From: Tautonia marina
GTDB lineage: Bacteria > Planctomycetota > Planctomycetia > Isosphaerales > Isosphaeraceae
Assembly (NCBI RefSeq): GCF_009177065.1
Contig: NZ_WEZF01000001.1
Coordinates: forward strand, 620,001 to 684,000
Direction of reading: 5' to 3'
DNA: 64,000 bases
Each line of letters begins with the position of its first letter. Positions within the stretch are counted from its first letter, which is position 1. Positions 1-64,000 of the stretch are shown here, in pieces. The notes under the pieces are model-generated. The model had not been told where the DNA came from. It was given only the letters and a program-made list of their open reading frames with translations, and searched no databases. The position numbers were made by a program, and so were the translations under genes.

Positions 1-290
1 TCCCAGGCTTCGGCGAGCAATCGGCGATCGTGGTCGAGTGCCTCGACCTGGGCCTCCCACTCGCGCTGGTGACGTTCGATCTCGGCTTGCAGGGCGGCCC
101 GTTCCTGCTCGGTCGCGTGGTCGATGTCCGACGTGGCGTCGGCCAGTGCTTCAAGACGATCGAGCCAGTGATGAACATGGCTGCGAATGCGATCCATCGC
201 CGCGGTGAGGGTTGCCGGATCGATCGTGATGCACGGGCCTTGTGGTTCTCGCAGCCGGTTGGATCGGAGGTCGTTGGTCGAGGGTTGCAT
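1..290 (-). CDS. Coiled-coil protein, N-terminal part (runs off left edge)
   Basis: Reverse-strand reading frame opening with ATG at 290 and still open at base 1, so only the first 96 codons are present. After about 25 polar residues comes a predicted helical stretch: 'HVHHWLDRLEALADAT', then a Glu/Gln/Arg-rich run containing 'QERAALQAEIERHQREW'. It lies 36 bp downstream of another coiled-coil gene in the same direction, at the distal end of a CheW-MCP-CheA operon. It was found by direct translation. I do not recognise a family. A structural or scaffolding role in the chemosensory array is inference only. Confidence 0.6.
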   Translation of the reverse strand, partial: MQPSTNDLRSNRLREPQGPCITIDPATLTAAMDRIRSHVHHWLDRLEALADATSDIDHATEQERAALQAEIERHQREWEAQVEALDHDRRLLAEAW

Positions 291-326
291 CGGGGAGTCT
301 CCGGAGGGATGCGGAATCGGGCCGGC

Positions 327-1220
327 TTAATGGTGAGACCCGATTCGCCCGAGCAACCGGGAGATCCGGTTGGAGAGCTGACGCTCCTTCCGTTCCTCCT
401 CTTCCCGCGCATGGACCTCGCTCAGATGTTCGCGGAGGGCCCGGACTCGCTCGCTCGGGGTCAGGTCGGCGGCCGACACCGACGGGACAGCCCGACCAGT
501 GCGCAACTCGGTGAGTTCTGCCTGGTGGCGAAGTCGCTCGCTTTGAAACTCGTTGCGGCACGTGTGGAGTTCTTCGCGGGTTGATTCGAGTTGAGCCTGA
601 AGCAAGGTCACCCGATCATTGAGTCGAGTGGCTTCGGCTTCGAAGGCGGAGAGGCGCCGGCATTCGTCGCGGAGCCGATGATTCTCCTGCTGGAGATCGT
701 TGAGGGCCGAGTCTCCCGCCGCGTTTGTTGCGTCTTGAAGGCGAAGACGTACCCGCGCAAGTTCAGCCTCAAGTTCCTGTCGCTCCTGGTCCCATCCTTG
801 ACGATGGGCTTCTAGTTCGTCTCGGAGAGACCCGGCCATCTGTCCATTCGAACCAGGCTGGGTGTGGAGGTCGTCCGATTCGCTGAGGCGATGCTCCAAC
901 TCCTCGACCCAGTGATGCAGTTGCTCCCACTCGGCCGATCGGGCCGCCTGAGATTCCTCGATGGCCGAAAGATGTTCCCAAAGGAGGGTGATGGTCTCGT
1001 CACGCTCTTCGAGCAGATGAGTCAATTCTTCAATGCGTTGGTTTGTTTCGGTGTCACGCTGTGAGTCGGAGAGTTCTGGGTTCGAATTTGCGGAGGCATC
1101 GGTCACTGCGTGGAGTTCCGCTTCGAGCCGCTCGATCTCCTCCTGGAGCAGTGCGACCGTGTCGAGATAGGCCTCTCCGTGCGTCTGGTCGTGAGGATCA
1201 AAGGAAGTGGTCGGGTCCAT
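327..1220 (-). CDS. Coiled-coil protein of chemosensory operon
   Basis: 297 aa, hydrophilic and almost entirely heptad-like. Leu/Ile alternate with Glu, Gln and Arg from about residue 20 to 280, for example 'LLQEEIERLEAELHAV' near the start and 'HHWVEELEHRLSESDD' mid-protein. The last 20 residues are basic. There is no signal peptide or membrane segment, so it should be a cytoplasmic rod. It sits 64 bp after the REC-PATAN regulator gene and before another coiled-coil gene, as part of the same minus-strand operon. No family is recognised. Its position suggests an array scaffold or an output or partitioning partner, which is inference. Confidence 0.75.
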   Translation of the reverse strand: MDPTTSFDPHDQTHGEAYLDTVALLQEEIERLEAELHAVTDASANSNPELSDSQRDTETNQRIEELTHLLEERDETITLLWEHLSAIEESQAARSAEWEQLHHWVEELEHRLSESDDLHTQPGSNGQMAGSLRDELEAHRQGWDQERQELEAELARVRLRLQDATNAAGDSALNDLQQENHRLRDECRRLSAFEAEATRLNDRVTLLQAQLESTREELHTCRNEFQSERLRHQAELTELRTGRAVPSVSAADLTPSERVRALREHLSEVHAREEEERKERQLSNRISRLLGRIGSHH

Positions 1221-1284
1221 GAGGAGTGCCTCTCGGAGCAGCGTTCATGTCGAGAATTCGGAGTCCGGAATGGGGTCCAAAGGT

Positions 1285-2820
1285 TCAGGCGAGCACAACG
1301 CCTCCCGACGGGGAGAGAAGATGGTCAAGCGTGGCCTTCAAATCCGACTCGGCCAGGGGGCGGTGAAGAATCCCGTCAAGGCCCATCGCGTCGAGTCGTG
1401 TCAACTCTTCTTCATCGGAGAGACCGACCAGACCGATGAACCGGGTCGTCTCGGAGGCTTGCACCCGGCAGGCATCGAGGATGGGTTCCTGGTCGGGGCG
1501 ATCGAGGGCGATGAACACCAGGTCAAACCGTTGACGACGCATCAAGAGCTGGGCACCAATGCGATCTCGGACCAGCTTGAGCTGACAGCCGCAGCCCTCG
1601 GGACCAAGGGCCGCCTGAATCATTCGGGCCGATTCGGGCTCGTCGTCAATGACCAGCACGGAGGCGCCGGGCATGGCCGTTCGGCGTTCCAGGAGTCCGG
1701 CAAGCTCCAGTCCCCGGGCGATGTCGGCCACTGCGCCGAGAGGCATCCCGATTTGTTCCGCCAGGGCCGAAGTGGTCTGAGTGCCGTCGAACATAGACGC
1801 AAGTTTCAATTCCAAGGGGGCCAGGCCGGCTCGGTCGAGGTTACCACCCCTCGGGGTTTGTCGAGCGAAGAGGATCGAGGCGAAGGGATCGAGGTCGGTG
1901 GTGGGATCGCAGCGACGGACTCCCTCGACGGCCAGGGCCGGCAGGCTGAGCTGCAACGGAAACGCCTGGAACATCGGTGGGATCGTTGCGTCGGGTTCAA
2001 AGAGGAAACGGCCGGGCTCGGCAGTGAGGGCCCAGTAGGTCAGAATCGAGGCTTGCGATCGGAGCAGGGCTCGCAATTTGCGCGGGTCGGTCAGGCTCTT
2101 TTCCAGCATTCGGACCAGGCCGGACATCGACGGATCGAGCCGTTCTCCCAGGGTCGCGGCCAGCAAGGGAGCCAGCTCGGCCAGGTCGGCCGGTAAGGCA
2201 TCGAACAATCGATCCGGGCTGATGGTCGGCGAGCAAACCGCCTGGATGCGGCCGCCACTCAGGTTGAATCGGATCCGGTCCTTGTCGAGTTCGAGTGTCA
2301 GTCTGCCCGAGCAAAGGGAGTTGTTCAGGAAGTCAAGGATGGAACGCAAGGGGAAGGTGGACGTCTTGCCCTCGAGGGAGGCATCCGGCTCCTCTCCGAC
2401 AATCTCAGGCATGGCGCAGCCGGTCTGCTGCGCCCGGACGACCATGGCCCCGACCTGAAGCGCATTGGCCACGCCAGTCTTGAGCAGGTCGGGGGTAAAC
2501 GGCTTGGGAATTTGATCGACCACATTGGGTAGGTCGGTATAGGACGCAAAGGCGCGATTGCGCATGGCAGAGCTGATGACAACCGGGATCTGCGCCGTCA
2601 CCTCGTTCTGCAGCAAGGCGCGGCAGACCTCGTCGCCGGTCGTGCCGGGGAGCTGGTGGTCCAGCACGATCAGGTCGGGACGAATCGCCGCGGCCGCCTC
2701 GATGCCTGCCTCGGCATTCGGCGCGGTGGCGACGCGATAGCCGGCCTGCGAGAGGTGGCATTCGACCATCTTGAGAATGGTCGGGCTGTCGTCGATGACC
2801 AGGATTTGCGGGCTCTCCAT
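1285..2820 (-). CDS. Response regulator REC-PATAN(DUF4388)-pseudoREC
   Basis: 511 aa. Residues 5-120 form a canonical receiver domain with acidic pair Asp10/Asp11, phosphoacceptor Asp54 ('LIVLDHQLPG') and conserved Lys107 in 'IPKPF'. Residues about 155-300 resemble the PATAN/DUF4388 domain ('SILDFLNNSLCSGRLTLEL'), common in planctomycete and cyanobacterial chemosensory regulators. Residues 386-505 are a second receiver-like fold whose expected phospho-Asp position is Ala438 ('LVFIALDRP') and whose conserved Lys is Arg, so it should not be phosphorylated. The gene starts 9 bp after the CheA stop and is the likely output of that kinase. There is no DNA-binding domain, so output is probably by protein contact. 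Confidence 0.85.
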   Translation of the reverse strand: MESPQILVIDDSPTILKMVECHLSQAGYRVATAPNAEAGIEAAAAIRPDLIVLDHQLPGTTGDEVCRALLQNEVTAQIPVVISSAMRNRAFASYTDLPNVVDQIPKPFTPDLLKTGVANALQVGAMVVRAQQTGCAMPEIVGEEPDASLEGKTSTFPLRSILDFLNNSLCSGRLTLELDKDRIRFNLSGGRIQAVCSPTISPDRLFDALPADLAELAPLLAATLGERLDPSMSGLVRMLEKSLTDPRKLRALLRSQASILTYWALTAEPGRFLFEPDATIPPMFQAFPLQLSLPALAVEGVRRCDPTTDLDPFASILFARQTPRGGNLDRAGLAPLELKLASMFDGTQTTSALAEQIGMPLGAVADIARGLELAGLLERRTAMPGASVLVIDDEPESARMIQAALGPEGCGCQLKLVRDRIGAQLLMRRQRFDLVFIALDRPDQEPILDACRVQASETTRFIGLVGLSDEEELTRLDAMGLDGILHRPLAESDLKATLDHLLSPSGGVVLA

Positions 2821-2829
2821 GATGGCCCC

Positions 2830-5727
2830 TCAGGCAGACAGGTTGGGCGATTCGGTGACGACGCCGGGCGAGACACTGCCGAGCGTTCGATGGTGGATCA
2901 CAGGACCAACGGCGGCGGCGAGTTCTTCAGGATCGACCGGCTTGGGAACGAAGGCGGCGGCTCCGAGCTCGAAGACTCTGCGACGGGTGGCCGGATCGGA
3001 GAGCGTGCTGGTCACAATGACCCGGCTCGACTCCAGAACTCCGGTTCGTCGCAGTTCAGCCAGCAAGGCAAAGCCGTCCATCCGAGGCATTTCCAGATCG
3101 GTCATCACCAGGTCGAAACGATGGGTCCGCAGCTTGCCGAGCGCTTCCTCACCATCGGATGCCTCCTCCGGAATGAACCCGAGGGCTCGAAGGTGGCGCG
3201 AGGCAATCCGACGGACACTGAGCGAGTCGTCCACGACCAGAGCGACCGGCTGTTGACCAACCGGGTCCGGATCGAAGGCGATCGGCGCGTCGCCTTCGCG
3301 AGCCAGCCGAAGCAAGCCCGCGACATCAAGTGCAGGGATGACCTCACCTCCGGTCGAGAGACCGGCCCCGGAGATGGCCGGATTGCCGGCCAGCAACGAG
3401 CCAAGCGGCTTGAGGACCAACTCCTGAGGACCGTCGATCCCATCGACCTGGAGCGCGACGGCTCGCATCTCGGAGGTCACCACCAGAACGATAGGACACG
3501 ATTCTCGGGACGGACCGGAGAACCCCAGGACCGGCCCAAGGTCGATCAGCGGAAGCCGGCGGTCGTCGATCCGGGCGATTGGGCCGTTCCCCTGACTTGC
3601 CGGCTCGATCGCCGATGCCCGATGCACGGCGTCGATTGCCGAGGTTGGCACGGCGAACGCCTGGCCACGGATGCGAATCACCATCATGTGTTCGAGAGCG
3701 ATTCGGGCCGGCAAGCGGATGGCCAGCCGCGTTCCTCGGCCGGGCTGCGAGGTCAATTCGACCCGCCCACGAAGGGCCTCGACTTCCCGGGCGACCACGT
3801 CCATGCCGACTCCCCGTCCGGAGACGGAGTTGGCCTGGCTCCGGGTCGAGAAGCCGGAATGGAAGATGAGAGCGCTCAGCCGCTCGGCACTGGGTTGCTC
3901 GTGTGGGCCGATCAGCCCGAGCCGCCGCCCTTTCTCGGCGATGGCTTCGTAATCGAGCCCGCGGCCGTCGTCTGTGACTTCCAGGACGACGGTATTTCCC
4001 TCCCGGCGGGCTTCCAGCGTGATCCGGCCTTCCGGCGCTTTGCCGGCCGATTGCCGCTCGTCGGGAGTCTCGATGCCGTGGCCGACGGCATTGCGGACGA
4101 CGTGCAAGAGTGGCTCATAGGCTTTATCGAGCATCACGCGATCCGCGCCGGTGTCTTCCCCGATCAAGGTGACGTCGATCGTTCGCCCTTCGATGCGAGC
4201 GGCATCTCGGGCAACCCGGATGAGCCGTTGGAACACCCCCCGAACCGGGACGATCCGAATCGATTGCAAGCCGTCCCAGAGCCGAAGACTCAGGCGAGAG
4301 AGGTCCTCGGCTTCACTGGCCATGGGAACGGCGGCCTCGCGGGCCGTCGCGGCCAGGACGGCCAGGTCTTCGGCTTGCTCCATCATCCGACGAACCTGAA
4401 CAGCGAGTTCGTCTTCACTCGGACTGGGGATCGACGTGCATCGGACCGCGTCGACCGGCAAGGCTTCTTCCAGGCGATCGACGCTTCCCCGGAGCCGTTG
4501 GCTGCATTGCCGACCTGAGTGGGCGAGTTGCTTCATCCGATCGGCCTGTTCCGACCAGACGCGACGACGGGTGAGCAGCTCGGAACAGAGGTCCATCAAC
4601 TCCTCAAACCGCGCGACGGGCATCCGAATCAGGCCATCACCATCAGTCAACGACTCGTCCGAGGCGATCGGTTCAGGGGACGTGTGGAGGGGGCCTGGCT
4701 CATCCGGGGTGATCGCTCCTGTCGGCTCCGAGGGAGTGGTCCTTTCAGAACCTCGCAGCGCGTCCAGTGTTGTCTCGATCCAGGAGAGGGATTCCTCCAA
4801 TCGCCCGATCAACGGCCCCTCGGCCGAACCGCCACCCCCCTCGATGGCGTCTTCCAGTTCGTGAATCCGAGTGGCCAGCGTGGTGAGCCCGACGCTTCCC
4901 GAGGCCCCTTTCATGGTGTGGTAACAGCGGCCGAGTTCGTGGAGCGTTTGCGAGTCGTCGCCGTGGCCGATTCGGAGGACGAGATCCTGAATCCTGGCGA
5001 GCAGGTCCGTCAGGTCTGCGATCAGGATGGTCCGTAATTCGGGATCAAGCTCCAACGCCGCGACCTCAGCGGCTGGGTCGGAGGGTGAAGGGGGCACGGC
5101 CGGTGCAGGCTGAGGACCGATCGGAGGCGAAGGGGTTTCGGAGTTCGAGGGTTCGAGAGGGCGGAACGAAGGCGGCTCGGTGGGGGCTTCCGGTTCCGAG
5201 GGCGTCTCGTCGATCATTCCCGTGAGGGATCGGATCAAGGCCGCGGCATCAAATCCACCTTGCTCGGCTTGCGGGATTGGGTCGGGTTCCGGGAGCAATT
5301 CCGGTTCAGGCTCCTCGGTAGAGCCCCCGCCCACGACCGACGGATCGATGATGGCAAGATACGCTCCCCAATGCTCGTCCGATTCCTGGATGATCCATGC
5401 CATCGCCTCCTCGGGATTCCCCTGGGTCAAGCTCTCGGTCAGTCGATCGACCGCCTCCAGGAAGAACGTCCGCAGGGTGTTGATTCCTTCAACGTCCTCG
5501 GGGTCGAGACAATCTCCGACCTCGGAGATCAGAACCAGCCTGCCGAGGGCTTCGGCGAGATCCGGTTCTCTGGAGAGGGTCTCGTCCGCCTGGAGTGGCT
5601 CGAGCGCATTGCGAACAGCAGCGGGCCACCCTTCGGACGGGGCTTCCGCCGCCGCAAGCTGATCCCGGAAGTGATTGAGCCGATCCACTACGTTGGCGTG
5701 TTCCGGCCGGTTCCGTCCTGGCATCAT
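2830..5727 (-). CDS. cheA: CheA-type hybrid histidine kinase (Hpt-kinase-CheW-REC)
   Basis: 965 aa. A helical N-terminal region (1-130) and a Pro/Glu-rich linker precede an Hpt domain whose phosphoacceptor is His270 in '[11 protein letters not shown]'. After a dimerisation region comes the ATPase with N-box '[12 protein letters not shown]' and glycine boxes 'DDGRGLD' and 'GRGVGMD', then a CheW-like domain. The C-terminal receiver (about 845-960) has Asp in '[11 protein letters not shown]' and Lys in 'FVPKP'. The N-box has Gly where most CheA proteins have Asp (NxxDHG). The start codon overlaps the MCP stop (ATGA), showing translational coupling. The fused receiver is typical of alternative-function and type-IV-pilus chemosensory kinases (ChpA, WspE, FrzE), so control of flagellar swimming is not the default inference. 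Confidence 0.93.
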
Positions 5728-6911
5728 GAGGTTGCCTCGATCGAAAGCGGACGCAGCGACGATTCCGGCCGCCGATTCGAGAGTCGGCGTGCCTGCCCGT
5801 TGGTCGAACCCTCAACCGGCTTGAAGTTTGCCACCAGGGTTTGCAAGGTCTGCAATCGCATCGAAAGGGACTGGGCTTCCTGGCGGAGTTGCTTCGTCTC
5901 GCCCAGGATCAACTTCGAGATATCGGATACCCGCAGCATGCCCGACACCAGGTCGCGCGCTGCGAGCACCTGATCGTTGGCCGAGTGAGAGATGCCGTCG
6001 ACCAGTCGGGCCGAGTCCTCGGCCATCCGGCTGATCCGCTCCAGCGCGGAACCGGCTTCCTTGACGCTCCGGGATTCCTGCTCCATCTCCGCCTGTTCCT
6101 CGGCCAGGCATCGAATGCTTTCGTGCGTATCGGCCTGGATGGCCTCAACGAGCGTGCCGATTTCTCGGGTGGCGCCCGCGGTTCGTTCGGCCAGCTTGCG
6201 AATTTCCTCGGCGACCACGGCGAAGCCGCGGCCGTGCTCGCCGGCCCGGACCGACTCGATCGTCGCGTTCAGGGCGAGCATGTCCGTGCGGTTCGAGACC
6301 TCGCTGATCAGCTCGACAATCGCGCCGATCTCGACCGATCGCTCTCCCAGCCGACGGGCCTTCTTCGCGTTCGACTCGACCTGAGACCTGAGGCGGTCCA
6401 TGCCGGCGATGACCCCTTGAATTTGCGTCAGGCCGAGGCTGGCTTGTTGACGCGTTCGGTCGGTGGCGTCGGCGGCTTCCTCCGCATTTTGAGAGATCCG
6501 GTCGATCCGGTCGGACAGGGCCTCGACACTTTGCGTGGTGCGAGGAACGGCGTTGGTTTGCTCGATGGCCCCCTCGGCCATCCGACCGGCCGCCTCGTTC
6601 AGGGCCGAGAGGGCTGCCAGGATCTCCGTGACCGAGGCCCGAAGATCCTCCCAACGGTCGGGTGTTGCGTCGAAGGCGAATCGAGATAAAGAGGGGGTAA
6701 GGCCGGGATTGCCCGCGCCGGTTTCCCGAGGGGTGGCCAGGCCGCCGATGATTGCGGCTCCGGCCATGCCGACCATCGCACCAACGAGGCCGCCGATCAC
6801 CAGGCCGACGTTACCTGAAACGACCGCGCTGATGCCCAGGCCCAGACTGACCGCGGTCAGCCCGACCAAGCCTCCGACTCCGAGGAGTGTTCCCAAACGT
6901 GCCGTGCCCAT
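5724..6911 (-). CDS. Methyl-accepting chemotaxis protein lacking a periplasmic sensor
   Basis: 395 aa. Two glycine-rich hydrophobic segments (about 8-29 and 34-59) are separated by only a few residues, so there is no periplasmic ligand-binding domain. A long cytoplasmic coiled coil follows. The highly conserved hairpin tip lies near residues 208-250, with '[18 protein letters not shown]' and '[18 protein letters not shown]', the CheA/CheW contact region. There is no HAMP motif that I can see. The gene ends inside the start codon of cheA and begins 9 bp after cheW. The input signal must come from the membrane, the cytoplasm or a partner protein. Confidence 0.93.
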
Positions 6912-6920
6912 GATGCGAAC

Positions 6921-7478
6921 TCACCCGGTCTGAGACCGCTCTTGAAAAACCAGTGACCCCGAAGGTGACGCCGACGGGGAGTTCAGGTGATGCCGGTCGA
7001 GTGCGAGGCCGTACCAGCGTTCGATCTCGGATTTCACGCCGAGCCAGGATCGCTCGAGCTCCAGAATCGCATGGGATACCCCACCGGCCTCGATCACACC
7101 GGCCGTCTGGAAGCCTCCCGGAAGCTCGACCCAATCTGCCGATCGAAGGGAGCCGGCGACTTCGACTCGCACCCCCTCACGATCAATCGCCAATCCCCAG
7201 AGACTTTGATGGGACTTGAGGATTAAAAAGGCTCGTCTTGTCTCGTACTCTCCTGCCGAATGAGCCCGGTTCCGCACGCCGAGGCCAAGGATGGGAACGA
7301 TCTTCCCCCGGTAGGTCGAGAGTCCGAGGACCTGTCGAGGGCAAAGCGGCAGCGGGATGAGCCGACCGGCGGCGACGATCTCGACCACGCGCTCCAGGTC
7401 AACGGCCAGGGGTCTGGAGTCGCTTGAGAACAGGCAAAGCGCATGCGAGGAGCAGGGGGGATCGGCTCCGGTGGTCAT
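6921..7478 (-). CDS. cheW: CheW-like adaptor protein
   Basis: 185 aa, a single CheW fold: N-terminal strands 'HALCLFSSDSRPLAVDLERVVE', the typical 'GLSTYRGKIVPILGL' turn, and a second subdomain around 'SLWGLAIDREGVRVEV'. CheW proteins bridge receptor and CheA in the signalling array. It overlaps the preceding gene by 4 bp (ATGA) and lies 9 bp before the MCP gene. The C-terminal 20 residues are Ser/Pro-rich and outside the fold. The conserved core is recognisable but divergent, as is usual for non-flagellar systems. Confidence 0.88.
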   Translation of the reverse strand: MTTGADPPCSSHALCLFSSDSRPLAVDLERVVEIVAAGRLIPLPLCPRQVLGLSTYRGKIVPILGLGVRNRAHSAGEYETRRAFLILKSHQSLWGLAIDREGVRVEVAGSLRSADWVELPGGFQTAGVIEAGGVSHAILELERSWLGVKSEIERWYGLALDRHHLNSPSASPSGSLVFQERSQTG

Positions 7479-7978
7479 GTTCGTGGCTCCCGTTCCGGAT
7501 CGGTTCGATGGGGGGAGTTGTCCTCATCGGATCGGGAGCGATGAGGGTCTCGATCTCGGGCCCGACGCAACCGCCCTTCGAGACGAAGCGCCAGGGCATC
7601 GAGCCGTCGTTCCACCGCGTCGGAATCGTTCGCATCCGAGGATTCGGGTGCGATGGTGGTCGACGGATTCGGGCGACTGGTTGCGGCGGAAGTCGGGCTC
7701 GACGGCCTGGGCGCGGTCTGGGCGATCGGTTCGACACCCTCTCGAACGGGAGGGGGGCTCCCGGCCACGGACTCCCGCTCTCTGGCGACGTGGTCCTGGC
7801 CGTCTCCTGTGGGAACCGTCTGAGAAGACCCGGTCAGCAGGCGATCGAGTTCCTCGCCGATGGCGGCGTCCAGGGCGTTCCGCATGGCGGAGATGGCCTG
7901 TTTCAGAGGGGGAGCCGCAGTGGTTTCGTCCTGCACGAGTGGTCTCCCGTCCTTCGGGGAATGTCTCTTGGCCCTCAT
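7475..7978 (-). CDS. Small protein leading the chemosensory operon
   Basis: 167 aa. Residues 20-50 look helical ('LKQAISAMRNALDAAIGEELDRLL'). The middle (55-110) is Pro/Ser/Thr-rich and probably disordered. Residues 118-140 ('VERRLDALALRLEGRLRRA') could form a short amphipathic helix or coiled coil, and the tail is highly charged. The stop overlaps the cheW start by 4 bp, which supports the frame. No family is recognised. As the first gene of the operon it may be a regulator or an adaptor for the MCP, but nothing in the sequence proves this. Confidence 0.65.
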   Translation of the reverse strand: MRAKRHSPKDGRPLVQDETTAAPPLKQAISAMRNALDAAIGEELDRLLTGSSQTVPTGDGQDHVARERESVAGSPPPVREGVEPIAQTAPRPSSPTSAATSRPNPSTTIAPESSDANDSDAVERRLDALALRLEGRLRRARDRDPHRSRSDEDNSPHRTDPEREPRT

Positions 7979-8060
7979 GGGCGGGCGGAGTCACACCCAA
8001 GCCTAGGGCGCATTTTCCGCCTCGTCGGGAGGGCACGGGGAGAACCGGCGCTTGGAGACC

Positions 8061-8089
8061 GTCCTGAAATCTATTGACAATTGTCCTGA
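8061..8089. promoter_or_regulatory. Direct repeat and palindrome between divergent operons
   Basis: The 238-bp gap between the chemosensory operon and the FHA kinase contains GTCCTGA at 8061-8067 and again at 8083-8089, 22 bp (about two helical turns) apart. A perfect 10-bp palindrome, GACAATTGTC, at 8076-8085 overlaps TTGACA at 8074-8079. The layout resembles an operator overlying a -35 element. I cannot identify a good -10 at 17 bp, so which gene it serves is open. Confidence 0.3.
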
Positions 8090-8216
8090 TGTCTCTCACT
8101 TGGCTTGAGAAGCCGGAAAGGAATCGGCAATAATAAGAAGAAGATGCCTTGCGTGACGCGGTCTCCTGACCGGGAGGTTGGGCTATGGTCATCCCCCAAG
8201 GAGCTCGAACCTTCTC

Positions 8217-10868
8217 ATGACATCGGAGCAGGTGGGAACCCTGGCGTTGCTCAAGCTCGGAAACGCCGACGCCGATCTTGTGTACGCGCTCGATGCGGAT
8301 GAAGTCCTCCTGGGGCGCGATCCCTCCTCGGACATCGTGCTTCGCAGTCGGATGGTGTCGCGGCGTCATGCCCGAATCGTCCGGCAGGGCCGTGAGTACC
8401 GGATCGAGGATCTTGCCAGTACGGGGGGAACCTGGCTCAACGGCAACCGGCTCGATCAACCGGCCCGCCTCCGAGACGGAGATCGCATCCGCCTGGGAGA
8501 TTGCCTGATCGGGTTCTCGGCCGCCCCCGCCGACCACCCGACCGACTGGGATGCCAACGATGCCACCATCCTCGGCGAACGTGATGCGTCCGGCACCGCC
8601 GAGCGCGACCTGATCGACGTTCGGGCCGAGGAAAAGCTCTCGGCGATCCTCGACATCGGCCGAGCCCTGACCGGAACGCTCGATCTCCAGGAAGTGCTCG
8701 ACCGCACCCTGGAAACGCTGTTCCGGATTTTTCCGCAGGCTCAACGTGGGTTTGTGCTGATGCGGGTCGATGACGAACCCGAGCCGAGACCCCGGGCGAT
8801 GCTCGTCCGGGGTGATGCTCCGCCCGAGTTCTCGTTCAGCCGAACCGTCTTCGACCATGTGGTCGGACACGGCAAGGCGGTCCTTTGCACCGATGTGCAC
8901 GAGGATGTGCGATTTGCCGGGAGTGCCAGCATCGACGAGGCTCAGGTCCGCACGATGATTTGCGTGGCCTTGCGCGATCATCGGAATCGGCCCGTGGGGC
9001 TCTTGCAGTTGGACACCAGCGGAGCGGGTGAACGGTTTCAGCGGGAAGACCTGGATCTGCTGGCCGCCGTGGCTGGTCCGGTAGGGGTGGCGATCGACAA
9101 CGCTCGACTGCTGCGAGAGGCGGGGCGTCGTCAGCGGCGTCTGGAGTTTCTCGCCGAGGTGGGGGCGGTCCTTTCCTCCTCGCTGCAATATGAAACGATG
9201 CTCAACGGACTCGCTCGGCTGATGGTTCCTTATCTGGCCGATCTCTGCCTGATCGACCTGATCGCCGAGGATGGCTCGGTGCGTCGCATCACCTCGCGTC
9301 ATGCGGAGCCGAGCCGCCAGCCGCTCGCGGACCGCTTGCTTCAGGGCGAAGCCAGGGGAAAGGGGGATCGCTCGTGGTGGGCCCGGGTCGTGAGTGAGGC
9401 CCGACCCGGAACGAACGAGATCGACGAGTCAACGCTCCACGCCCTCTTTCCTGATCCTGAGCAACGAGCGGTCGCCGATCGCTTGAAAGTGCGTTCTCAT
9501 CTGGGGATTCCGCTGGCTGTTCATGGTCGGATGCTGGGAGTTCTCTCGCTGATCGGTCTCGGAGCCCCTCGCCGCTACGACCCGTCCGATCGGGCGCTGG
9601 CCGAGGAGGTCGCCGTCCGGGGCGCTCTGGCGATTGACCATGCCCGGATTTTCGAGGTCGCTCGGATCGCTCGGGAAGAGGCCGAGTCGGCCAACCAGGC
9701 CAAGGACCGCTTCCTTGCCGTGCTGAGTCACGAGCTGAGAACACCCCTGACCCCGGTGCTTGTGACGGTCACGTCATTGCTCGACGGCGAAATTGATCCG
9801 AGGCTTCGCTCGTTGTTGCTCATGGTTCGCAGGAATATTGAGCTGGAAGCTCGATTGATTGATGACCTGCTGGACTTGACCCGGATTTCCCGGGGAGAAC
9901 TCCGGATTGAGCGGCGACCGATCGATGCTCATGAGGTCATTCGGCAATCGATCGAGATCTGCAAGGAGGCGATCGAGGCCGCCCAGTTGCACCTGACCGT
10001 GGACCTGGACGCCGAAAACCATCAGATCGAGGGGGATTCCGACCGGGTTCAGCAAGTCATTTGGAACCTCTTGCAAAACGCCGTTCGGTTCACGCCGTCG
10101 GGCGGTCGAATTACGATTCGATCCTTCAATGCTCCGGTGCTGAACGCACAGGATGGCGCCTCATCGCTGATCATCGAGATCCGAGATAGCGGCATCGGGA
10201 TTGAGCCCGACCGCCTGGAGCGAATCTTCGAACCCTTTCAACAGGGGAATAACCCTCCGCAGCGTCGTGCTCCGGGGCTGGGGCTGGGGCTGGCGATCAG
10301 TCGATCGCTGGCCGAGGTGCATGGCGGAACCCTGAAGGTCGCCAGTGACGGCCCAGGTCAGGGATCGACCTTCACGGTCGTGTTGCCCACGCTTGGCAAC
10401 TCGGCGGCCCTCGAACCGATGCTGACGCCCATCCCGACCGCTCAGCCGGCCGCTCCACTGCAGATTCTTCTGGTGGAAGACAATCGAGACACACTCAGTT
10501 CCCTGGCCCGGGCGCTCCGAGCCAAGGGGCACCGTGTCCTGACCGCTTCGGACTGCCTCGCAGCCCGTCGAGCCATCGAGGAGTATCAACCCGACCTGTT
10601 GCTCAGCGATATCGAACTGCCCGACGGTTCCGGACTTGAGTTGATGCGAGAGCTTGTTCGATCGACACGCATTCCCGGCATTGCCATGAGCGGTTATGGC
10701 AGCGAGGAGGATATTCGCCGAAGCGTTTCGGCCGGATTCACCGAACATCTGATCAAGCCGATCACGGTCTCCGGAGTCGAGCTTGCGATCCGTCGCTCGA
10801 TCCTGGCTCGCGATTCCGCATCAGGACCAGACCATCCGCCGAAGGGGTCGTCGTCCTCGGCTCCATGA
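8217..10868 (+). CDS. FHA-GAF-GAF hybrid histidine kinase with C-terminal receiver
   Basis: 883 aa from the ATG at 8217. That start follows AAGGAG at 8198-8203; an in-frame TTG at 8178 has no spaced ribosome site. Residues 20-100 are an FHA domain with the phosphothreonine-binding set 'GRDPSSDI', 'SRRHARI' and 'STGGTWLNG'. Two GAF-like domains span about 140-310 and 315-490. HisKA follows with His in 'VLSHELRTPLTP', then HATPase with 'NLLQNAVRFTPSGG' and 'DSGIGI', then a receiver with Asp in 'LLLSDIELPDGSG' and Lys in 'HLIKPI'. There is no transmembrane segment, so it is cytosolic. The FHA head suggests that a Ser/Thr kinase feeds into this phosphorelay. It is divergent from the chemosensory operon. 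Confidence 0.93.
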   Translation: MTSEQVGTLALLKLGNADADLVYALDADEVLLGRDPSSDIVLRSRMVSRRHARIVRQGREYRIEDLASTGGTWLNGNRLDQPARLRDGDRIRLGDCLIGFSAAPADHPTDWDANDATILGERDASGTAERDLIDVRAEEKLSAILDIGRALTGTLDLQEVLDRTLETLFRIFPQAQRGFVLMRVDDEPEPRPRAMLVRGDAPPEFSFSRTVFDHVVGHGKAVLCTDVHEDVRFAGSASIDEAQVRTMICVALRDHRNRPVGLLQLDTSGAGERFQREDLDLLAAVAGPVGVAIDNARLLREAGRRQRRLEFLAEVGAVLSSSLQYETMLNGLARLMVPYLADLCLIDLIAEDGSVRRITSRHAEPSRQPLADRLLQGEARGKGDRSWWARVVSEARPGTNEIDESTLHALFPDPEQRAVADRLKVRSHLGIPLAVHGRMLGVLSLIGLGAPRRYDPSDRALAEEVAVRGALAIDHARIFEVARIAREEAESANQAKDRFLAVLSHELRTPLTPVLVTVTSLLDGEIDPRLRSLLLMVRRNIELEARLIDDLLDLTRISRGELRIERRPIDAHEVIRQSIEICKEAIEAAQLHLTVDLDAENHQIEGDSDRVQQVIWNLLQNAVRFTPSGGRITIRSFNAPVLNAQDGASSLIIEIRDSGIGIEPDRLERIFEPFQQGNNPPQRRAPGLGLGLAISRSLAEVHGGTLKVASDGPGQGSTFTVVLPTLGNSAALEPMLTPIPTAQPAAPLQILLVEDNRDTLSSLARALRAKGHRVLTASDCLAARRAIEEYQPDLLLSDIELPDGSGLELMRELVRSTRIPGIAMSGYGSEEDIRRSVSAGFTEHLIKPITVSGVELAIRRSILARDSASGPDHPPKGSSSSAP

Positions 10869-10966
10869 GGCATGATGGGGATGGTTCCCTTCGCCCGTCA
10901 CCGGTCGAGTGAAGCCCGGCAGGACGGCTGCAATCCCAATCGGGCAAGGGAAGTGAGTCATCCCTC

Positions 10967-12184
10967 ATGGTGTTGGGAACGGTCGGGTTGCCAGGGAGCA
11001 TGATGGTGAATCTCGCGATGGGCTGGCTGGTGATGGTCCTCTCCGTGATGATGATGGGTTCCACCGACGAACCTCGCCCAAGGGCCCGAGATCTGGGCCT
11101 TCGCCCCGGTGTCTTCCCGACTGGCCCTCAGAATGCCATCACCGATGTTTCCGGGGTTCTCGTGGGTCAGGTAACACTCGTTGAGGGAGACGACGTTCGC
11201 ACGGGAGTGACCGCCGTCTTGCCGCACGGAGGCAATCTCTTTGCCGAGAAAGTGCCCGGCGCGGTGTTCGTCGGCAACGCATTCGGTAAGCTGGCCGGAT
11301 CGACCCAGGTCGAGGAACTGGGCACGATCGAGACGCCGATCGTCCTGACCAACACGCTTTCCGTAGGGACGGCCATCGAGGCGGTGGTGCGTGAAACACT
11401 CCGTCATCCGGACAACGCCACCATTCGGTCGGTCAACGCCGTCGTCGGCGAAACCAACGATGGCGGCCTGAATGACATCCGAACCGGCCACATCACCGCC
11501 GAGCATGTGCAACGAGCCCTTCGGGATGCAACCGATGGTCCTGTGAGCGAAGGGAGTGTCGGGGCGGGCACCGGCTGCGAGTGCTTCGGCTGGAAGGGGG
11601 GGATTGGGACCTCGTCTCGTGTGCTGCCCGAGCGGTTCGGAGGCTGGCGAATTGGCGTTCTGGTTCAGGCGAACTACGGTGGCGTGCTGACAATCGGCGG
11701 GGCTCCGGTGGGCCGTCGGCTGGGCCGTCACCCGTTTCAGGAACCGGATGAAGCGGGGAACGCGGGGGAATCCGGCTCCTCCGCGGATGGATCTTGCATG
11801 ATCATCGTTGCGACCGATGCGCCGATCGCCGCCCGCGATCTGAAACGATTGGCCGCTCGGGCCGTGTTTGGTCTGGCTCGGACCGGATCGTCCTACAGCC
11901 ACGGCAGCGGAGATTACGCCATTGCCTTCTCCACCGCTCCGACCCTCCGCGTCAGGCCCGGTGATCAACAGCCACAGATTCGCTCGGTGCTTCCGTCCGA
12001 ATCCGTTTCTCCGCTGTTCCAGGCCGCGCTTGAAGCCACCGAGGAGGCCGTATACAACGCCTTGCTCCAGGCGAGTACCACCACTGGCCGGAACGGTCGA
12101 ACGGTCGAGGCGATTCCGATCGAACCGCTCCGAACACTTCTCCGCGAACACCGCCTGATTGACGACCCGCGTGATTCCCCTTGA
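10967..12184 (+). CDS. P1 family (DmpA-type) aminopeptidase, peptidase S58
   Basis: 405 aa from ATG 10967; alternative ATGs at 11000 and 11003 would shorten the hydrophobic N terminus, which may be a signal or anchor segment. The family hallmarks are present: 'ITDVSGVLVGQVT' near the mature N terminus, 'VNAVVGETNDGGLND', 'GSVGAGTGCECFGWKGGIG' and 'NYGGVL'. The autoprocessing site is Gly275-Ser276 in 'DGSCMIIVATDAP'; cleavage there in the DmpA/Ntn-hydrolase family frees the nucleophilic Ser. These enzymes remove N-terminal residues from peptides, often D-amino acids or beta-peptides. It is monocistronic here. Confidence 0.92.
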   Translation: MVLGTVGLPGSMMVNLAMGWLVMVLSVMMMGSTDEPRPRARDLGLRPGVFPTGPQNAITDVSGVLVGQVTLVEGDDVRTGVTAVLPHGGNLFAEKVPGAVFVGNAFGKLAGSTQVEELGTIETPIVLTNTLSVGTAIEAVVRETLRHPDNATIRSVNAVVGETNDGGLNDIRTGHITAEHVQRALRDATDGPVSEGSVGAGTGCECFGWKGGIGTSSRVLPERFGGWRIGVLVQANYGGVLTIGGAPVGRRLGRHPFQEPDEAGNAGESGSSADGSCMIIVATDAPIAARDLKRLAARAVFGLARTGSSYSHGSGDYAIAFSTAPTLRVRPGDQQPQIRSVLPSESVSPLFQAALEATEEAVYNALLQASTTTGRNGRTVEAIPIEPLRTLLREHRLIDDPRDSP

Positions 12185-12337
12185 TCCTGCCGACTCGTTG
12201 TGACGCCGAAACCCGAACGGCTTCGATCACGACTGTTGCTCCCTCTGCGGGGCTCCTCTTGACGAATCCGGGGAAGGTGGGTCAGCCTTGGCAGTTGAAC
12301 CGTCCGGGAAGGTCGAGTCGTACGCGGAGTCAACTGA

Positions 12338-12829
12338 GTGGAGAAACTGATTCAGGTCGGGCTCCTCTCGCTGGGAGGTGCCTGCGGGGTCAACATCCGG
12401 TTCTGGTTCGGACTCTGGATCACGCGATGGTCGGGGCATCAGTTCCCCTGGGCGACGCTGCTGATCAATGTGACGGGTTCGTTTGCGATTGGTGTCCTCA
12501 CGGTCCTCCTTGCTCGATGGCTGCCCCACCCAAATCATCGGCTCATGCTGATTACGGGGCTGCTGGGAGGCTACACAACCTATTCCTCCTTCGCCTTCGA
12601 ATCGCTGATGCTCTGGGAACGAGGCGAACGAGTTCAGGGGATGCTTTACGTCGGCTCCACGGTGGTTGTCGGCTTCCTGGCCGTGGCGTTGGGAGTGGCC
12701 CTGGCCCGTGGGTTGACCATTTCGGAACATGAACGCGCCGCGAAGAGCGACACCCTGCCACCGGGCAATGCCGCGACGACGGACCAGCCTCGTGTCGAGG
12801 GTGAAGGGGAGGCGAGGGAGATTCCGTGA
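12338..12829 (+). CDS. crcB: Fluoride efflux channel CrcB/FluC
   Basis: 163 aa from a GTG start preceded by CGGAG. Four membrane helices fit the Fluc family: 'LLSLGGACGVNIRFWFG', then 'PWATLLINVTGSFAIGVL' with the conserved Asn and Gly, then 'LLGGYTTYSSFAFESLML' carrying the Thr-Tyr/Ser-Ser fluoride-path motif, then 'VVGFLAVALGVALARG'. The C-terminal tail of about 35 residues is hydrophilic and longer than usual. The stop overlaps the next start (TGATG), so it is co-translated with two DUF190 proteins. No fluoride riboswitch is recognisable upstream. Confidence 0.93.
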   Translation: MEKLIQVGLLSLGGACGVNIRFWFGLWITRWSGHQFPWATLLINVTGSFAIGVLTVLLARWLPHPNHRLMLITGLLGGYTTYSSFAFESLMLWERGERVQGMLYVGSTVVVGFLAVALGVALARGLTISEHERAAKSDTLPPGNAATTDQPRVEGEGEAREIP

Positions 12830-13188
12830 TGCTTCCGGTCGATGCCACCTTGCTCAGGCTTTACGTTCACAACGATGATCGCGCCCTTGGCCGACCGCTT
12901 TATGAGGCGGTGGTTGAGAAGGCTCGGGGGATGGGATTGGCCGGTGCCACCGTTTTCACGGCCGAACTGGGCTTCGGTTCGGATCGTCAGGTGCACGACT
13001 CCCTGAGCGAATATACTTTCCTGGGCGCTCCGGTGGTGATCGAGGTGGTCGATTCGTTGGATCGCCTCGAATCGCTCCTGGTGGAACTCGCGGGCATGAT
13101 CGGCCCAGGGGTGAAACTGCTCAGCACGCTGAGCCCGGTTCGGGTTGTCCGAGACGTCTCTCCTTCCGAGCAGCCTGGAGCCCTCTGA
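12829..13188 (+). CDS. DUF190 family protein (first of pair)
   Basis: 119 aa, a small ferredoxin-like, PII-related fold: 'ATLLRLYVHNDDRA', 'GRPLYEAVVEKARGMGLAGATVF', 'VIEVVDSLDRLESLL' and a C-terminal strand ending 'LSPVRVVRDV'. DUF190 genes are repeatedly found beside crcB, although their function is unproven. ATG 12829 overlaps the crcB TGA (TGATG), and the stop overlaps the next ATG in the same way. Confidence 0.88.
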   Translation: MLPVDATLLRLYVHNDDRALGRPLYEAVVEKARGMGLAGATVFTAELGFGSDRQVHDSLSEYTFLGAPVVIEVVDSLDRLESLLVELAGMIGPGVKLLSTLSPVRVVRDVSPSEQPGAL

Positions 13189-13535
13189 TGCCCCTCGAAG
13201 GCGATGCGCAACGCGTGAGCGTCTACATCGGAAGCTCAGACACCTGGCACGGCACCAACCTTGCCGTTGCGATTGTCGAGCGGTGCAGGGCCCTCGGAAT
13301 TGCCGGAGCGACGGTCTCGCGCGGGGTCATGGGCTACGGCCGGAATTCCCGGATTCATCGTGCCCAGATGCTCGGCCTCTCCCAGGATCTTCCCGAGCGG
13401 GTCGAAATCATTGACCGGGCCGATCGGATCGCCACCTTGCTGCCGATTCTCGATGAGATGGTGTCCGGTGGCCTGGTGGTCGTCGAAGACCTGCGCGTGG
13501 TCCGAGATCGGCATCATCCGAGCCAGCCGGACTGA
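13188..13535 (+). CDS. DUF190 family protein (second of pair)
   Basis: 115 aa, paralogous in layout to the gene before it: 'AQRVSVYIGSSDTWHGTNLAVAIVERCRALGIAGATV', 'RVEIIDRADRIATLLPIL' and final strand 'VEDLRVVRDRHHP'. The start is coupled to the previous stop by TGATG. Two divergent copies next to one crcB suggest a heteromer that could modulate the channel, which is inference. Confidence 0.87.
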   Translation: MPLEGDAQRVSVYIGSSDTWHGTNLAVAIVERCRALGIAGATVSRGVMGYGRNSRIHRAQMLGLSQDLPERVEIIDRADRIATLLPILDEMVSGGLVVVEDLRVVRDRHHPSQPD

Positions 13536-13656
13536 AGGCGGGCGGGGATGGCGGTGATCGCCTTCCTGTGGCAAGATCGGGCGGAGAGGATGGTGCCTCA
13601 ACCACCGCTACATCGGTTTGCCGCACGATCGGCATGCATCGGGGAGTGACGGTCCA

Positions 13657-15186
13657 ATGTCGCGCAAGGTCGCCGTGTTCTGGCCAGGGGATTATCGGGC
13701 CAAGCCGAACGAATGGGCAACACCGCAATTCGAGGAGGCCCGCGCCCGGCTCGAAGCCGCCCTGCGCAAGCTCGGCCGCGAGCCGTATCTGGTCGAGGGG
13801 CCGATCACACGTCCCCACGAGGCGATCGAACGGCTCGGGCCGATCGATGACCCGATGATCGGCCTGTTCGTCCACTGGGCCTACGCCCCTCATACCGTCG
13901 ATGGCGTGGTAGGCAAGGGGAATCCGCTCCTGCTGGCCTCGAATTTCTCGGGCACCTGGCCGGGCCTGGTGGCGTTGCTCAACACGGCGGCCTCGCTGGA
14001 GAGTGTCGGCCGGCCCGCCTCGCGGATCTGGTCCGACGCCGCCGACTGGACTGCCGACGCGAGCTTCATGGATCACCTCGCCCAGTGGTGCGAGGCGGGG
14101 CGAATCGACCACGATACCTCCGAGATCCACGACCAGTGCTCCGTCTCTGAGCAGGCTGGTTCGACCGCCCGGACGGTCCTGGACGAGATTCGGCGCCGAC
14201 GGATTCTCGCCCTCATGCTCGGCGATACGTCGATGGGGATGATCAACGGCTATTTCGGCCCCCGCGTCCTCGCGCCGCTGGGGTTCAGCGAGCACAAGGT
14301 GGACCAGGCCTGGCTCATCGACCGCGTGAGCCAGATCGACGACCACCGCGTGGACGACGCCTTCAAGTTCGTCCGCGATCGGGGCGTGACCTTCCACTGG
14401 GGGGAACCCGACGCGCTCGACTTCACCGAAGATTCGACCCGCGAGCAGCTGCGCGGCTACCTGGCCGTGCTCGACCTCGCGGCCGAGTTCCAGGCCGACT
14501 GCATCGGGTGGCAGTATCAGCTCGGTCTGCTCAACTTGCTTCCTCCGAGTGACTTTGCCGAAGGCTTGCTCAACTCTCATGCCCGTCCCGAGGGGAACGG
14601 TCATCCCTTGATCACCGCGACCGAGGCCGATCAGGGGAGTCTCGTCCCGATGGAGCTGATGAAGCGCTTGCTGGAGGCCAAAGGGTTGCCCGGCGCGGTC
14701 ATGTTCCACGACGTGCGCTGGGGGGCCAAGCACGAGGGGCGGTTCCTCTGGGTCCTGCTCAATTCCGGCAGTTGCTCGGCGTATGCGTTCAATCACGACG
14801 TGAATTCCCTGGCCGGAGTGCACAGCTACCGCCAGCCGAGCGGCTACTTCCCGGTTCCAGGCGGCACGTTCGCGGGGGTAAGCTTGCCGGGCAAGATCAC
14901 CTGGTCGCGTGCCTGGATCGACCGCTTCGGTCAGCCGGTGCTTGATGTGGGGCGGGGAGAGTCGGTGTCCTTGCCCGACGATGTCCGCGAGTCGTGGTGG
15001 CAAGGGACAACCCGCCAGTGGCCGTTCATGGCTGCCGACCTGGGATGCTCAATGGAAACGATCATGGCCCACTACATGAGCAACCACGTCGCCGTCGCCT
15101 ATGGAGACATTTTCGGTGAGCTGATTGCGCTGGGCCATGCGCTCGGTTTCCGGGTTCGTGTGCTGTCCAGCGGCATCCCAGCCTGA
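13657..15186 (+). CDS. L-fucose/L-arabinose isomerase-like protein
   Basis: 509 aa from ATG 13657, 9 bp after GGGGAG; the longer frame from 13618 has no ribosome site. The N-terminal third looks like the Rossmann-type domain of the fucose isomerase superfamily ('KVAVFWPGDYRAKPNEW', 'PMIGLFVHWAYAPHTVDGV'). The middle carries 'LALMLGDTSMGMINGYFGP'. The C-terminal part has conserved metal-site-like acidic and His residues ('ATEADQGSLVPMELMKRLLEA', 'MFHDVRWG'). The real substrate is unknown; these distant members often lack proven isomerase activity. No sugar kinase or aldolase is adjacent. Confidence 0.75.
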   Translation: MSRKVAVFWPGDYRAKPNEWATPQFEEARARLEAALRKLGREPYLVEGPITRPHEAIERLGPIDDPMIGLFVHWAYAPHTVDGVVGKGNPLLLASNFSGTWPGLVALLNTAASLESVGRPASRIWSDAADWTADASFMDHLAQWCEAGRIDHDTSEIHDQCSVSEQAGSTARTVLDEIRRRRILALMLGDTSMGMINGYFGPRVLAPLGFSEHKVDQAWLIDRVSQIDDHRVDDAFKFVRDRGVTFHWGEPDALDFTEDSTREQLRGYLAVLDLAAEFQADCIGWQYQLGLLNLLPPSDFAEGLLNSHARPEGNGHPLITATEADQGSLVPMELMKRLLEAKGLPGAVMFHDVRWGAKHEGRFLWVLLNSGSCSAYAFNHDVNSLAGVHSYRQPSGYFPVPGGTFAGVSLPGKITWSRAWIDRFGQPVLDVGRGESVSLPDDVRESWWQGTTRQWPFMAADLGCSMETIMAHYMSNHVAVAYGDIFGELIALGHALGFRVRVLSSGIPA

Positions 15187-15485
15187 CGATTCTCCGGGAC
15201 CTGGAAGCTCGATCGCCTTTCGCAGACTGTGTGAGTGCCAACGGACGGGTTCATCACAGGGGAGCGGAAGGCGATCGAACACTCGGGCGAATGAGACTTT
15301 TCGGAGACCCGGAGCCCGACCGATTTTAGCGTCACGATCGATCCCTATGGCTTCCGGAGTCGAAGAAGAACAACAGGGAATTGCCACCTCGGGTTTTCAT
15401 CTCCGTGCCACGGGCGGTAAGCTGGAGAATCCCGGCGAGCAGATCGGCCCGTACTTCGTCAGGTTATGAGGAGGGTCCCGCGTCG
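15187..15485. other. Intergenic stretch with no recognised feature
   Basis: 299 bp between the isomerase-like gene and the zinc protease gene. The only clear element is the ribosome binding sequence GAGGAGGG at 15468-15475, 10 bp before the ATG at 15486. I see no hairpin followed by T residues and no convincing promoter hexamers. Confidence 0.4.
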
Positions 15486-17633
15486 ATGAGCGACGCCACC
15501 GCCACCCGTTGCGACTTGTGCGCGAGCCGGCTTGTTGCAAGCCGGCCGGGAGCGTTGAATCCGTCCGTCTGTCCTCAGTGCGGTTCCGTATTCCCGTCTG
15601 CAACCTCCAGAACCCGCACCGAGCGACTCCGGCGAGAGAATGGGTTCGTTTCGTTACCGGCGAGTTCCGAGGGGGTCCGACCCGCCGACCGGGCGTCGGA
15701 TGGCCGTCGCACTCCTGTCGATCCGGTCCGAAAGCGCAAGCGCCGATCCCACCCTTCCGAATCGTTCGACCCCGCCTCGCTCCGGCGATCCGCCCGGTTG
15801 CGAGGCATTCGAGAAGCGGGCCTGCTCGTTTCGCTGGTTGCGGTCATGGCCGTGACGGCCTATTACTGCTGGCTTGGTACCGTCGACTCCAGCCGGGTTG
15901 ACCTGGCAATGTTGCGGGAGAGCCCCTCTCCAGCGGACGAGCGATCGGCAGCGCCGGTCGAGACCAGGAACGCGCAGGCTGGCCGGCTCCGATCGGGTTC
16001 AAATCGTTCGTTCTGGGGCGACTCCGGCGTCTGGGGCAATGCTCCTGTCTCGTCTGCGATCGGGGAGTCGTCCCCGTTGCCTCGGAAGCGGAGGGAGGGA
16101 GTCTCGTCCCCCGAGCCCAAGGCATCACCGAGCCCTCCCTCGGTCCAGGCTCCCGAGGATGGCCCCCGACTCCCGATCCGATCGCCGCTGCCGGACGCTT
16201 CCCTGGAGCTGACCCAGATCGAGGACTTGCCGACGCTGAGGCTGCCGATCGATCTTTCCGGGATCTCGCCGGCCTCGACCGCGGCCCCATCAACCCCCGC
16301 ACCGCTGCCCAAGGGGCCTTCCGCTCCGGCAGAGCCAGTCCGGATGCTTGTCGGCGACGCCTCCGGACGAGTTCTTGTCAGTCGCCTCTATGCTCGAGGT
16401 CCCAGTGGCCCCGTCGTGCAGCTTCCTGACGGTTCGCTGGGATGGCCCGAAGGCGAAGTCCTTACCGATCGACCCTTTCGGCCCTGGTCGGCGCGACAGA
16501 TTGCCAACTCATTTCGAAACGGCCGCGAGCAGACGTTTCGCGTCATTGAACGCTCGCCCTACGTCGTCCTGACCGAGGGGAGCAACGCCTTCGGCGAACA
16601 GGCGGCGGACCTCCTGCAAGCACTCTACCACGATTTGGCCGCCTGTTTCGAAGACGGCGGCATTCCCGTCACCGAGCCTGAGTTTCCGCTCGTGGCCGTG
16701 ATCTACCGAGACGAGGCCGCCTTCCGTCGCTATCGTCCCGTCGATCCCGATGTCCGCGCGTACTACGAGGTGGCGTCGAACCGGATCATCCTTTACGAAT
16801 CGTCTCCGCAGGACCTCCGTGCCCCAGAACTGGCTGCCCTGAGCCGTCCCCAGACGATCGCTCACGAAGGGATTCACCAGATCCTCCAGAACATTGGCGT
16901 TCAGCCTCGACTGGCGGATTGGCCTCCCTGGCTTGTTGAGGGCCTGGCCGAGTATTATTCACCGACGGCACCGCCCGACTCCTCCGAGGGACCCCGATCC
17001 GCCTGGGGAGACTACGGCCGCGCCAACTTCGGCCGGGTCAACCCGTTGCACATGGCCACCTTGATCGACCTGCAGGACCCTTCCGCCCTGCTGGCCCATC
17101 TCAGGGGGCCCGGGCCGAGCAAGGTTTCCCCTGCCTGGGCCAGCCTTGGCCCCGAGGAGCCCTGGGTCACGCACTTGATGCTTCGCTCGGAGCTCTCTCC
17201 GACCGACTACGCGCTGGCCTGGTGTCTGACCCATTACCTCGCCCGCAACCATCCCGACGCGTTCCGATCGTATCTCCTCGCGCTCGCCCAGCGCCCCCCT
17301 CTGGAACCTCGTACTCCGAAACAGCATCTCAAAGAGTTCATTGAGGTTTTTGGGGTGCATCCCTCGACCCTCGCCCACCGGATCGATCGCCACCTCTCCT
17401 CGCTTCGCTACGACCAGGTCCCCTACTACGCGGTACGATTCGAGCAGATGATGCCCTCGGGCCTGACCCGTCGCGGAACGCTGGTCAGTCCTTCGCCAAC
17501 CATGATTACCCAGTGGCTCCAGGCCCAGACACTTCCCGACGGGGCTCCACTACTCTGGTGGGCCGCCCCCTTCGCCTCTCGTAACCTCGCCCGCCTCTCC
17601 TGCGAATCCTGGCTTCTGCATCAGTTCCCTTGA
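15486..17633 (+). CDS. Membrane-anchored DUF1570-type zinc metalloprotease with N-terminal zinc ribbon
   Basis: 715 aa from ATG 15486, placed by GAGGAGGG 10 bp upstream. A cytoplasmic zinc ribbon uses Cys9/Cys12 and Cys29/Cys32. A basic stretch precedes a single membrane helix at 111-131, so the bulk lies outside the cytoplasm. Residues 135-300 are Pro/Ser-rich linker. The catalytic domain contains the HExxH zinc site His460-Glu461-Gly-Ile-His464 followed by 'PPWLVEGLAEYYSP', a gluzincin-like third ligand. This matches the DUF1570 / peptidase-MA-like proteins common in planctomycetes. Substrate unknown. Coupling of a zinc ribbon to an exported protease is a planctomycete habit with no known role. 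Confidence 0.82.
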   Translation: MSDATATRCDLCASRLVASRPGALNPSVCPQCGSVFPSATSRTRTERLRRENGFVSLPASSEGVRPADRASDGRRTPVDPVRKRKRRSHPSESFDPASLRRSARLRGIREAGLLVSLVAVMAVTAYYCWLGTVDSSRVDLAMLRESPSPADERSAAPVETRNAQAGRLRSGSNRSFWGDSGVWGNAPVSSAIGESSPLPRKRREGVSSPEPKASPSPPSVQAPEDGPRLPIRSPLPDASLELTQIEDLPTLRLPIDLSGISPASTAAPSTPAPLPKGPSAPAEPVRMLVGDASGRVLVSRLYARGPSGPVVQLPDGSLGWPEGEVLTDRPFRPWSARQIANSFRNGREQTFRVIERSPYVVLTEGSNAFGEQAADLLQALYHDLAACFEDGGIPVTEPEFPLVAVIYRDEAAFRRYRPVDPDVRAYYEVASNRIILYESSPQDLRAPELAALSRPQTIAHEGIHQILQNIGVQPRLADWPPWLVEGLAEYYSPTAPPDSSEGPRSAWGDYGRANFGRVNPLHMATLIDLQDPSALLAHLRGPGPSKVSPAWASLGPEEPWVTHLMLRSELSPTDYALAWCLTHYLARNHPDAFRSYLLALAQRPPLEPRTPKQHLKEFIEVFGVHPSTLAHRIDRHLSSLRYDQVPYYAVRFEQMMPSGLTRRGTLVSPSPTMITQWLQAQTLPDGAPLLWWAAPFASRNLARLSCESWLLHQFP

Positions 17634-17648
17634 CGCACTCAATCCCCC

Positions 17649-17677
17649 TTGTCAACCACTCTCCCTTACGTCACAAT
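17649..17677 (+). promoter_or_regulatory. Possible promoter of tRNA-Ala
   Basis: TTGTCA at 17649-17654 and CACAAT at 17672-17677 are separated by 17 bp and lie about 27 bp before the mature tRNA start. Four of six -10 positions and five of six -35 positions fit the sigma-70 consensus. This is a motif match only. Confidence 0.35.
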
Positions 17678-17703
17678 ACTCTACCAGTTTCACCCGATCG
17701 TTT

Positions 17704-17776
17704 GGGGACGTAGCTCAACTGGGAGAGCGCCTGCCTTGCACGCAGGAGGTTGCCGGTTCGACCCCGGTCGTCTCCA
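17704..17776 (+). tRNA. tRNA-Ala (anticodon TGC)
   Basis: 73 nt folding as a standard cloverleaf. The acceptor GGGGACG pairs with CGTCTCC (one G-U), the D stem is GCTC/GAGC, and the anticodon stem CCTGC/GCAGG closes loop CTTGCAC with anticodon TGC. The T stem GCCGG/CCGGT carries TTCGACC. The discriminator base is A and CCA is not encoded. It lies 70 bp after the protease gene and convergent to the sulfide cluster. Confidence 0.97.
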
Positions 17777-17883
17777 CTGTCAGTAAGAGGGAATGGGTGG
17801 AACGCGGTTGTTTTAAATGTGACGTATAGTGGCTTTCGTCTCGGAAGATGAACGCTGAGTGACGAGCGACGTTTGAGCTCGGT

Positions 17884-18798
17884 TCACATGAAGCGTTCCA
17901 GCACGATATAAGCGGCGACGGCGAGGATCGCTCCGGCAAAGACCTTCTGAAGCCGGGGGCCGGAGAGCTGTCGGCCGAGACGGGTTCCGAGCACCATGCC
18001 GAGCAGGCCTCCCACAATAAATTGAGTGGTGATGCCCAGCGGTAACGGTCTGCCTGCCACCAGCAGAGAGCCCACTCCCGATGCACCAATCAGGGCGATC
18101 ACCAGCAGCGAGGTGGCCACGGCGCGGTGGACTCCCATGCCGCTGAACAGGACCAGCGCTGGGACGATCACGAACCCGCCACCGACCCCGAACAGGCCGG
18201 ACAGAACCCCTGTGACCAAGCCCACTCCGGCAAGCAGCATCGCGCATCGGGTACTCATTGTCAGACGACCCGAGGGATCGCGGCGGCAGGTCGGGCCGGG
18301 CTCGTCGCTCGGGATCGGTTCGAAGCGGGCACGGACGGCGAGCGAATCGGCAGGCCGAGAATTGGCCTTGAACCACATGCGAGACGCGACCAGAACCATC
18401 AACCCTGAAAACAAGAGTAGCAAGAGAGGGCCCGGCAACTGGCCATTCATCCAGGAGCCGATCGGGGCCCCCGCCATCCCCGCGACCGCGAAGATCAGAC
18501 CCGTGTGGACTTCGACCTCACCGGATCGGAGCCGCTGGAAAAAGCCGAACAGGGCGGTTGCTCCCACCGCCGCGAGCGAAATGCCGACTGCCTCATTCGG
18601 ACGGATGCCAAGCCCGTAGACCAGAAGCGGCACGGCGAAGATGGAACCGCCTCCGCCCGTCAGCCCGAGCGAAAAGCCTACGATCGCGCCAAACGCCAAG
18701 CTCAGGACAAGCTGAACGGGATCGCTCACATTCGAGAGCATCTCCGGCGCAATCGTTGCCAGGGCCACGGCCGCGACGATCGAACGCACGACGATCAC
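17884..18798 (-). CDS. TauE/SafE (TSUP) family sulfite/sulfonate exporter
   Basis: 304 aa polytopic membrane protein from a GTG start 8 bp after AGGAG. It has the duplicated TSUP architecture: 'LVLSLAFGAIVGFSLGLTGGGGSIFAVPLLVYGLG' in the first half is mirrored by 'GVGLVTGVLSGLFGVGGGFVIVPALVLFSGM' in the second. It ends with 'VFAGAILAVAAYIVLERF'. TSUP members export sulfite, thiosulfate or organosulfonates. As the distal gene of a sulfide-oxidation cluster, export of the sulfite made by persulfide dioxygenase is the natural inference. A hydrophilic cytoplasmic loop (about residues 165-200) separates the halves. Confidence 0.87.
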   Translation of the reverse strand: MIVVRSIVAAVALATIAPEMLSNVSDPVQLVLSLAFGAIVGFSLGLTGGGGSIFAVPLLVYGLGIRPNEAVGISLAAVGATALFGFFQRLRSGEVEVHTGLIFAVAGMAGAPIGSWMNGQLPGPLLLLLFSGLMVLVASRMWFKANSRPADSLAVRARFEPIPSDEPGPTCRRDPSGRLTMSTRCAMLLAGVGLVTGVLSGLFGVGGGFVIVPALVLFSGMGVHRAVATSLLVIALIGASGVGSLLVAGRPLPLGITTQFIVGGLLGMVLGTRLGRQLSGPRLQKVFAGAILAVAAYIVLERFM

Positions 18799-18893
18799 AG
18801 GACGATCTCCTCGCGAACAGGGACACCACCGTCACAACCGACTTGAGCTCGGGCTGCCCGATCCGATCGGGCGACCCGAGGATTCTGCGCTGT

Positions 18894-20099
18894 TCAGACC
18901 CGACCTTTGAGCATGCCATGCCAGTAAAGCGAGGGAAGACCTGCCTTCTTCAACAAGAACATGCTGAATCGCTCTTGCGACTGGTCGAAAGGAAAAGTCT
19001 CGGCAGGCTTTTTGTCATAATCGAACTCGGCCATGATCAAGCTGTTGTATCCTGTCACGACCGGACAGGATGTGTAGCCGTCGTACGAGGCGGTGGGAAC
19101 CTCTCCCTTCATGCAGTTCATCAGGTTCTCGACGAGCACGGGAGCCTGCTTGCGAATGGCGGCCCCGGTCTTGGAAGTCGGCAAGCTTGACGCATCGCCA
19201 ATCGCGAAAACGTTCGGAAAACGAACATGGCGAAGTGAAAACTTGTCGACATCAGCCCAGCCTTCAGCATCGGCCAGGGGACTCTGAGCGATGAAGTCGG
19301 GAGGGCCCATCGGCGGGGTGACGTGGATCATGTTGTAGTTCAACACGACCTCGTCTCCCGTGTCGAGCTTGCGGAAGACGGCCTCCTTGCGGTCAGCGCG
19401 GATCTCGATCAGGTTGTGCTTGAACAGGGGTTCGATCCCTTTGCGGGCAACGACCTTTTCGAGTGAGGTGGCGTAGGGTTCGACCGCGAAGATCCGAGGA
19501 GTACCGGTGGCGAAGATCAGCCGAGATTGGTTCCGAACCCCCGAGCGTTGGAACGCTTCCTCTGCCAGGTACATGATCTTTTGAGGGCCGCCTCCACACT
19601 TCACCGGGCCGGAGGGTTGGGTGAAGATGGCGGTTCCGCCGCGGAATTCTTGAATGCTTCGCCAGGTGCTCGGCACGGTCTTGATGTCGTAGTTGCTGCA
19701 CACACCGTCATGACCAACAGCGTCGCGCAGTCCTTTCACCTTATCCCAGTTGATCTGGATGCCGGCGGCGACGATGAGCCAGTCGTAGGTAATGATGTCG
19801 CCATTCTTCGTAGTCACCCGGTGCGTGTCGGGGGCGAACGTCGAGACGGCATCCTTGATCCAGGTCGTTCCTGGAGGAATGAGATCGGCTTCCTCTCGTT
19901 CCGAGTCTTCGGGCTTGTAAATGCCACCACCGACCAGGGTCCAGAGGGGCTGGTAGTAATGTTTTGTCGAAGGCTCAACAATCGCCACGTCCAGCGAGGG
20001 GTCTTGCTGGCGCAACCGCGCGGCCACAGTGATCCCAGCGGTCCCACCACCGACAATGAGGATCTGATGATGTCGTTCCACGATCCGATCTCCCGTCAT
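18894..20099 (-). CDS. sqr: Type II sulfide:quinone oxidoreductase
   Basis: 401 aa FAD flavoprotein. FAD motif 'ILIVGGGTAGITVAARL' at 13-29. The family cysteines are Cys134, Cys168 in 'SGPVKCGGGPQKIMYLAE' and Cys345 in 'YTSCPVVTGY'. The C terminus ('AEFDYDKKPAETFPFDQS') closely follows the mitochondrial SQOR/type II SQR pattern. The enzyme oxidises sulfide to sulfane sulfur or glutathione persulfide and reduces quinone at the membrane. It begins 28 bp after the DUF1641 gene and precedes the TSUP exporter by 95 bp. Its persulfide product is the substrate of the dioxygenase encoded upstream in the same cluster. Confidence 0.93.
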   Translation of the reverse strand: MTGDRIVERHHQILIVGGGTAGITVAARLRQQDPSLDVAIVEPSTKHYYQPLWTLVGGGIYKPEDSEREEADLIPPGTTWIKDAVSTFAPDTHRVTTKNGDIITYDWLIVAAGIQINWDKVKGLRDAVGHDGVCSNYDIKTVPSTWRSIQEFRGGTAIFTQPSGPVKCGGGPQKIMYLAEEAFQRSGVRNQSRLIFATGTPRIFAVEPYATSLEKVVARKGIEPLFKHNLIEIRADRKEAVFRKLDTGDEVVLNYNMIHVTPPMGPPDFIAQSPLADAEGWADVDKFSLRHVRFPNVFAIGDASSLPTSKTGAAIRKQAPVLVENLMNCMKGEVPTASYDGYTSCPVVTGYNSLIMAEFDYDKKPAETFPFDQSQERFSMFLLKKAGLPSLYWHGMLKGRV

Positions 20100-20127
20100 G
20101 GATACTGTTTGCGGGGCAGGGCAGGGG

Positions 20128-20865
20128 TTAGTCGTCGGAGGGGGTGGCGAGATTCTGGCCGAAGCACCGACCGACCTGGACCAGGAAGCTCAACGACCGT
20201 CTAACGTTGGGATCGCCAAGCGCTCGAATGAGACCGACCGGCCCGATCTGCTCCGGAGTCTTGGTCGAGCATGTGTTCTCATGACAGGTCGCCAGCGCTC
20301 GTCCTGTCTTGCCGACGACTGCCAGAGCGTGCGGTTCCAGCACATCGGAGCGGAGCAGGATGCCAAGCCGTTCCAGTTCGGCTTCGCTCACACGCTGCCC
20401 GAGCCAGAGCAGGGCATGAATGCCCTGCCGAAGGCTCGTCTCAACATCAATTCCCTGGGTCACGAGGGTCGCGGCGTACTCGTCAAGGGTATCGACGACG
20501 ACCGCAAGCAGCCCAGGAAGCTGATCGAGTGTTGCCAGGGTCTGTTCGAGTTGACCTGCTCGATCGAGCAGGCGTTCAAGGGCCCGAGAGGTCTCGTGAT
20601 CGGTCAGCCGCTCGGCCAAACGGAGTAGATGGCCGAGCCGTTCATCCGGTCCGGTACCGGTTGCGGTGAGCTTCCGGCACGATTCGTCGAGCGCATCGAC
20701 GGCGGTGGCCATCAACGGGGGAGCCTCATCGGCGAGTCGTTCCAGGCGGGAGACGACGCGATCGATGTGCTCGACCCGCTCCAGAAGACGAGCCATCACA
20801 TCGACTCCCGCCTCACTGGTGGCTTCGTGCAGCCCTCGTCCCTCGGACGGTTCATTTGAGTTCAT
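20128..20865 (-). CDS. DUF1641 family protein, SQR partner
   Basis: 245 aa, helical, Leu-rich and soluble. The middle ('LERLLDRAGQLEQTLATLDQLPGLLAVVVDTLDEYAATL') and the C-terminal 'PNVRRSLSFLVQVGRCFGQNL' resemble DUF1641, a family usually encoded next to sulfide:quinone or related flavoprotein oxidoreductases. The C-terminal half carries two Cys in 'ATCHENTCSTKT'. It lies 60 bp after the persulfide dioxygenase gene and 28 bp before sqr. A role as accessory, membrane-docking or persulfide-accepting partner of SQR is inference. Confidence 0.8.
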   Translation of the reverse strand: MNSNEPSEGRGLHEATSEAGVDVMARLLERVEHIDRVVSRLERLADEAPPLMATAVDALDESCRKLTATGTGPDERLGHLLRLAERLTDHETSRALERLLDRAGQLEQTLATLDQLPGLLAVVVDTLDEYAATLVTQGIDVETSLRQGIHALLWLGQRVSEAELERLGILLRSDVLEPHALAVVGKTGRALATCHENTCSTKTPEQIGPVGLIRALGDPNVRRSLSFLVQVGRCFGQNLATPSDD

Positions 20866-20925
20866 GATTCTGGTTCGTTCGTGGAATGGGTCGAGGATGA
20901 AGGGTGCCGCAAGGTTCAGGCGGCC

Positions 20926-22329
20926 TCAGCTGCCCACCGACTCGGTGGGAGCGTTCGAGGCAGCCCATGCCTTGTAGCCGCCGACGAGGTCGGTGACCCG
21001 GTCTCGGCCATGCCTGCGGAGAAGGCTGGCGGCGATCGACGATCGGTATCCTCCCTGACAATGAACGACGACGTCACGATCGGCCGGAACCTCGTCAATT
21101 CGTTCAACCAGGTGGCCAAGGGGAATGTGTAACGATCGTTCGATTCGGCCGGCGTCGCGCTCTTTCTCCGAGCGAACATCGAGGATGACTGGAGCCTGGT
21201 CGCTTGCGAGGTGCTCGGCCAGTGCCGGAGCGGTGATGCGGGGAGTCGAGCGAAGCAGGTCGTCCCGGCCGTCGAGGGCCCCCATGCCTCCCTTGAGGTA
21301 GCCGGCGGCGTTATCGAAGCCGATCCGCCCCAGCCGCATGATGGCCTCCTCCTCGTCACCGGTCTCAGCGATGACCACGATCGGGCGATCATGGCTCAGA
21401 ACCGTGCCGCACCAGGTCGCATACTGCCCCTTCAAGCCCACATTGATGGCCCCGGCCAGGTGGGCCCCTTCGAAGTCGGCGGCTTCTCGGACATCGAGGA
21501 CCTGGGCTCCCTCGTCTCGAATGCGGAGGAATTCGTCAAGATCGAGGGGCCGAAGGGCTCGCTTCATCGTCTCGTCGAGGCTCGATCGCTCCTTGCGGTT
21601 CAGGATCGCGTCGTGAACGAAGTAGTCGGGGGCGTCGGGCTGGTCAACCTCGACCAGCTTGATGAACTGCTCCTTACTCATGGGCTGTAAGGCATAATTG
21701 TATTTCTTCTGTTCGCCGATGGTTGAAACCCGCTCGGTGCTGAGCTGCTTGCCACAGAGCGAACCCGCGCCATGGGCCGGATAGATGAGGGTTTCGTCAG
21801 GAAGTTTGACAAGCTTATTCGTGATTGAGTTGTAGAGCATTTCGGCCAGTTCGTCGGCGGTGACGCCGATGGAGGCGAGCAGGTCGGGGCGGCCCACATC
21901 GCCGATGAACAGTGTGTCGCCGGTCAGGACCGCGTGGGGTTGCGTGTCGCTCTTGGTCAGGTCGTAGGCGAGAATCGAGATCCCCTCGGGAGTGTGGCCG
22001 GGAGTCTCCAGAATTTCCAGGCGAACGTCGCCAAATTCAACTACATCGCCATCCTTGACGGGTGTGAAGTCGTATTCGGCCTCGGCGCGAGATCCAAGAT
22101 AGATATGAGCCCCCGTACGGTCGCGCAACTCGATATGCCCGGCGAGGAAGTCGGCGTGGAAGTGCGTCAGAAACACATACCGGATCGACCAACCGTTCGC
22201 CTCGGCGTCGCGGACGTACTGATCAATGTCGCGCTGCGGGTCGACCACCGCGGCGATTCCCGTACGCTCGTCGACGATCATGTACGAAGCATGAGCCAGG
22301 CAGCCCAGGTAGTATTGCTCGATTTTCAT
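20926..22329 (-). CDS. Persulfide dioxygenase-like MBL protein fused to two rhodanese domains
   Basis: 467 aa. Residues 1-250 are a metallo-beta-lactamase fold of the ETHE1/persulfide dioxygenase group with His56, His58, Asp60 and His65 in 'LTHFHADFLAGH'. Two rhodanese domains follow. In the first (about 265-365) the active-site loop reads 'VVIAETGDEE', with no cysteine. The second has the loop 'HCQGGYRSS', with the catalytic Cys. Persulfide dioxygenases oxidise glutathione persulfide to sulfite; the active rhodanese could move sulfane sulfur to thiosulfate. It is the first structural gene after a sigma-54-like promoter, and its ATG is preceded by GGAGAGAG. Confidence 0.92.
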   Translation of the reverse strand: MKIEQYYLGCLAHASYMIVDERTGIAAVVDPQRDIDQYVRDAEANGWSIRYVFLTHFHADFLAGHIELRDRTGAHIYLGSRAEAEYDFTPVKDGDVVEFGDVRLEILETPGHTPEGISILAYDLTKSDTQPHAVLTGDTLFIGDVGRPDLLASIGVTADELAEMLYNSITNKLVKLPDETLIYPAHGAGSLCGKQLSTERVSTIGEQKKYNYALQPMSKEQFIKLVEVDQPDAPDYFVHDAILNRKERSSLDETMKRALRPLDLDEFLRIRDEGAQVLDVREAADFEGAHLAGAINVGLKGQYATWCGTVLSHDRPIVVIAETGDEEEAIMRLGRIGFDNAAGYLKGGMGALDGRDDLLRSTPRITAPALAEHLASDQAPVILDVRSEKERDAGRIERSLHIPLGHLVERIDEVPADRDVVVHCQGGYRSSIAASLLRRHGRDRVTDLVGGYKAWAASNAPTESVGS

Positions 22330-22421
22330 GGTCGGACTCTCTCCATCGACGCTCCCCAGCAGGAGCGTCCCGAAATTCCGGGCAACGTGATCCGTGGTCT
22401 CGAACGACGAAACACGTCAAG

Positions 22422-22437
22422 AGCACGAATCGGGCCA
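22422..22437 (-). promoter_or_regulatory. Sigma-54 -24/-12 promoter candidate for sulfide operon
   Basis: On the minus strand the sequence is TGGCCCGATTCGTGCT. The invariant GG and GC are separated by exactly 10 bp, and most other positions fit TGGCACG-N4-TTGCA/T (A to C and T to G changes). It lies about 93 bp before the ATG of the persulfide dioxygenase gene, downstream of a gene for a sigma-54 activator in the same orientation. Found by eye, not scored. Confidence 0.5.
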
Positions 22438-22542
22438 AGGCTCGGATGGCTGTTGGGGAAATTGGTGTAAGTTTAGGTGGAGTCTGGAGATGAAAAATTC
22501 GATCAGCGGCGGTAATGCCCGAAAACGGTGAAATGGGTCCGC

Positions 22543-22573
22543 GTGTTAAGCGTGGGGGTGTTAAGGTGTTAAG
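22543..22573. repeat. Three GTGTTAAG direct repeats, candidate activator sites
   Basis: GTGTTAAG occurs at 22543-22550, 22558-22565 and 22566-22573 (starts 15 and 8 bp apart). They are followed by an imperfect palindrome GTTGGCGCGCTAAC (22573-22586) reaching into the activator stop codon. They lie about 105-150 bp upstream of the -24/-12 element, the usual distance for upstream activator sequences of NtrC-type proteins. Confidence 0.45.
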
Positions 22574-22581
22574 TTGGCGCG

Positions 22582-23976
22582 CTAACCTGAAACAGAGGCT
22601 GCATCGATCGCGTACTTGCGGATCTTTTTCCAAAGGGTGACGCGGCTGGTGCCGAGGAGCCGGGCGGCTTCGGTCCGATTCCCTCGAGTCTGATCAAGGG
22701 CTTCAAGGATGCGGCGTCGTTCTGCTTGATCGGCAGGGCTCAGGGGAATGGAATCGGGAGGGGGCGTCCGTTCCGAGGGTTGTTCGGTGCGGACCTCGAT
22801 GGGCAGGTCGAGCAGGGTGATGGTGTCGCCGCTGACGGTGACGAACGCGTGTTCCAGAGCGTTCCGAAGTTCTCGAACGTTCCCCGGCCAGGGGTAATTC
22901 ATCAGGGCCTGAAGGGCGTCGCGGGCGATGCCTCGAACGGGTCGATGATACTCTCTCGAGAGTTGGTCGATGAAGTGGCGGACAAGGAGAGGCAGATCCT
23001 CTCGCCGCTCGCGGAGGGGTGGTAATCGGATTTCGAACACATGAATGCGATAATAAAAGTCTTCGCGAAAGGCTTGCGAAGCGACCAATTCTTTCAGGTT
23101 CTTGTTCGTTGCCGTGATCAGACGGACGTTGACGCGGGTTGGAGCGTCAGCCCCAACGCGACGGATCTCCCGTTCCTGCAAAACCCGAAGCAATTTCAAC
23201 TGGAGTAGGGGGGAAACGTCGCCAATCTCATCGAGGAACAAGGTGCCGCCTTCGGCAGCCTGGAACAGGCCGATCTTGTCTCGGTCGGCGCTGGTGAAGG
23301 CCCCCTTGACATGCCCGAACAGCTCGGATTCGAGCAGCGTTTCTGGAATTGCCGAACAATTGATGGCGAGAAACGGACGGTCCTTGCGGTTGCTCAGCGA
23401 GTGAATCGCACCGGCTGCCAGTTCCTTCCCGGTGCCGGATTCACCGGAAACGAAGACGGTTACGTCGCTGTGCGCGGCCAGCCGGATCCGGCGGAAGACT
23501 TCCTGCATCGGAGTGCTGGCACCGACGAGCTTGCCGAAGGCGTCTCGATTCCGCGTTTGCTCTTCCAATAACGCGATGCGTTCGTTGGCCTGAAGAAACG
23601 GCGTGAGGTCAGAGAAGTTGCAAACGGCCCCGGCAACCTGGCCGTTCGCCTCGTGAATCAGGCGAACGCTGCCGTGGATGGACACCTCGCGGCCGTCCTT
23701 GGCCATGAGCTTGCATTCCTGATGGCAAGTGCCGGTTGTTGCGTCGCACGAGCCCTGGAGCAGCTCGGTGAGTGCTGCGAATCCCTTGCAGTGCGCTCCT
23801 TCAAAGAGCCGGCACGATTGCCCGACGACCTCCTCACTGGCGTATCCGGTGATCCGTTCGGCCCCCCGACTCCAGGCCACAATGCGGCCCGAGGCGTCGA
23901 CGGTGAACACGCCGTCGGCCATCTCATCGACGATGGTGCTCAGGAGGCTCGGGTCGCGTCGGAAGTCGAGGTCCAT
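22582..23976 (-). CDS. PAS-AAA-Fis sigma-54 activator with Cys-rich PAS domain (FisR-like role)
   Basis: 464 aa. N-terminal PAS domain (about 12-125) contains Cys55, Cys63, Cys77, Cys84 and Cys88 clustered in the ligand region. The AAA+ domain has Walker A 'GESGTGKE' at 178-185, Walker B-like 'GGTLFLDEIG', and a sigma-54 contact loop reading GAFTSA (225-230) instead of the usual GAFTGA. A C-terminal Fis-type helix-turn-helix includes 'NRTEAARLLGTSRVTLWKKI'. There is no receiver domain, so the signal is sensed directly by PAS. It is encoded 252 bp upstream of the sulfide genes and 36 bp after the epimerase gene. In Cupriavidus, FisR activates sqr/pdo through sigma-54; a similar role here is inferred from position and cysteines. 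Confidence 0.88.
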   Translation of the reverse strand: MDLDFRRDPSLLSTIVDEMADGVFTVDASGRIVAWSRGAERITGYASEEVVGQSCRLFEGAHCKGFAALTELLQGSCDATTGTCHQECKLMAKDGREVSIHGSVRLIHEANGQVAGAVCNFSDLTPFLQANERIALLEEQTRNRDAFGKLVGASTPMQEVFRRIRLAAHSDVTVFVSGESGTGKELAAGAIHSLSNRKDRPFLAINCSAIPETLLESELFGHVKGAFTSADRDKIGLFQAAEGGTLFLDEIGDVSPLLQLKLLRVLQEREIRRVGADAPTRVNVRLITATNKNLKELVASQAFREDFYYRIHVFEIRLPPLRERREDLPLLVRHFIDQLSREYHRPVRGIARDALQALMNYPWPGNVRELRNALEHAFVTVSGDTITLLDLPIEVRTEQPSERTPPPDSIPLSPADQAERRRILEALDQTRGNRTEAARLLGTSRVTLWKKIRKYAIDAASVSG

Positions 23977-24012
23977 GACCTTCCTCGGAGAGGGGGGACC
24001 GATCCGGGGAGG

Positions 24013-24429
24013 TTAAGGGTTGCTCGGTGGTTCGCACAGTTCGGTCAGCACGCCGTGAGTGCTCTTGGGGTGGGCGAAGGCAATCCGCATGTGATGAGCC
24101 CCGGCGCGGGGGGATTCGTCGATCATGCGGAGCCCGGCCGCTTTCCACTCCGCGATCCGATCCTCGATCCGATCGACGGTGAACGCGACGTGGTGCATGC
24201 CTTCACCGCGCTTGTCGAGGAAACCGGCGATGGTGCTGGTCGGATCAGTCGGTTCGAGTAACTCGAAGCGGACATCTCCGATGCGAAAGAAGCCAACGCG
24301 CACCTTCTGGTCCGCCACGACCTCGATTCCTTCGAACTCGGCGCCGAGCGTTTCCTCGTAGTACGGACGGTGATCATCGATCGATTTCACCGCGATCCCG
24401 ATGTGGTTGAGTGCCTTGACGGGAGCCAT
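24013..24429 (-). CDS. mce: Methylmalonyl-CoA epimerase
   Basis: 138 aa, two glyoxalase-like halves. Metal-binding residues are visible in 'LNHIGIAVKSIDDH' near the N terminus, in 'RFELLEPTDP', 'MHHVAFTVDRIED' and at the C terminus 'TELCEPP'. The enzyme interconverts the S and R forms of methylmalonyl-CoA, linking the carboxyltransferase to the B12-dependent mutase. It is the last gene of the methylmalonyl-CoA cluster, 40 bp after the biotin carrier gene. Length is typical for the family. Confidence 0.95.
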   Translation of the reverse strand: MAPVKALNHIGIAVKSIDDHRPYYEETLGAEFEGIEVVADQKVRVGFFRIGDVRFELLEPTDPTSTIAGFLDKRGEGMHHVAFTVDRIEDRIAEWKAAGLRMIDESPRAGAHHMRIAFAHPKSTHGVLTELCEPPSNP

Positions 24430-24469
24430 CGTGAAGGTTCCTGTTCCAGAGAGTTGATCGGGGCCGGAG

Positions 24470-24862
24470 TTATTCGAACTCGATCAGGACCTGACCTTGC
24501 TGGACGCCATCTCCTTCTGCTGCGTTGATCTTGGAGATCTTTCCGGCGATCGGGGCGGTGATGACGGTTTCCATTTTCATCGCTTCAAGCACGATGAGAA
24601 CGTCGTTGACCTGGATCGACTGGCCAGGCTGGACCGCGACCTTGGAAACGACCCCGGCCAGAGGGCTGCGGCAAACCTTGCTTTCGTCGGCCACGGGAGC
24701 GTGGCCCGCGGCGGCCGAGGGGGGAGCGACGGCGCTCGAAGGGGCAGCCGAAACTCGAGCCTGGCCCATTGGGGGCACATAGCTGTGCCGGGGAGTCTCC
24801 GGCTCGGCCACCTCGACCTCGACCTCGTACACGTTGCCATCAACCGTAATTTTGAGTTTCAA
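24470..24862 (-). CDS. Biotin carboxyl carrier protein (1.3S-type transcarboxylase subunit)
   Basis: 130 aa from a TTG start overlapping the previous stop (TTGA). Residues 1-20 are a short beta segment and 25-60 an Ala/Pro-rich swivel linker. Residues 62-130 form the biotinyl domain with the biotinylation site Lys96 in 'EAMKMET'. This matches the 1.3S subunit of Propionibacterium transcarboxylase and the gamma/biotin subunits of methylmalonyl-CoA or glutaconyl-CoA decarboxylases. The neighbouring 12S-type and 5S-type subunits supply the two half-reactions between which this protein would carry carboxyl groups. Confidence 0.93.
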   Translation of the reverse strand: MKLKITVDGNVYEVEVEVAEPETPRHSYVPPMGQARVSAAPSSAVAPPSAAAGHAPVADESKVCRSPLAGVVSKVAVQPGQSIQVNDVLIVLEAMKMETVITAPIAGKISKINAAEGDGVQQGQVLIEFE

Positions 24863-25176
24863 CGCTCGCTCCTACCATGCTTGATCGCCAGGGTGTGCGA
24901 GGCCTGGACGGTGACGCGGCCCTGTTGAGCCCAGGCAGGCGAGCCGAGCAGCCGGATCTGTCGCACGTGGGCCCGCTTGCCGAGGAAGGCCGCGACTGCG
25001 GCGGCAATGACAAAGACGAGTTCATCGTTGATCGGTGCGGCCACCGAGGGGGCCGTTGCGCCGGCGTTCCCCTTGGCTTCCATGGCTGAGACACGATCGG
25101 TAAGGTGCGCGACCTCGCGGCGGAGGGCCTCAACGGCCTCGACGAGCCTGGCCAGGTCGTTCGGCTCGGAGTTCAT
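24859..25176 (-). CDS. Small acyl-CoA carboxylase/transcarboxylase accessory subunit
   Basis: 105 aa. Residues 8-35 form a short heptad coil ('LVEAVEALRREVAHLTDRV'). Residues 50-66 are a hydrophobic helix ('ELVFVIAAAVAAFLG'), and the C-terminal 'AWAQQGRVTVQASHTL' looks conserved. Position between the carboxyltransferase and the biotin carrier recalls the OadG/MmdD-like delta subunits of biotin-dependent decarboxylases, which tether or assemble the complex. I cannot assign it firmly. It starts 21 bp after the carboxyltransferase stop and its own stop overlaps the carrier start. Confidence 0.7.
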   Translation of the reverse strand: MNSEPNDLARLVEAVEALRREVAHLTDRVSAMEAKGNAGATAPSVAAPINDELVFVIAAAVAAFLGKRAHVRQIRLLGSPAWAQQGRVTVQASHTLAIKHGRSER

Positions 25177-25197
25177 GAGCGTGGTCCTCCGTTCGGG

Positions 25198-26760
25198 TCA
25201 AAGAGGGATGAGGCCGTGCTTCTTGGGGGGGCGAACCTCTCGCTTGGCATGGAGATACTCCAGCGCCTGGGCGAGATGCCGGCGGGTGTCGGCGGGTTCA
25301 ATAATGTCATCGACGAGGCCGCGACCGGCGGAAACATACGGGCTTGAAAAGGTCGATCGGTATTGTTCGATCAACTCGGCACGGCGAGCGGACTTGTCCT
25401 GGGCCTCCTGCATCTCCTTGCGGAAGACGATCTCGACGGCCCCTTCGGCTCCCATGACCGCCACCTCGGCCGTTGGCCAGGCGAAGACGCGGTCGGCACC
25501 GAGATCCTTCGAACACATGGCCAGGTGCGCCCCGCCGTACGACTTGCGCAGGATGACCTGGATCTTCGGTACCGTGGCCGCCGAGTACGCAAAGAGCATC
25601 TTCGCGCCGTGGCGGATGATCCCGTCGTGCTCTTGCTTGACCCCTGGCAGGAAGCCGGGAACGTCCACGAACGTGATCAAGGGAATATTGAAGGCGTTGC
25701 AGAACCGAATGAAGCGGCTGGCCTTGGTTGATGCGTTCACGTCCAGTACGCCGGAAAGCACCGACGGTTGATTGGCGATCACACCGACCGATCGGCCCAG
25801 GATGCGGGCGAAGCCGACCACGACATTCCGTGCGTATCCTTCCTGAACTTCGAGAAAATCGCCCTGATCGACAATGCCGCAAATGACATTGCGGATGTCG
25901 TAGCCTTGCTTCGGCTCGACCGGAACGATCCGAGCCAACTCGGGGTTCGGATCAACGTTGTTCTCCGTGGGAATCCGAGGGGGATCCTCCAGGTTATTCG
26001 CGGGCAGGAAGCTGAGAAGGCGTCGGCAGAGATAGAGCGCTTCCTCATCATTCTCGGCGATGAAGTGGGTGACGCCGGAGAGGCTCATATGAGCGTCGGG
26101 TCCGCCGAGGGCCTCGGACGTAATGACTTCGCCGGTCACTTGTTTGATCACCTGAGGGCCGGTGATAAACATTTGTGATTGGCGTGTCTGGATGATGAAG
26201 TCGGTCAGGGCGGGCGAATAGGCCGCTCCTCCCGCGCACGGTCCACAGATCAACGAGATCTGAGGAACCGCGCCCGACAGTTGCACGTTTGTGTAAAAGA
26301 CACGTCCGTATCCGGAGAGGGAGTCGATCCCTTCCTGCACCCGAGCGCCGCCGGAGTCGTTGATGAAGATGAAGGGGCTGCCGGTATGCAGCGCCTGCTC
26401 CATCACATCGGCGACCTTGTTCGAGTGGACCTCACCGGCCGAGCCTCCCAGCACGGTAAAGTCCTGGCTGGCGAGGTGGACGAGTCGGCCGTCAATGGAA
26501 CCGGCTCCGGTGACGACGCCATCAGCCGGAACCTCCTTGCCCGCCATGCCGAAGTGGACCTGGCGATGCTGTGCGAAGAGGCCGAACTCCTCGAAGCTGT
26601 CGGGGTCAAGCAAGGTACTGACGCGTTCCCGGGCGGTGAGCTTGCCTTGCTCTTTCTGCTTGGCCAGGCGATCGGGACCGCCCCCTTGACGGAGATGGTC
26701 CTTGCGGTTGCGGAGCTCCGCGACCAGGTCATCCATCGATTTCTTCGGATTGCCGCTCAT
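25198..26760 (-). CDS. Methylmalonyl-CoA carboxyltransferase 12S-type subunit / propionyl-CoA carboxylase beta
   Basis: 520 aa, complete carboxyltransferase with N and C crotonase-like halves. 'KLTARERVSTLLDPDSFEEFGLF', the acyl-CoA oxyanion loop 'NDSGGARVQEGIDSLSGYG' and 'GPCAGGAAYSPALTDFI' lie in the N half; 'FVDVPGFLPGVKQEHDGIIRHGAKMLFAYS' and 'SYGGAHLAMCSK' in the C half. It transfers carboxyl between carboxybiotin and propionyl-CoA. There is no biotin carboxylase (AccC-like) gene in the cluster, while a pyruvate/oxaloacetate carboxyltransferase lies directly upstream. The assembly is therefore better read as transcarboxylase than as ATP-dependent carboxylase. Confidence 0.93.
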   Translation of the reverse strand: MSGNPKKSMDDLVAELRNRKDHLRQGGGPDRLAKQKEQGKLTARERVSTLLDPDSFEEFGLFAQHRQVHFGMAGKEVPADGVVTGAGSIDGRLVHLASQDFTVLGGSAGEVHSNKVADVMEQALHTGSPFIFINDSGGARVQEGIDSLSGYGRVFYTNVQLSGAVPQISLICGPCAGGAAYSPALTDFIIQTRQSQMFITGPQVIKQVTGEVITSEALGGPDAHMSLSGVTHFIAENDEEALYLCRRLLSFLPANNLEDPPRIPTENNVDPNPELARIVPVEPKQGYDIRNVICGIVDQGDFLEVQEGYARNVVVGFARILGRSVGVIANQPSVLSGVLDVNASTKASRFIRFCNAFNIPLITFVDVPGFLPGVKQEHDGIIRHGAKMLFAYSAATVPKIQVILRKSYGGAHLAMCSKDLGADRVFAWPTAEVAVMGAEGAVEIVFRKEMQEAQDKSARRAELIEQYRSTFSSPYVSAGRGLVDDIIEPADTRRHLAQALEYLHAKREVRPPKKHGLIPL

Positions 26761-26781
26761 CGCTTCCTGTCCTTTCTCGGA

Positions 26782-28296
26782 TCACGAGGGCTCGACGGTC
26801 ACCGCGTGGCTCGTGTTGCCGATGCGGACCTGATAGGTGATGGGGCTGGTGACGGGACCTTTCGCGTCGATGGCCTTCGCCGCCGGGCTGGCAGCTGCCG
26901 CCGCGGCCGCCGCGGTCACCGGGTCCTTGCCAAGATTTATCGGCCCCTCGCCGCGGTGGGCAAAGAACTTCGGGGCGACCTGCGGGAACATGGCGTAGGT
27001 CAAGACGTCTTCATCCGAGCCGTCGCACCCTTCAAGGGCCAGTGCCTTGCTGCGGAGCTCCTCCCATTCCGGCTTGAGCAAGTCGGCGGGGCGCGTGGTG
27101 ATCGGCTCCTTCTTGGCGTGAGCGGCGGCCAGGGCGATGACCTCGGGGTCACGATCACCGAGGGTTTCACCGTAGTAGCCGAGCATCAGGTCGGCAAACT
27201 CTCCGGTGAGAACCTTGTACGGACCCATCAATACATTGAACACCGCCTGAGTGCCAACGATCTGGCTCGACGGCGTGACCAGTGGCGGGTAGCCGGCGGC
27301 CTTGCGAACGTTGGGAACCTCGTTGAGCACGTCCTTCACACGGTCGCCGGCCCCTTGCTGCTTGAGCTGGCTTTCCATGTTCGAGATCATGCCGCCGGGG
27401 ATCTGGCTGTCGAAAATCTCGGTTTCGACACCGACGAACTTCGACTCGAACTCAGCATAACGCGGACGAACCTTGGCGAAGTGGTCCTTGATCTTCAGCA
27501 AGCGGTCCTTATCGAGCCGGGTTGTATAGTCGGTGCCCTGGAGCATCTCGACCAGGGCCTCGGTCGGATTGTGGCCGGGGCCGAGGCTCAGGGAGGAGAT
27601 GCAGGTGTCCACGATGTCGGCCCCGGCCTCGATCGCCTTCATCAGGCTCACGAGCGTCACGCCCGTCGTGGCGTGAACGTGAACATGAACCAGCGTATCC
27701 TGCCCGCAGGCCTCTTTGATCCCTCGGACGATCTCATACGCTGGTTGCGGGCGCAAAAGCGCGGCCATATCTTTAATGCAAATCGAGTTGCAGCCGAGAT
27801 CCTGCAACTGCTTGGCCATCTCGATGAACTTGTCGACCGTGTGCAAAGGGGAGGTAGTGTAACAGATTGTCCCCTCGGCGTGCTTGCCGGTGCGACGAAC
27901 CGCTTCGAGAGCACGGCGGAGGTTCCGGATGTCGTTCAAGGCATCGAAGACACGGAAGACATCCATGCCGTTCTCGGCCGATTTGTCGACGAAGCGGTCA
28001 ACCACCGTGTCTTCGTAGTGACGGTAGCCGAGCAGGTTTTGCCCACGGAGGAGCATCTGCAATCGGCTGTTGGGCATCAGTTTGCGAAACGTTCGCAGGC
28101 GTTCCCAGGGGTCCTCGTTGAGGAATCGGATGCAGGAGTCGTAGGTCGCCCCTCCCCAGCACTCGACGCTCCAGTAGCCGGCCTGGTCGATGTCCTCGCA
28201 GATGGGCGTCATGTCCTCCAGGGCCATGCGGGTCGCCAGGAGGCTCTGGTGACCGTCTCGGAGGGCAAGCTCCGTGACCTCAACCGTTCGTGGCAT
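26782..28296 (-). CDS. Transcarboxylase 5S-type subunit (pyruvate/oxaloacetate carboxyltransferase)
   Basis: 504 aa from ATG 28296, preceded by GGAG at suitable distance; an in-frame TTG at 28311 is less likely. The TIM-barrel motif 'VTELALRDGHQSLLATRM', the Lys region 'CIKDMAALL' and metal-binding 'HVHVHATTG' fit the carboxyltransferase domain of oxaloacetate decarboxylase alpha, pyruvate carboxylase and 5S transcarboxylase. The C-terminal part is the conserved PYC/OADA association domain, then an Ala-rich linker. It lacks an attached biotinyl domain. No membrane OadB subunit is present in the cluster, so a sodium-pumping decarboxylase is unlikely. Confidence 0.92.
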   Translation of the reverse strand: MPRTVEVTELALRDGHQSLLATRMALEDMTPICEDIDQAGYWSVECWGGATYDSCIRFLNEDPWERLRTFRKLMPNSRLQMLLRGQNLLGYRHYEDTVVDRFVDKSAENGMDVFRVFDALNDIRNLRRALEAVRRTGKHAEGTICYTTSPLHTVDKFIEMAKQLQDLGCNSICIKDMAALLRPQPAYEIVRGIKEACGQDTLVHVHVHATTGVTLVSLMKAIEAGADIVDTCISSLSLGPGHNPTEALVEMLQGTDYTTRLDKDRLLKIKDHFAKVRPRYAEFESKFVGVETEIFDSQIPGGMISNMESQLKQQGAGDRVKDVLNEVPNVRKAAGYPPLVTPSSQIVGTQAVFNVLMGPYKVLTGEFADLMLGYYGETLGDRDPEVIALAAAHAKKEPITTRPADLLKPEWEELRSKALALEGCDGSDEDVLTYAMFPQVAPKFFAHRGEGPINLGKDPVTAAAAAAAASPAAKAIDAKGPVTSPITYQVRIGNTSHAVTVEPS

Positions 28297-28380
28297 CGTT
28301 CGGGGCTCCAATCAGGGAGAAGGGAAATCGATCAATCGGGAGAGCGAGGAGAGGTTGGGGAGCAGCGTCGGGGTTCAACA

Positions 28381-29424
28381 TCAGTCTGAAGGCGGGGGGG
28401 GAGCGCCCAGAAGGCCGAGGGCATCGATCAGCCGATCCGCGGCGGCCGAGGCGGTGAGCCGGCCCTCGCGAACCTTCGATTCGAGATCCGCAGTCAGGTT
28501 CGCCATGCCCGGTCCTTCTCTCAGGATACGCTGCAATTGGTCGTTCACCAGATCCCACATCCAGCGAATCGCCTGGCTCTGCCGGCGCTGCTGGAACACC
28601 CCGACTCGTTCGAGTGTCTGGCGATGTTCCAGCACCTGATTCCAGATCGCGTCAAGCCCCACATTCTCGAGCGCACTGCACGCCAGCACCGGCGGTTGCC
28701 AGGGGCTTTCGGGAGGGTGCATCACGCGCAAGGCTTTCCGATACTGGTTGACGGCGCGGAGGACTTGCGGACGGTTCGTGCCGTCGGCCTTGTTGACGGC
28801 GAGCAGGTCGATCATCTCGATCAGCCCTCGCTTGATCCCCTGCAACTCGTCTCCGGCTCCGGCAATCAAGACGGCGAGGAAGGTATCGACCATGTCGGCA
28901 ACGGTCGTCTCGGATTGACCCACACCGACGGTTTCGACCAGCACAACATCAAAGCCGGCGGCTTCGCAGGCCAGCATCGTCTCCCGGGTGCTTCGGGCCA
29001 CGCCGCCAAGGGTCGCCCCGCTCGGAGAGGGGCGGATGTAGGCGTTCGGCTCAAGACTGAGGTGTTCCATGCGGGTCTTGTCGCCAAGGATGCTCCCGCC
29101 GGTGATCCGGCTGGACGGGTCAATCGTCAGCACGGCGACTCGGTGGCCGGCGTGGATCAGATTCAGGCCCAGGGCCTCGATCAGGGTGCTCTTGCCCGCG
29201 CCGGGAACTCCCGTAATTCCCAGGCGGATGGAGTGGCCGGTGTGAGGCAACAACTCGTTCAGGACGCGACGGGCCAGATGACGGTCGTCGGCCCGGCGCG
29301 ACTCGATCAGGGTGATGAACCGACTGAGCACGCCTCGCGATCGCGCCAGAACCCCCTCAACGTACTGCTCGGCGGAGAGCCGTCGTCGTGCGGGGGGAAT
29401 CGGGGGCTCGGGCGGGAGCGTCAT
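28381..29424 (-). CDS. meaB: Methylmalonyl-CoA mutase-associated G3E GTPase MeaB
   Basis: 347 aa. Walker A 'GVPGAGKSTLIEALG', the switch region 'SRITGGSILGDKTRM', 'ETVGVGQSE' (Walker B/switch) and the guanine-specificity motif 'NKAD' are all present. The family (MeaB/ArgK/MMAA) gates cobalamin loading and protects methylmalonyl-CoA mutase. It sits 51 bp after the mutase large-subunit gene, exactly where such a chaperone is expected. Both N-terminal arm and C-terminal dimerisation arm appear complete. Confidence 0.96.
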   Translation of the reverse strand: MTLPPEPPIPPARRRLSAEQYVEGVLARSRGVLSRFITLIESRRADDRHLARRVLNELLPHTGHSIRLGITGVPGAGKSTLIEALGLNLIHAGHRVAVLTIDPSSRITGGSILGDKTRMEHLSLEPNAYIRPSPSGATLGGVARSTRETMLACEAAGFDVVLVETVGVGQSETTVADMVDTFLAVLIAGAGDELQGIKRGLIEMIDLLAVNKADGTNRPQVLRAVNQYRKALRVMHPPESPWQPPVLACSALENVGLDAIWNQVLEHRQTLERVGVFQQRRQSQAIRWMWDLVNDQLQRILREGPGMANLTADLESKVREGRLTASAAADRLIDALGLLGAPPPPSD

Positions 29425-29475
29425 GGCGGGCTCAACAGGGTCAGGTCACGGGCCATCGGTCGTCGTCCGGACGCA

Positions 29476-31680
29476 TCAGGCGGCGCCGGCGGGTTCCTCG
29501 TGGTCCTGGGGATCAAGCAGGTTGAGTAGCTTGAGGGCGGCGTCGGTGATCACGGTCCCAGGACCGAAGACGGCGACCGCGCCGGAGCGGTACAGTTCCT
29601 CGTAATCCTGAGGAGGGATGACACCGCCAACGACCACGAGGATATCGTCGCGGCCAAGGTCGTCGAGCGCCTTGCGAATGGCGGGAACCAGCGTCAAATG
29701 CCCGGCCGCCAGCGAGCTGACGCCAACCAGGTGGACGTCGTTGTCCACGGCCACTCGGGCGGCTTCCTCGGGGGTCTGAAACAGGGAGCCGACATCCACG
29801 TCGAAGCCGAAATCGGCGAAGGCGGTGGCCACGACCTGCTGACCGCGGTCGTGCCCGTCCTGGCCGAGCTTGGCAATGAGAATTCGGGGGCGTCGGCCTT
29901 CGTGTTCGAGGAATTGCTCGACCCGCTGCTGAACGCGAGCGACCGCCCCCTTGCGCTCACCGAACTGACGGGCATAAATCCCACTGATTTCGTGCATCTC
30001 CGCCTTGTGCCGTCCGTAGACCTTTTCGAGGGCGAGGCTGATCTCGCCTCCGGTCGCCCGGGCTCGGGCCGCGGCGATGGCCAGTTCGAGCATGTTGCCC
30101 GAGCCGGATCGGGCGGCCTCGGTCAGGGCGTTGAGCGTGGAATCGACGGCGGCTTGATCACGGTTCGCCCGCAGTTCGGCCAGTCGGCGGACCTGAGCCT
30201 CTCGGACGGCGTGGTTATCGACCTTGAGAACCTTGATCGGATCTTCGCGCTCAAGAATGTACTTGTTCACGCCCACGATGGTTTGCACGCCCGAATCAAT
30301 ATCGGCCTGGGTCCGCGCGGCGGCTTCCTCGATCCTCATCTTGGGAATACCGGCTTCGAGCGCCTTGGCCATGCCGCCGAGTTGCTCGACCTCGTACAGG
30401 TGAGCCCAGGCCCGGTGGGCCAGTTCGTGCGTCAGACGCTCGATGAAATAGCTGCCGCCCCAGGGATCGACCACCATGTCGGTGTCGGTTTCTTCCTGAA
30501 GGAAAAGCTGAGTGTTGCGGGCGATCCGGGCCGAGAAGTCGGTCGGAAGCGCCAGCGCTTCGTCAAGCGAGTTGGTGTGGAGGCTCTGCGTGTGACCCTG
30601 GGTCGCTCCCATCGCTTCGATACAGGTGCGGATCACGTTGTTGTACACGTCTTGGGCCGTCAGGCTCCACCCGCTCGTCTGGCTATGGGTTCGAAGGGAC
30701 ATGCTCTTGGGGTTCTTCGGGTCGAACCCCTTGACGATCTTTGCCCAGATCAGGCGAGCCGCGCGAAGCTTGGCGATCTCCATGAAGATGTCTTTGCCAA
30801 TCGCCCAGAAGAAGGAAAGGCGGGGGGCGAACTCGTCGATACTCAGGCCCGCCCGGATGCCGGAGCGAAGGTACTCCAGGCCGTCGGCCATCGTGTAGCC
30901 GAGTTCCAGGTCGGCCGTCGCGCCGGCCTCCTGCATGTGGTATCCGCTGATGCTGATGCTATTGAACTTCGGCATGTGAGCCGAGGTATAACGGAAAATG
31001 TCGGAAATGAGCCGCATGCTCGGCTCGGGGGGATAAATGTATGTATTCCGGACCATGAACTCCTTGAGGATGTCGTTCTGGATCGTCCCGGCGAGTTTTT
31101 CCTGGGGAACCCCCTGTTCCTCGGCGGCGACGATGTACAGTGCCATCACCGGAAGGACGGCGCCGTTCATGGTCATCGAAACGCTGATATCCCCGAGTGG
31201 AATCCCGTCGAACAGAATCTTCATGTCGAGGATACTATCGACGGCGACGCCGGCCATGCCCACGTCGGCGGCGACCCGGGGGTTGTCCGAGTCGTAGCCG
31301 CGGTGGGTCGGCAGGTCGAAGGCGACAGACAGCCCCTTCTGACCCGCGGCGAGGTTGCGGCGGTAGAAGGCGTTCGACTCCTCGGCCGTCGAGAACCCGG
31401 CGTACTGCCGGACGGTCCAGGGGCGGACGACGTACATCGTCGTGTACGGCCCCCGGACGAACGGCGGGAGGCCGGGCATCGTCTGGAGATGGTCCAGCCC
31501 GTCGAGGTCACTCGATGAGTAGAGCGGCCGGACGGGAATCCCTTCGGGGGTCGGCCGGGCGAGGGACTCGATCGGCCGACCAGCCTCGGCCTCGGCGGCG
31601 GCTTGCCACCGCGTTCGATCGACCGAGGATGCGGAACCGCCCTTCCAGGGAATATCCTTGAAGTTTGGGATCGTGCTCAT
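29476..31680 (-). CDS. Methylmalonyl-CoA mutase, large (catalytic, B12-binding) subunit
   Basis: 734 aa from ATG 31680, which overlaps the small-subunit stop (ATGA); a longer frame to 31734 is rejected. The TIM-barrel motifs '[21 protein letters not shown]', '[12 protein letters not shown]' and '[15 protein letters not shown]' belong to the substrate domain. The C-terminal cobalamin domain has the base-off B12 signature '[10 protein letters not shown]' followed by '[11 protein letters not shown]'. It isomerises (R)-methylmalonyl-CoA to succinyl-CoA, or the reverse in the propionate-forming direction. Co-translated with its non-catalytic partner. Confidence 0.96.
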
Positions 31681-33827
31681 TGCAGGGCCCCTTCCTCGCG
31701 CAGCAGATCCCGGAGCGTCCCCAGGACGTCGCATCGGATAAAGATGAATCGATCGACGCCGGCCGCGCGGTATCGGGCCTCGCCCGCTCCCGGATTGCCG
31801 GCCAGGATGACGGTTCGAGCCCCGGCGGCCTTCAAGGCCGATGCCAGGGGTTCGGCCAGGGTGTCGTAGTTCGCGTCGGTTGAGCAGATGACGGCAATCT
31901 TCGCCCCACTCTGGGCGAAGGCGGCGGCAGCGGCTTGAGGATCGGCAAAACCGTCGTTGTTGACCTCCTCGAAGCCACCGGCCTGGAAGAAGTTCACGGC
32001 GTAGGTTGATCGGGCAATAAACTCGGCCGGTTTCCCCAGGTTCGCCAGGAAAACGCGGGGACGCTGGCCGGTTTGCTCGGCGAGTTGGTCGGCGGCGGCC
32101 CGAAGTTCCTCGAACGCGGCGGCGTAGGGATGGACGGCCAGAGGAGTCACCTGGGCCGGTTTCCCACCGGTTGACGCCTCAGCCAGGGTTGCGTGAAGCA
32201 GGCCGAGCGTTGCCCCGTCGAGGGCGGCCTGTACGGCGGCCTCGGTCAGCGAGCCGGGGGAGCGGTTTGTGTCGCGAGCGACCTCGGCGACAGTCTTCAG
32301 CGAGTCACCGCATTGGTGGTCCCGACGCCAGGCGACGAGCCGCGTGGAGGCCTCGGCGCGGAGCCGGGCGTAATCGGGGCGGGTGCGGACGAGCCGTTCC
32401 TCCCGAACGTCGGGATGCTCGGTCACGCCGGTGACCACGAGCTTGCGGGTGGCGATGTCTTTCTCCCGAGCGGTCTCGACCGCCGTGATTTGCTCCGCAA
32501 CCCAGCCATCGAGACAGGCGGCAATCATTCCACCGCGAGCCTCGACCTGCTGGAACAGTTGCCAGGCCGATTCGGCCAGTTGATCGGTCAGCGATTCGAG
32601 GAACCAGGAGCCCCCGGCCGGGTCGATCACGCGGTTCAGGTGAGACTCTTCCTGCAAGATGATCTGCGTGTTGCGGGCCAGGTGCCGGGTGAAATGGTCG
32701 CTCAGGCCGATGGCGGCGTCCATCGGAGCCGTGCCAATGGCGTCGGCTCCTCCCACGGCCCCGGCAAAGCAGCAGACCGTGTTTCGCAAGAGGTTGACCC
32801 AGGGGTCAACGCTGGTGAGCACGCGGCGGCTGGTTCGGGCCCGAAGCTGCATCGTGCGGCCGGTATCGGGGTCGCCGCCGCACTCGGCGACGACGCGAGC
32901 CCACATCGCCCGGAGGGCCCGGAGCTTGGCGATCGCCCGGAAAAACTGGGTGCCGAGGCTCACCCCGAAGGCGATTTGCCGGGCGGCCGTGTTCACGTCG
33001 AGCCCGGCCGCGGTCATCGCCCGGAGGTATTCGAGCCCTGTGGCCACGGCGAACGCGAGATCCTGCGTGCTCGACGCCCCGGCATGGTGGTACGGGCCGG
33101 TGCCGACCTCCACGGATGTGGCATTCGGATACTTCGAAGCGGTCCAGACGGCCAGATCGGCCAGCTCCGTCAACGCCGAGTCGAGCGGCACACCGAGGCG
33201 ACCGTCTCGCATCAAGGCGCCGATGGGGTCGGCGTTGAAGGCGCATCGAACCGAAGCCGGGTCGATCGCTCGCCGCTGCAACTGGGCCGCCAGCAGGGCC
33301 GCGGCGGGCAGGAACGCCCCTCCACAGTCGATTGAGACAGGGGCGATGTCGAGCCGAACGGCTTCGAGCACCCGATCGAGATCCCCGAGCGAATAGGCCA
33401 TCACCCCATCGTGCCCGGCGAGGCCGATGGCCGCGCGATCGTCGGCGTCGAGCCCGGCGCAGGCGGCGGCATCCAGACGAAGCTGGATTGAGGTCACACC
33501 GTGTTCGAGGTCGTCGAGGATGGCCCGATTTGCCTCAACCGGGTCGGGGTGCAGATGCTCCTGGCGAATATCCCAGCCCGAGACGGCATTGCCGAGCACG
33601 CGATCGCCCCGGGTCAGGGGGGCAAACCCCGGGAATCCGGACGGATCACCGGCCGCGGACCAGTGGTCGGCCGTGTACAGGGGCTGAATGTCGATGCCTT
33701 CAAAGGTCCGGCCGACGAGCTTTTTCTCGAACGGCGCGCCCTTGAGTTCGGCCTCGGCGTTCTTCCGCCATTGCTCGTACGAGCTTGGAGGAAAATCGAC
33801 GGTGATGTTCAGATCCTTCTCGATCAT
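31677..33827 (-). CDS. Methylmalonyl-CoA mutase, small (non-catalytic) subunit
   Basis: 716 aa with the same layout as the large subunit. The barrel includes '[15 protein letters not shown]', '[17 protein letters not shown]' and '[15 protein letters not shown]'. The C-terminal flavodoxin-like domain has '[16 protein letters not shown]' where the active subunit has DxHxxG, so the cobalamin-ligating His is missing. That is normal for the heterodimer's small chain. It is encoded 42 bp after the CoA-transferase gene. Confidence 0.94.
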
Positions 33828-33869
33828 GGGCGTTCTCTCCTTCCGGGCCGAGGGGTGGCCCTTGCCGTG

Positions 33870-35384
33870 TCAGCGAGGCCCGAACTGGGAGAGGTCGAGG
33901 TCTGGCAGCATGGCGCCGTGTTCGAGGAAGTTCGTGTGCAGCTCGAAGCATCGTTGCAGGTTGTGGCGAATGTGCCCCTGTGGGCTCGATTCGATGTAGT
34001 GGTGCAAATAATCGCGGAAGGCCGGGTGGGCGCAGTGGTCGATGATCTTTTTGGCACGGGGAATGGGGGCCAGGCCCCGCAGGTCGGCCAGGCCTTGCTC
34101 GGTGACGATGATCTGCACCGAATGCTCGCTGTGATCGACGTGCGAACACATGGGCACGATGGTCGAGATCTTCCCCCCCTTGGCGACCGACGGGCACATG
34201 AAAATCGAGAGAAACGCGTTTCGCTCGAAGTCTCCGCTGCCCCCCAGGCCGTTCATGACCTGGGTGCCGAAAAAGTGGGTTGAGTTGGCGTGGCCGTAGA
34301 TGTCGACCTCGATCGCCGTGTTGGTCGCAATCACTCCGAGGCGTCGGGCGAGGCCGGGGTTGTTCGAGATCTCCTGAGGACGCAGCACAATGCGATCGGC
34401 GAACTCGTCGAAGTGGTCGTAGAGCCAGCTCAGTTTTTCGTCGGAAAGCGTGAGCGAGCAGGTGCTTGCGCCCAGCACGCCGCCGGCGGAAATCAGGTCG
34501 AGCATCGCGTCCTGAAGGACTTCGGTGAACACCTTGAACTTGGGAAAGTCGGAGCTTTCCGCCAGGCCGGCCAGCACGGCGTTGCAGACGTTGCCGACGC
34601 CGCTTTGCAGCGGCAGGAATCCGCTCGGAATCCGCCCGACGGCCATCTCGTCGAGCAGGAATTGCGAGACGTGCGCCGCGATCCTTCGGCTGGTTTCGTC
34701 GGGAGGAGCGAAACCACGGCCGCCGTCGGATTCGTCGTTCTGAACGATCCCGATCACCTTCTTCGGATCGACCAGGGCGTGCGGGGTGCCGATCTTGTCG
34801 AGGGGGTCGTGAATCGGGATCGGGCGGCGGTTCGGGGGCGGCGGGAGCATGAAGATGTCGGTCATCTCCCGGAGCCTCGGCGAGTGCCGGGCGTTGAGCT
34901 CGATGATGACCTTGTCGGCATATTGCAGGAAGGTCGGGGCGTTGCCGATGCCGGTGGTCAGGTAGACCTTGCCATCGGGCGTGATCTCGGTCGCCTCGAC
35001 CACGGCCACGTCAATCGGTCCGAGGAACCCTTCGAGCACAACCTGGGAGACGTGCGAAAGGTGCATGTCGACAAAGTCGAGCTTCCCCGTATTGGCCAGC
35101 TTCCGCAGGGGGGCCGAGGTGAGGTAGGGGGCACGCCAGCTCACGGCCTCGGCCTTGCCCAACTCGTCGTCGCAGGCCTCGCCGGTCGATGCGCCGCTGA
35201 GCAAGCGAATCCGGAATGGCTGGCCCGATTCGTGCAACGCCCGGGCCCTCTGGGCGAGGGCTCGGGGTACCGCCTTGGGAGAGCCGGCCGGCGTGAAACC
35301 GGAGACGGCAAGCAGGGCATCGGGAGGAATCAGCTCGGCCGCTTCCTCGGCCGTCAGTTCCGGGAACGGAGTTCCAGTCGTCAT
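33870..35384 (-). CDS. Acetyl-CoA hydrolase/transferase family: succinyl-CoA/propionyl-CoA:acetate CoA-transferase
   Basis: 504 aa, two Rossmann-like CoA-transferase halves. 'FTPAGSPKAVPRAL' and 'LLSGASTGEACDDELGKAEAV' are near the N terminus, 'VEATEITPDGKVYLTTGIG' in the middle, and 'VLGASTCSLTLSDEKL' and 'IVTEQGLADLRGLAPIPRAK' further on. Members exchange CoA between succinyl-CoA, propionyl-CoA and acetate. As the first gene of the methylmalonyl-CoA cluster it would close the cycle by moving CoA from propionyl-CoA to succinate, or the reverse. Substrate assignment comes from context. Confidence 0.9.
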   Translation of the reverse strand: MTTGTPFPELTAEEAAELIPPDALLAVSGFTPAGSPKAVPRALAQRARALHESGQPFRIRLLSGASTGEACDDELGKAEAVSWRAPYLTSAPLRKLANTGKLDFVDMHLSHVSQVVLEGFLGPIDVAVVEATEITPDGKVYLTTGIGNAPTFLQYADKVIIELNARHSPRLREMTDIFMLPPPPNRRPIPIHDPLDKIGTPHALVDPKKVIGIVQNDESDGGRGFAPPDETSRRIAAHVSQFLLDEMAVGRIPSGFLPLQSGVGNVCNAVLAGLAESSDFPKFKVFTEVLQDAMLDLISAGGVLGASTCSLTLSDEKLSWLYDHFDEFADRIVLRPQEISNNPGLARRLGVIATNTAIEVDIYGHANSTHFFGTQVMNGLGGSGDFERNAFLSIFMCPSVAKGGKISTIVPMCSHVDHSEHSVQIIVTEQGLADLRGLAPIPRAKKIIDHCAHPAFRDYLHHYIESSPQGHIRHNLQRCFELHTNFLEHGAMLPDLDLSQFGPR

Positions 35385-36180
35385 CGTGTCACCGACTCTC
35401 CGTCGAAAACCTCGGCTCCGCTGCGGGGTTCGACCTCACGAGTTGCATCGTGCCGGATCGAGGCATCGGCCCTCGATCTGCTCGATTCGCCCCGGTCGCG
35501 GTTTCTGGAGAGCTTACCTCTCACCGGATCCCTTGAGATCCGGCCGGGAGCCACCAGAACCTGACCCTTCGGAGGACCGATCGGGCGATCGAGTTCCACT
35601 CGACGCCGCATTTGCACGGGAGGAGCCTTGGGATCCCGTGGCGAACGATCGGGCGCCATTGGTCAATTGGCGTCGAACCTGGCCGGGGCTGGCATCGTCC
35701 CTTGCAACACTCGCAAGGTTCCCCCGAGGGTGCCCGGCAATTCCACTCTGCCCAGGGGACGGTCGAGGCCGAAGCCCGACCGCAAGGCCTTCTAGTCTAC
35801 GCTCACGCCCCGATCTCTCCAAGCGAGATCGCCCTTGTTCTCCAATCGATTCCTCTCGACGCCGCTTGGGAGGCCTTGGGGACTCTCACACCAGAGCGGA
35901 GCGTCTCCTGGGCCGGCTGCCTCCTTGAAGATGCCCGTCGGCGGTCGACACGGATTGCCCGAAGGCTCCCCCCACGGATGACAAGGCCGCGATCCCGCCC
36001 TTTGACCCGGCCGGTCGCAGGCGAGAGAATCACTCGTCCACTCGGATCGCAGTTCCTCTGGCTTTGCAGACCCGCTTCAGAACGGGACGATGTCCCGGGA
36101 TCGAATCCGAGGGGAGCAGCTTTGAGGTCCGCGAAGGCTCCTGGCAGTAACCTTGCCCATGCTCACCTGCGGAACGGGTG
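35385..36180. other. 796-bp intergenic region with no assured gene
   Basis: It separates the minus-strand methylmalonyl-CoA cluster from a plus-strand thioesterase gene, so it should carry both promoters. Open frames exist (for example plus strand 35612-36181), but they overlap one another, show no known domain and have mixed third-position composition. I see no cobalamin riboswitch, tRNA or long repeat. A decayed gene is possible: a protein-like stretch 'ISPSEIALVLQSIPLDAAWE' lies near 35819-35878. Confidence 0.35.
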
Positions 36181-36600
36181 ATGGAGGACGTTGACGTGTC
36201 GGGGAGTCACCGGTTCGAACTGCCCATCCAGGTTGATCCCAGGGACATCGACCGGATGGGACACGTCAATAATGTCGTCTACCTCCGATACGCTCAGGAC
36301 GCGGCCGTCGCTCACTGGTCGGCTGTGGCCACGCCCGAGTATGCCGAATCGCTGCTCTGGGTCGTTCGGCGCCACGAGATTGACTATTTGCGGCCGGCCC
36401 TTCCCGGCGATCAGCTTCTCGCGCTCACCTGGGTCGGAGCAGCCGACGGAGCGACCTTTGAGCGCTTCGTTGAGATTACCCGGCCCGCGGATGACTTGGT
36501 TCTGGCCCGGGTTCGCACAGTCTGGGTCGCGCTCGACCCGCAACGGCTCCGGCCTCGCCGCGTTCCCGAAGCCCTGCGACGCCTGTTCGACTCCGATTGA
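36181..36600 (+). CDS. Acyl-CoA thioesterase, hot-dog (4HBT/FatB-like) fold
   Basis: 139 aa from ATG 36181 (a GTG at 36178 is the alternative). The hot-dog hallmark 'VDPRDIDRMGHVNNVVYLRYAQDAAVAHW' contains the catalytic Asp/His/Asn cluster of 4-hydroxybenzoyl-CoA thioesterase relatives. 'VRRHEIDYLRPALPGDQL' forms the next strands. Such enzymes hydrolyse acyl-CoA thioesters in the cytoplasm. Substrate cannot be inferred. The next gene starts 24 bp downstream, so the two may be co-transcribed. Confidence 0.9.
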   Translation: MEDVDVSGSHRFELPIQVDPRDIDRMGHVNNVVYLRYAQDAAVAHWSAVATPEYAESLLWVVRRHEIDYLRPALPGDQLLALTWVGAADGATFERFVEITRPADDLVLARVRTVWVALDPQRLRPRRVPEALRRLFDSD

Positions 36601-36624
36601 GGACTCTCCAGGAGGGTGATCCGG

Positions 36625-37674
36625 ATGATCCCTCCCGAGTCGGCTCCCCCATTCCTGAAATCTTTCCCCGAGGTCCCGATGCTTCTCGATCGTCTCGTGC
36701 GGTCCCAGACGATTTCTGGAGCGGTCCTGGCGGTCCAGTGTGTTTTCCTGGTGTTGATCGCTTGGCCCATCGAGGTCGAAGCCCTTGGTCCTGACTCTCC
36801 CAACGCCACTTCGCTCGACGAGCGCGTTCAAGAGGTGCTGCAACCACTTGGTGACGGGCTGGCGGTCAGTGTCTGGGTCGGCCCAGCGGGGGGAGCCCCC
36901 TGGTTTGTGAGGAATCCGGAGGTCGCCCTTCCTTCGGCCAGTGCCATCAAAACGGCCTATCTGGTCGCCCTTTTCGCAAGGTTTGCCGACGATCTCGATG
37001 CGACCCCTCCCGGCCTCGACGAGGCCCTGAGCGATCATCACCCGGCCATGACGCCGTACACTCCGGAGCAACGCGACGACATTCGAACGGCCCTTCAGGG
37101 CGCTTCGGTTCGAACGCTCGGCGGGGTGATGATGGGATCGATCGACGCGCCGAACCATGTGTACAACGCGGCGGCGAGTGCCATCACGGCCATCCTCGGC
37201 GGGCCCGACGCCTTGACGGCCGCGATTCACGCGATCGATCCGGCCTTCCGTGGGATCGTCGCCCGGCGCTACATGCTCGCTCCTCGCAACGTGACCGGCG
37301 ATAACGAAGCGTCGGCCGCTTCGCTCGCCGCGGTCCTGGCTCGCCTCGCCGCTGGCGAGCTTCCCGGCGTGAGCCCTGAGACATTGGCCGCGATGCGAGA
37401 CGCGGTGATCGTTCAAGAGGATCTCCACGGCTTGCAAGGACGCCATTTCGTGAAGGGGGGGAGCCTCAACTCCGACCCCATCACCCGGGTCAAATCGGGC
37501 TGGTGGGAACGCCCCGAACTCGGGCCGGTCGTTTTGACCGTGATGCTTGCCCGGCCGAACCCCGGCAATCAGGGCCGCGCCGAGGCGGCGGAGCAACTGG
37601 ACGCTGCCGCGTCGGCGCTCTCGGCGATGCTGCTGGAGGCCATCCAAGACGAATCGAATCGGCCCCAGCCGTAA
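36625..37674 (+). CDS. Secreted class A beta-lactamase-related serine hydrolase
   Basis: 349 aa from ATG 36625, 9 bp after AGGAGG. A membrane or signal segment lies at about 30-50 ('AVLAVQCVFLVLIAWPIEVEA'). The SxxK motif is Ser106-Ala-Ile-Lys109. The KTG-equivalent is 'VKGGSLNSDP'. An SDN-type motif is replaced by 'YNAAAS'. The family includes class A beta-lactamases and penicillin-binding-protein-like hydrolases. Loss of a canonical SDN makes a role in resistance uncertain; a peptidoglycan or ester hydrolase is equally possible. Confidence 0.8.
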   Translation: MIPPESAPPFLKSFPEVPMLLDRLVRSQTISGAVLAVQCVFLVLIAWPIEVEALGPDSPNATSLDERVQEVLQPLGDGLAVSVWVGPAGGAPWFVRNPEVALPSASAIKTAYLVALFARFADDLDATPPGLDEALSDHHPAMTPYTPEQRDDIRTALQGASVRTLGGVMMGSIDAPNHVYNAAASAITAILGGPDALTAAIHAIDPAFRGIVARRYMLAPRNVTGDNEASAASLAAVLARLAAGELPGVSPETLAAMRDAVIVQEDLHGLQGRHFVKGGSLNSDPITRVKSGWWERPELGPVVLTVMLARPNPGNQGRAEAAEQLDAAASALSAMLLEAIQDESNRPQP

Positions 37675-37695
37675 TCCCGATCGTCACCGGGCCGA

Positions 37696-38631
37696 TCAGC
37701 GGCCTGAGGCTTCGGTCATCTCACGAAAGTCTCGCCAGGTGATGACCTTGATCCCAAGCCGCTCGATCTCGGCAATGGTTGCGGGATCGGTGAAGACTCG
37801 CCGATCACCGTCTCGGCGCTCCGCGCTGGTCGTCACGGCCCGCAGTTCGTCGTCGTTGTAGCCACAGTGGATGATGAGCTGCGAGACGCCGGGCGGCAGG
37901 GTCCGTAACGTTTCGATGTAGTTCTCGACCCGTTCCTCGTGAGTCTCCCCGCCGTAGAACTGGGCCAGCCCATCCAGGACGGGCAGGCGTCTCTCGTCGA
38001 GCGCGGCCAGCCATTGCTTGCCGCGTTCCCGGAGCGCTGGATAGGCTTCGACGACCGGCCCTTCCACCTCCCGGACGAAGAGAATCGGCAGGTCATACTT
38101 CAACCCCAGCGAGACATAGACCTCGATCAGATCGGGACGGCTCACGAGGGCTCCCATGTGGGTGTCGAGGTGCGAGAGCGGGATGCCCAGCGCCTTCGCC
38201 CGCTCGATCTGGGCGGTCAGCTCGATCTCCACCTCCTCGGCCACGGCCAGGCGGGCCACGGCCTCGACGTTGTCGTGTAGGTAGCCATCCTCATCCACCA
38301 GGCTCGGCACGCGATCTCGGCCTGCGACGGGGCCCCAGCGGTAGTGGTCCCATTCGGAGTTAAGGGTCAGGTGGACGCCGTAATCCTTCTCCGGGTTTGC
38401 CCTTGCGTACTCGGCGAATTCCGTGACCCATGGACAGGGGATCATAATGCTGCACGACGAGACGATCCCTTGCTCCATCGCGTCGATGGTCGCCCGGTTG
38501 ACCGAGTGGCACATCCCCGCGTCGTCGGCGTGGATGATCAGGTAGCGTGTTTCCTCGTCCGCCCTCGTCGGAGCTGCCGACACCAGAAGGACGCCGAATC
38601 CGATCCACGTGGCGAGGCTGGCAAAACGCAT
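37696..38631 (-). CDS. ChbG/YdjC-type polysaccharide deacetylase, secreted
   Basis: 311 aa from ATG 38631. The start gives a clean signal peptide ('[18 protein letters not shown]'), and the longer frame is discarded. The metal site begins with '[25 protein letters not shown]' (Asp-Asp pair) and continues with '[12 protein letters not shown]' (the two His ligands), typical of YdjC/ChbG deacetylases that remove acetyl groups from chito-oligosaccharides. '[16 protein letters not shown]' is near the C terminus. The gene is convergent to the hydrolase gene, with a 21-bp gap. Confidence 0.9.
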
Positions 38632-39015
38632 GGCGGACAATCTCGATGGGAACCGGAAGTGACTCGATCGCACGGTGGAGAGAACCGCACCTCCCCGATC
38701 CAGCATGCGACGACAAGGGACAACCTGCAAGCTCAGACAGCGTCTCCGCCTTCCATCGCGGTTCTTGATCGAGCCCTCCTGTTCACGCGGATTCAACGTG
38801 TTTCGCGAGCGGACCCTCTGGGACGAGTCTTGTCAACCTTCAGAAGACGAAGGACCGATCCCGAAGCGGCACCTTGCGCCGCCGCGTGAGTGCCCCCGGC
38901 GGTGGCCCGTTCGGTCGGCGGCGGCTGGATGGTACGCTGACCTGGGCGTTGCGTCGGTCGGATGGATCGAGGACGCGTTTCGAATGAGCATCATCCCCTG
39001 GTGCGAGGATGGCAG

Positions 39016-40122
39016 ATGACCCGGCGTCGATGTCTCGGTTTCCTGGCTTGCCTTCTGGGAGTCACCATGCCTCAGGCCGGTTTTTCCGACGAGCCTCCCG
39101 TCTCCCTCGACCGTGATCGAGCCTCCGCCTTTGCCCGGATCGCACTGGAGGCGATCGTCCGAGAATATCCGAACAAGCCGGAACACGTGCTCAGCGGGCC
39201 AGACGATCTCGACGCTCCCCGCGGACTCCACCCGGCGTTTTACGGGGCATACGACTGGCACTCGGCCGTGCATGGCCACTGGATGCTCGTGCGATTGCTC
39301 CGGCAATTCCCGGATCTGCCCGAGGCCGCGACGATCCGTCAAACCCTCGGCGCTCATCTGACCGCCGAGAACCTGCAGGCCGAGGCCGATTACTTCGACC
39401 ATCCCGATCGCCGGTCGTTCGAACGGCCCTACGGCTGGGCCTGGTTGCTCAAGCTGGTCGAGGAACTTGACGCCTGGGACGACCCCGACGCCTTGATCTG
39501 GCGCGATCATCTCCGCCCGCTCGAAACCGTCATCGTTAACCGCTACCTCGATTACTTCCCGAAACAGACTTACCCGATCCGCACCGGGGTCCACCCCAAC
39601 ACTGCCTTCGGCCTCGCCTTCGCGCACGACTATGCCAGGGCGCTGAACAACAACCGGCTCCGACTCCTGATTGAGGAGCGGGCACGGACCTACTTCGACA
39701 CCGATACCGACGCCCCGGCCCATTGGGAGCCGAGCGGGGCCGACTTCTTCTCCCCCGCCTTGATGGAGGCCGACCTCATGCGGCGCGTGCTTTCCACCGC
39801 TGAGTTTCGGCATTGGTTTTCCCGATTCCTTCCGGAAGTGGCCCAGGGCGAGCCGGAACCCTTGCTTCAGCCCGCCGAGGTCACCGATCGTTCCGATCCG
39901 CAACTCGTTCACCTCGACGGCCTGAATCTGAGTCGAGCCTGGTGCATGCGGAGCATCGCCCGAGCATTGGCCGAGGATGACCCCGCGCGGGACGCTCTCC
40001 GTTCCTCGGCCGAACAGCACGCTCGGGCCGCCCTCGATCACGTCACCAGCGGCGACTACGTCGGGGAACACTGGCTCGCCTCGTTCGCCGTCTTTCTGCT
40101 GACCGAGACCGAACGGGAGTAA
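39016..40122 (+). CDS. DUF2891 family secreted protein
   Basis: 368 aa from ATG 39016, with a signal peptide ('CLGFLACLLGVTMPQAGFS'). The core matches DUF2891: 'HPAFYGAYDWHSAVHGHWMLVRLLR', 'FERPYGWAWLLKLVEEL', 'PIRTGVHPNTAFGLAFA' and 'HWEPSGADFFSPALMEADLM'. The fold is probably an alpha/alpha barrel with clustered His, Asp and Trp, as in glycan-active enzymes; activity is undetermined. It stands alone between a deacetylase and a sulfatase gene, both exported, which fits a polysaccharide-handling neighbourhood. Confidence 0.87.
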   Translation: MTRRRCLGFLACLLGVTMPQAGFSDEPPVSLDRDRASAFARIALEAIVREYPNKPEHVLSGPDDLDAPRGLHPAFYGAYDWHSAVHGHWMLVRLLRQFPDLPEAATIRQTLGAHLTAENLQAEADYFDHPDRRSFERPYGWAWLLKLVEELDAWDDPDALIWRDHLRPLETVIVNRYLDYFPKQTYPIRTGVHPNTAFGLAFAHDYARALNNNRLRLLIEERARTYFDTDTDAPAHWEPSGADFFSPALMEADLMRRVLSTAEFRHWFSRFLPEVAQGEPEPLLQPAEVTDRSDPQLVHLDGLNLSRAWCMRSIARALAEDDPARDALRSSAEQHARAALDHVTSGDYVGEHWLASFAVFLLTETERE

Positions 40123-40170
40123 ACATCCTGCGGGGGCGGTGATCCCACAGTAGTCAGAACCCTGAGGGGA

Positions 40171-41595
40171 TCACTCGCCCTCGCCGTTCGGTTCGACCGC
40201 GGCGTTGGGGGCCTCCTCCTTCGGAACAATTGCGGCAAGCCCGGCCTTGATCGCGAGAGATTCGGGAGCCTCGGCCAGATTGTGCCACTCCATCGGGTCG
40301 ACGTCGTGGTCGTACAATTCCTCCGAGCCGTCCCAGTAACGGATGTATCGCCAGCGCTCCGATCGAACCGCGTGATTGCCTCGACCGTGCGTGGTCAGGG
40401 CCGGGTGGTCCCACGATCGAGAAGGGGCGCGGAGCAGGGGGGCCAGGCTTCGGCCTTCCAGCTCCGGACGTTCAGGAAGGCCGCACAGCTCGATCAGGGT
40501 CGGGTAAAGGTCGATGAGCGAGACGGTCCGATCGCATCGAACCCCCGCCGCGCTGACTCCCGGCGCGGTGATGAGCAACGGCACTCGCGTGGCTTCTTCC
40601 CACAGGGCAAACTTTCGCCAGTGCTGCTTCTCGCCGAGATGCCAGCCGTGGTCCCCCCAGGTCACGATGATCGTGTTCTCGGCGATCGGGCTGCGGTCCA
40701 GGGCATCGAGCAACCGGCCGACCTGATGATCGGCGAAGGCGATGCTGGCCAGATAGCCTTGCACGGCCAGATCCCACTGCTCATGTTCGAGCACCTTCCG
40801 ATGATCTCCCTCGGGCCTGGCCATGGCGATCCCGGCGGGAGGAAGGTCATCGAGGTCGTCGTCGGGGACCTCCGGCCGCTGAATGGTTTCGATCGGGAAG
40901 GCGTCAAAATACGATTTCGGGACGTACCAGGGCAGGTGCGGTCGGTACAGGCCGACGGCCAGGAACAGGGGGGCGTTGCGATCCTGCGCAAGCTGCTCGA
41001 TGGCCCAGTCCACCACCTGATGATCCCCCATTGCCTCATCCGGCACGTCAACCGGACCCCAGTCAAAATGGGCGGTTCGGGCAATCCCGTTGACCGGGGT
41101 CGCTTCGGGTTTCGGGTCGCTCGGCCGATCGAAGTACTGGTGCCAGGAAGCCGGATCGTTGAACGGGCCGTGGAAAATCTTGCCGCCGCCCAGCACCTCG
41201 TAACCGGCGGCCATGAAGTGCTGCGGCAAGGTCACGGCATCGGGCATCGCCGCTCGCCAGGGTTGGGGATTGAGGTAGACCCCACTGGTCGACGGTCGAA
41301 TGCCCGTCAACAAGGCCGTCCGGGACGGATTGCAGGCCGGAGCCGCGCAATAGGCTCGATCGAAGACCACCCCCCGGCTCGCCAGGCGATCAAGATTCGG
41401 CGTGCTCGCCTGCGGATGCCCTCCGAGAAATCCGGTCCAGTCGTTCAGGTCGTCGATCGCCAGAAATAGCACGTTCGGGCGTGCTTCGGTCGCTCGATGA
41501 GCGTTCGAACGCTCCTGAGAAACCGCAGAATCCAGCGGCAGGAATCCGATTCCGATCGCAACGAGCATCCATGCTGGAATCCGAGCCGAGGACAT
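40171..41595 (-). CDS. Secreted sulfatase (formylglycine type, iduronate-2-sulfatase-like)
   Basis: 474 aa from ATG 41595, placed by AAGGAG 8 bp upstream, with signal peptide 'MLVAIGIGFLPLDSAVS'. N-terminal metal site 'FLAIDDLNDW'. The sulfatase signature Cys88-Asn-Pro-Ser-Arg ('CNPSRTALLTG') supplies the Cys that is modified to formylglycine. 'VTWGDHGWHLGEKQHWRKFALWEEATRVP' is the C-terminal metal/substrate region typical of the iduronate-2-sulfatase branch. It cleaves sulfate esters from glycans in the periplasm. Sulfatases of this kind are abundant in planctomycetes. Confidence 0.94.
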   Translation of the reverse strand: MSSARIPAWMLVAIGIGFLPLDSAVSQERSNAHRATEARPNVLFLAIDDLNDWTGFLGGHPQASTPNLDRLASRGVVFDRAYCAAPACNPSRTALLTGIRPSTSGVYLNPQPWRAAMPDAVTLPQHFMAAGYEVLGGGKIFHGPFNDPASWHQYFDRPSDPKPEATPVNGIARTAHFDWGPVDVPDEAMGDHQVVDWAIEQLAQDRNAPLFLAVGLYRPHLPWYVPKSYFDAFPIETIQRPEVPDDDLDDLPPAGIAMARPEGDHRKVLEHEQWDLAVQGYLASIAFADHQVGRLLDALDRSPIAENTIIVTWGDHGWHLGEKQHWRKFALWEEATRVPLLITAPGVSAAGVRCDRTVSLIDLYPTLIELCGLPERPELEGRSLAPLLRAPSRSWDHPALTTHGRGNHAVRSERWRYIRYWDGSEELYDHDVDPMEWHNLAEAPESLAIKAGLAAIVPKEEAPNAAVEPNGEGE

Positions 41596-42135
41596 GGGGC
41601 ATCTCCTTCCGGGCGAGTGTCGCTTGGAGCAGTCCTGGTCACGACTTCGGACCAACCGACGGCAGGCAACGAGACCGTTTTCGCGTGGTGGAACCACCGT
41701 TCGCATGGCCGTCCCGAGCCTTCAGAGACACCTCGCCCGGGATGGCCCCTTGAGCCTACGCCTCCAGCGTTTCGGATTCCAGTGTCGTGCCAGTCAGCCC
41801 GAATGCGATGACTTGGTTACCCCACAGGCTCTCTCGAGCGTTCTCGAATCTTTTTTTGAGATCGGGGAAGAAGTCCCCGAATGATTTCGGCTTCTTGGCG
41901 AATCTGTTGGTGGACCGGATCGGATCCCCTTCAAACCGACCCGACCTGACCCGACCGGAGACTCACCGTTCGGTCATCAGGACCCGACTCGAAGGATGGA
42001 GGTCGGCCAGGTGGGGAGATTCGGTTCGTTTCGATTTTCTTTGGGTTTGGGGCTAGGGTCCGTCAATCGCCGGCCAAGCACATGAGGTCATGGTTCATGG
42101 CATTGCACGCACGTCGTCAGTCGGAGGACTTTGAG
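41596..42135. other. 540-bp divergent intergenic region
   Basis: Lies between the minus-strand sulfatase and the plus-strand WD40 gene, so both promoters should be here. It contains a seven-T run (41851-41857) followed by a small hairpin CGGGGA-AGAAG-TCCCCG (41863-41879), and a (CCGAC)-rich stretch near 41938-41962. No credible gene is visible. The WD40 ribosome site CGGAGG lies at 42122-42127. Confidence 0.35.
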
Positions 42136-43161
42136 ATGAGTGACCCCATGGACGCTTCCCGGTCCCGGTCCCGGTCATGGTCGCGAGGGATCGGCGTGTG
42201 CCCAGCCCTGGCGGTCTTGCTTGCCCTGTTGGCGGCGGTGGCCGTGCCGATTTTGAAGCAGCCTGAGGCGCCTCGTTCGCAGATCACGCTGCCGGAGGAT
42301 GGCCTGGTTTCGTCGGTCGTGTTCGACTCCTCTGGTGATCGCATCTACTCCGATCACAAGGCACTGGGTCCGACGGTGCTTCAACTCGGGCAAGAAGGCG
42401 AATTGTTCCAGGGCCCCTCGGTCGGCCTTGGCCGATGTGCGACCATGGCGCTCGATCCGGGGGGGCGATCGCTGATCATCGCCAGAGAGTCAGGGGCGAT
42501 CGAGGTGCGTGATCAGGAGACGCTCGACCTGCGTCAAACCCTTCCCGGCACCGACCGGAGCCTGAGCCTGGCCGTTTCCGCCGATGGCAAGCGCTTGATC
42601 TCGGTCGATCAGCACGATCTCTGTCGCTGCTGGTCGCTGACCGAGGGACAGATTCAGTGGGAGTACACCGAGCAGGCCGGGATCTCTCGATGCACCCTCT
42701 CTCCGGATGGAAAACACGTCGTCCTGGGCTTACGGCACGGAGAGATTGCCGTGCTCGACGCCGCAACGGGGACCGAGGTGGCCCGATGGAATGGTCACGG
42801 CCGCGGCTCCATGCTGCTTGCCCTGGCATTCACTCCAGACGGACAGACGCTGGTCAGTGTCGGGTTGGAAGGTCGGTTGCGAACCTGGGATGCCCTGGCC
42901 GACTGGAAATCGAAACTCGACATCGCGATGCCTGGAGGCACCTCTCGAAGCCTGGCCATTGCTCCCGATGGCCGCAGTCTGGCCACGGGGCACAACGATG
43001 GACAGGTCCGTGTCTGGGACCTCTCCACCGGGGCGTTGCTCGGTGAGGCCGCGATGGCGAATGTGCAACTGAGTTCGGTTTGCTTTGAGCCGATGGGGCA
43101 ACGGTTGGCCGTGTCCTTCGGATCGACTGTTGCGGTCATCCCGACGCCCGGTTCGGTTTGA
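42136..43161 (+). CDS. Membrane-anchored WD40 repeat protein
   Basis: 341 aa from ATG 42136, 8 bp after CGGAGG. A Ser-Arg repeat near the N terminus (coded by tandem CCCGGT units) precedes one membrane helix ('LAVLLALLAAVAVPIL'). The rest is beta-propeller repeats: about six or seven blades with signatures such as 'GEIAVLDAATGTEVARWNGHG', 'FTPDGQTLVSVGLEGRLRTWD' and 'LATGHNDGQVRVWDLSTG'. Probably a protein-interaction platform outside the cytoplasmic membrane. No partner is evident from neighbours. Confidence 0.88.
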   Translation: MSDPMDASRSRSRSWSRGIGVCPALAVLLALLAAVAVPILKQPEAPRSQITLPEDGLVSSVVFDSSGDRIYSDHKALGPTVLQLGQEGELFQGPSVGLGRCATMALDPGGRSLIIARESGAIEVRDQETLDLRQTLPGTDRSLSLAVSADGKRLISVDQHDLCRCWSLTEGQIQWEYTEQAGISRCTLSPDGKHVVLGLRHGEIAVLDAATGTEVARWNGHGRGSMLLALAFTPDGQTLVSVGLEGRLRTWDALADWKSKLDIAMPGGTSRSLAIAPDGRSLATGHNDGQVRVWDLSTGALLGEAAMANVQLSSVCFEPMGQRLAVSFGSTVAVIPTPGSV

Positions 43162-43200
43162 CCATCCCTCGGGGGAGTCTCGCTCGGCCATTCGGAGCGA

Positions 43201-44826
43201 TCACCCCGAGAGCAAGGGGCCGGCCTCGGCGATGGCGGGGGAAATTCCTTCGAATCGTTCGAAGTTCTTCCGGAATCGCTCGGCGAGCCGTCGGGCGGCC
43301 TCCTCGTAGCGGATCGGGTCGGCCCAGGCCGCCTGGGGTTCGAGGATCGTCTCGGGAACTCCCAGGCAGCTCAGGGGGTGACGGAGGCCGAAGACCGGAT
43401 CGGTCTTCAGCGGGGCCTCGTCGAGACGTCCCGAGAGCACGGCGTCGACCATCGCCCGGGTATACGGCAGCGGAATCCGCCGACCGTCCCCGACCCCTCC
43501 TCCGGTCCAGCCGGTGTTGAGCAGCCAAGCCTGAGTGCCATGCTGCCGCATCTTCTGCCCGAGAAGTTCCGCGTAGCGCTGCGGCGGCAAGACCATGAAC
43601 GGCTCTCCGAAACAGGCGCTGAAGGTCGCCGACGGCTCCGAGCCGAGACCACGCTCGGTCCCCGCGATCTTCGCCGTGTACCCGGAAAGGAAGTGGTACA
43701 TCGCCTGCTCTGGCGAGAGCCGGGAGAGCGGTGGCAAGATGCCGAAGGCGTCACAGGTCAGAAAGATGATGTGCTTCGGATGGCCGGATCGCCCGCTCGG
43801 GACGTAATTGGGGATGAACTCGATCGGGTAGGCCGCCCGGGTGTTCTCGGTCAGGCTTGCGTCGTCGAACTGGCAGGTCCGGGTTTCGGGGTCGAGGACC
43901 ACGTTCTCCAGGACCGTCCCGAAGCGAATCGCGCCGTAAATCTCCGGTTCGTTGGTCCGATCGAGCCGAATGCACTTGGCGTAGCATCCTCCCTCGATGT
44001 TAAAAACCCCCGCGTCGGACCAACCGTGCTCGTCATCGCCGATCAGGTGTCGGCGGCGATCGGCCGAGAGGGTCGTCTTGCCCGTCCCCGAGAGACCGAA
44101 GAAGACCGCCACGTCCCCCGCGTCGCCGACGTTCGCCGAGCAGTGCATCGACATCACGCCTTGCTTTGGCAGCAGGTAGTTCAGGATCGAGAAAACCGAC
44201 TTCTTGATCTCTCCCGCGTACAGCGTCCCGCCGATCAGGACCATCCGCCGGGCGAAGTTCACCAGAATGAACACCTCGCTCCGCGTGCCGTCGCGCTTGG
44301 GATCAGCCTTGAAATCGGGTACGGCAAGAATGGTGAACTCGGGCCGAAACGCCCGCTGCTGCTCGGCCGACGGCATGAGGAACAACTGATGGGCGAAGAG
44401 GGCATGATACGCGCGTTCGCAGACCACCCGAACCGCGAGCCGATGATCCGGGTCGGCCCCGGCGAACGTGTCGGTCACATACACGGTTCGCCCTTGAAGA
44501 TGCTCCTGCACCCGGCCGAGGAGGCGATCAAACACCTCCGACGCGATCGGCCGATTGACCGATCCCCAGGCAATGTCCCCTTCCGATTCCGGTTCCTGCA
44601 CGATGAACTTGTCTTGCGGCGATCGTCCCGTGTAAGCCCCCGTCCGGAACACCGCGGCCCCTGAGTCTGCCAGTTGGCCCTCTCCTCGGCCCAGCGCATG
44701 TTCGACCAAGACCGCTTGCGGAAGGTTCCAGAACGTTTCTCCAACCCCGCTCAATCCTTGGTCTTCGAGCGTGACGGCGTGGGGCAGGGGGGCCGGTTCG
44801 TTCGGTGTTTCTGCGGTCGCAGCCAT
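43201..44826 (-). CDS. pckA: Phosphoenolpyruvate carboxykinase (ATP)
   Basis: 541 aa from ATG 44826 (a longer frame reaches 44859). All family signatures are present: 'AYTGRSPQDKFIV', the PEPCK-specific motif 'GLSGTGKTTLSADRRRHLIGDDEHGW' region (kinase-1a and metal site), 'FNIEGGCYAKCI', and adenine-binding 'NTGWTGGG'. It converts oxaloacetate and ATP to PEP, CO2 and ADP, opening gluconeogenesis. It would connect oxaloacetate from the methylmalonyl-CoA cycle encoded 8 kb away to sugar synthesis, although the genes are not linked. Confidence 0.96.
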   Translation of the reverse strand: MAATAETPNEPAPLPHAVTLEDQGLSGVGETFWNLPQAVLVEHALGRGEGQLADSGAAVFRTGAYTGRSPQDKFIVQEPESEGDIAWGSVNRPIASEVFDRLLGRVQEHLQGRTVYVTDTFAGADPDHRLAVRVVCERAYHALFAHQLFLMPSAEQQRAFRPEFTILAVPDFKADPKRDGTRSEVFILVNFARRMVLIGGTLYAGEIKKSVFSILNYLLPKQGVMSMHCSANVGDAGDVAVFFGLSGTGKTTLSADRRRHLIGDDEHGWSDAGVFNIEGGCYAKCIRLDRTNEPEIYGAIRFGTVLENVVLDPETRTCQFDDASLTENTRAAYPIEFIPNYVPSGRSGHPKHIIFLTCDAFGILPPLSRLSPEQAMYHFLSGYTAKIAGTERGLGSEPSATFSACFGEPFMVLPPQRYAELLGQKMRQHGTQAWLLNTGWTGGGVGDGRRIPLPYTRAMVDAVLSGRLDEAPLKTDPVFGLRHPLSCLGVPETILEPQAAWADPIRYEEAARRLAERFRKNFERFEGISPAIAEAGPLLSG

Positions 44827-45005
44827 CGGGACCTCGGCAAGGTGGGGCTCGGGAGGCAAGGTCGATCGCCCTGTCTCCGGCCGATCATTGAAGGTTCCAT
44901 CGTCACACGATCAACGCGCGTGCGACCCAAAAGACTTCTTCCGAACGAAGACGGCACACGTCATGCCGGGCGCTCAAATTCGGTCAACCGGACAGAGACC
45001 CTGCA

Positions 45006-45791
45006 TTACGTTGCCGAGCGGCGCTCGCCCAAGTGTCCTGCCCATCGAGCCACGCGATCGACCAGCAATCGGGCCCGATCGCCGTCTTCCGGTCCCAACG
45101 TCTCGACTGGAGCATCGGGCCGTACCAGGACAATTGTATGGCGCCCGGCTCGATACGATCGCAGATCGTTCGCCACCGTCAGATCGGTCCGGTTGATCCG
45201 ACACGCCCGCTCGGCGGTCCGGATCAACTCCGACGGCTCGGCTCCCGAGAGCAACTTGAAGCCCACCAGATAGGCGTCGGGGGCCCAGTCCCGCACCGCT
45301 TGAATCACTTTTGGCGTCTTTCGGCAGTGAAGGGTCAGCAGATCGGCTTCAGAACCAATTTTGCCCGACCTGACCATCGGCTCGTAATCCGAGACGGCCA
45401 TCGCCAGCATGACCACATCCGCCGGGCCAGCCCGAACAATTCTTTCCAGCGTTTCGGCGTAGTCGGACACGGTTCCCCTGGCCAGCGGAACCAGATGGAG
45501 CCGATCCTGCTGCGACTTCCAGCGATCGGCCAGCGCGTCCAGCGACTGCCGAAGCTTCTCGGCCGGCCTTGCCAGGTCGATCGCGTTCAGATGGCGACGG
45601 ATCGGAAGTTCGGCCGTTGGGGCATGGACGTGCCAGACCGTTGCCCCCTGGTCCAGCCACGCCTCGGTGATGGCCGCCGAGAACCGGCCGGTCGAGGCGT
45701 TGGCAATGTGCCGAACGTCGTCGATCGGCGCGATCGTTCCGCCGCCGGTCACGACGACGTTCAGGGGCCTCGATCCGTCCGCCTCACTCAC
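45006..45791 (-). CDS. CoaB-like phosphopantothenate-cysteine ligase domain protein
   Basis: 261 aa from GTG 45791, overlapping the previous stop by 8 bp; a longer frame begins at 45833. The nucleotide-binding start 'VVVTGGGTIAPIDDVRHIANASTGRFSAAI' matches the CoaB half of the bifunctional Dfp/CoaBC protein, with 'MAMAVSDYEP' equivalent to the conserved AAVxDY and 'DAYLVGFKLLSGAE' to VGFxAE. There is no CoaC decarboxylase half in this gene. Such stand-alone CoaB proteins exist, so it may be the pantothenate-pathway ligase. Confidence 0.85.
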   Translation of the reverse strand: MSEADGSRPLNVVVTGGGTIAPIDDVRHIANASTGRFSAAITEAWLDQGATVWHVHAPTAELPIRRHLNAIDLARPAEKLRQSLDALADRWKSQQDRLHLVPLARGTVSDYAETLERIVRAGPADVVMLAMAVSDYEPMVRSGKIGSEADLLTLHCRKTPKVIQAVRDWAPDAYLVGFKLLSGAEPSELIRTAERACRINRTDLTVANDLRSYRAGRHTIVLVRPDAPVETLGPEDGDRARLLVDRVARWAGHLGERRSAT

Positions 45792-46461
45792 CGTCTCGCC
45801 GCTCCTCGCCCCGGACCCGAGGCGCCAGTTCATCCCGAACCCAGGCTCTGAGCCGGCTCTGCCAGTCGTTCATCAGCATCAAGGGCGGTTGATCGATCCA
45901 GGAGAAGATTTCTGAGGCTTTGAGCGACGGGAACGCTCCGCTGGTCTCGGATTCCTCGTATCGGCCATCGGCCCCGCGGAGAAAGATGCGAAGGCGCTTT
46001 CGCGTGCAGACCCAGACTTCCGGCACTCCCAGGCGGCGATAGATCGTCATCGCCTGCTTCGCGCCGTGAGTGACCACCACCTCGATGATCAGGTCCGGCG
46101 GCGGGTTGACCTCCAGGTCGAGTTCCGTGGTCCCCCGAAGGTCCTCGGCATGATCGAGGTAAAAGGATTTATCCGGTTCGACTGCTGCTCCCATTCCGCT
46201 CCGGGCCAGCGTCACGGAACCGAGTGGAATGCAAGGACGATCAAGCCCAAGGGTCACTTCCTGAACGAACGTTCCGAATCGTTCCGCGAACAGCTCATGA
46301 GGCATCGAAGGTGACACCAGCGTCAAACTCCCGTCGAGATACCAGATCCGGGGCGATCGCCGCTCGCCGCGCACCTTGAGCATCCGCTTGAACCCCGACC
46401 AGGACACGTCAAGCAGGTCGATGCGCGTATCCCTCGCCTTGTGCTTCGTCGCGGATGCCAT
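45784..46461 (-). CDS. Uma2 family (PD-(D/E)XK-like) protein
   Basis: 225 aa from ATG 46461, 6 bp after GGAGGG. Features of the Uma2/DUF820 family: 'RIWYLDGSLTLVSPSMPHE', 'AVEPDKSFYLDHA' with the conserved xPD, 'PPPDLIIEVVV' and 'YRRLGVPEVWV', which together form a restriction-endonuclease-like fold. These proteins are multiplied in planctomycetes and cyanobacteria, with no established function. Its 3' end overlaps the CoaB-like gene. Confidence 0.87.
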   Translation of the reverse strand: MASATKHKARDTRIDLLDVSWSGFKRMLKVRGERRSPRIWYLDGSLTLVSPSMPHELFAERFGTFVQEVTLGLDRPCIPLGSVTLARSGMGAAVEPDKSFYLDHAEDLRGTTELDLEVNPPPDLIIEVVVTHGAKQAMTIYRRLGVPEVWVCTRKRLRIFLRGADGRYEESETSGAFPSLKASEIFSWIDQPPLMLMNDWQSRLRAWVRDELAPRVRGEERRDGE

Positions 46462-46587
46462 CAACGCCCTCCGTATTGCCGATCGTCGGATCGCCTCTTT
46501 GCCACCCTGAGGGGATGCCGTAAGCTGGGCTCATTCCTCAACGACGCCAGTGACCGTTCTGTGCCGAGATGACCGAGGTTCCCGAAG

Positions 46588-47892
46588 ATGAGTACCACGC
46601 TGCCCCACGATCCCCAGGCCCGAGCCCTGTTCGAACAGATCGCGTCCTGGCCGATTTACGACCCGCACTCGCACATCGACGCCCACAGCCCGGCGTCGCG
46701 GAACCTCGATGAAGTCCTCGGCTACCACTACTATACCGAACTGGCCCACTCGGCCGGGATGCCTGCCGCCGAGGTCGATCCCGGCCTCGACCCCTTCACC
46801 CGGGCTCGCAACCTCTCCCGGCACCTCCACCGGATTGATAACACGGTTCAGTATTCCTGGCTGCTCGAAATTGCCCGCACCTTTCACGGCTTCGAAGGGG
46901 ACCGGATCGACGCCGACACCATCGACGACCTGTACCAGCGCGCCGACCACTCGCAGGACGGCGAGGCCTGGGACCGCTCCGTCTGGCAAACCTCCCAGCT
47001 CGAAGCCGTCTTCCTGACCAACGACTTCGACGACCCGCTCGAAGGCTGGGACACCTCGACTTACGTCCCTTGCCTCCGCACCGACGACCTCGTCCTCAAG
47101 CTCCACGAGCCGAGAACCCTGCAACGGCTCATGGCCTCGACCAATGTCGACGTCGAGGACGTGAAGTCGCTCCGCATGGCCCTCGCCTCGCTGTTCGAAT
47201 ACTTCGTCGAGCACGGGGCAAGAGCCTGCGCCATCAGCTTGCCTCCGGACTTTATTCCCAGAAAAGCCACCCCCATCGCCTCGCAGAATTCCGTCCGACG
47301 CGCCTTGAAGCACATGGACCTCCGGCCCGACGAACACGAGGAGGTCCGATCGCTCGTCTTCTGGACCCTCGCGGAACTCTGCGCCGAGTGGAAACTGCCG
47401 TTCGACCTGATGATCGGCCCGATCCGCAACGTCTATCCCGCCGGAGTCACCGGAGGCCGCGACCTGTTCGATCGCCGCGTCAGCCTGCACGACTACGCCG
47501 AGCTGTTCAACCACTTCTCCAATGTCACCTTCCCCGTCTCGACCCTCACTCCCGATGCCGGGGCCGAACTGGTCGCCTTCTCCTGGATCTTGCCGAACGT
47601 CGTGCCCAACGGGCACTGGTGGTACTCGAACGTCCCGGCGTTCATCGCCGCCGACCTGAAGGCCCGACTCCAGGCCGTCCCCAAGACGAAGCAGGTCGGT
47701 TATTACTCCGACGCCTACAAGCTCGAATTCATCTTGCCGAAGTTCAACATGTACCGTCGCTTGCTGGCCGAGTACCTTGCCGAGGATTGCATCCGGGGCC
47801 GCGGCTGGACCGAGGACCGAGTCCTCGAACTCGCCCGCCTGGTCCTGCTCGACAACCCCCGGCGCATTTTTGCACGGCCCAACGAGCTTTGA
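46588..47892 (+). CDS. Glucuronate isomerase-like amidohydrolase
   Basis: 434 aa. The N-terminal metal motif 'IYDPHSHIDAHSP' and the sequence 'DLMIGPIRNVYPAGVTGGRDLF', plus C-terminal 'YYSDAYKLEFILPKFNMYRRLLAEYL', follow the uronate isomerase (UxaC)/amidohydrolase superfamily layout. Classic UxaC converts glucuronate to fructuronate. This protein is divergent and no other hexuronate genes are adjacent, so the substrate is uncertain. It is transcribed away from the Uma2 gene, with 126 bp between starts. Confidence 0.83.
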   Translation: MSTTLPHDPQARALFEQIASWPIYDPHSHIDAHSPASRNLDEVLGYHYYTELAHSAGMPAAEVDPGLDPFTRARNLSRHLHRIDNTVQYSWLLEIARTFHGFEGDRIDADTIDDLYQRADHSQDGEAWDRSVWQTSQLEAVFLTNDFDDPLEGWDTSTYVPCLRTDDLVLKLHEPRTLQRLMASTNVDVEDVKSLRMALASLFEYFVEHGARACAISLPPDFIPRKATPIASQNSVRRALKHMDLRPDEHEEVRSLVFWTLAELCAEWKLPFDLMIGPIRNVYPAGVTGGRDLFDRRVSLHDYAELFNHFSNVTFPVSTLTPDAGAELVAFSWILPNVVPNGHWWYSNVPAFIAADLKARLQAVPKTKQVGYYSDAYKLEFILPKFNMYRRLLAEYLAEDCIRGRGWTEDRVLELARLVLLDNPRRIFARPNEL

Positions 47893-48138
47893 CTCGAACC
47901 CGGACCTTGGGAATCGCTTCCCCCGATCGTCCGTCAGATTCGGTAACCCCCGGCAGATCGGTTGATCCGGGGGGACCCAACCTGCAACGCCTCCTCCTCG
48001 ATTTGACCGGCCACCAATCGCGAGGAACTCTTACGACGACGGTTTCGCGGTCGTTGGAGCGCCCGTGTCGAGGAGTCGTCTGTGCGCCCAGCGAGGGGCA
48101 ACGCAGTCCGGTCGTGTACCGGAAAAAGGTGAAGCACC

Positions 48139-49485
48139 ATGTCCAGACAGCTCAGCGACGTGCGATGGACGGCGACCCTGGGCCTCGGCGTCCTGTTGGG
48201 ATCTTCCTTTGGTGGCCTGGCCTCAGCCTCTGAGTTCCCCCCTCCCGCCGACGTGGCCGCCCCGATCGTCGCCTCCGAAACCCCGGCCGACGAGACACTG
48301 GCTCGCCAGGACGTTGGCCGTCCGTCCGGTGGGATGATGCGTCCCGGCTTCGGAGCTGGAATTCAGACCCCCGGAACTGAATTGACTCGCGAACAGATCG
48401 AAAAGATCGACGCCGAGCTGCTCGAAAACATCCTGCTCATCACCGATCCGACCGAGCGATCCCTCGCCCTGGTTCAGGCCGCTCGCTACAAGATTGTCAC
48501 CCGAGAGCTGGAAACCGCCCGCACCGCCCTCGATCGGGCCGCTGAATCAATCGAGCAGATGACCGACCCTGTTCGACGCGATCTGCGCCTGATCTCGACC
48601 AGCAAGACCTTTGTCGAGCTCGCCCAGGAATCGATCAACGCGGCGGTTTCGGGAGTTCCCGGAATTCTCTCTCTGGAACAGGAACTCTCTCCCGAGCAGC
48701 GGATCGACGCACTGAGAAAGGGCCTCGATGCCTTCACCCGGGCCAACGAACTGGCGGCCCGGATCGGTTCCATCGGCTACCGACCGCAGACAATGTACTT
48801 CGCCGCCGAGCAGCAGGCCCTCGGCGGGCAGGCCATCGGCGTCGTCGCCTTCCGCAATCCCGGCCGCCTGGCCGATCAGCCCGACGTTCTGGCGGATCTT
48901 CGCCGCATCTCGACCGACTACATCGATCGGGCCGCCTCCTTCGCCCACTCGATCGACGCTCCCGTCTGGCGCGACGTAACCCTCTCGGCCATCACGTCCG
49001 CCGCCGCCAACTCGAACCAGTTCGCTCTGGCCCGCCAGATCGCCCGATCGGTTCCCGAGCTCGAAATTCGCTTCCAGGCCCTTCTGACCGTCGCCGAGGC
49101 CGAGGTCCGCCGTGGATCGGCCGACCAGGCCACCACCGACTACGCAGAGGCTGCCCGCACCGTCGCCTCGATTCCCATCGCCGACCTTCGCTCGACCCTC
49201 AATAACGTGCTGGTCGAGAGCCTGATCGCCGCCGGCCGCTTCCCCGACGCCCGCCGCTGCATCGTCTTCTACCCGACCGAACTCGACCGCCTCGAAGCCC
49301 TCGGCGCCGTCGCCGAGTCGATGGGCTCCCGCGGCCTCTCCAACGAGGCCCGTGACTGGATCTTCCGCGAGGTCCGTCCCGAGTACCGCGACCAGCTCTT
49401 CCGCCGCGTCAACGATGGCGTCCTCAGCACCCTCGAACGCTACGGCAACGATTCTTACCTCGGTCAAGATGCAAGGGCCTTCTGA
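48139..49485 (+). CDS. Exported helical repeat protein, function unknown
   Basis: 448 aa from ATG 48139 after AAGGTGA. The N terminus is a signal peptide ('TLGLGVLLGSSFGGLASAS'). The remainder is a run of paired alpha helices reminiscent of TPR-like solenoids ('LVQAARYKIVTRELETARTALDRAAESI', 'AITSAAANSNQFALARQIA', 'ALLTVAEAEVRRGSADQATTDYAEAARTVA'). No catalytic motif. A strong hairpin terminator follows. Similar exported solenoids are common in planctomycetes; the role is not known. Confidence 0.78.
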   Translation: MSRQLSDVRWTATLGLGVLLGSSFGGLASASEFPPPADVAAPIVASETPADETLARQDVGRPSGGMMRPGFGAGIQTPGTELTREQIEKIDAELLENILLITDPTERSLALVQAARYKIVTRELETARTALDRAAESIEQMTDPVRRDLRLISTSKTFVELAQESINAAVSGVPGILSLEQELSPEQRIDALRKGLDAFTRANELAARIGSIGYRPQTMYFAAEQQALGGQAIGVVAFRNPGRLADQPDVLADLRRISTDYIDRAASFAHSIDAPVWRDVTLSAITSAAANSNQFALARQIARSVPELEIRFQALLTVAEAEVRRGSADQATTDYAEAARTVASIPIADLRSTLNNVLVESLIAAGRFPDARRCIVFYPTELDRLEALGAVAESMGSRGLSNEARDWIFREVRPEYRDQLFRRVNDGVLSTLERYGNDSYLGQDARAF

Positions 49486-49518
49486 GTCGTGGCCCTTCGT
49501 CTTCCCCTTCAACGAATT

Positions 49519-49570
49519 CCGGGCGGGTCGGCCTCGCTTCCGCGACGGCCGGCCCGCCCGGTTCGGTTTT
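49519..49570 (+). terminator. Rho-independent terminator after repeat-protein gene
   Basis: CCGGGCGGGTCGGCC (49519-49533) pairs with GGCCGGCCCGCCCGG (49547-49561): 15 bp with one G-U, and a 13-nt loop. It is followed by GTTCGGTTTT. It lies 34 bp after the stop at 49485, in the gap before a convergent gene, and could also stop minus-strand transcription. Confidence 0.7.
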
Positions 49571-49687
49571 GCTCCTTGCATGCTCCGATCCGAGATCGTT
49601 CGCGATGATCACCTCGATGCCCACGATCGTCGTCAGGGCCGTGAGCACCTCGGGGCTGATCAGGTTTTTCCCCGATCTGGCGATTGC

Positions 49688-50467
49688 TCAATCCTCCTGG
49701 AAGAACGGTTCGTAGCGCCGCTTCATCGTCCGGATCCCTTCGTGCAAGGCATGCACGTCGAAGCCGAAGACGAACATTTTGCAGCCGAGCTTCGCCATCC
49801 GCTCGGCGTACTCGGGGCCTCGGGGGACGACGCCCCAGGGCTTGCCGGCCGATCGGCAGGCGTCGGCGATGCGTTCGATCGTCTCGAAGCACTTCGGGTG
49901 CTCGAACTGGCCGGGGACGCCGAGCACCTGGCTGATGTCGGCCGGGCCGACGAACAGGAGATCCACATCGGGCACGGCGGCGATCTCGGCGATCGACTCG
50001 ATCGCGCCGGCTGTCTCGATCTGGATGCCGACGAACGTCTCGGCGTTGGCCTTCTCGACGTACTCGGCCAAGGGCGTCAGGCCGAAGCGGCCGTCGCGGT
50101 TGCCGCCGTTCATGCCGCGTTCGCCCCTCGGCCAGAACTTGGCCCAGCGCACGGCCTGCTCGGCATCCTCGGGAGAGCGGACCATGCTGACCATCACCCC
50201 GCCGGCGCCGATCTCCAGCGGCCGCATGATCGAGGCGTAATCGGTCGCCGGCATCCGGACGAAGTGATCGAGCCCATAGCCTCGGGCCGCGACGACGGCC
50301 GTCTCGATCTCCCGGAGGCTCAGGCCCGAATGCTCCTGGTCGAGCCAGAGGCCGTCGTAGCCGCCGTGCTCGCCGATGATCTCCACGAGCTTTGGGTGAA
50401 ACAACTGACCGACGCCGAACAATCGGACGGTCTTCCCCTGCGCCAGTCGATCCTTGATGCGTGGCAT
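49688..50467 (-). CDS. HpcH/HpaI family aldolase
   Basis: 259 aa TIM barrel. 'YDGLWLDQEHSGLS' (metal and catalytic His region), 'RPLEIGAGGVMVSMVRSPEDAEQAV', 'AKFWPRGERGMNGGNRDG', 'GIQIETAGAIESIAEIAAV' (metal-binding Glu) and 'DLLFVGPADIS' (metal-binding Asp) are the standard class II pyruvate-aldolase signatures. These enzymes cleave 2-keto-3-deoxy or 4-hydroxy-2-keto acids to pyruvate plus an aldehyde. Substrate unknown. It is monocistronic. Confidence 0.92.
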   Translation of the reverse strand: MPRIKDRLAQGKTVRLFGVGQLFHPKLVEIIGEHGGYDGLWLDQEHSGLSLREIETAVVAARGYGLDHFVRMPATDYASIMRPLEIGAGGVMVSMVRSPEDAEQAVRWAKFWPRGERGMNGGNRDGRFGLTPLAEYVEKANAETFVGIQIETAGAIESIAEIAAVPDVDLLFVGPADISQVLGVPGQFEHPKCFETIERIADACRSAGKPWGVVPRGPEYAERMAKLGCKMFVFGFDVHALHEGIRTMKRRYEPFFQED

Positions 50468-50667
50468 GATCGCAGCGAGCCTCGGAAACGCTCAACGGGT
50501 GGAGGTCAGCGGACCTGTTTTTTTGGGATTGCTTGATTCTAATGCCGGGCGATCTCCAATGCGCGGGGCAAGCGGTTCCAGCGAGACAGGACGTCCTTGC
50601 CCCGCCTGCGATCCGGCGCGGCGGGTTGATCCGGGCGGTCTGATCGGGGATAACCGATCTCCGGCGA

Positions 50668-51438
50668 ATGGCTCGCGGTTCCCAGGCAACCAAAGGTCCG
50701 AACGAGGGCGAGGTCAGGGTGAGGGACGGATTGCGCCAACAGACTGGTGAGCGGATCCGCCTGGCAACCGGCCCGTTCCTCTGGTGGAGCTTCGCCATTC
50801 TGGCTCTGACGGGAGAACTGGCCCTCTGGGCCGCGATCCACCGCCAGGCCCGAGGATTCCCGGCGGGGCTCCGCCTGGCCTGGCTCATCGGCTACACGCC
50901 AAGGACCGTCTTCCTGGCTTTCGTGCTGGCCTCGCTGCTCACGGTCGTCGTCGATGTCCTGGTCAAGATGCTCGTCGACCTCCCGATGCGTCGCTGGCTG
51001 GTTCCTCGGAACGATCGTGAGGACGACGCGTACCAAGGGTTCGGGTTCCACCTTGGCCCCACCGAACAGGTGCTCGACGAGGTGCCGGCCCGCATGCTCG
51101 CTCGACCGCGATCCCTGCCCGGGACGCTCGTTTTGACCGATCGTCGCGTCTGGTTCTTCCCGTCCGCCTGGGATGCCGAGCCGTGGTCGAGCCCTCGCGA
51201 TCAGGTCCGGTCGGCGACCGTCGCTCCCCCCTCGGGCTTTCTGAGCAAACTGCTGCGGGGGCTTCCTCCTCAGATCCACCTTGATCCCGGTCCCCAGGCC
51301 GAACCCAGCTCCGAGTTCGAGCGATTCGCCGACCCCGACTCCCGCTCCGATCCTCGCGTCAAGTTCGTCCTTGCCGAGCCCGGCCGGGTCCGATCCTGGT
51401 TCGTTGCCACCCTTCCCCGAGCCTCCCGAAAGGGTTGA
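50668..51438 (+). CDS. Membrane protein of unknown function
   Basis: 256 aa. Two hydrophobic helices, 'WWSFAILALTGELALWAAIH' and 'TVFLAFVLASLLTVVVDVLVKML', are followed by a soluble C-terminal half. That half has a PH-like feel ('PGTLVLTDRRVWFFPSAWD', a motif of bacterial PH/GRAM domains). The ATG at 50668 has no obvious ribosome site, and GTG codons further in could serve instead. No partner is evident; the next gene begins 58 bp downstream. Confidence 0.65.
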   Translation: MARGSQATKGPNEGEVRVRDGLRQQTGERIRLATGPFLWWSFAILALTGELALWAAIHRQARGFPAGLRLAWLIGYTPRTVFLAFVLASLLTVVVDVLVKMLVDLPMRRWLVPRNDREDDAYQGFGFHLGPTEQVLDEVPARMLARPRSLPGTLVLTDRRVWFFPSAWDAEPWSSPRDQVRSATVAPPSGFLSKLLRGLPPQIHLDPGPQAEPSSEFERFADPDSRSDPRVKFVLAEPGRVRSWFVATLPRASRKG

Positions 51439-51496
51439 GCCGAGCGCGTGTTGATGACTGTTCCCTCTCCCCCCAAACTCGTGCCGAGTCCCTCTC

Positions 51497-52471
51497 ATGG
51501 CCGATCGCTTCCGGGTCCTCGTGACCGATTTCCTCACCGAAACCGAGGTCGAGCAACCCGTCCTTCATGAACTTGCCCAGATCGAACTGGCCGGCGCTCA
51601 TGACGAAACCGAGCTGTTCGACCTCCTGCCCACTGCCGATGCCCTGATCGTCTACCACGACGTTCCCATGCTCACCGAGGCCACCATCAACCGCCTCGAT
51701 CGCTGTCAGGGGATCGTCCGGGCCGGCGTCGGCTACAACAACATCGACATCGAGGCGGCCGGGCGACGGGGCATCCCCGTCTGCAATGTCCCCGACTATG
51801 GCGCCGAGGAAGTCGCCGATCACGCCATGATGATGCTCCTGGCCGTCGTTCGTCGCCTGGTGCCGTGTCACTCGTCGATCGTCAAGGGAGACTGGGAGGT
51901 ACCGATCGTCTACGGTGTGCCTCGCCTCCGAGGCCGAACGATCGGCCTCGTCGGCTGCGGACGAATCGGCACCGCCATGGCGATCCGGGCCAAAGCGTTC
52001 GGCCTCGACGTGGTCTTCTACGATCCTCACGTCCCCCCCGGCTTCGAGAAAGCCCTGGGAGTCCGCCGCACCGACTCGATCGAGGAACTCTTCGAGCAAA
52101 GCCAGTTCGTCAGCGTGCACTGCTATCTCGACGCCTCGTCGCACCATCTGGTGAACGCCAAACGGCTCGCGTTGATGCCCGAAAACGGGGTCCTGATCAA
52201 TACGGCTCGCGGGCCGATCGTCGATCAGGAAGCCCTGCTGTCGGCCCTCGATTCCGAGCGCCTTGCCGGGGCCGGGCTCGATGTGGTCGAGCGCGAGCCG
52301 CTCGATGACGACCGCCTGCGCCACCACCCCCGCGTGCTCCTGACCCAGCATGTGGCCTTCTACAGCGTCGAGGGTTTCATCGAGATGCGCCGCAAGTCGG
52401 CCGAGGAGGTCCGCCGGCTCCTCCTCGGTCAGCCGCTCCGATGCCTCGTCAATCAGCCGTCGCCTCGCTGA
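51497..52471 (+). CDS. D-isomer 2-hydroxyacid dehydrogenase, CtBP-like
   Basis: 324 aa. Substrate domain with 'GIVRAGVGYNNIDIEAAGRRGI', NAD-binding motif 'GLVGCGRIGTAMA', 'NTARGPIVDQEALL' (catalytic Arg region) and catalytic 'LLTQHVAFYS'. The closest layout is the C-terminal-binding-protein / phosphoglycerate-dehydrogenase-like branch, which reduces 2-keto acids with NADH. There is no ACT or ASB extension, so it is not a classical SerA. Confidence 0.92.
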   Translation: MADRFRVLVTDFLTETEVEQPVLHELAQIELAGAHDETELFDLLPTADALIVYHDVPMLTEATINRLDRCQGIVRAGVGYNNIDIEAAGRRGIPVCNVPDYGAEEVADHAMMMLLAVVRRLVPCHSSIVKGDWEVPIVYGVPRLRGRTIGLVGCGRIGTAMAIRAKAFGLDVVFYDPHVPPGFEKALGVRRTDSIEELFEQSQFVSVHCYLDASSHHLVNAKRLALMPENGVLINTARGPIVDQEALLSALDSERLAGAGLDVVEREPLDDDRLRHHPRVLLTQHVAFYSVEGFIEMRRKSAEEVRRLLLGQPLRCLVNQPSPR

Positions 52472-52488
52472 CCCCTTCGCAAAAGGGG
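52472..52488. terminator. Small bidirectional hairpin between convergent genes
   Basis: CCCCTT-CGCAA-AAGGGG forms a 6-bp stem starting at the dehydrogenase stop codon, in the 32-bp gap before the convergent Uma2 gene. It could terminate both. There is no T tract, so support is moderate. Confidence 0.35.
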
Positions 52489-52503
52489 CCAGGTGGTTTC
52501 GGC

Positions 52504-53205
52504 TCAGTCTGTCGCGTCCGGATCGATCCCCATTGCCCGAAGCTTCTCGGCCAGCCGCTCTGCCCGGAGCCGTTGCTGCTCCTCGCTCCGGGCCAGGGCG
52601 TCGCGTTGCTCGGCCAAGGCGTCGCGTTGCTCGGCCAGTTCCAGATAGGTCAGGAAGCGTCGGCCATCGGGGCCGATCAGGGCGAAGGCGTCGTCGGTCA
52701 GCTCGAAGCGAACGCCGAGCCTCGGGCTGACCATCCCGGCGGGATGTGGGATCGAGACGAGCCGATCCCCCTCGCGACGGAAGGCGGCAAAGGTGTTTCG
52801 ATCCGGGTCGTAGAGGTAATACTCCTCCACGCCGAACCGTTCGTAGAATTCGAGTTTGCGCCGCATCTCACCGGCCCGGTTGCCGGGAGAGAGCACTTCG
52901 AAGACGACCTGAGGGGCGATCCCCCCTTCTTCCCACTGCTTGTACGACCCTCGGTAGCCCTTCGGGCGGCCGAAGGCGACCAGAGCGTCCGGCGCGGTTC
53001 GGGTCTTATTGTCCCCTTCGATCGGATACCAGAGCAGGTCGCCGGCCACGAACACGTCGGGCCGATCTCGGAAGAGCGCGTCCAGCCCTTCCTTGATCGT
53101 GACGATCCACTGAAACTGAAGCGTGTTTTCCGCCATCCGCTTGCCGTCGCTGTCGGGATACTCGACCTGCGACGCGGCGGCCTTCGAGCCGAGGCGGGTC
53201 GACAT
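52504..53205 (-). CDS. Uma2 family protein with C-terminal heptad repeats
   Basis: 233 aa from ATG 53205, right after GGGAGGGAG; the frame extends to 53253, but that start lacks a ribosome site. The core has 'RPDVFVAGDLLWYP', 'APQVVFEVLSPGNRAGE' and 'FGVEEYYLYDPDRNTF', the Uma2 signature set. The C-terminal tail contains a duplicated LAEQRDA heptad coded by two near-identical 21-bp units (52597-52638) and then a charged coil. The second Uma2 gene of the window; function unknown. Confidence 0.88.
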   Translation of the reverse strand: MSTRLGSKAAASQVEYPDSDGKRMAENTLQFQWIVTIKEGLDALFRDRPDVFVAGDLLWYPIEGDNKTRTAPDALVAFGRPKGYRGSYKQWEEGGIAPQVVFEVLSPGNRAGEMRRKLEFYERFGVEEYYLYDPDRNTFAAFRREGDRLVSIPHPAGMVSPRLGVRFELTDDAFALIGPDGRRFLTYLELAEQRDALAEQRDALARSEEQQRLRAERLAEKLRAMGIDPDATD

Positions 53206-53460
53206 CGGGACTCCCTCCCGTTCGAAGCAACCGAGACGATGAACACCTGTCATCCGTCTCGGTGATCTTAATGCCCTGGTTCGGCGATGTCGAGACCGTC
53301 CCCTTGCGATCGGTCGGCGTTGAGGGATTCTTGGCCGCCGATCGCGTCTCGCATCAATCTCTGACCGTGATCGTGCCGATAACTTCTGAAAACCATCGCC
53401 TCGATCAGGTCAGGAACCCATCGGGGAAACCAACGCAATCTGGGCAGGATTCGAGCGGTT

Positions 53461-53489
53461 TTGACAGTTCGAACGAATTCGACTATCGT
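53461..53489 (+). promoter_or_regulatory. Sigma-70-type promoter of the MMPL transporter gene
   Basis: TTGACA (53461-53466) and TATCGT (53484-53489) are separated by exactly 17 bp. The spacer contains the palindrome GTTCGAAC (53467-53474), directly abutting the -35. The start codon lies about 105 bp downstream. The palindrome could be an operator. Motif match only. Confidence 0.5.
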
Positions 53490-53594
53490 GTCTGCCAACG
53501 ACTTACGCAGGCCAATGCCCGAACGAGACTCTGAGCATCTCCCCGGATCGCGAGGGACGCGATCCCAAGGTCGGCCAGCGGCTGGAATCCGTCC

Positions 53595-56099
53595 ATGATC
53601 TTCGACCTGATCGCACGACTGGTGATCCGCCGAGGCCTACTTCTCGTACTGGCCTGGATCGCCCTGGCGTTCGTGCTCAATCGCTACGCCCCGTCCTGGG
53701 ACGAGGTCAGCCTCGACGACGACGTCCGGTTCTTCCCGGCCGGTTCGCTGAGCGTCGAGGGTCAGGCCCTGTTGGAACGCGGTTTCCCCGAGGCGACCGA
53801 GTCGACCGCCGTCGTGGCCGTCGAACGGGCCGAGGGACCGCTGACCGACGAGGATCGGGCGTTCATCGGCACCCTGGCCGATCGGCTCAAGGGGCTGATC
53901 GGCCCCGAGTTCGCCATCGCCACCGTGACCGACTTCCGTGACCGCTACATGGATTCGATCCTCATCGGCGGTAACAGAGAGAACGGCGATGGCCAGGCCG
54001 CCCTGACGCTCGTCGGCATCGAGGCAACCTACGCCAGCAAGCAGGCCCGGCTTACGGTCAACGCCATCGAGGAGGTCATCGACGGCCTCGCAGGCGAGGT
54101 CCCCGCCGGAATCCGGCTTGCCCTGACCGGCTCGGCGGTTGTCGGGCACGACATGAATGAGTCGTCGAACGCCAGTATCGACACGACAACCTACGCCACC
54201 ATCGCCCTCGTCATCGCCATCTTGCTGGCCGTCTATCGGTCACCGTTGCTGGCCCTGATCCCCTTGCTGACGATCGCCCTGTCGGTCTTTATCTCGCTCA
54301 AGGGGTTGCCGACGCTCCGCTGGGTGCCTGGACTCGATTTCCAGGTCATTAACGTGACGAAGGTGTTCGTCATCGTTGTCCTGTTCGGAGCCGGAACCGA
54401 CTACTGCCTGTTCCTCATCGCCCGATACCGCGAGGAACGCGCCCATGGCCACGACATTCCCGAGGCCCTCGGCGTGGCGATTCGCCAGGTCGGCGCCGCC
54501 CTGGTCGCCAGCGCCGGCACGGTCATTGTTGGCCTGGGGATGCTCTGGTTCTCCAGCTTTGCCAAGATTCAGTACAGCGGCCCGGCCATTGCCCTGAGCC
54601 TGGCAGTCGCCCTGGCCGCGGCGTTGACGCTCGCGCCGGTCCTGCTCAAGTGGTTCGGCCGCACGATCGACTGGCCCTTCGGACCCCCTCCCATCATCCG
54701 GGCCGAAGTCGAGGCCGAAGCCGATCATCTGCCCAATGGCATCTCCGATCAGGCCGAGGCCGCCCTGCGAGGCCCCTGGGGACGGGTCGCCAACCTCGTC
54801 GCTCATCGTCCGGGCACCATCCTTGCTGTCAGTCTGCTGGCCCTCGCCCCTCTGGCCATTTACGGCACGAAGGTCACGTCCAATTACGGGCAACTCTCCG
54901 ACCTCCCCAGTACCGCCTCCAGCAAGATCGGCGCTCGCCTGATCCGAGACTATTTCCCGATCGGCGAACTCGGCCCCACCACCTTGCTCGTCCATGCCCC
55001 GAACCTCGATTTCCGCGACGACGAAGGCCGTCAGGCCCTCGCCGAACTCTCCGATCGCCTCGTCGCCTTGCCCGAGGTCGCCCGCATCCGGTCCCTGTCC
55101 CGACCCCTTGGCGAGCCCCTCGAAGAGACCATTCGCCTCTCCGACGAAGAACAGGCGCTGCCTTCCTTCCTCCGCCAGCCGATCGAACAGGCCCGCAACG
55201 CCCTCATCGAACGCGGCTACCAGGCCGCCGAGCCCGTTTACGTCAGCACGCGCCCTGCCGATCCGGCCGATCTGGGTTCGATTTCTCGGATCGACGTTCT
55301 CCTGTCCATCGACCCCTTCTCCGAAGATGGGATGAACGCCCTCAACGCCATCCAGCGCGAGGTCAACGCCCTGACCCTTGCCGAGTCCGGGCCGCTTGCC
55401 GGAGCCGAGGTCGGATACGCCGGCTCCACCCCCATGCTGTACGACCTTCGATCGTCGATCGGCAACGATCAGAAGCGGATGTACGTCCTGGTCACGCTCG
55501 GGGTCTACGCCATCCTCGTCCTGCTCCTGCGACGCCCCGGGATCTGTCTGTACCTCATTGCCACGGTCGTCCTCGGCTACCTCGCCACCCTCGGCCTGAC
55601 CGATCTCGTCTTCCAGGCCTTGCACGAAGGGCCCGAGCCCTGGCAAGGACTCGATTGGAAGGTTAGCTTCTTCCTGTTTGTGATCCTGGTGGCGGTCGGA
55701 GAGGATTACAACATCTTCCTCATGGCTCGCGTGCTGGAGGAAGAAGACGGCCACGGACCGATTGACGGCACCCGGCGCGCCGTCGCCGCCACGGGCGGCA
55801 TCATCAGCTCGTGCGGCCTGATCATGGCCGGCACCTTCGGCTCGATGCTCACCGGCAAGCTGCTCGCGCTTCGAGAGCTAGGCTTCGCCCTGGCCGTTGG
55901 CGTCTTGCTCGACACCTTCATTGTCCGTCCCATTCTCGTCCCGGCCTTCATCATCCTGTGGGAGCGTCTCCGATCGCGATTCACGTCTGGCAGGCGTCGC
56001 TCCAGGCCGATCCACCAGGAACCCGCCCCGGCCGGTGGCGCTCCGACGGTCCTCCGCGTCGATTACGGGGTCGCCTCGCAGCACACCCCCCGGCGTTGA
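53595..56099 (+). CDS. MMPL/RND family membrane transporter
   Basis: 834 aa with two repeats of a periplasmic domain and six membrane helices. A helix at about 15-30 is followed by a large loop, then the first bundle ('TTYATIALVIAILLAVYRSPLLALIPLL', 'FGAGTDYCLFLIARYREE') with the charged GxxxDY motif. The second repeat has 'VILVAVGEDYNIFLMARVLEE', the equivalent D/E-Y motif. MMPL proteins export lipids or hydrophobic compounds using the proton gradient. The C-terminal tail is basic. No partner adaptor is encoded beside it. A promoter with an internal palindrome lies upstream. Confidence 0.93.
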   Translation: MIFDLIARLVIRRGLLLVLAWIALAFVLNRYAPSWDEVSLDDDVRFFPAGSLSVEGQALLERGFPEATESTAVVAVERAEGPLTDEDRAFIGTLADRLKGLIGPEFAIATVTDFRDRYMDSILIGGNRENGDGQAALTLVGIEATYASKQARLTVNAIEEVIDGLAGEVPAGIRLALTGSAVVGHDMNESSNASIDTTTYATIALVIAILLAVYRSPLLALIPLLTIALSVFISLKGLPTLRWVPGLDFQVINVTKVFVIVVLFGAGTDYCLFLIARYREERAHGHDIPEALGVAIRQVGAALVASAGTVIVGLGMLWFSSFAKIQYSGPAIALSLAVALAAALTLAPVLLKWFGRTIDWPFGPPPIIRAEVEAEADHLPNGISDQAEAALRGPWGRVANLVAHRPGTILAVSLLALAPLAIYGTKVTSNYGQLSDLPSTASSKIGARLIRDYFPIGELGPTTLLVHAPNLDFRDDEGRQALAELSDRLVALPEVARIRSLSRPLGEPLEETIRLSDEEQALPSFLRQPIEQARNALIERGYQAAEPVYVSTRPADPADLGSISRIDVLLSIDPFSEDGMNALNAIQREVNALTLAESGPLAGAEVGYAGSTPMLYDLRSSIGNDQKRMYVLVTLGVYAILVLLLRRPGICLYLIATVVLGYLATLGLTDLVFQALHEGPEPWQGLDWKVSFFLFVILVAVGEDYNIFLMARVLEEEDGHGPIDGTRRAVAATGGIISSCGLIMAGTFGSMLTGKLLALRELGFALAVGVLLDTFIVRPILVPAFIILWERLRSRFTSGRRRSRPIHQEPAPAGGAPTVLRVDYGVASQHTPRR

Positions 56100-56329
56100 G
56101 CGATCGCGATCGCCCCACTCAGGCGATTCAGTGGCGTTCGGCGTACGATTTGCATGAGCCGTCCCTCGGTGGCCTGATGTTCTGTCGTTGATGCGCCCGG
56201 CCGCTGCACCCTCTGCCTGCCGACGATGCGGGCGAGTACACTCGGTCTGCCTTCTTTGCAATTGCTCGGAACCGTCTGAACGACGATCGGGCCCCGGTTT
56301 TTCCCCATCACCGTTTTGAGAATCCACCG

Positions 56330-58480
56330 ATGAGAGTCTGGCCGGGACAACCCTACCCCCTGGGCGCCACCTGGGATGGTACCGGAGTGAACTTTGCCCT
56401 GTTCTCCGAAAACGCCACCAAGGTCGAACTCTGTCTGTTCGACTCGGTCGATGCCGAGCGGGAATCCCTTCGGATTCCCCTGGCCGAATGCACCGACCTG
56501 GTCTGGCATGCCTACCTGCCCGACCTGATGCCCGGTCAGCTCTACGGCTATCGAGTCCACGGGCCTTACGACCCGGCCAACGGCCACCGATTCAACCCGA
56601 ACAAGCTCGTCCTCGACCCGTACGCCAAACTCATCGGTCGCCGGTTGAGATGGGACGACGCCCTGTTCGGCTATCCGATCGGCCAGGACGATCTCGCGTT
56701 CGATGAGCGCGATAGTGCCCCGTTCGCTCCGCTCGCCCAGGTCATCGACGACTCCTTCACCTGGGGAGACGACCGTCCCCCCAAGACTCCCTGGCACAAG
56801 ACTCTGTTCTATGAAGCCCACGTCAAGGGACTGACGATGCGTCATCCCGACGTTCCCGAGAACATGCGGGGCACCTACCTCGGCGTTGCCACCGAACCCA
56901 TCCTCCGCCACCTGACGGAGCTGGGCGTGACCGCCATCGAGCTGTTACCTGTCCACCACCACGCCGACGACCGTTACCTTGAAGAAAAGGGGCTGGTCAA
57001 TTACTGGGGCTATAACACCCTCTCCTTCTTCGCGCCCCACATCACCTATGCGGGCGATCATCCGGCCCTCGACGCCGTGCAGCAGTTCAAAAGCATGGTC
57101 CGCGGCCTGCACTCGGCCGGCATCGAGGTCATCCTCGACGTCGTCTACAACCACACCGCCGAGGGGAACCAGAACGGCCCGACCCTTTCCTGGCGAGGCG
57201 TCGATAACGCCGCCTACTACATGCTCTCTCCCGAAGACCCGCGCTACTACATGGACTTCACCGGCTGCGGCAACGTGCCCAACATGTCGCACCCCCGCGT
57301 CTTGCAGATGATCATGGACAGCCTGCGCTACTGGGTCACCGAGATGCACGTGGACGGCTTCCGGTTCGACCTGGCCAGCACCCTGGCCCGAGAACTCTAC
57401 GAGGTCAACCGCCTCGGCTCGTTCTTCGACATCATCCACCAGGACCCGGTCCTCTCGCAGGTCAAGCTCATCGCCGAACCCTGGGACGTTGGCCCCGGCG
57501 GCTACATGGTCGGCAACTTCCCCCCCGGCTGGGCCGAGTGGAACGGCATCTACCGCGACGAGATCCGCGACTTCTGGCGAGGGCAGGAATGCACCGCCAA
57601 CGAGCTGGCTACCCGCCTCTCCGGCTCCAGCGACCTCTACCAGAACGACGGCCGCAAGCCCTACGCCAGCGTTAATTTTATCACCTGCCACGACGGCTTC
57701 TCCCTCCGCGACCTCGTCTCCTACAACGACAAGCACAACGAGGCCAATCACGAAGGCAACCGCGACGGCTCCGACGATAACCGCTCCTGGAATTGCGGCG
57801 TCGAAGGGGAAACCGACGACCCCGAGATCAAGGCCCTGCGCGCCCAGCAAATGCGCAACTTCATGGCCACCCTGTTCTTCTCTCAGGGCGTGCCCATGAT
57901 GCTCGCCGGCGACGAGATCATGAACACCCAGGGGGGCAACAACAACACCTACTGTCAGGACAGCGAGATTAGCTGGCTTGACTGGAACCTCAACGACGAG
58001 CGACGCGAGTTCCTCGATTTCGTGCGCAAGATCAGTCGGATCTGGCGGGCCTTCCCCGTCTTCCAGCGCCGGAACTTCTTCAAGGGGCGGGCGATCCGGG
58101 GCGAGAACGTCAAGGATATCTCCTGGCTCGACCCCTCGGGCCACGAGATGGGAGACGAGGCCTGGGACGCCGGCTTCGTCCGCTGCATCGGCATGCGGCT
58201 CGCCGGCGACGCCATCGGCGAGGTCGACGAACGCGGCGAGCCGATCGTCAGCGAAACCGTCCTCGCCCTGTTCAATGCCCACTGGGAGCCCGTCCCCTTC
58301 GTCCTCCCCGAGCACCAGCCCGAACGGATCTGGGAAGTCCTCCTCGACACGGCCGACGCCGACCCCGCCTGCGAAACCTTCGAGCAGGGCCACCCCTACG
58401 ACCTCAAGGGCCGCTCCGTCGTCCTCCTTCGTCTCCGAGACCGCGACGAAACCCCAGCCGACTCGGTCTCGGGCGACTGA
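56330..58480 (+). CDS. glgX: Glycogen debranching enzyme GlgX
   Basis: 716 aa. N-terminal CBM48 ('[21 protein letters not shown]') is followed by a GH13 (isoamylase-type) barrel. Catalytic motifs: '[15 protein letters not shown]', '[12 protein letters not shown]' (nucleophile Asp), '[13 protein letters not shown]' (acid/base Glu), and '[25 protein letters not shown]', which is typical of GlgX/TreX. It hydrolyses alpha-1,6 branches of limit dextrin during glycogen breakdown. No other glycogen gene is adjacent. A GC-rich hairpin follows the stop. Confidence 0.96.
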
Positions 58481-58507
58481 ATACCCTTCGCCCTTGCCCC
58501 TCCTCTC

Positions 58508-58552
58508 GACCGCCAGGCCGCCGGGCCGCCGGGCCTCCGGGGCCTGGCGGTC
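58508..58552 (+). terminator. GC-rich hairpin after glgX
   Basis: GACCGCCAGGCC (58508-58519) pairs perfectly with GGCCTGGCGGTC (58541-58552) over 12 bp, with a 21-nt internal region that is itself GC-rich. It is followed by T-C-rich sequence. It lies 28 bp after the glgX stop. No run of T, so it may act as a factor-dependent terminator or RNA stabiliser. Confidence 0.5.
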
Positions 58553-59303
58553 TCCCCCGATCGATCTCACAACTGCGGAACGGTCTTCGCCCCTCCTGGC
58601 CATGCTGCCGCTTCGCTCGGCCGAACATCCTGGTGAGACGGTTGGTGTCGTGACCGGACGTTCGGGGCCGAAGAACGCCTCGGCGACGAGTCTCTCTCTC
58701 GTCGATCACCGACACACTCGGCCCAGTTCTCTGGCGCGCCGAGGTGTTCGAGCCTTTCCGCTCATCACGAACCGAGATGGCGCACAACTCCATCCCCGTT
58801 CGATCGACGTTTCGTCTCCCTCAGATTGAGCGCGGATTCGATGACGCCGATCCCCCCTCGTCGCCGATCAGTCGGCGATTCATGCCCTCGTCGATCGCAT
58901 CGACGAGCCGCTTCATGCCCCGAAGTGAGACGGACCAGGAGTTGTTGCCGGAGAGGTCTTTGTTGGAGCGTCTTGCGCCTCCGGAATCAAGCCAGGAAGC
59001 CAATTCGGCGGCGGACGGCTCGTGGCGGGGGAAAGTGTGAGGGCGCATGGATGGCCGTGGAAAGGCGCCAATAATGATCCGTCATGAAATTGAGCGTGAT
59101 GGCACGGAGATGCTCATTCGGCCATCAAGGATCCCGTTAATGCATCATTCAATCGAATTGCTTAGATTTGCTCTTATAGTCTCTGGACATGGGGGTTCAA
59201 GCGACGTTATTTTCACTCCCGGCAAACTCGGCAGGCCACCCGAGGCGCAGCCGAAACACGTCTTCCTGAACTCTCAGACATGACGCGCAAAGGAGAAATC
59301 ATC
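58553..59303. other. Long intergenic region, AT-richer at its right end
   Basis: About 750 bp between the glgX hairpin and the next plus-strand gene. Apart from the doubtful 75-aa frame I see no gene. From about 59070 to 59215 the base composition is visibly more A/T-rich than the surroundings, with TATAGT at 59177-59182, which could serve as a -10 element. AAAGGAGA (59289-59296) is the ribosome site of the next gene. Confidence 0.35.
58821..59048 (-). CDS. Possible small hypothetical protein
   Basis: 75 aa frame with mostly G/C third positions and a protein-like composition ('SAAELASWLDSGGARRSN', 'RGMKRLVDAIDEGMNRRL'). There is no Shine-Dalgarno before the ATG at 59048 and no recognised domain. 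It may be the remnant of a longer gene. The opposite strand also has open frames (58744-59040) that look less convincing. Confidence 0.25.
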   Translation of the reverse strand: MRPHTFPRHEPSAAELASWLDSGGARRSNKDLSGNNSWSVSLRGMKRLVDAIDEGMNRRLIGDEGGSASSNPRSI

Positions 59304-60587
59304 TTGACACGCATGAAGCGATGTCTCGCGACGACTCTGTGTTTGATCTGCATGGCAAGCCAGGTCCGATCCGAAGACTCGATCCCGGTTGGGCCATCGT
59401 TCGACTATCACCCCGCCCAGTATGTCGTGATTGATCGCGAGACCGGCCTTGCCTGGCCGGCCGGTGAGGCGTTGCTTCCGCCGCCCCGGGGGACGTTCAA
59501 CGAGGTGACGACCACGGGCATCCGCGACTTCGAGACGACCAAATACGCCGCAGGCCATACAGGCTGGCGGCTTCCGACCATCGCGGAACTCCGCGACGCC
59601 CGAGATCATGGTCTGTACGCGGCCCTGGTGGAGGTCGCCAGGCTGGAAGGGTATCCCTATCCCAGACCTGTCGTGCGCTACGGCTACTTCGGAGCCTGGG
59701 CCAGTGATCCCATCGTCAAGAATCGTCGGCCGTGGGTGAATCTCCTCGCCCCTCTACCCTATGAGATCCGATGGTGGCCGTTGAACTGGGCGTCCGGCCC
59801 GTACCTGCCCGTGCGCGAAACGGCACAGCCCACCCCCATCCTCTGGGCAGACGACATTCAAGAGGGGGAGCGCCCCTGGGGATTTAGCGGGCTGTCAACA
59901 CAGTACGACGGCAAGACTGTCGAGCCCGATGACGCGAACGGCGCGAACATCTCCCGGGTTCCAGACCCCGCCGGCGGCCCAGGCTTCGCCATGCGGCACT
60001 TCGCCATCTTCGGGCCAAGGGTCGGCCGGTCGCAGGCAGGTCTTTGGAGCTTCAGGAATGCGGAATTCGCCAAGCAGGCCAAAAGCGAAGAGGGGGTGTA
60101 TCTCGCCCAGGAATGGTACTTTCCCGAGGCCCTCAGCGCGGGCGGGCAAGCGAGGCCCTGGCTCAGCGTCTGGGACTGGCATTCGATCGGCCCGAACGGC
60201 AAAAACCGTTGGCATACGTCGCCCGGCATGTTCCTGGCGAAAGACGGCTCGATGCGCTTCCGTCTGGATTGGAATTACGGGATGACCGGTAACCCCACCA
60301 CTCCGTGGTCGACGATTCCCTTACCCGTTGGCCGTTGGTTCGATGTCGAGATGTACTACAAATGGACCACCGGACCAACCACCATCAAGATCTGGATTGA
60401 TGGCGAGCTTGCCCTTGAGCAGACCGTTTCCCGAACGCGCCACCCCGATCACAACGTTGTGGAAACCTACATGAAGTTCTACGGCGCGGCCCCCTCCACG
60501 ACGCCCTGGTCTCCGACCCCCAGCATCAAGTACACCCGCAATGTCCGCATCGCGGCCGATCGCATCTGGCCCGGTGGAGGGGATTGA
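59304..60587 (+). CDS. Secreted DUF1566-like plus polysaccharide-lyase-like protein
   Basis: 427 aa from a TTG at 59304, chosen because AAAGGAGA ends 8 bp upstream; ATG 59280 lacks a ribosome site. Signal peptide 'CLATTLCLICMASQVRS'. Residues about 25-135 resemble the Lcl/DUF1566 C-type-lectin-like unit ('VVIDRETGLAWPA', 'HTGWRLPTIAELRDARD'). Residues about 200-425 look like the jelly-roll of polysaccharide lyase family 20/heparin-lyase-like proteins (PF14099 type): 'YLAQEWYFPEAL', 'GRWFDVEMYYKWTTG', 'IKIWIDGELALEQ'. Probably binds or cleaves glycans outside the cell. The pairing of domains is unusual. It shares a terminator with clpC. Confidence 0.7.
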   Translation: MTRMKRCLATTLCLICMASQVRSEDSIPVGPSFDYHPAQYVVIDRETGLAWPAGEALLPPPRGTFNEVTTTGIRDFETTKYAAGHTGWRLPTIAELRDARDHGLYAALVEVARLEGYPYPRPVVRYGYFGAWASDPIVKNRRPWVNLLAPLPYEIRWWPLNWASGPYLPVRETAQPTPILWADDIQEGERPWGFSGLSTQYDGKTVEPDDANGANISRVPDPAGGPGFAMRHFAIFGPRVGRSQAGLWSFRNAEFAKQAKSEEGVYLAQEWYFPEALSAGGQARPWLSVWDWHSIGPNGKNRWHTSPGMFLAKDGSMRFRLDWNYGMTGNPTTPWSTIPLPVGRWFDVEMYYKWTTGPTTIKIWIDGELALEQTVSRTRHPDHNVVETYMKFYGAAPSTTPWSPTPSIKYTRNVRIAADRIWPGGGD

Positions 60588-60637
60588 GCCAGGCGTTCCG
60601 AACGTCTGCCTTGGCTTCGTGTCTCACGTCGAAACAA

Positions 60638-60668
60638 AAACGGGGTGGAGAGCGACTCCACCCCGTTT
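60638..60668. terminator. Strong bidirectional terminator between lectin/lyase gene and clpC
   Basis: AAACGGGGTGGAG (60638-60650) pairs perfectly with CTCCACCCCGTTT (60656-60668) around loop AGCGA. The stem is flanked by A residues on the left and T residues on the right, giving a T tract in both directions. It lies 50 bp after the plus-strand stop and 40 bp after the minus-strand clpC stop. Confidence 0.85.
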
Positions 60669-60708
60669 CGATCGTGCAGGTCAATCCAGCCAGGGCGTTG
60701 AGCGGGAA

Positions 60709-63252
60709 TTACTCCGCTCCACCTTCTTCGCCGCTCGGCTGACCTTCGGCCGAGGCCGAACCGGCACCGGCCAGTTCTTCCTCGCTCTTGGCGGTGGCCT
60801 CGAAGACGAGCTTGGGGCCGTCCTCGGTGTCGCCGACGGTGACGGTCAGGGTGTCCTTGCCCTTGAACTCGCCCCGGAGGATCGACTCGGACATCGGGTC
60901 CTCGATCATGTTCTCGATCGCTCGGCGAAGCGGCCGGGCACCGTAATCGGGGTTGAAGCCCTTGTCGATGATGTAATCCTTCGACTCCTCGGTGAGGATG
61001 AGCTGCAAGCCCCGGTCGGCCAGGCGCTGGCGGACCTTCGTCAGCTCGATGTCGATGATGTGCTTCAGGTCCTCTCGCGTCAGGTTGTGGAAGACGATGA
61101 TGTCGTCCAGACGGTTGAGGAACTCAGGGCGGAAGTACTTCTCGATGGCGACCTTCAGCCGCTCCTTCATTTCCTCGTAGTTGCTCGGGTCGTCCATGTT
61201 CCGACCGAAGCCGAGGACGTTCGACTGCGAGGTGGCCTCGACGCCCGCGTTGGTCGTCATGATGATGATCGTGTTCTTGAAGTCGACGACCCGGCCGACG
61301 TTGTCGGTCAGGCGGCCTTCTTCCATGATCTGCAGGAGCATGTTGAACACGTCGGGGTGAGCCTTCTCGATCTCGTCGAGCAGGACCACCGAGTACGGCC
61401 GTCGGCGGATCTTCTCCGTCAGCTGGCCGCCCTCTTCATAACCGACATAGCCCGGAGGAGCACCGATCAATCGGCTGACGTTGTGCTTCTCCATGTACTC
61501 GGACATGTCGATCTGAATGAGTGCCTCGGCCTCGCCGAACATGAACTCGGCCAGGCTCTTGGCCAGCAAGGTTTTCCCGACGCCCGTCGGCCCGGCGAAG
61601 ATGAAGCTGCCGATCGGCCGCTTCGGGTCCTTCAACCCGGCCCGGCTGCGGCGAACGGCCTGGCTGATCCGCTTGACGGCCTCGCGCTGGCTGATGACCT
61701 TCTTCTGCAGCTCCTCTTCCATCCGGACGAGGCGTTCGGTTTCCTCGGCCTCCAGGCGGGTGAGCGGCACGCCGGTCATCTTCGAGACGACCTCGGCGAC
61801 GACTTCCTCGTCCACCGTGCCGTCCACTTCCTTGGCCTTTTCCCGCCATTCGCGGGTGATCGTTTCCTTCTTCTTCTTCAACTTGTCGGCCTGGTCGCGC
61901 AAGGCGGCGGCCCGCTCGAAGTCCTGGTTGGCGACGGCCTCTTCCTTGTCCTGGTTGAGCCGTTCGATCTGCTCGTCCAGCTCTTTCAGGTCGGGCGGAC
62001 GGGTCATCGCCTTCAGGCGGACGCGCGCACCGGCCTCGTCGATCACGTCGATCGCCTTGTCCGGCAGGCAACGGCCGGAGATGTAACGATCCGACATCTC
62101 GACGGCGGCCTCGAGCGCCTCGTCGGTGATCTGCACCCGGTGGTGCGCCTCGTAGCGGTCGCGCAGACCTCGGAGAATCTCCAGGGCCTCGCTCTTGCTC
62201 GGCGGGTTGACCACGACCATCTGGAAGCGACGGTCAAGGGCCCCGTCCTTCTCGATGTACTTGCGGTACTCGTCGAGCGTCGTGGCGCCGATGCACTGCA
62301 CCTCGCCCCGGGCCAGGGCCGGCTTCAGGACGTTCGAGGCGTCGATCGCCCCTTCGGCCCCGCCGGCGCCGACGAGCGTGTGCAGCTCGTCGATGAACAA
62401 AATCGTGTTCTTGGCCCGGCGGACCTCGTTCATGACGGCCTTGATCCGCTCCTCGAACTGGCCGCGGTACTTCGTCCCGGCGACCATCATCGCCAGGTCG
62501 AGCACCACGATTCGACGGTCGCGGAGCAGTTCCGGCACGTTGGCGTCAACGATGAGCTGGGCCAGCCCTTCGACGATCGCCGTCTTGCCGACGCCGGCCT
62601 CGCCGAGCAGCACCGGGTTGTTTTTCTGGCGGCGCGAGAGGATCTGAACCACTCGCTCGATTTCATTCTGGCGGCCGATGACCGGGTCGAGCTTCCCTTG
62701 ACGGGCCAACTCGGTAAGGTCTCGCCCGAAGCTATCCAGAGCGGGAGTCTTCGACTTGCCGCCCTTGGCCGCGGCGCCGCCGCCACCGCGTTCTGCTTCG
62801 CCGCCTGCGTCCATCCCGTGACCGAGCAAGTTGAGTACCTCCTCGCGGACTTCCTCGAGCTTCAAGCCCAGGTTCATCAAGACCTGAGCGGCCACGCCCT
62901 CCTGCTCACGCAGCAGGCCAAGCAGCAAGTGCTCCGTCCCGACGTAGTTGTGGTTGAGGTTCCGGGCCTCTTCAATCGCGTATTCGATGACCTTTTTGGC
63001 CCGGGGGGTCTGGGGAAGCTTCCCCATCGTGACCATGTCCGGCCCTGATTGGACGATTTTCTCCACCTCGACCCGGATCTTCCTCAGGTCGACGTCGAGG
63101 TTTTTCAGCACGTTGGCCGCGACCCCGCTGCCCTCCTTGACCAGGCCCAGCAGCACATGCTCGGTGCCGACGTACTCGTGGTTGAAGCGCTGGGCCTCCT
63201 GATTGGCCAGCTGCATCACCTTCCGAGCACGGTCGGTGAAACGTTCGTACAT
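60709..63252 (-). CDS. clpC: ATP-dependent Clp protease ATPase subunit ClpC
   Basis: 847 aa from ATG 63252 ('[16 protein letters not shown]', the classic ClpC start). Two N-terminal repeats bind substrates and adaptors. First AAA+ with Walker A '[17 protein letters not shown]', then a UVR motif ('[17 protein letters not shown]'), then second AAA+ with '[16 protein letters not shown]' and '[17 protein letters not shown]'. It unfolds proteins for ClpP. The C-terminal tail is Gly/Ser/Glu-rich. No clpP, ctsR or mcsB in the window and no CIRCE-like inverted repeat upstream that I can see. Confidence 0.97.
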
Positions 63253-63516
63253 CAGCGATCGACTCCGACGGCTGTCCGGCCCGGCCGGGGCCGCGCCGGT
63301 CCGGGGCATCCTCACGGGTGTTACGACGCGGTGCGACCGCTTGTTCTGCCAATCGGTTCGGACCGGCCCGCGGGACGCTTCCCGCGATCCGACAGTCGGC
63401 CCGAGGCCCCGCTCCGGTGCCGATGACTGTTCTTACAGCCAATTGTCGGCGGTCGTCCCCCGCTTTTCAACCTCTGCGGGGTGGATTCGGGCCGCTCTGG
63501 GGCCGTCTTCCGGGGA

Positions 63517-63963
63517 TTACTCGTCCATCTGGTCCAGGGCTCGCCGGATTTCCCATCCCCATTTGGTGCCCCCTTCCAGCTCCAGACACTGACGAAACGC
63601 TCGCCGAGCCTCGTCCGGCTGATCAATCCGCACGAACAAGGTGCCCAGGTGCATGTAAACGTCGGCGTCGGTTTCGTCCATCGTCAAAATCTGCTCGAAC
63701 CGCCGCCTCGCGTCGTTCCAGCGCCCGCGAAGGTAGTGCTCGGTCGCCTCCCGATACAAGCGTTCGATCTCAGCCCGGTACCGTTCCGGGTGGCATCGCC
63801 AGACCCACCAGAGGGTATACGCCAGGCCCGCCAGCCAGATGCCGACCGCCAGGGCCGTCGCAAACGTTGTCAACGCTTGCGGAACCGCCTCGGTCCAGAT
63901 CAGGTGCGTGACGATCGCCAGGTTCAACGTCCCGGCGAAGACGCTCGCCAGGATCAACCCCAT
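63517..63963 (-). CDS. Membrane-anchored TPR protein (start uncertain, near window edge)
   Basis: 148 aa from ATG 63963; the frame stays open to the window end, with a TTG at 63993, so the gene may be longer. Two membrane helices ('LILASVFAGTLNLAIVTHLIW' and 'ALAVGIWLAGLAYTLWWVW') are followed by a soluble part with one or two TPR units ('ATEHYLRGRWNDARRRFEQILTMDETDADVYMHLG' region, then 'DEARRAFRQCLELEGG'). Possibly an assembly or quality-control scaffold. It is transcribed toward clpC, with 264 bp between. Confidence 0.72.
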   Translation of the reverse strand: MGLILASVFAGTLNLAIVTHLIWTEAVPQALTTFATALAVGIWLAGLAYTLWWVWRCHPERYRAEIERLYREATEHYLRGRWNDARRRFEQILTMDETDADVYMHLGTLFVRIDQPDEARRAFRQCLELEGGTKWGWEIRRALDQMDE

Positions 63964-64000
63964 GACCTCTTGCCCCGACCAGACCTGCGGCAAGCCCGGC

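Follow-up and report, generated by a model that had tools for sequence, protein, structure and literature searches.

A putative sigma-54 promoter with an upstream activator-site array before a sulfide-oxidation operon of a planctomycete

Background

FisR of Cupriavidus pinatubonensis is, reportedly from the work of Li and colleagues in 2017, a sigma-54 activator of sulfide-oxidizing genes. According to excerpts of the published accounts, FisR regulates sulfide oxidation in both Cupriavidus and Acinetobacter (PMC7315123, PMC9774590, PMC12170894, PMC8614764), has three conserved cysteines (PMC9774590), and in Cupriavidus senses sulfane sulfur through its cysteines in the form of a C53-C64 tetrasulfide (PMC8614764). 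In Acinetobacter baumannii, the available portion of the report describes FisR (A1S_1707) as a sigma-54 activator adjoining an operon for persulfide dioxygenase (PDO), sulfide:quinone reductase (SQR) and TauE (A1S_1708-1711) with a predicted sigma-54 promoter, and sulfide induction is lost upon deletion of fisR (PMC7315123). Two further systems bear on the arrangement of sites. In the NorR-norV system, as given in an excerpt, the activator is of the one-component type and three enhancer sites precede the sigma-54 promoter (PMC2941729). A comparative study of the Desulfovibrio vulgaris sigma-54 regulome, also available in part, reports tGGcacg/tTGCt as the sigma-54 consensus and predicts a palindromic site for an activator (PMC4641369).

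Here we analyze a 64-kb stretch of planctomycete DNA (the window) in which the gene of a sigma-54 activator precedes a PDO-DUF1641-SQR-TauE gene run. From the sequence comparisons below we consider it very probable that the gap between the two holds an upstream activating sequence and a sigma-54 promoter, from which the adjoining PAS-AAA+-Fis activator drives the run. Such regulation would resemble, by description, the way in which FisR governs sulfide oxidation in Proteobacteria. Gene order and promoter fit a sigma-54 activator of PDO and SQR, and it is from this fit that we infer the control itself. As far as the excerpts on A. baumannii go, both loci have a sigma-54 activator adjoining a PDO-SQR-TauE operon, whereas fisR there is opposite in direction to its operon and the planctomycete activator is co-directional. 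In contrast to Cupriavidus FisR, the planctomycete protein has as its sensor a PAS domain in which four cysteines (C55, C63, C84, C88) are conserved, and the PDO is a fusion of metallo-beta-lactamase (MBL) and rhodanese parts in a different phylum. Each of the four cysteines is kept in 20 of 21 planctomycete activator orthologues, which also sets these apart from A. baumannii FisR. The likeness to NorR-norV lies in the three GTTAGCGC-type sites found in G440, G316 and G392; NorR senses nitric oxide through a GAF domain, and its operator sequence is different.

The comparative approach is that of the D. vulgaris regulome study, the main text of which lacks the words 'sulfide' and 'cysteine' and, in the part available, offers no counterpart regulon (PMC4641369). 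Similarly, 'persulfide' and 'rhodanese' are absent from the main text of a sigma-54 regulon survey that includes Planctomycetia (PMC12316311). A narrow literature search found no work uniting any three of planctomycetes, sulfide quinone, persulfide dioxygenase and sigma-54, and among the literature matches listed for the sites themselves, the 12-mer GTTAGCGCTAAC and the 14-mer GTTAGCGCGCTAAC were absent and only the 10-mer TTAGCGCTAA was present, under titles on other subjects. The type of switch is known, and its operator, the binding-site code, is apparently undescribed. Planctomycete sulfide-oxidation genes thereby gain a likely regulator, promoter and operator code, and the comparison of promoters from genomes that have the cognate activator with promoters from genomes in which it was not found shows how a motif call that is weak by itself can be settled.

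Results

Gene order and the activator

The activator and PDO genes both lie on the minus strand, separated by the 252-bp gap (22330-22581) to which the first-pass annotation had drawn attention (Table 1). The run PDO-DUF1641-SQR-TauE is probably an operon, whose genes would be co-transcribed. Among solved structures, the best sequence matches of the PDO are 3tp9 and 3r2u; the best NCBIfam model of the SQR-like protein is SQR_III_seleno, at 237 bits, under the cut-off of 525 for that model. The window's own genome, labelled G000, encodes sigma-54 (rpoN; PF04963, E = 7.3e-55, G000:C18).

Table 1. Features of the activator-PDO locus, listed from upstream to downstream on the operon strand
Feature	Position in window	Strand	Basis or remark
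Activator gene, 464-aa one-component enhancer-binding protein, PAS + sigma-54 AAA+ + Fis-type HTH	22582..23976	-	Pfam
Near-palindrome GTTAGCGCGCCAAC, candidate activator site, overlaps activator stop codon	22573..22586	-	Kept in 3 genomes of genus
Half-site variant CTTAACAC (GTGTTAAG on +), copy 1	22566..22573	-	CTTAACAC in G003, CTTAACGC in G001
Half-site variant CTTAACAC, copy 2, abutting copy 1	22558..22565	-	Sequence count, three-genome alignment
Half-site variant CTTAACAC, copy 3	22543..22550	-	CTTAACGC in G003, GTTAACAC in G001
Putative sigma-54 -24/-12 element TGGCCCGATTCGTGCT, TGGCCCG-ATTC-GTGCT	22422..22437	- (operon strand)	GG 22435-22436, GC 22423-22424
Predicted transcription start	22411	-	By convention, 12 nt after C of GC
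Predicted leader hairpin GACGCTCC-loop-GGAGCGTC, between predicted start and PDO start codon	22348..22369	-	Predicted
PDO, first gene of probable operon: MBL + two rhodanese stretches, persulfide-dioxygenase-like	20926..22329	-	Domain + structure-match search
DUF1641 protein, second gene	20128..20865	-	Domain search
SQR-like flavoprotein, third gene	18894..20099	-	Domain + NCBIfam search
TauE/SafE family exporter, fourth gene	17884..18798	-	Domain search

The activator has the Pfam domains PAS, Sigma54_activat (PF00158), AAA_lid_14 and HTH_8 (PF02954), and the motifs GESGTGKE (Walker A), GAFTSA (L1 loop) and GGTLFLDEI, so that the sigma-54 AAA+ domain, Walker A and B motifs, loop and DNA-binding domain of a bacterial enhancer-binding protein are all present. 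The helix SRVT[LM]WKK of the HTH domain is found in all 19 of the 21 orthologues whose sequence reaches it, and the activator of G003 is the one without C55. The L1 loop (residues 225-230) reads GAFTSA and not GAFTGA in the window species and in G003, and the exact GAFTGA is present in 13 of the 21 orthologues; this loop variant and the missing C55 of G003 weigh against our main reading. In NorR, according to an excerpt, exchange of the GAFTGA glycine for Asp or Asn bypasses repression by the sensor (PMC2941729); by analogy, looser control of the activator is possible in G000 and G003. A separate observation concerns the activator orthologue of G374 (G374:C120, L120), which lacks C63, C84 and C88 and carries GAFPGA. 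No PDO was detected in that genome, and the orthologue looks like a regulator decaying after loss of its target.

Motif statistics in the window

The element TGGCCCG-N4-GTGCT is present as annotated, with exactly 10 bp separating GG and GC, and agrees with TGGCACG-N4-TTGC at 10 of 12 consensus positions, which is weak taken alone; its -12 box is GTGC instead of TTGC, a point that we count against our main reading. The pattern GG-N10-GC occurs 1141 times in the window against 1108 expected and is uninformative, TGGCACGN4TTGCW with at most two mismatches occurs 8 times against 7.0 expected, which is chance level, and the identical 15-mer TGGCCCGATTCGTGC is found again at 35221 within a coding frame. 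For these reasons a score of the element from the window alone was rejected as evidence. When the 300 bp upstream of the PDO are shuffled, 0.8% of 500 shuffles attain the promoter score of this region and none of the 500 attains its four half-sites.

The repeats stand out more clearly, with three copies of GTGTTAAG in 64 kb against 0.11 expected, all three in the gap. They had been described as three copies, two of them abutting, about 105-150 bp upstream of the element, and this is what we find (Table 1); the repeats begin at 105 bp and end at 136 bp. The gap had also been called a complete control region, of which the element and the triplet stand and the completeness does not, as the wider motif occurs a fourth time, in the form GTTAGCGC(GCCAAC) at 22573-22586, and carries the array on to 22586; this copy had been missed.

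Within the window's genus, the palindrome is kept in the three activator-carrying genomes (as GTTAGCGCGCTAAC in G001), and judged by this alignment it is the most conserved site of the gap. The CTTAACAC triplet is kept, with changes, only in these same genomes (G000, G003, G001), as two exact copies plus CTTAACGC in G003, and in G001 as a single exact copy accompanied by CTTAACGC and GTTAACAC. The columns identical in the three species number 36/48 in the array, 17/100 in the spacer, 9/18 in the element, 39/93 in the leader and 18/41 in the 3' end of the activator gene; the leader value is near that of the element, so that identity among the three species is by itself not enough to make the element stand out, which counts against the main reading.

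Comparison of PDO promoters with and without the activator

Orthologues of the activator, with 57-93% identity to the window's protein, are uncommon. In the order, 4 of 45 genomes have one (E <= 1e-110), among them the genome of the window, and in a second family 16 of 170 do (E <= 1e-130); of 397 genomes drawn from the class, 18 give matches (E <= 1e-100), three of them only 45% identical. PDO orthologues are commoner than the activator in the second family (54/170, E <= 1e-150) and are found in 8 of 45 genomes of the order (E <= 1e-100), one being a 42% identical paralogue. We compared the upstream regions of 58 PDO orthologues, from 16 activator-positive genomes and 42 genomes in which no activator was found (38 of 41 from the second family and 4 from the order). 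Excluded were G236 and G155, with upstream sequence absent from the set, G356, with a partial gene, and the distant PDO paralogues of G064, G084 (two), G093 and G000, and G286 was retained despite an upstream region of only 171 bp. Outside the 58 are the activator-positive genomes without a detected PDO (G018, G218, G365, G374, G434, and the distant G256, G391 and G226). An activator counts as absent when nothing matched at E <= 1e-130 in the second family, with at most 9 candidates per genome fully scored, or at E <= 1e-110 in the order; a repeat search of nine of the 42 (G269, G407, G140, G119, G149, G206, G331, G008, G014), in which all candidates were scored, likewise yielded no full-length match.

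A -24/-12 element scoring at least 9/12 and starting between -115 and -50 from the start codon is present in 16/16 activator-positive promoters versus 2/42 of those without an activator found. At least two TTARCRC/GYGYTAA half-sites per 300 bp are present in 15/16 versus 2/42, the sixteenth activator-positive promoter, that of G286, being cut by the contig end. The Fisher p value is 7e-11, uncorrected for phylogeny and with lineages that are non-independent; the promoters from genomes with the activator come from 10 genera. G269 and G407, draft genomes of the genus g144 that are 91% and 62% complete, depart from the pattern in both element and half-sites. Their promoters predict a full-length activator, which was not found in either genome; full promoters without the activator could be due to assembly loss or to another activator. 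A comparison inside one genus, g82, finds the sites in G316, which has the activator, and no half-site in any of the 11 activator-negative genomes examined.

An unbiased k-mer comparison, from which G286, G269 and G407 were left out, gives the same pattern, with GCGCTAA in 12/12 activator-positive promoters outside the window's genus versus 0/40 negatives. The half-site GTTAGCGC likewise occurs in 12/12 activator-positive promoters of another family and in 0/40 activator-less ones, and TTAGCGC is found 28 times in those 12 promoters versus a shuffle mean of 0.43. By this sequence comparison the site conserved across families is GTTAGCGC/GCGCTAAC. Since CTTAACAC and GTTAGCGC share TTARCRC, the GTGTTAAG monomers are most simply variant half-sites, and are best read, on sequence grounds, as the genus's variant of the palindrome half-site GYGYTAA. 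The geometry is similar throughout: in the 17 promoters measured, 15 from activator-positive genomes and those of G269 and G407, the predicted start is preceded at a distance of 122-204 bp by the half-sites that lie upstream of the element. G143 and G260 have further half-site matches just downstream of the element. As candidates for further conserved elements, TAAGTCA (4/18 promoters) and an IHF-like site between enhancer and promoter (a match in 1/18) are inconsistent.

The first-pass annotation had itself named conservation in orthologous gaps as the test of its reading. The element passes that test; of the repeats, the half-site GTTAGCGC/GCGCTAAC is conserved and the exact CTTAACAC triplet is not, being changed even within the genus. 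Its proposal of an enhancer for the activator encoded next door, based on position, orientation and spacing, gains support from the co-occurrence of activator and sites in these genomes. This comparative evidence is decisive, and the window statistics alone would not carry the interpretation.

Unlinked activators and the search for a wider regulon

In 5 of the 16 activator-positive genomes the PDO promoter does not adjoin the activator, and all five such promoters have the element and half-sites. Activator and PDO are 1.1 Mb apart on one contig in G093, the promoter keeping element and half-sites, and lie on different contigs in G417, G131, G404 and G402, with no PDO in the 1.1-1.5 kb after the activator. 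The reverse situation is seen in G018, where the activator is present and a PDO was not found; GCGCTAACTTAACAAGTTAGCGC and TGGCCCGTTTTTTGCA stand at and after the activator stop codon before a different gene, by eye membrane-fusion protein-like, and are accompanied by a -24/-12 match. Since the unlinked pairs keep the sites and G018 keeps them with no PDO found, the sites, judged by their distribution, go with the activator. In G218, also activator-positive with PDO not found, an intergenic cluster of GTTAACAC, GTGTTAAG and GTTAGCGCTAAC (G218:C191:7515-7556, L166) lies about 130 bp from a contig end and is possibly the missing target promoter.

Exact TTARCRCCTTARCRC occurs only at the PDO locus of G000, G003 and G001 among 8 genomes searched, and with at most one mismatch it has a single place, at the locus, in each of these three. 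GTTAGCGCTAA gave 13 rows at 10 distinct places in 9 of 27 genomes, of which five are the PDO promoters of G392, G084, G131, G417 and G316 and one is the G218 intergenic cluster; those in listed frames (G365 twice, G440:C143) and at a frame edge (G099) were judged to be chance. With at most one mismatch allowed, GTTAGCGCGCYAAC has an additional match, with one mismatch, in each of G003 and G001, and a single exact copy in G013, where the activator is missing; no frame of at least 150 aa spans this copy. In 5 control genomes without the activator, exact GTTAGCGCGCCAAC occurs elsewhere in G013 and two one-mismatch copies occur in G022, which likewise counts against the main reading. The searches with TTARCRCCTTARCRC, GTTAGCGCTAA and GTTAGCGCGCYAAC thus gave no genome-wide enrichment indicative of a wider regulon, because the reversed control pattern was as common or commoner in most genomes.

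Discussion

In the mechanism that we propose, the activator would bind, about 130-175 bp before the predicted start, the array of TTARCRC half-sites that the near-palindrome GTTAGCGCGCCAAC and the three CTTAACAC monomers make up. Looping of the DNA would bring it into contact with RNA polymerase-sigma-54 at TGGCCCG-N4-GTGCT (22422-22437), and opening of the promoter would lead to transcription of the PDO-DUF1641-SQR-TauE operon. The signal would most likely be sulfide-derived sulfane sulfur, sensed at the cysteine-rich PAS domain.

Were the -24/-12 match due to chance, the operon would have to use another promoter, as the chance-level motif counts of the window and the copy of the 15-mer at 35221 could be taken to suggest; however, the element is conserved in position with the activator (16/16 versus 2/42), and we give this reading hardly any credence. 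A real sigma-54 promoter could also be combined with an array that is bound by a regulator other than the neighbouring activator, be it a repressor or a co-activator. G269 and G407, with sites and no detectable activator orthologue, are compatible with this, as is an ArsR-family gene (by eye) directly upstream of three activator-less PDO orthologues, in G008, G025 and G066 (L152, L153, L154). These ArsR-like neighbours may mean that other regulators serve PDO, and their occurrence suggests a swap between activator and repressor control. Nevertheless, sites and activator co-occur over 10 genera, unlinked cases included, and in G018 they are found together, with a -24/-12 match, before another gene where PDO was not found, which makes a different regulator of the array improbable.

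The composition of the array allows for another reading, in which the palindrome GTTAGCGCGCCAAC is the sole activator site and the CTTAACAC monomers either serve another factor or have arisen as a by-product. A half-site matrix built from the 12 promoters of the other family ranks the palindrome as the 6th best site in 64 kb and fails to recognise the monomers, and the exact tandem pair is present in only G000, G003 and G001 of the 8 genomes searched. On the other hand, the monomers abut the palindrome arm and share its TTARCRC, they are conserved next to a fast-diverging spacer, and TTAACAC occurs 4 times in the other family's 12 promoters against a shuffle mean of 0.21 and a largest value of 2. 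We consider a palindrome-only operator unlikely and keep to the binding of the activator to the whole array as the preferred reading.

More speculatively, these loci might form a planctomycete sulfane-sulfur regulon with a four-cysteine PAS sensor and an operator code of its own, GTTAGCGC/GCGCTAAC, in which palindromes would have given way to a tandem half-site array in the window's genus, promoter and activator still being paired, and in which GAFTSA (G000, G003) may relax control. We put this forward tentatively and would sooner doubt it than rely on it; if true, the enhancer would have turned over while the pairing of activator and target stayed constant.

Some further features of the locus and its relatives were noted. 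A second, distant PDO paralogue (38% identity; G000:C1:615508-616902, L148) lies ahead of the window, with its end about 3.1 kb from the window's first position; the 420 bp upstream of it are without a -24/-12 match and contain one GYGYTAA half-site. Upstream of the activator, co-directional minus-strand genes (24013-31734) belong by eye to a propionyl-CoA/methylmalonyl-CoA pathway; this linkage was rejected as a functional hint, being present in G000 and G003 and not found at the other 14 loci searched, where flanks are often short. A hairpin is predicted at about the same leader position in G003 and G001 as in the window, with a changed stem sequence, in a comparison of 3 sequences only. The Shine-Dalgarno-like AAGGAG is found, on either strand, in 9/12 of the activator-positive 300-bp PDO upstream regions versus 0/40 of the others.
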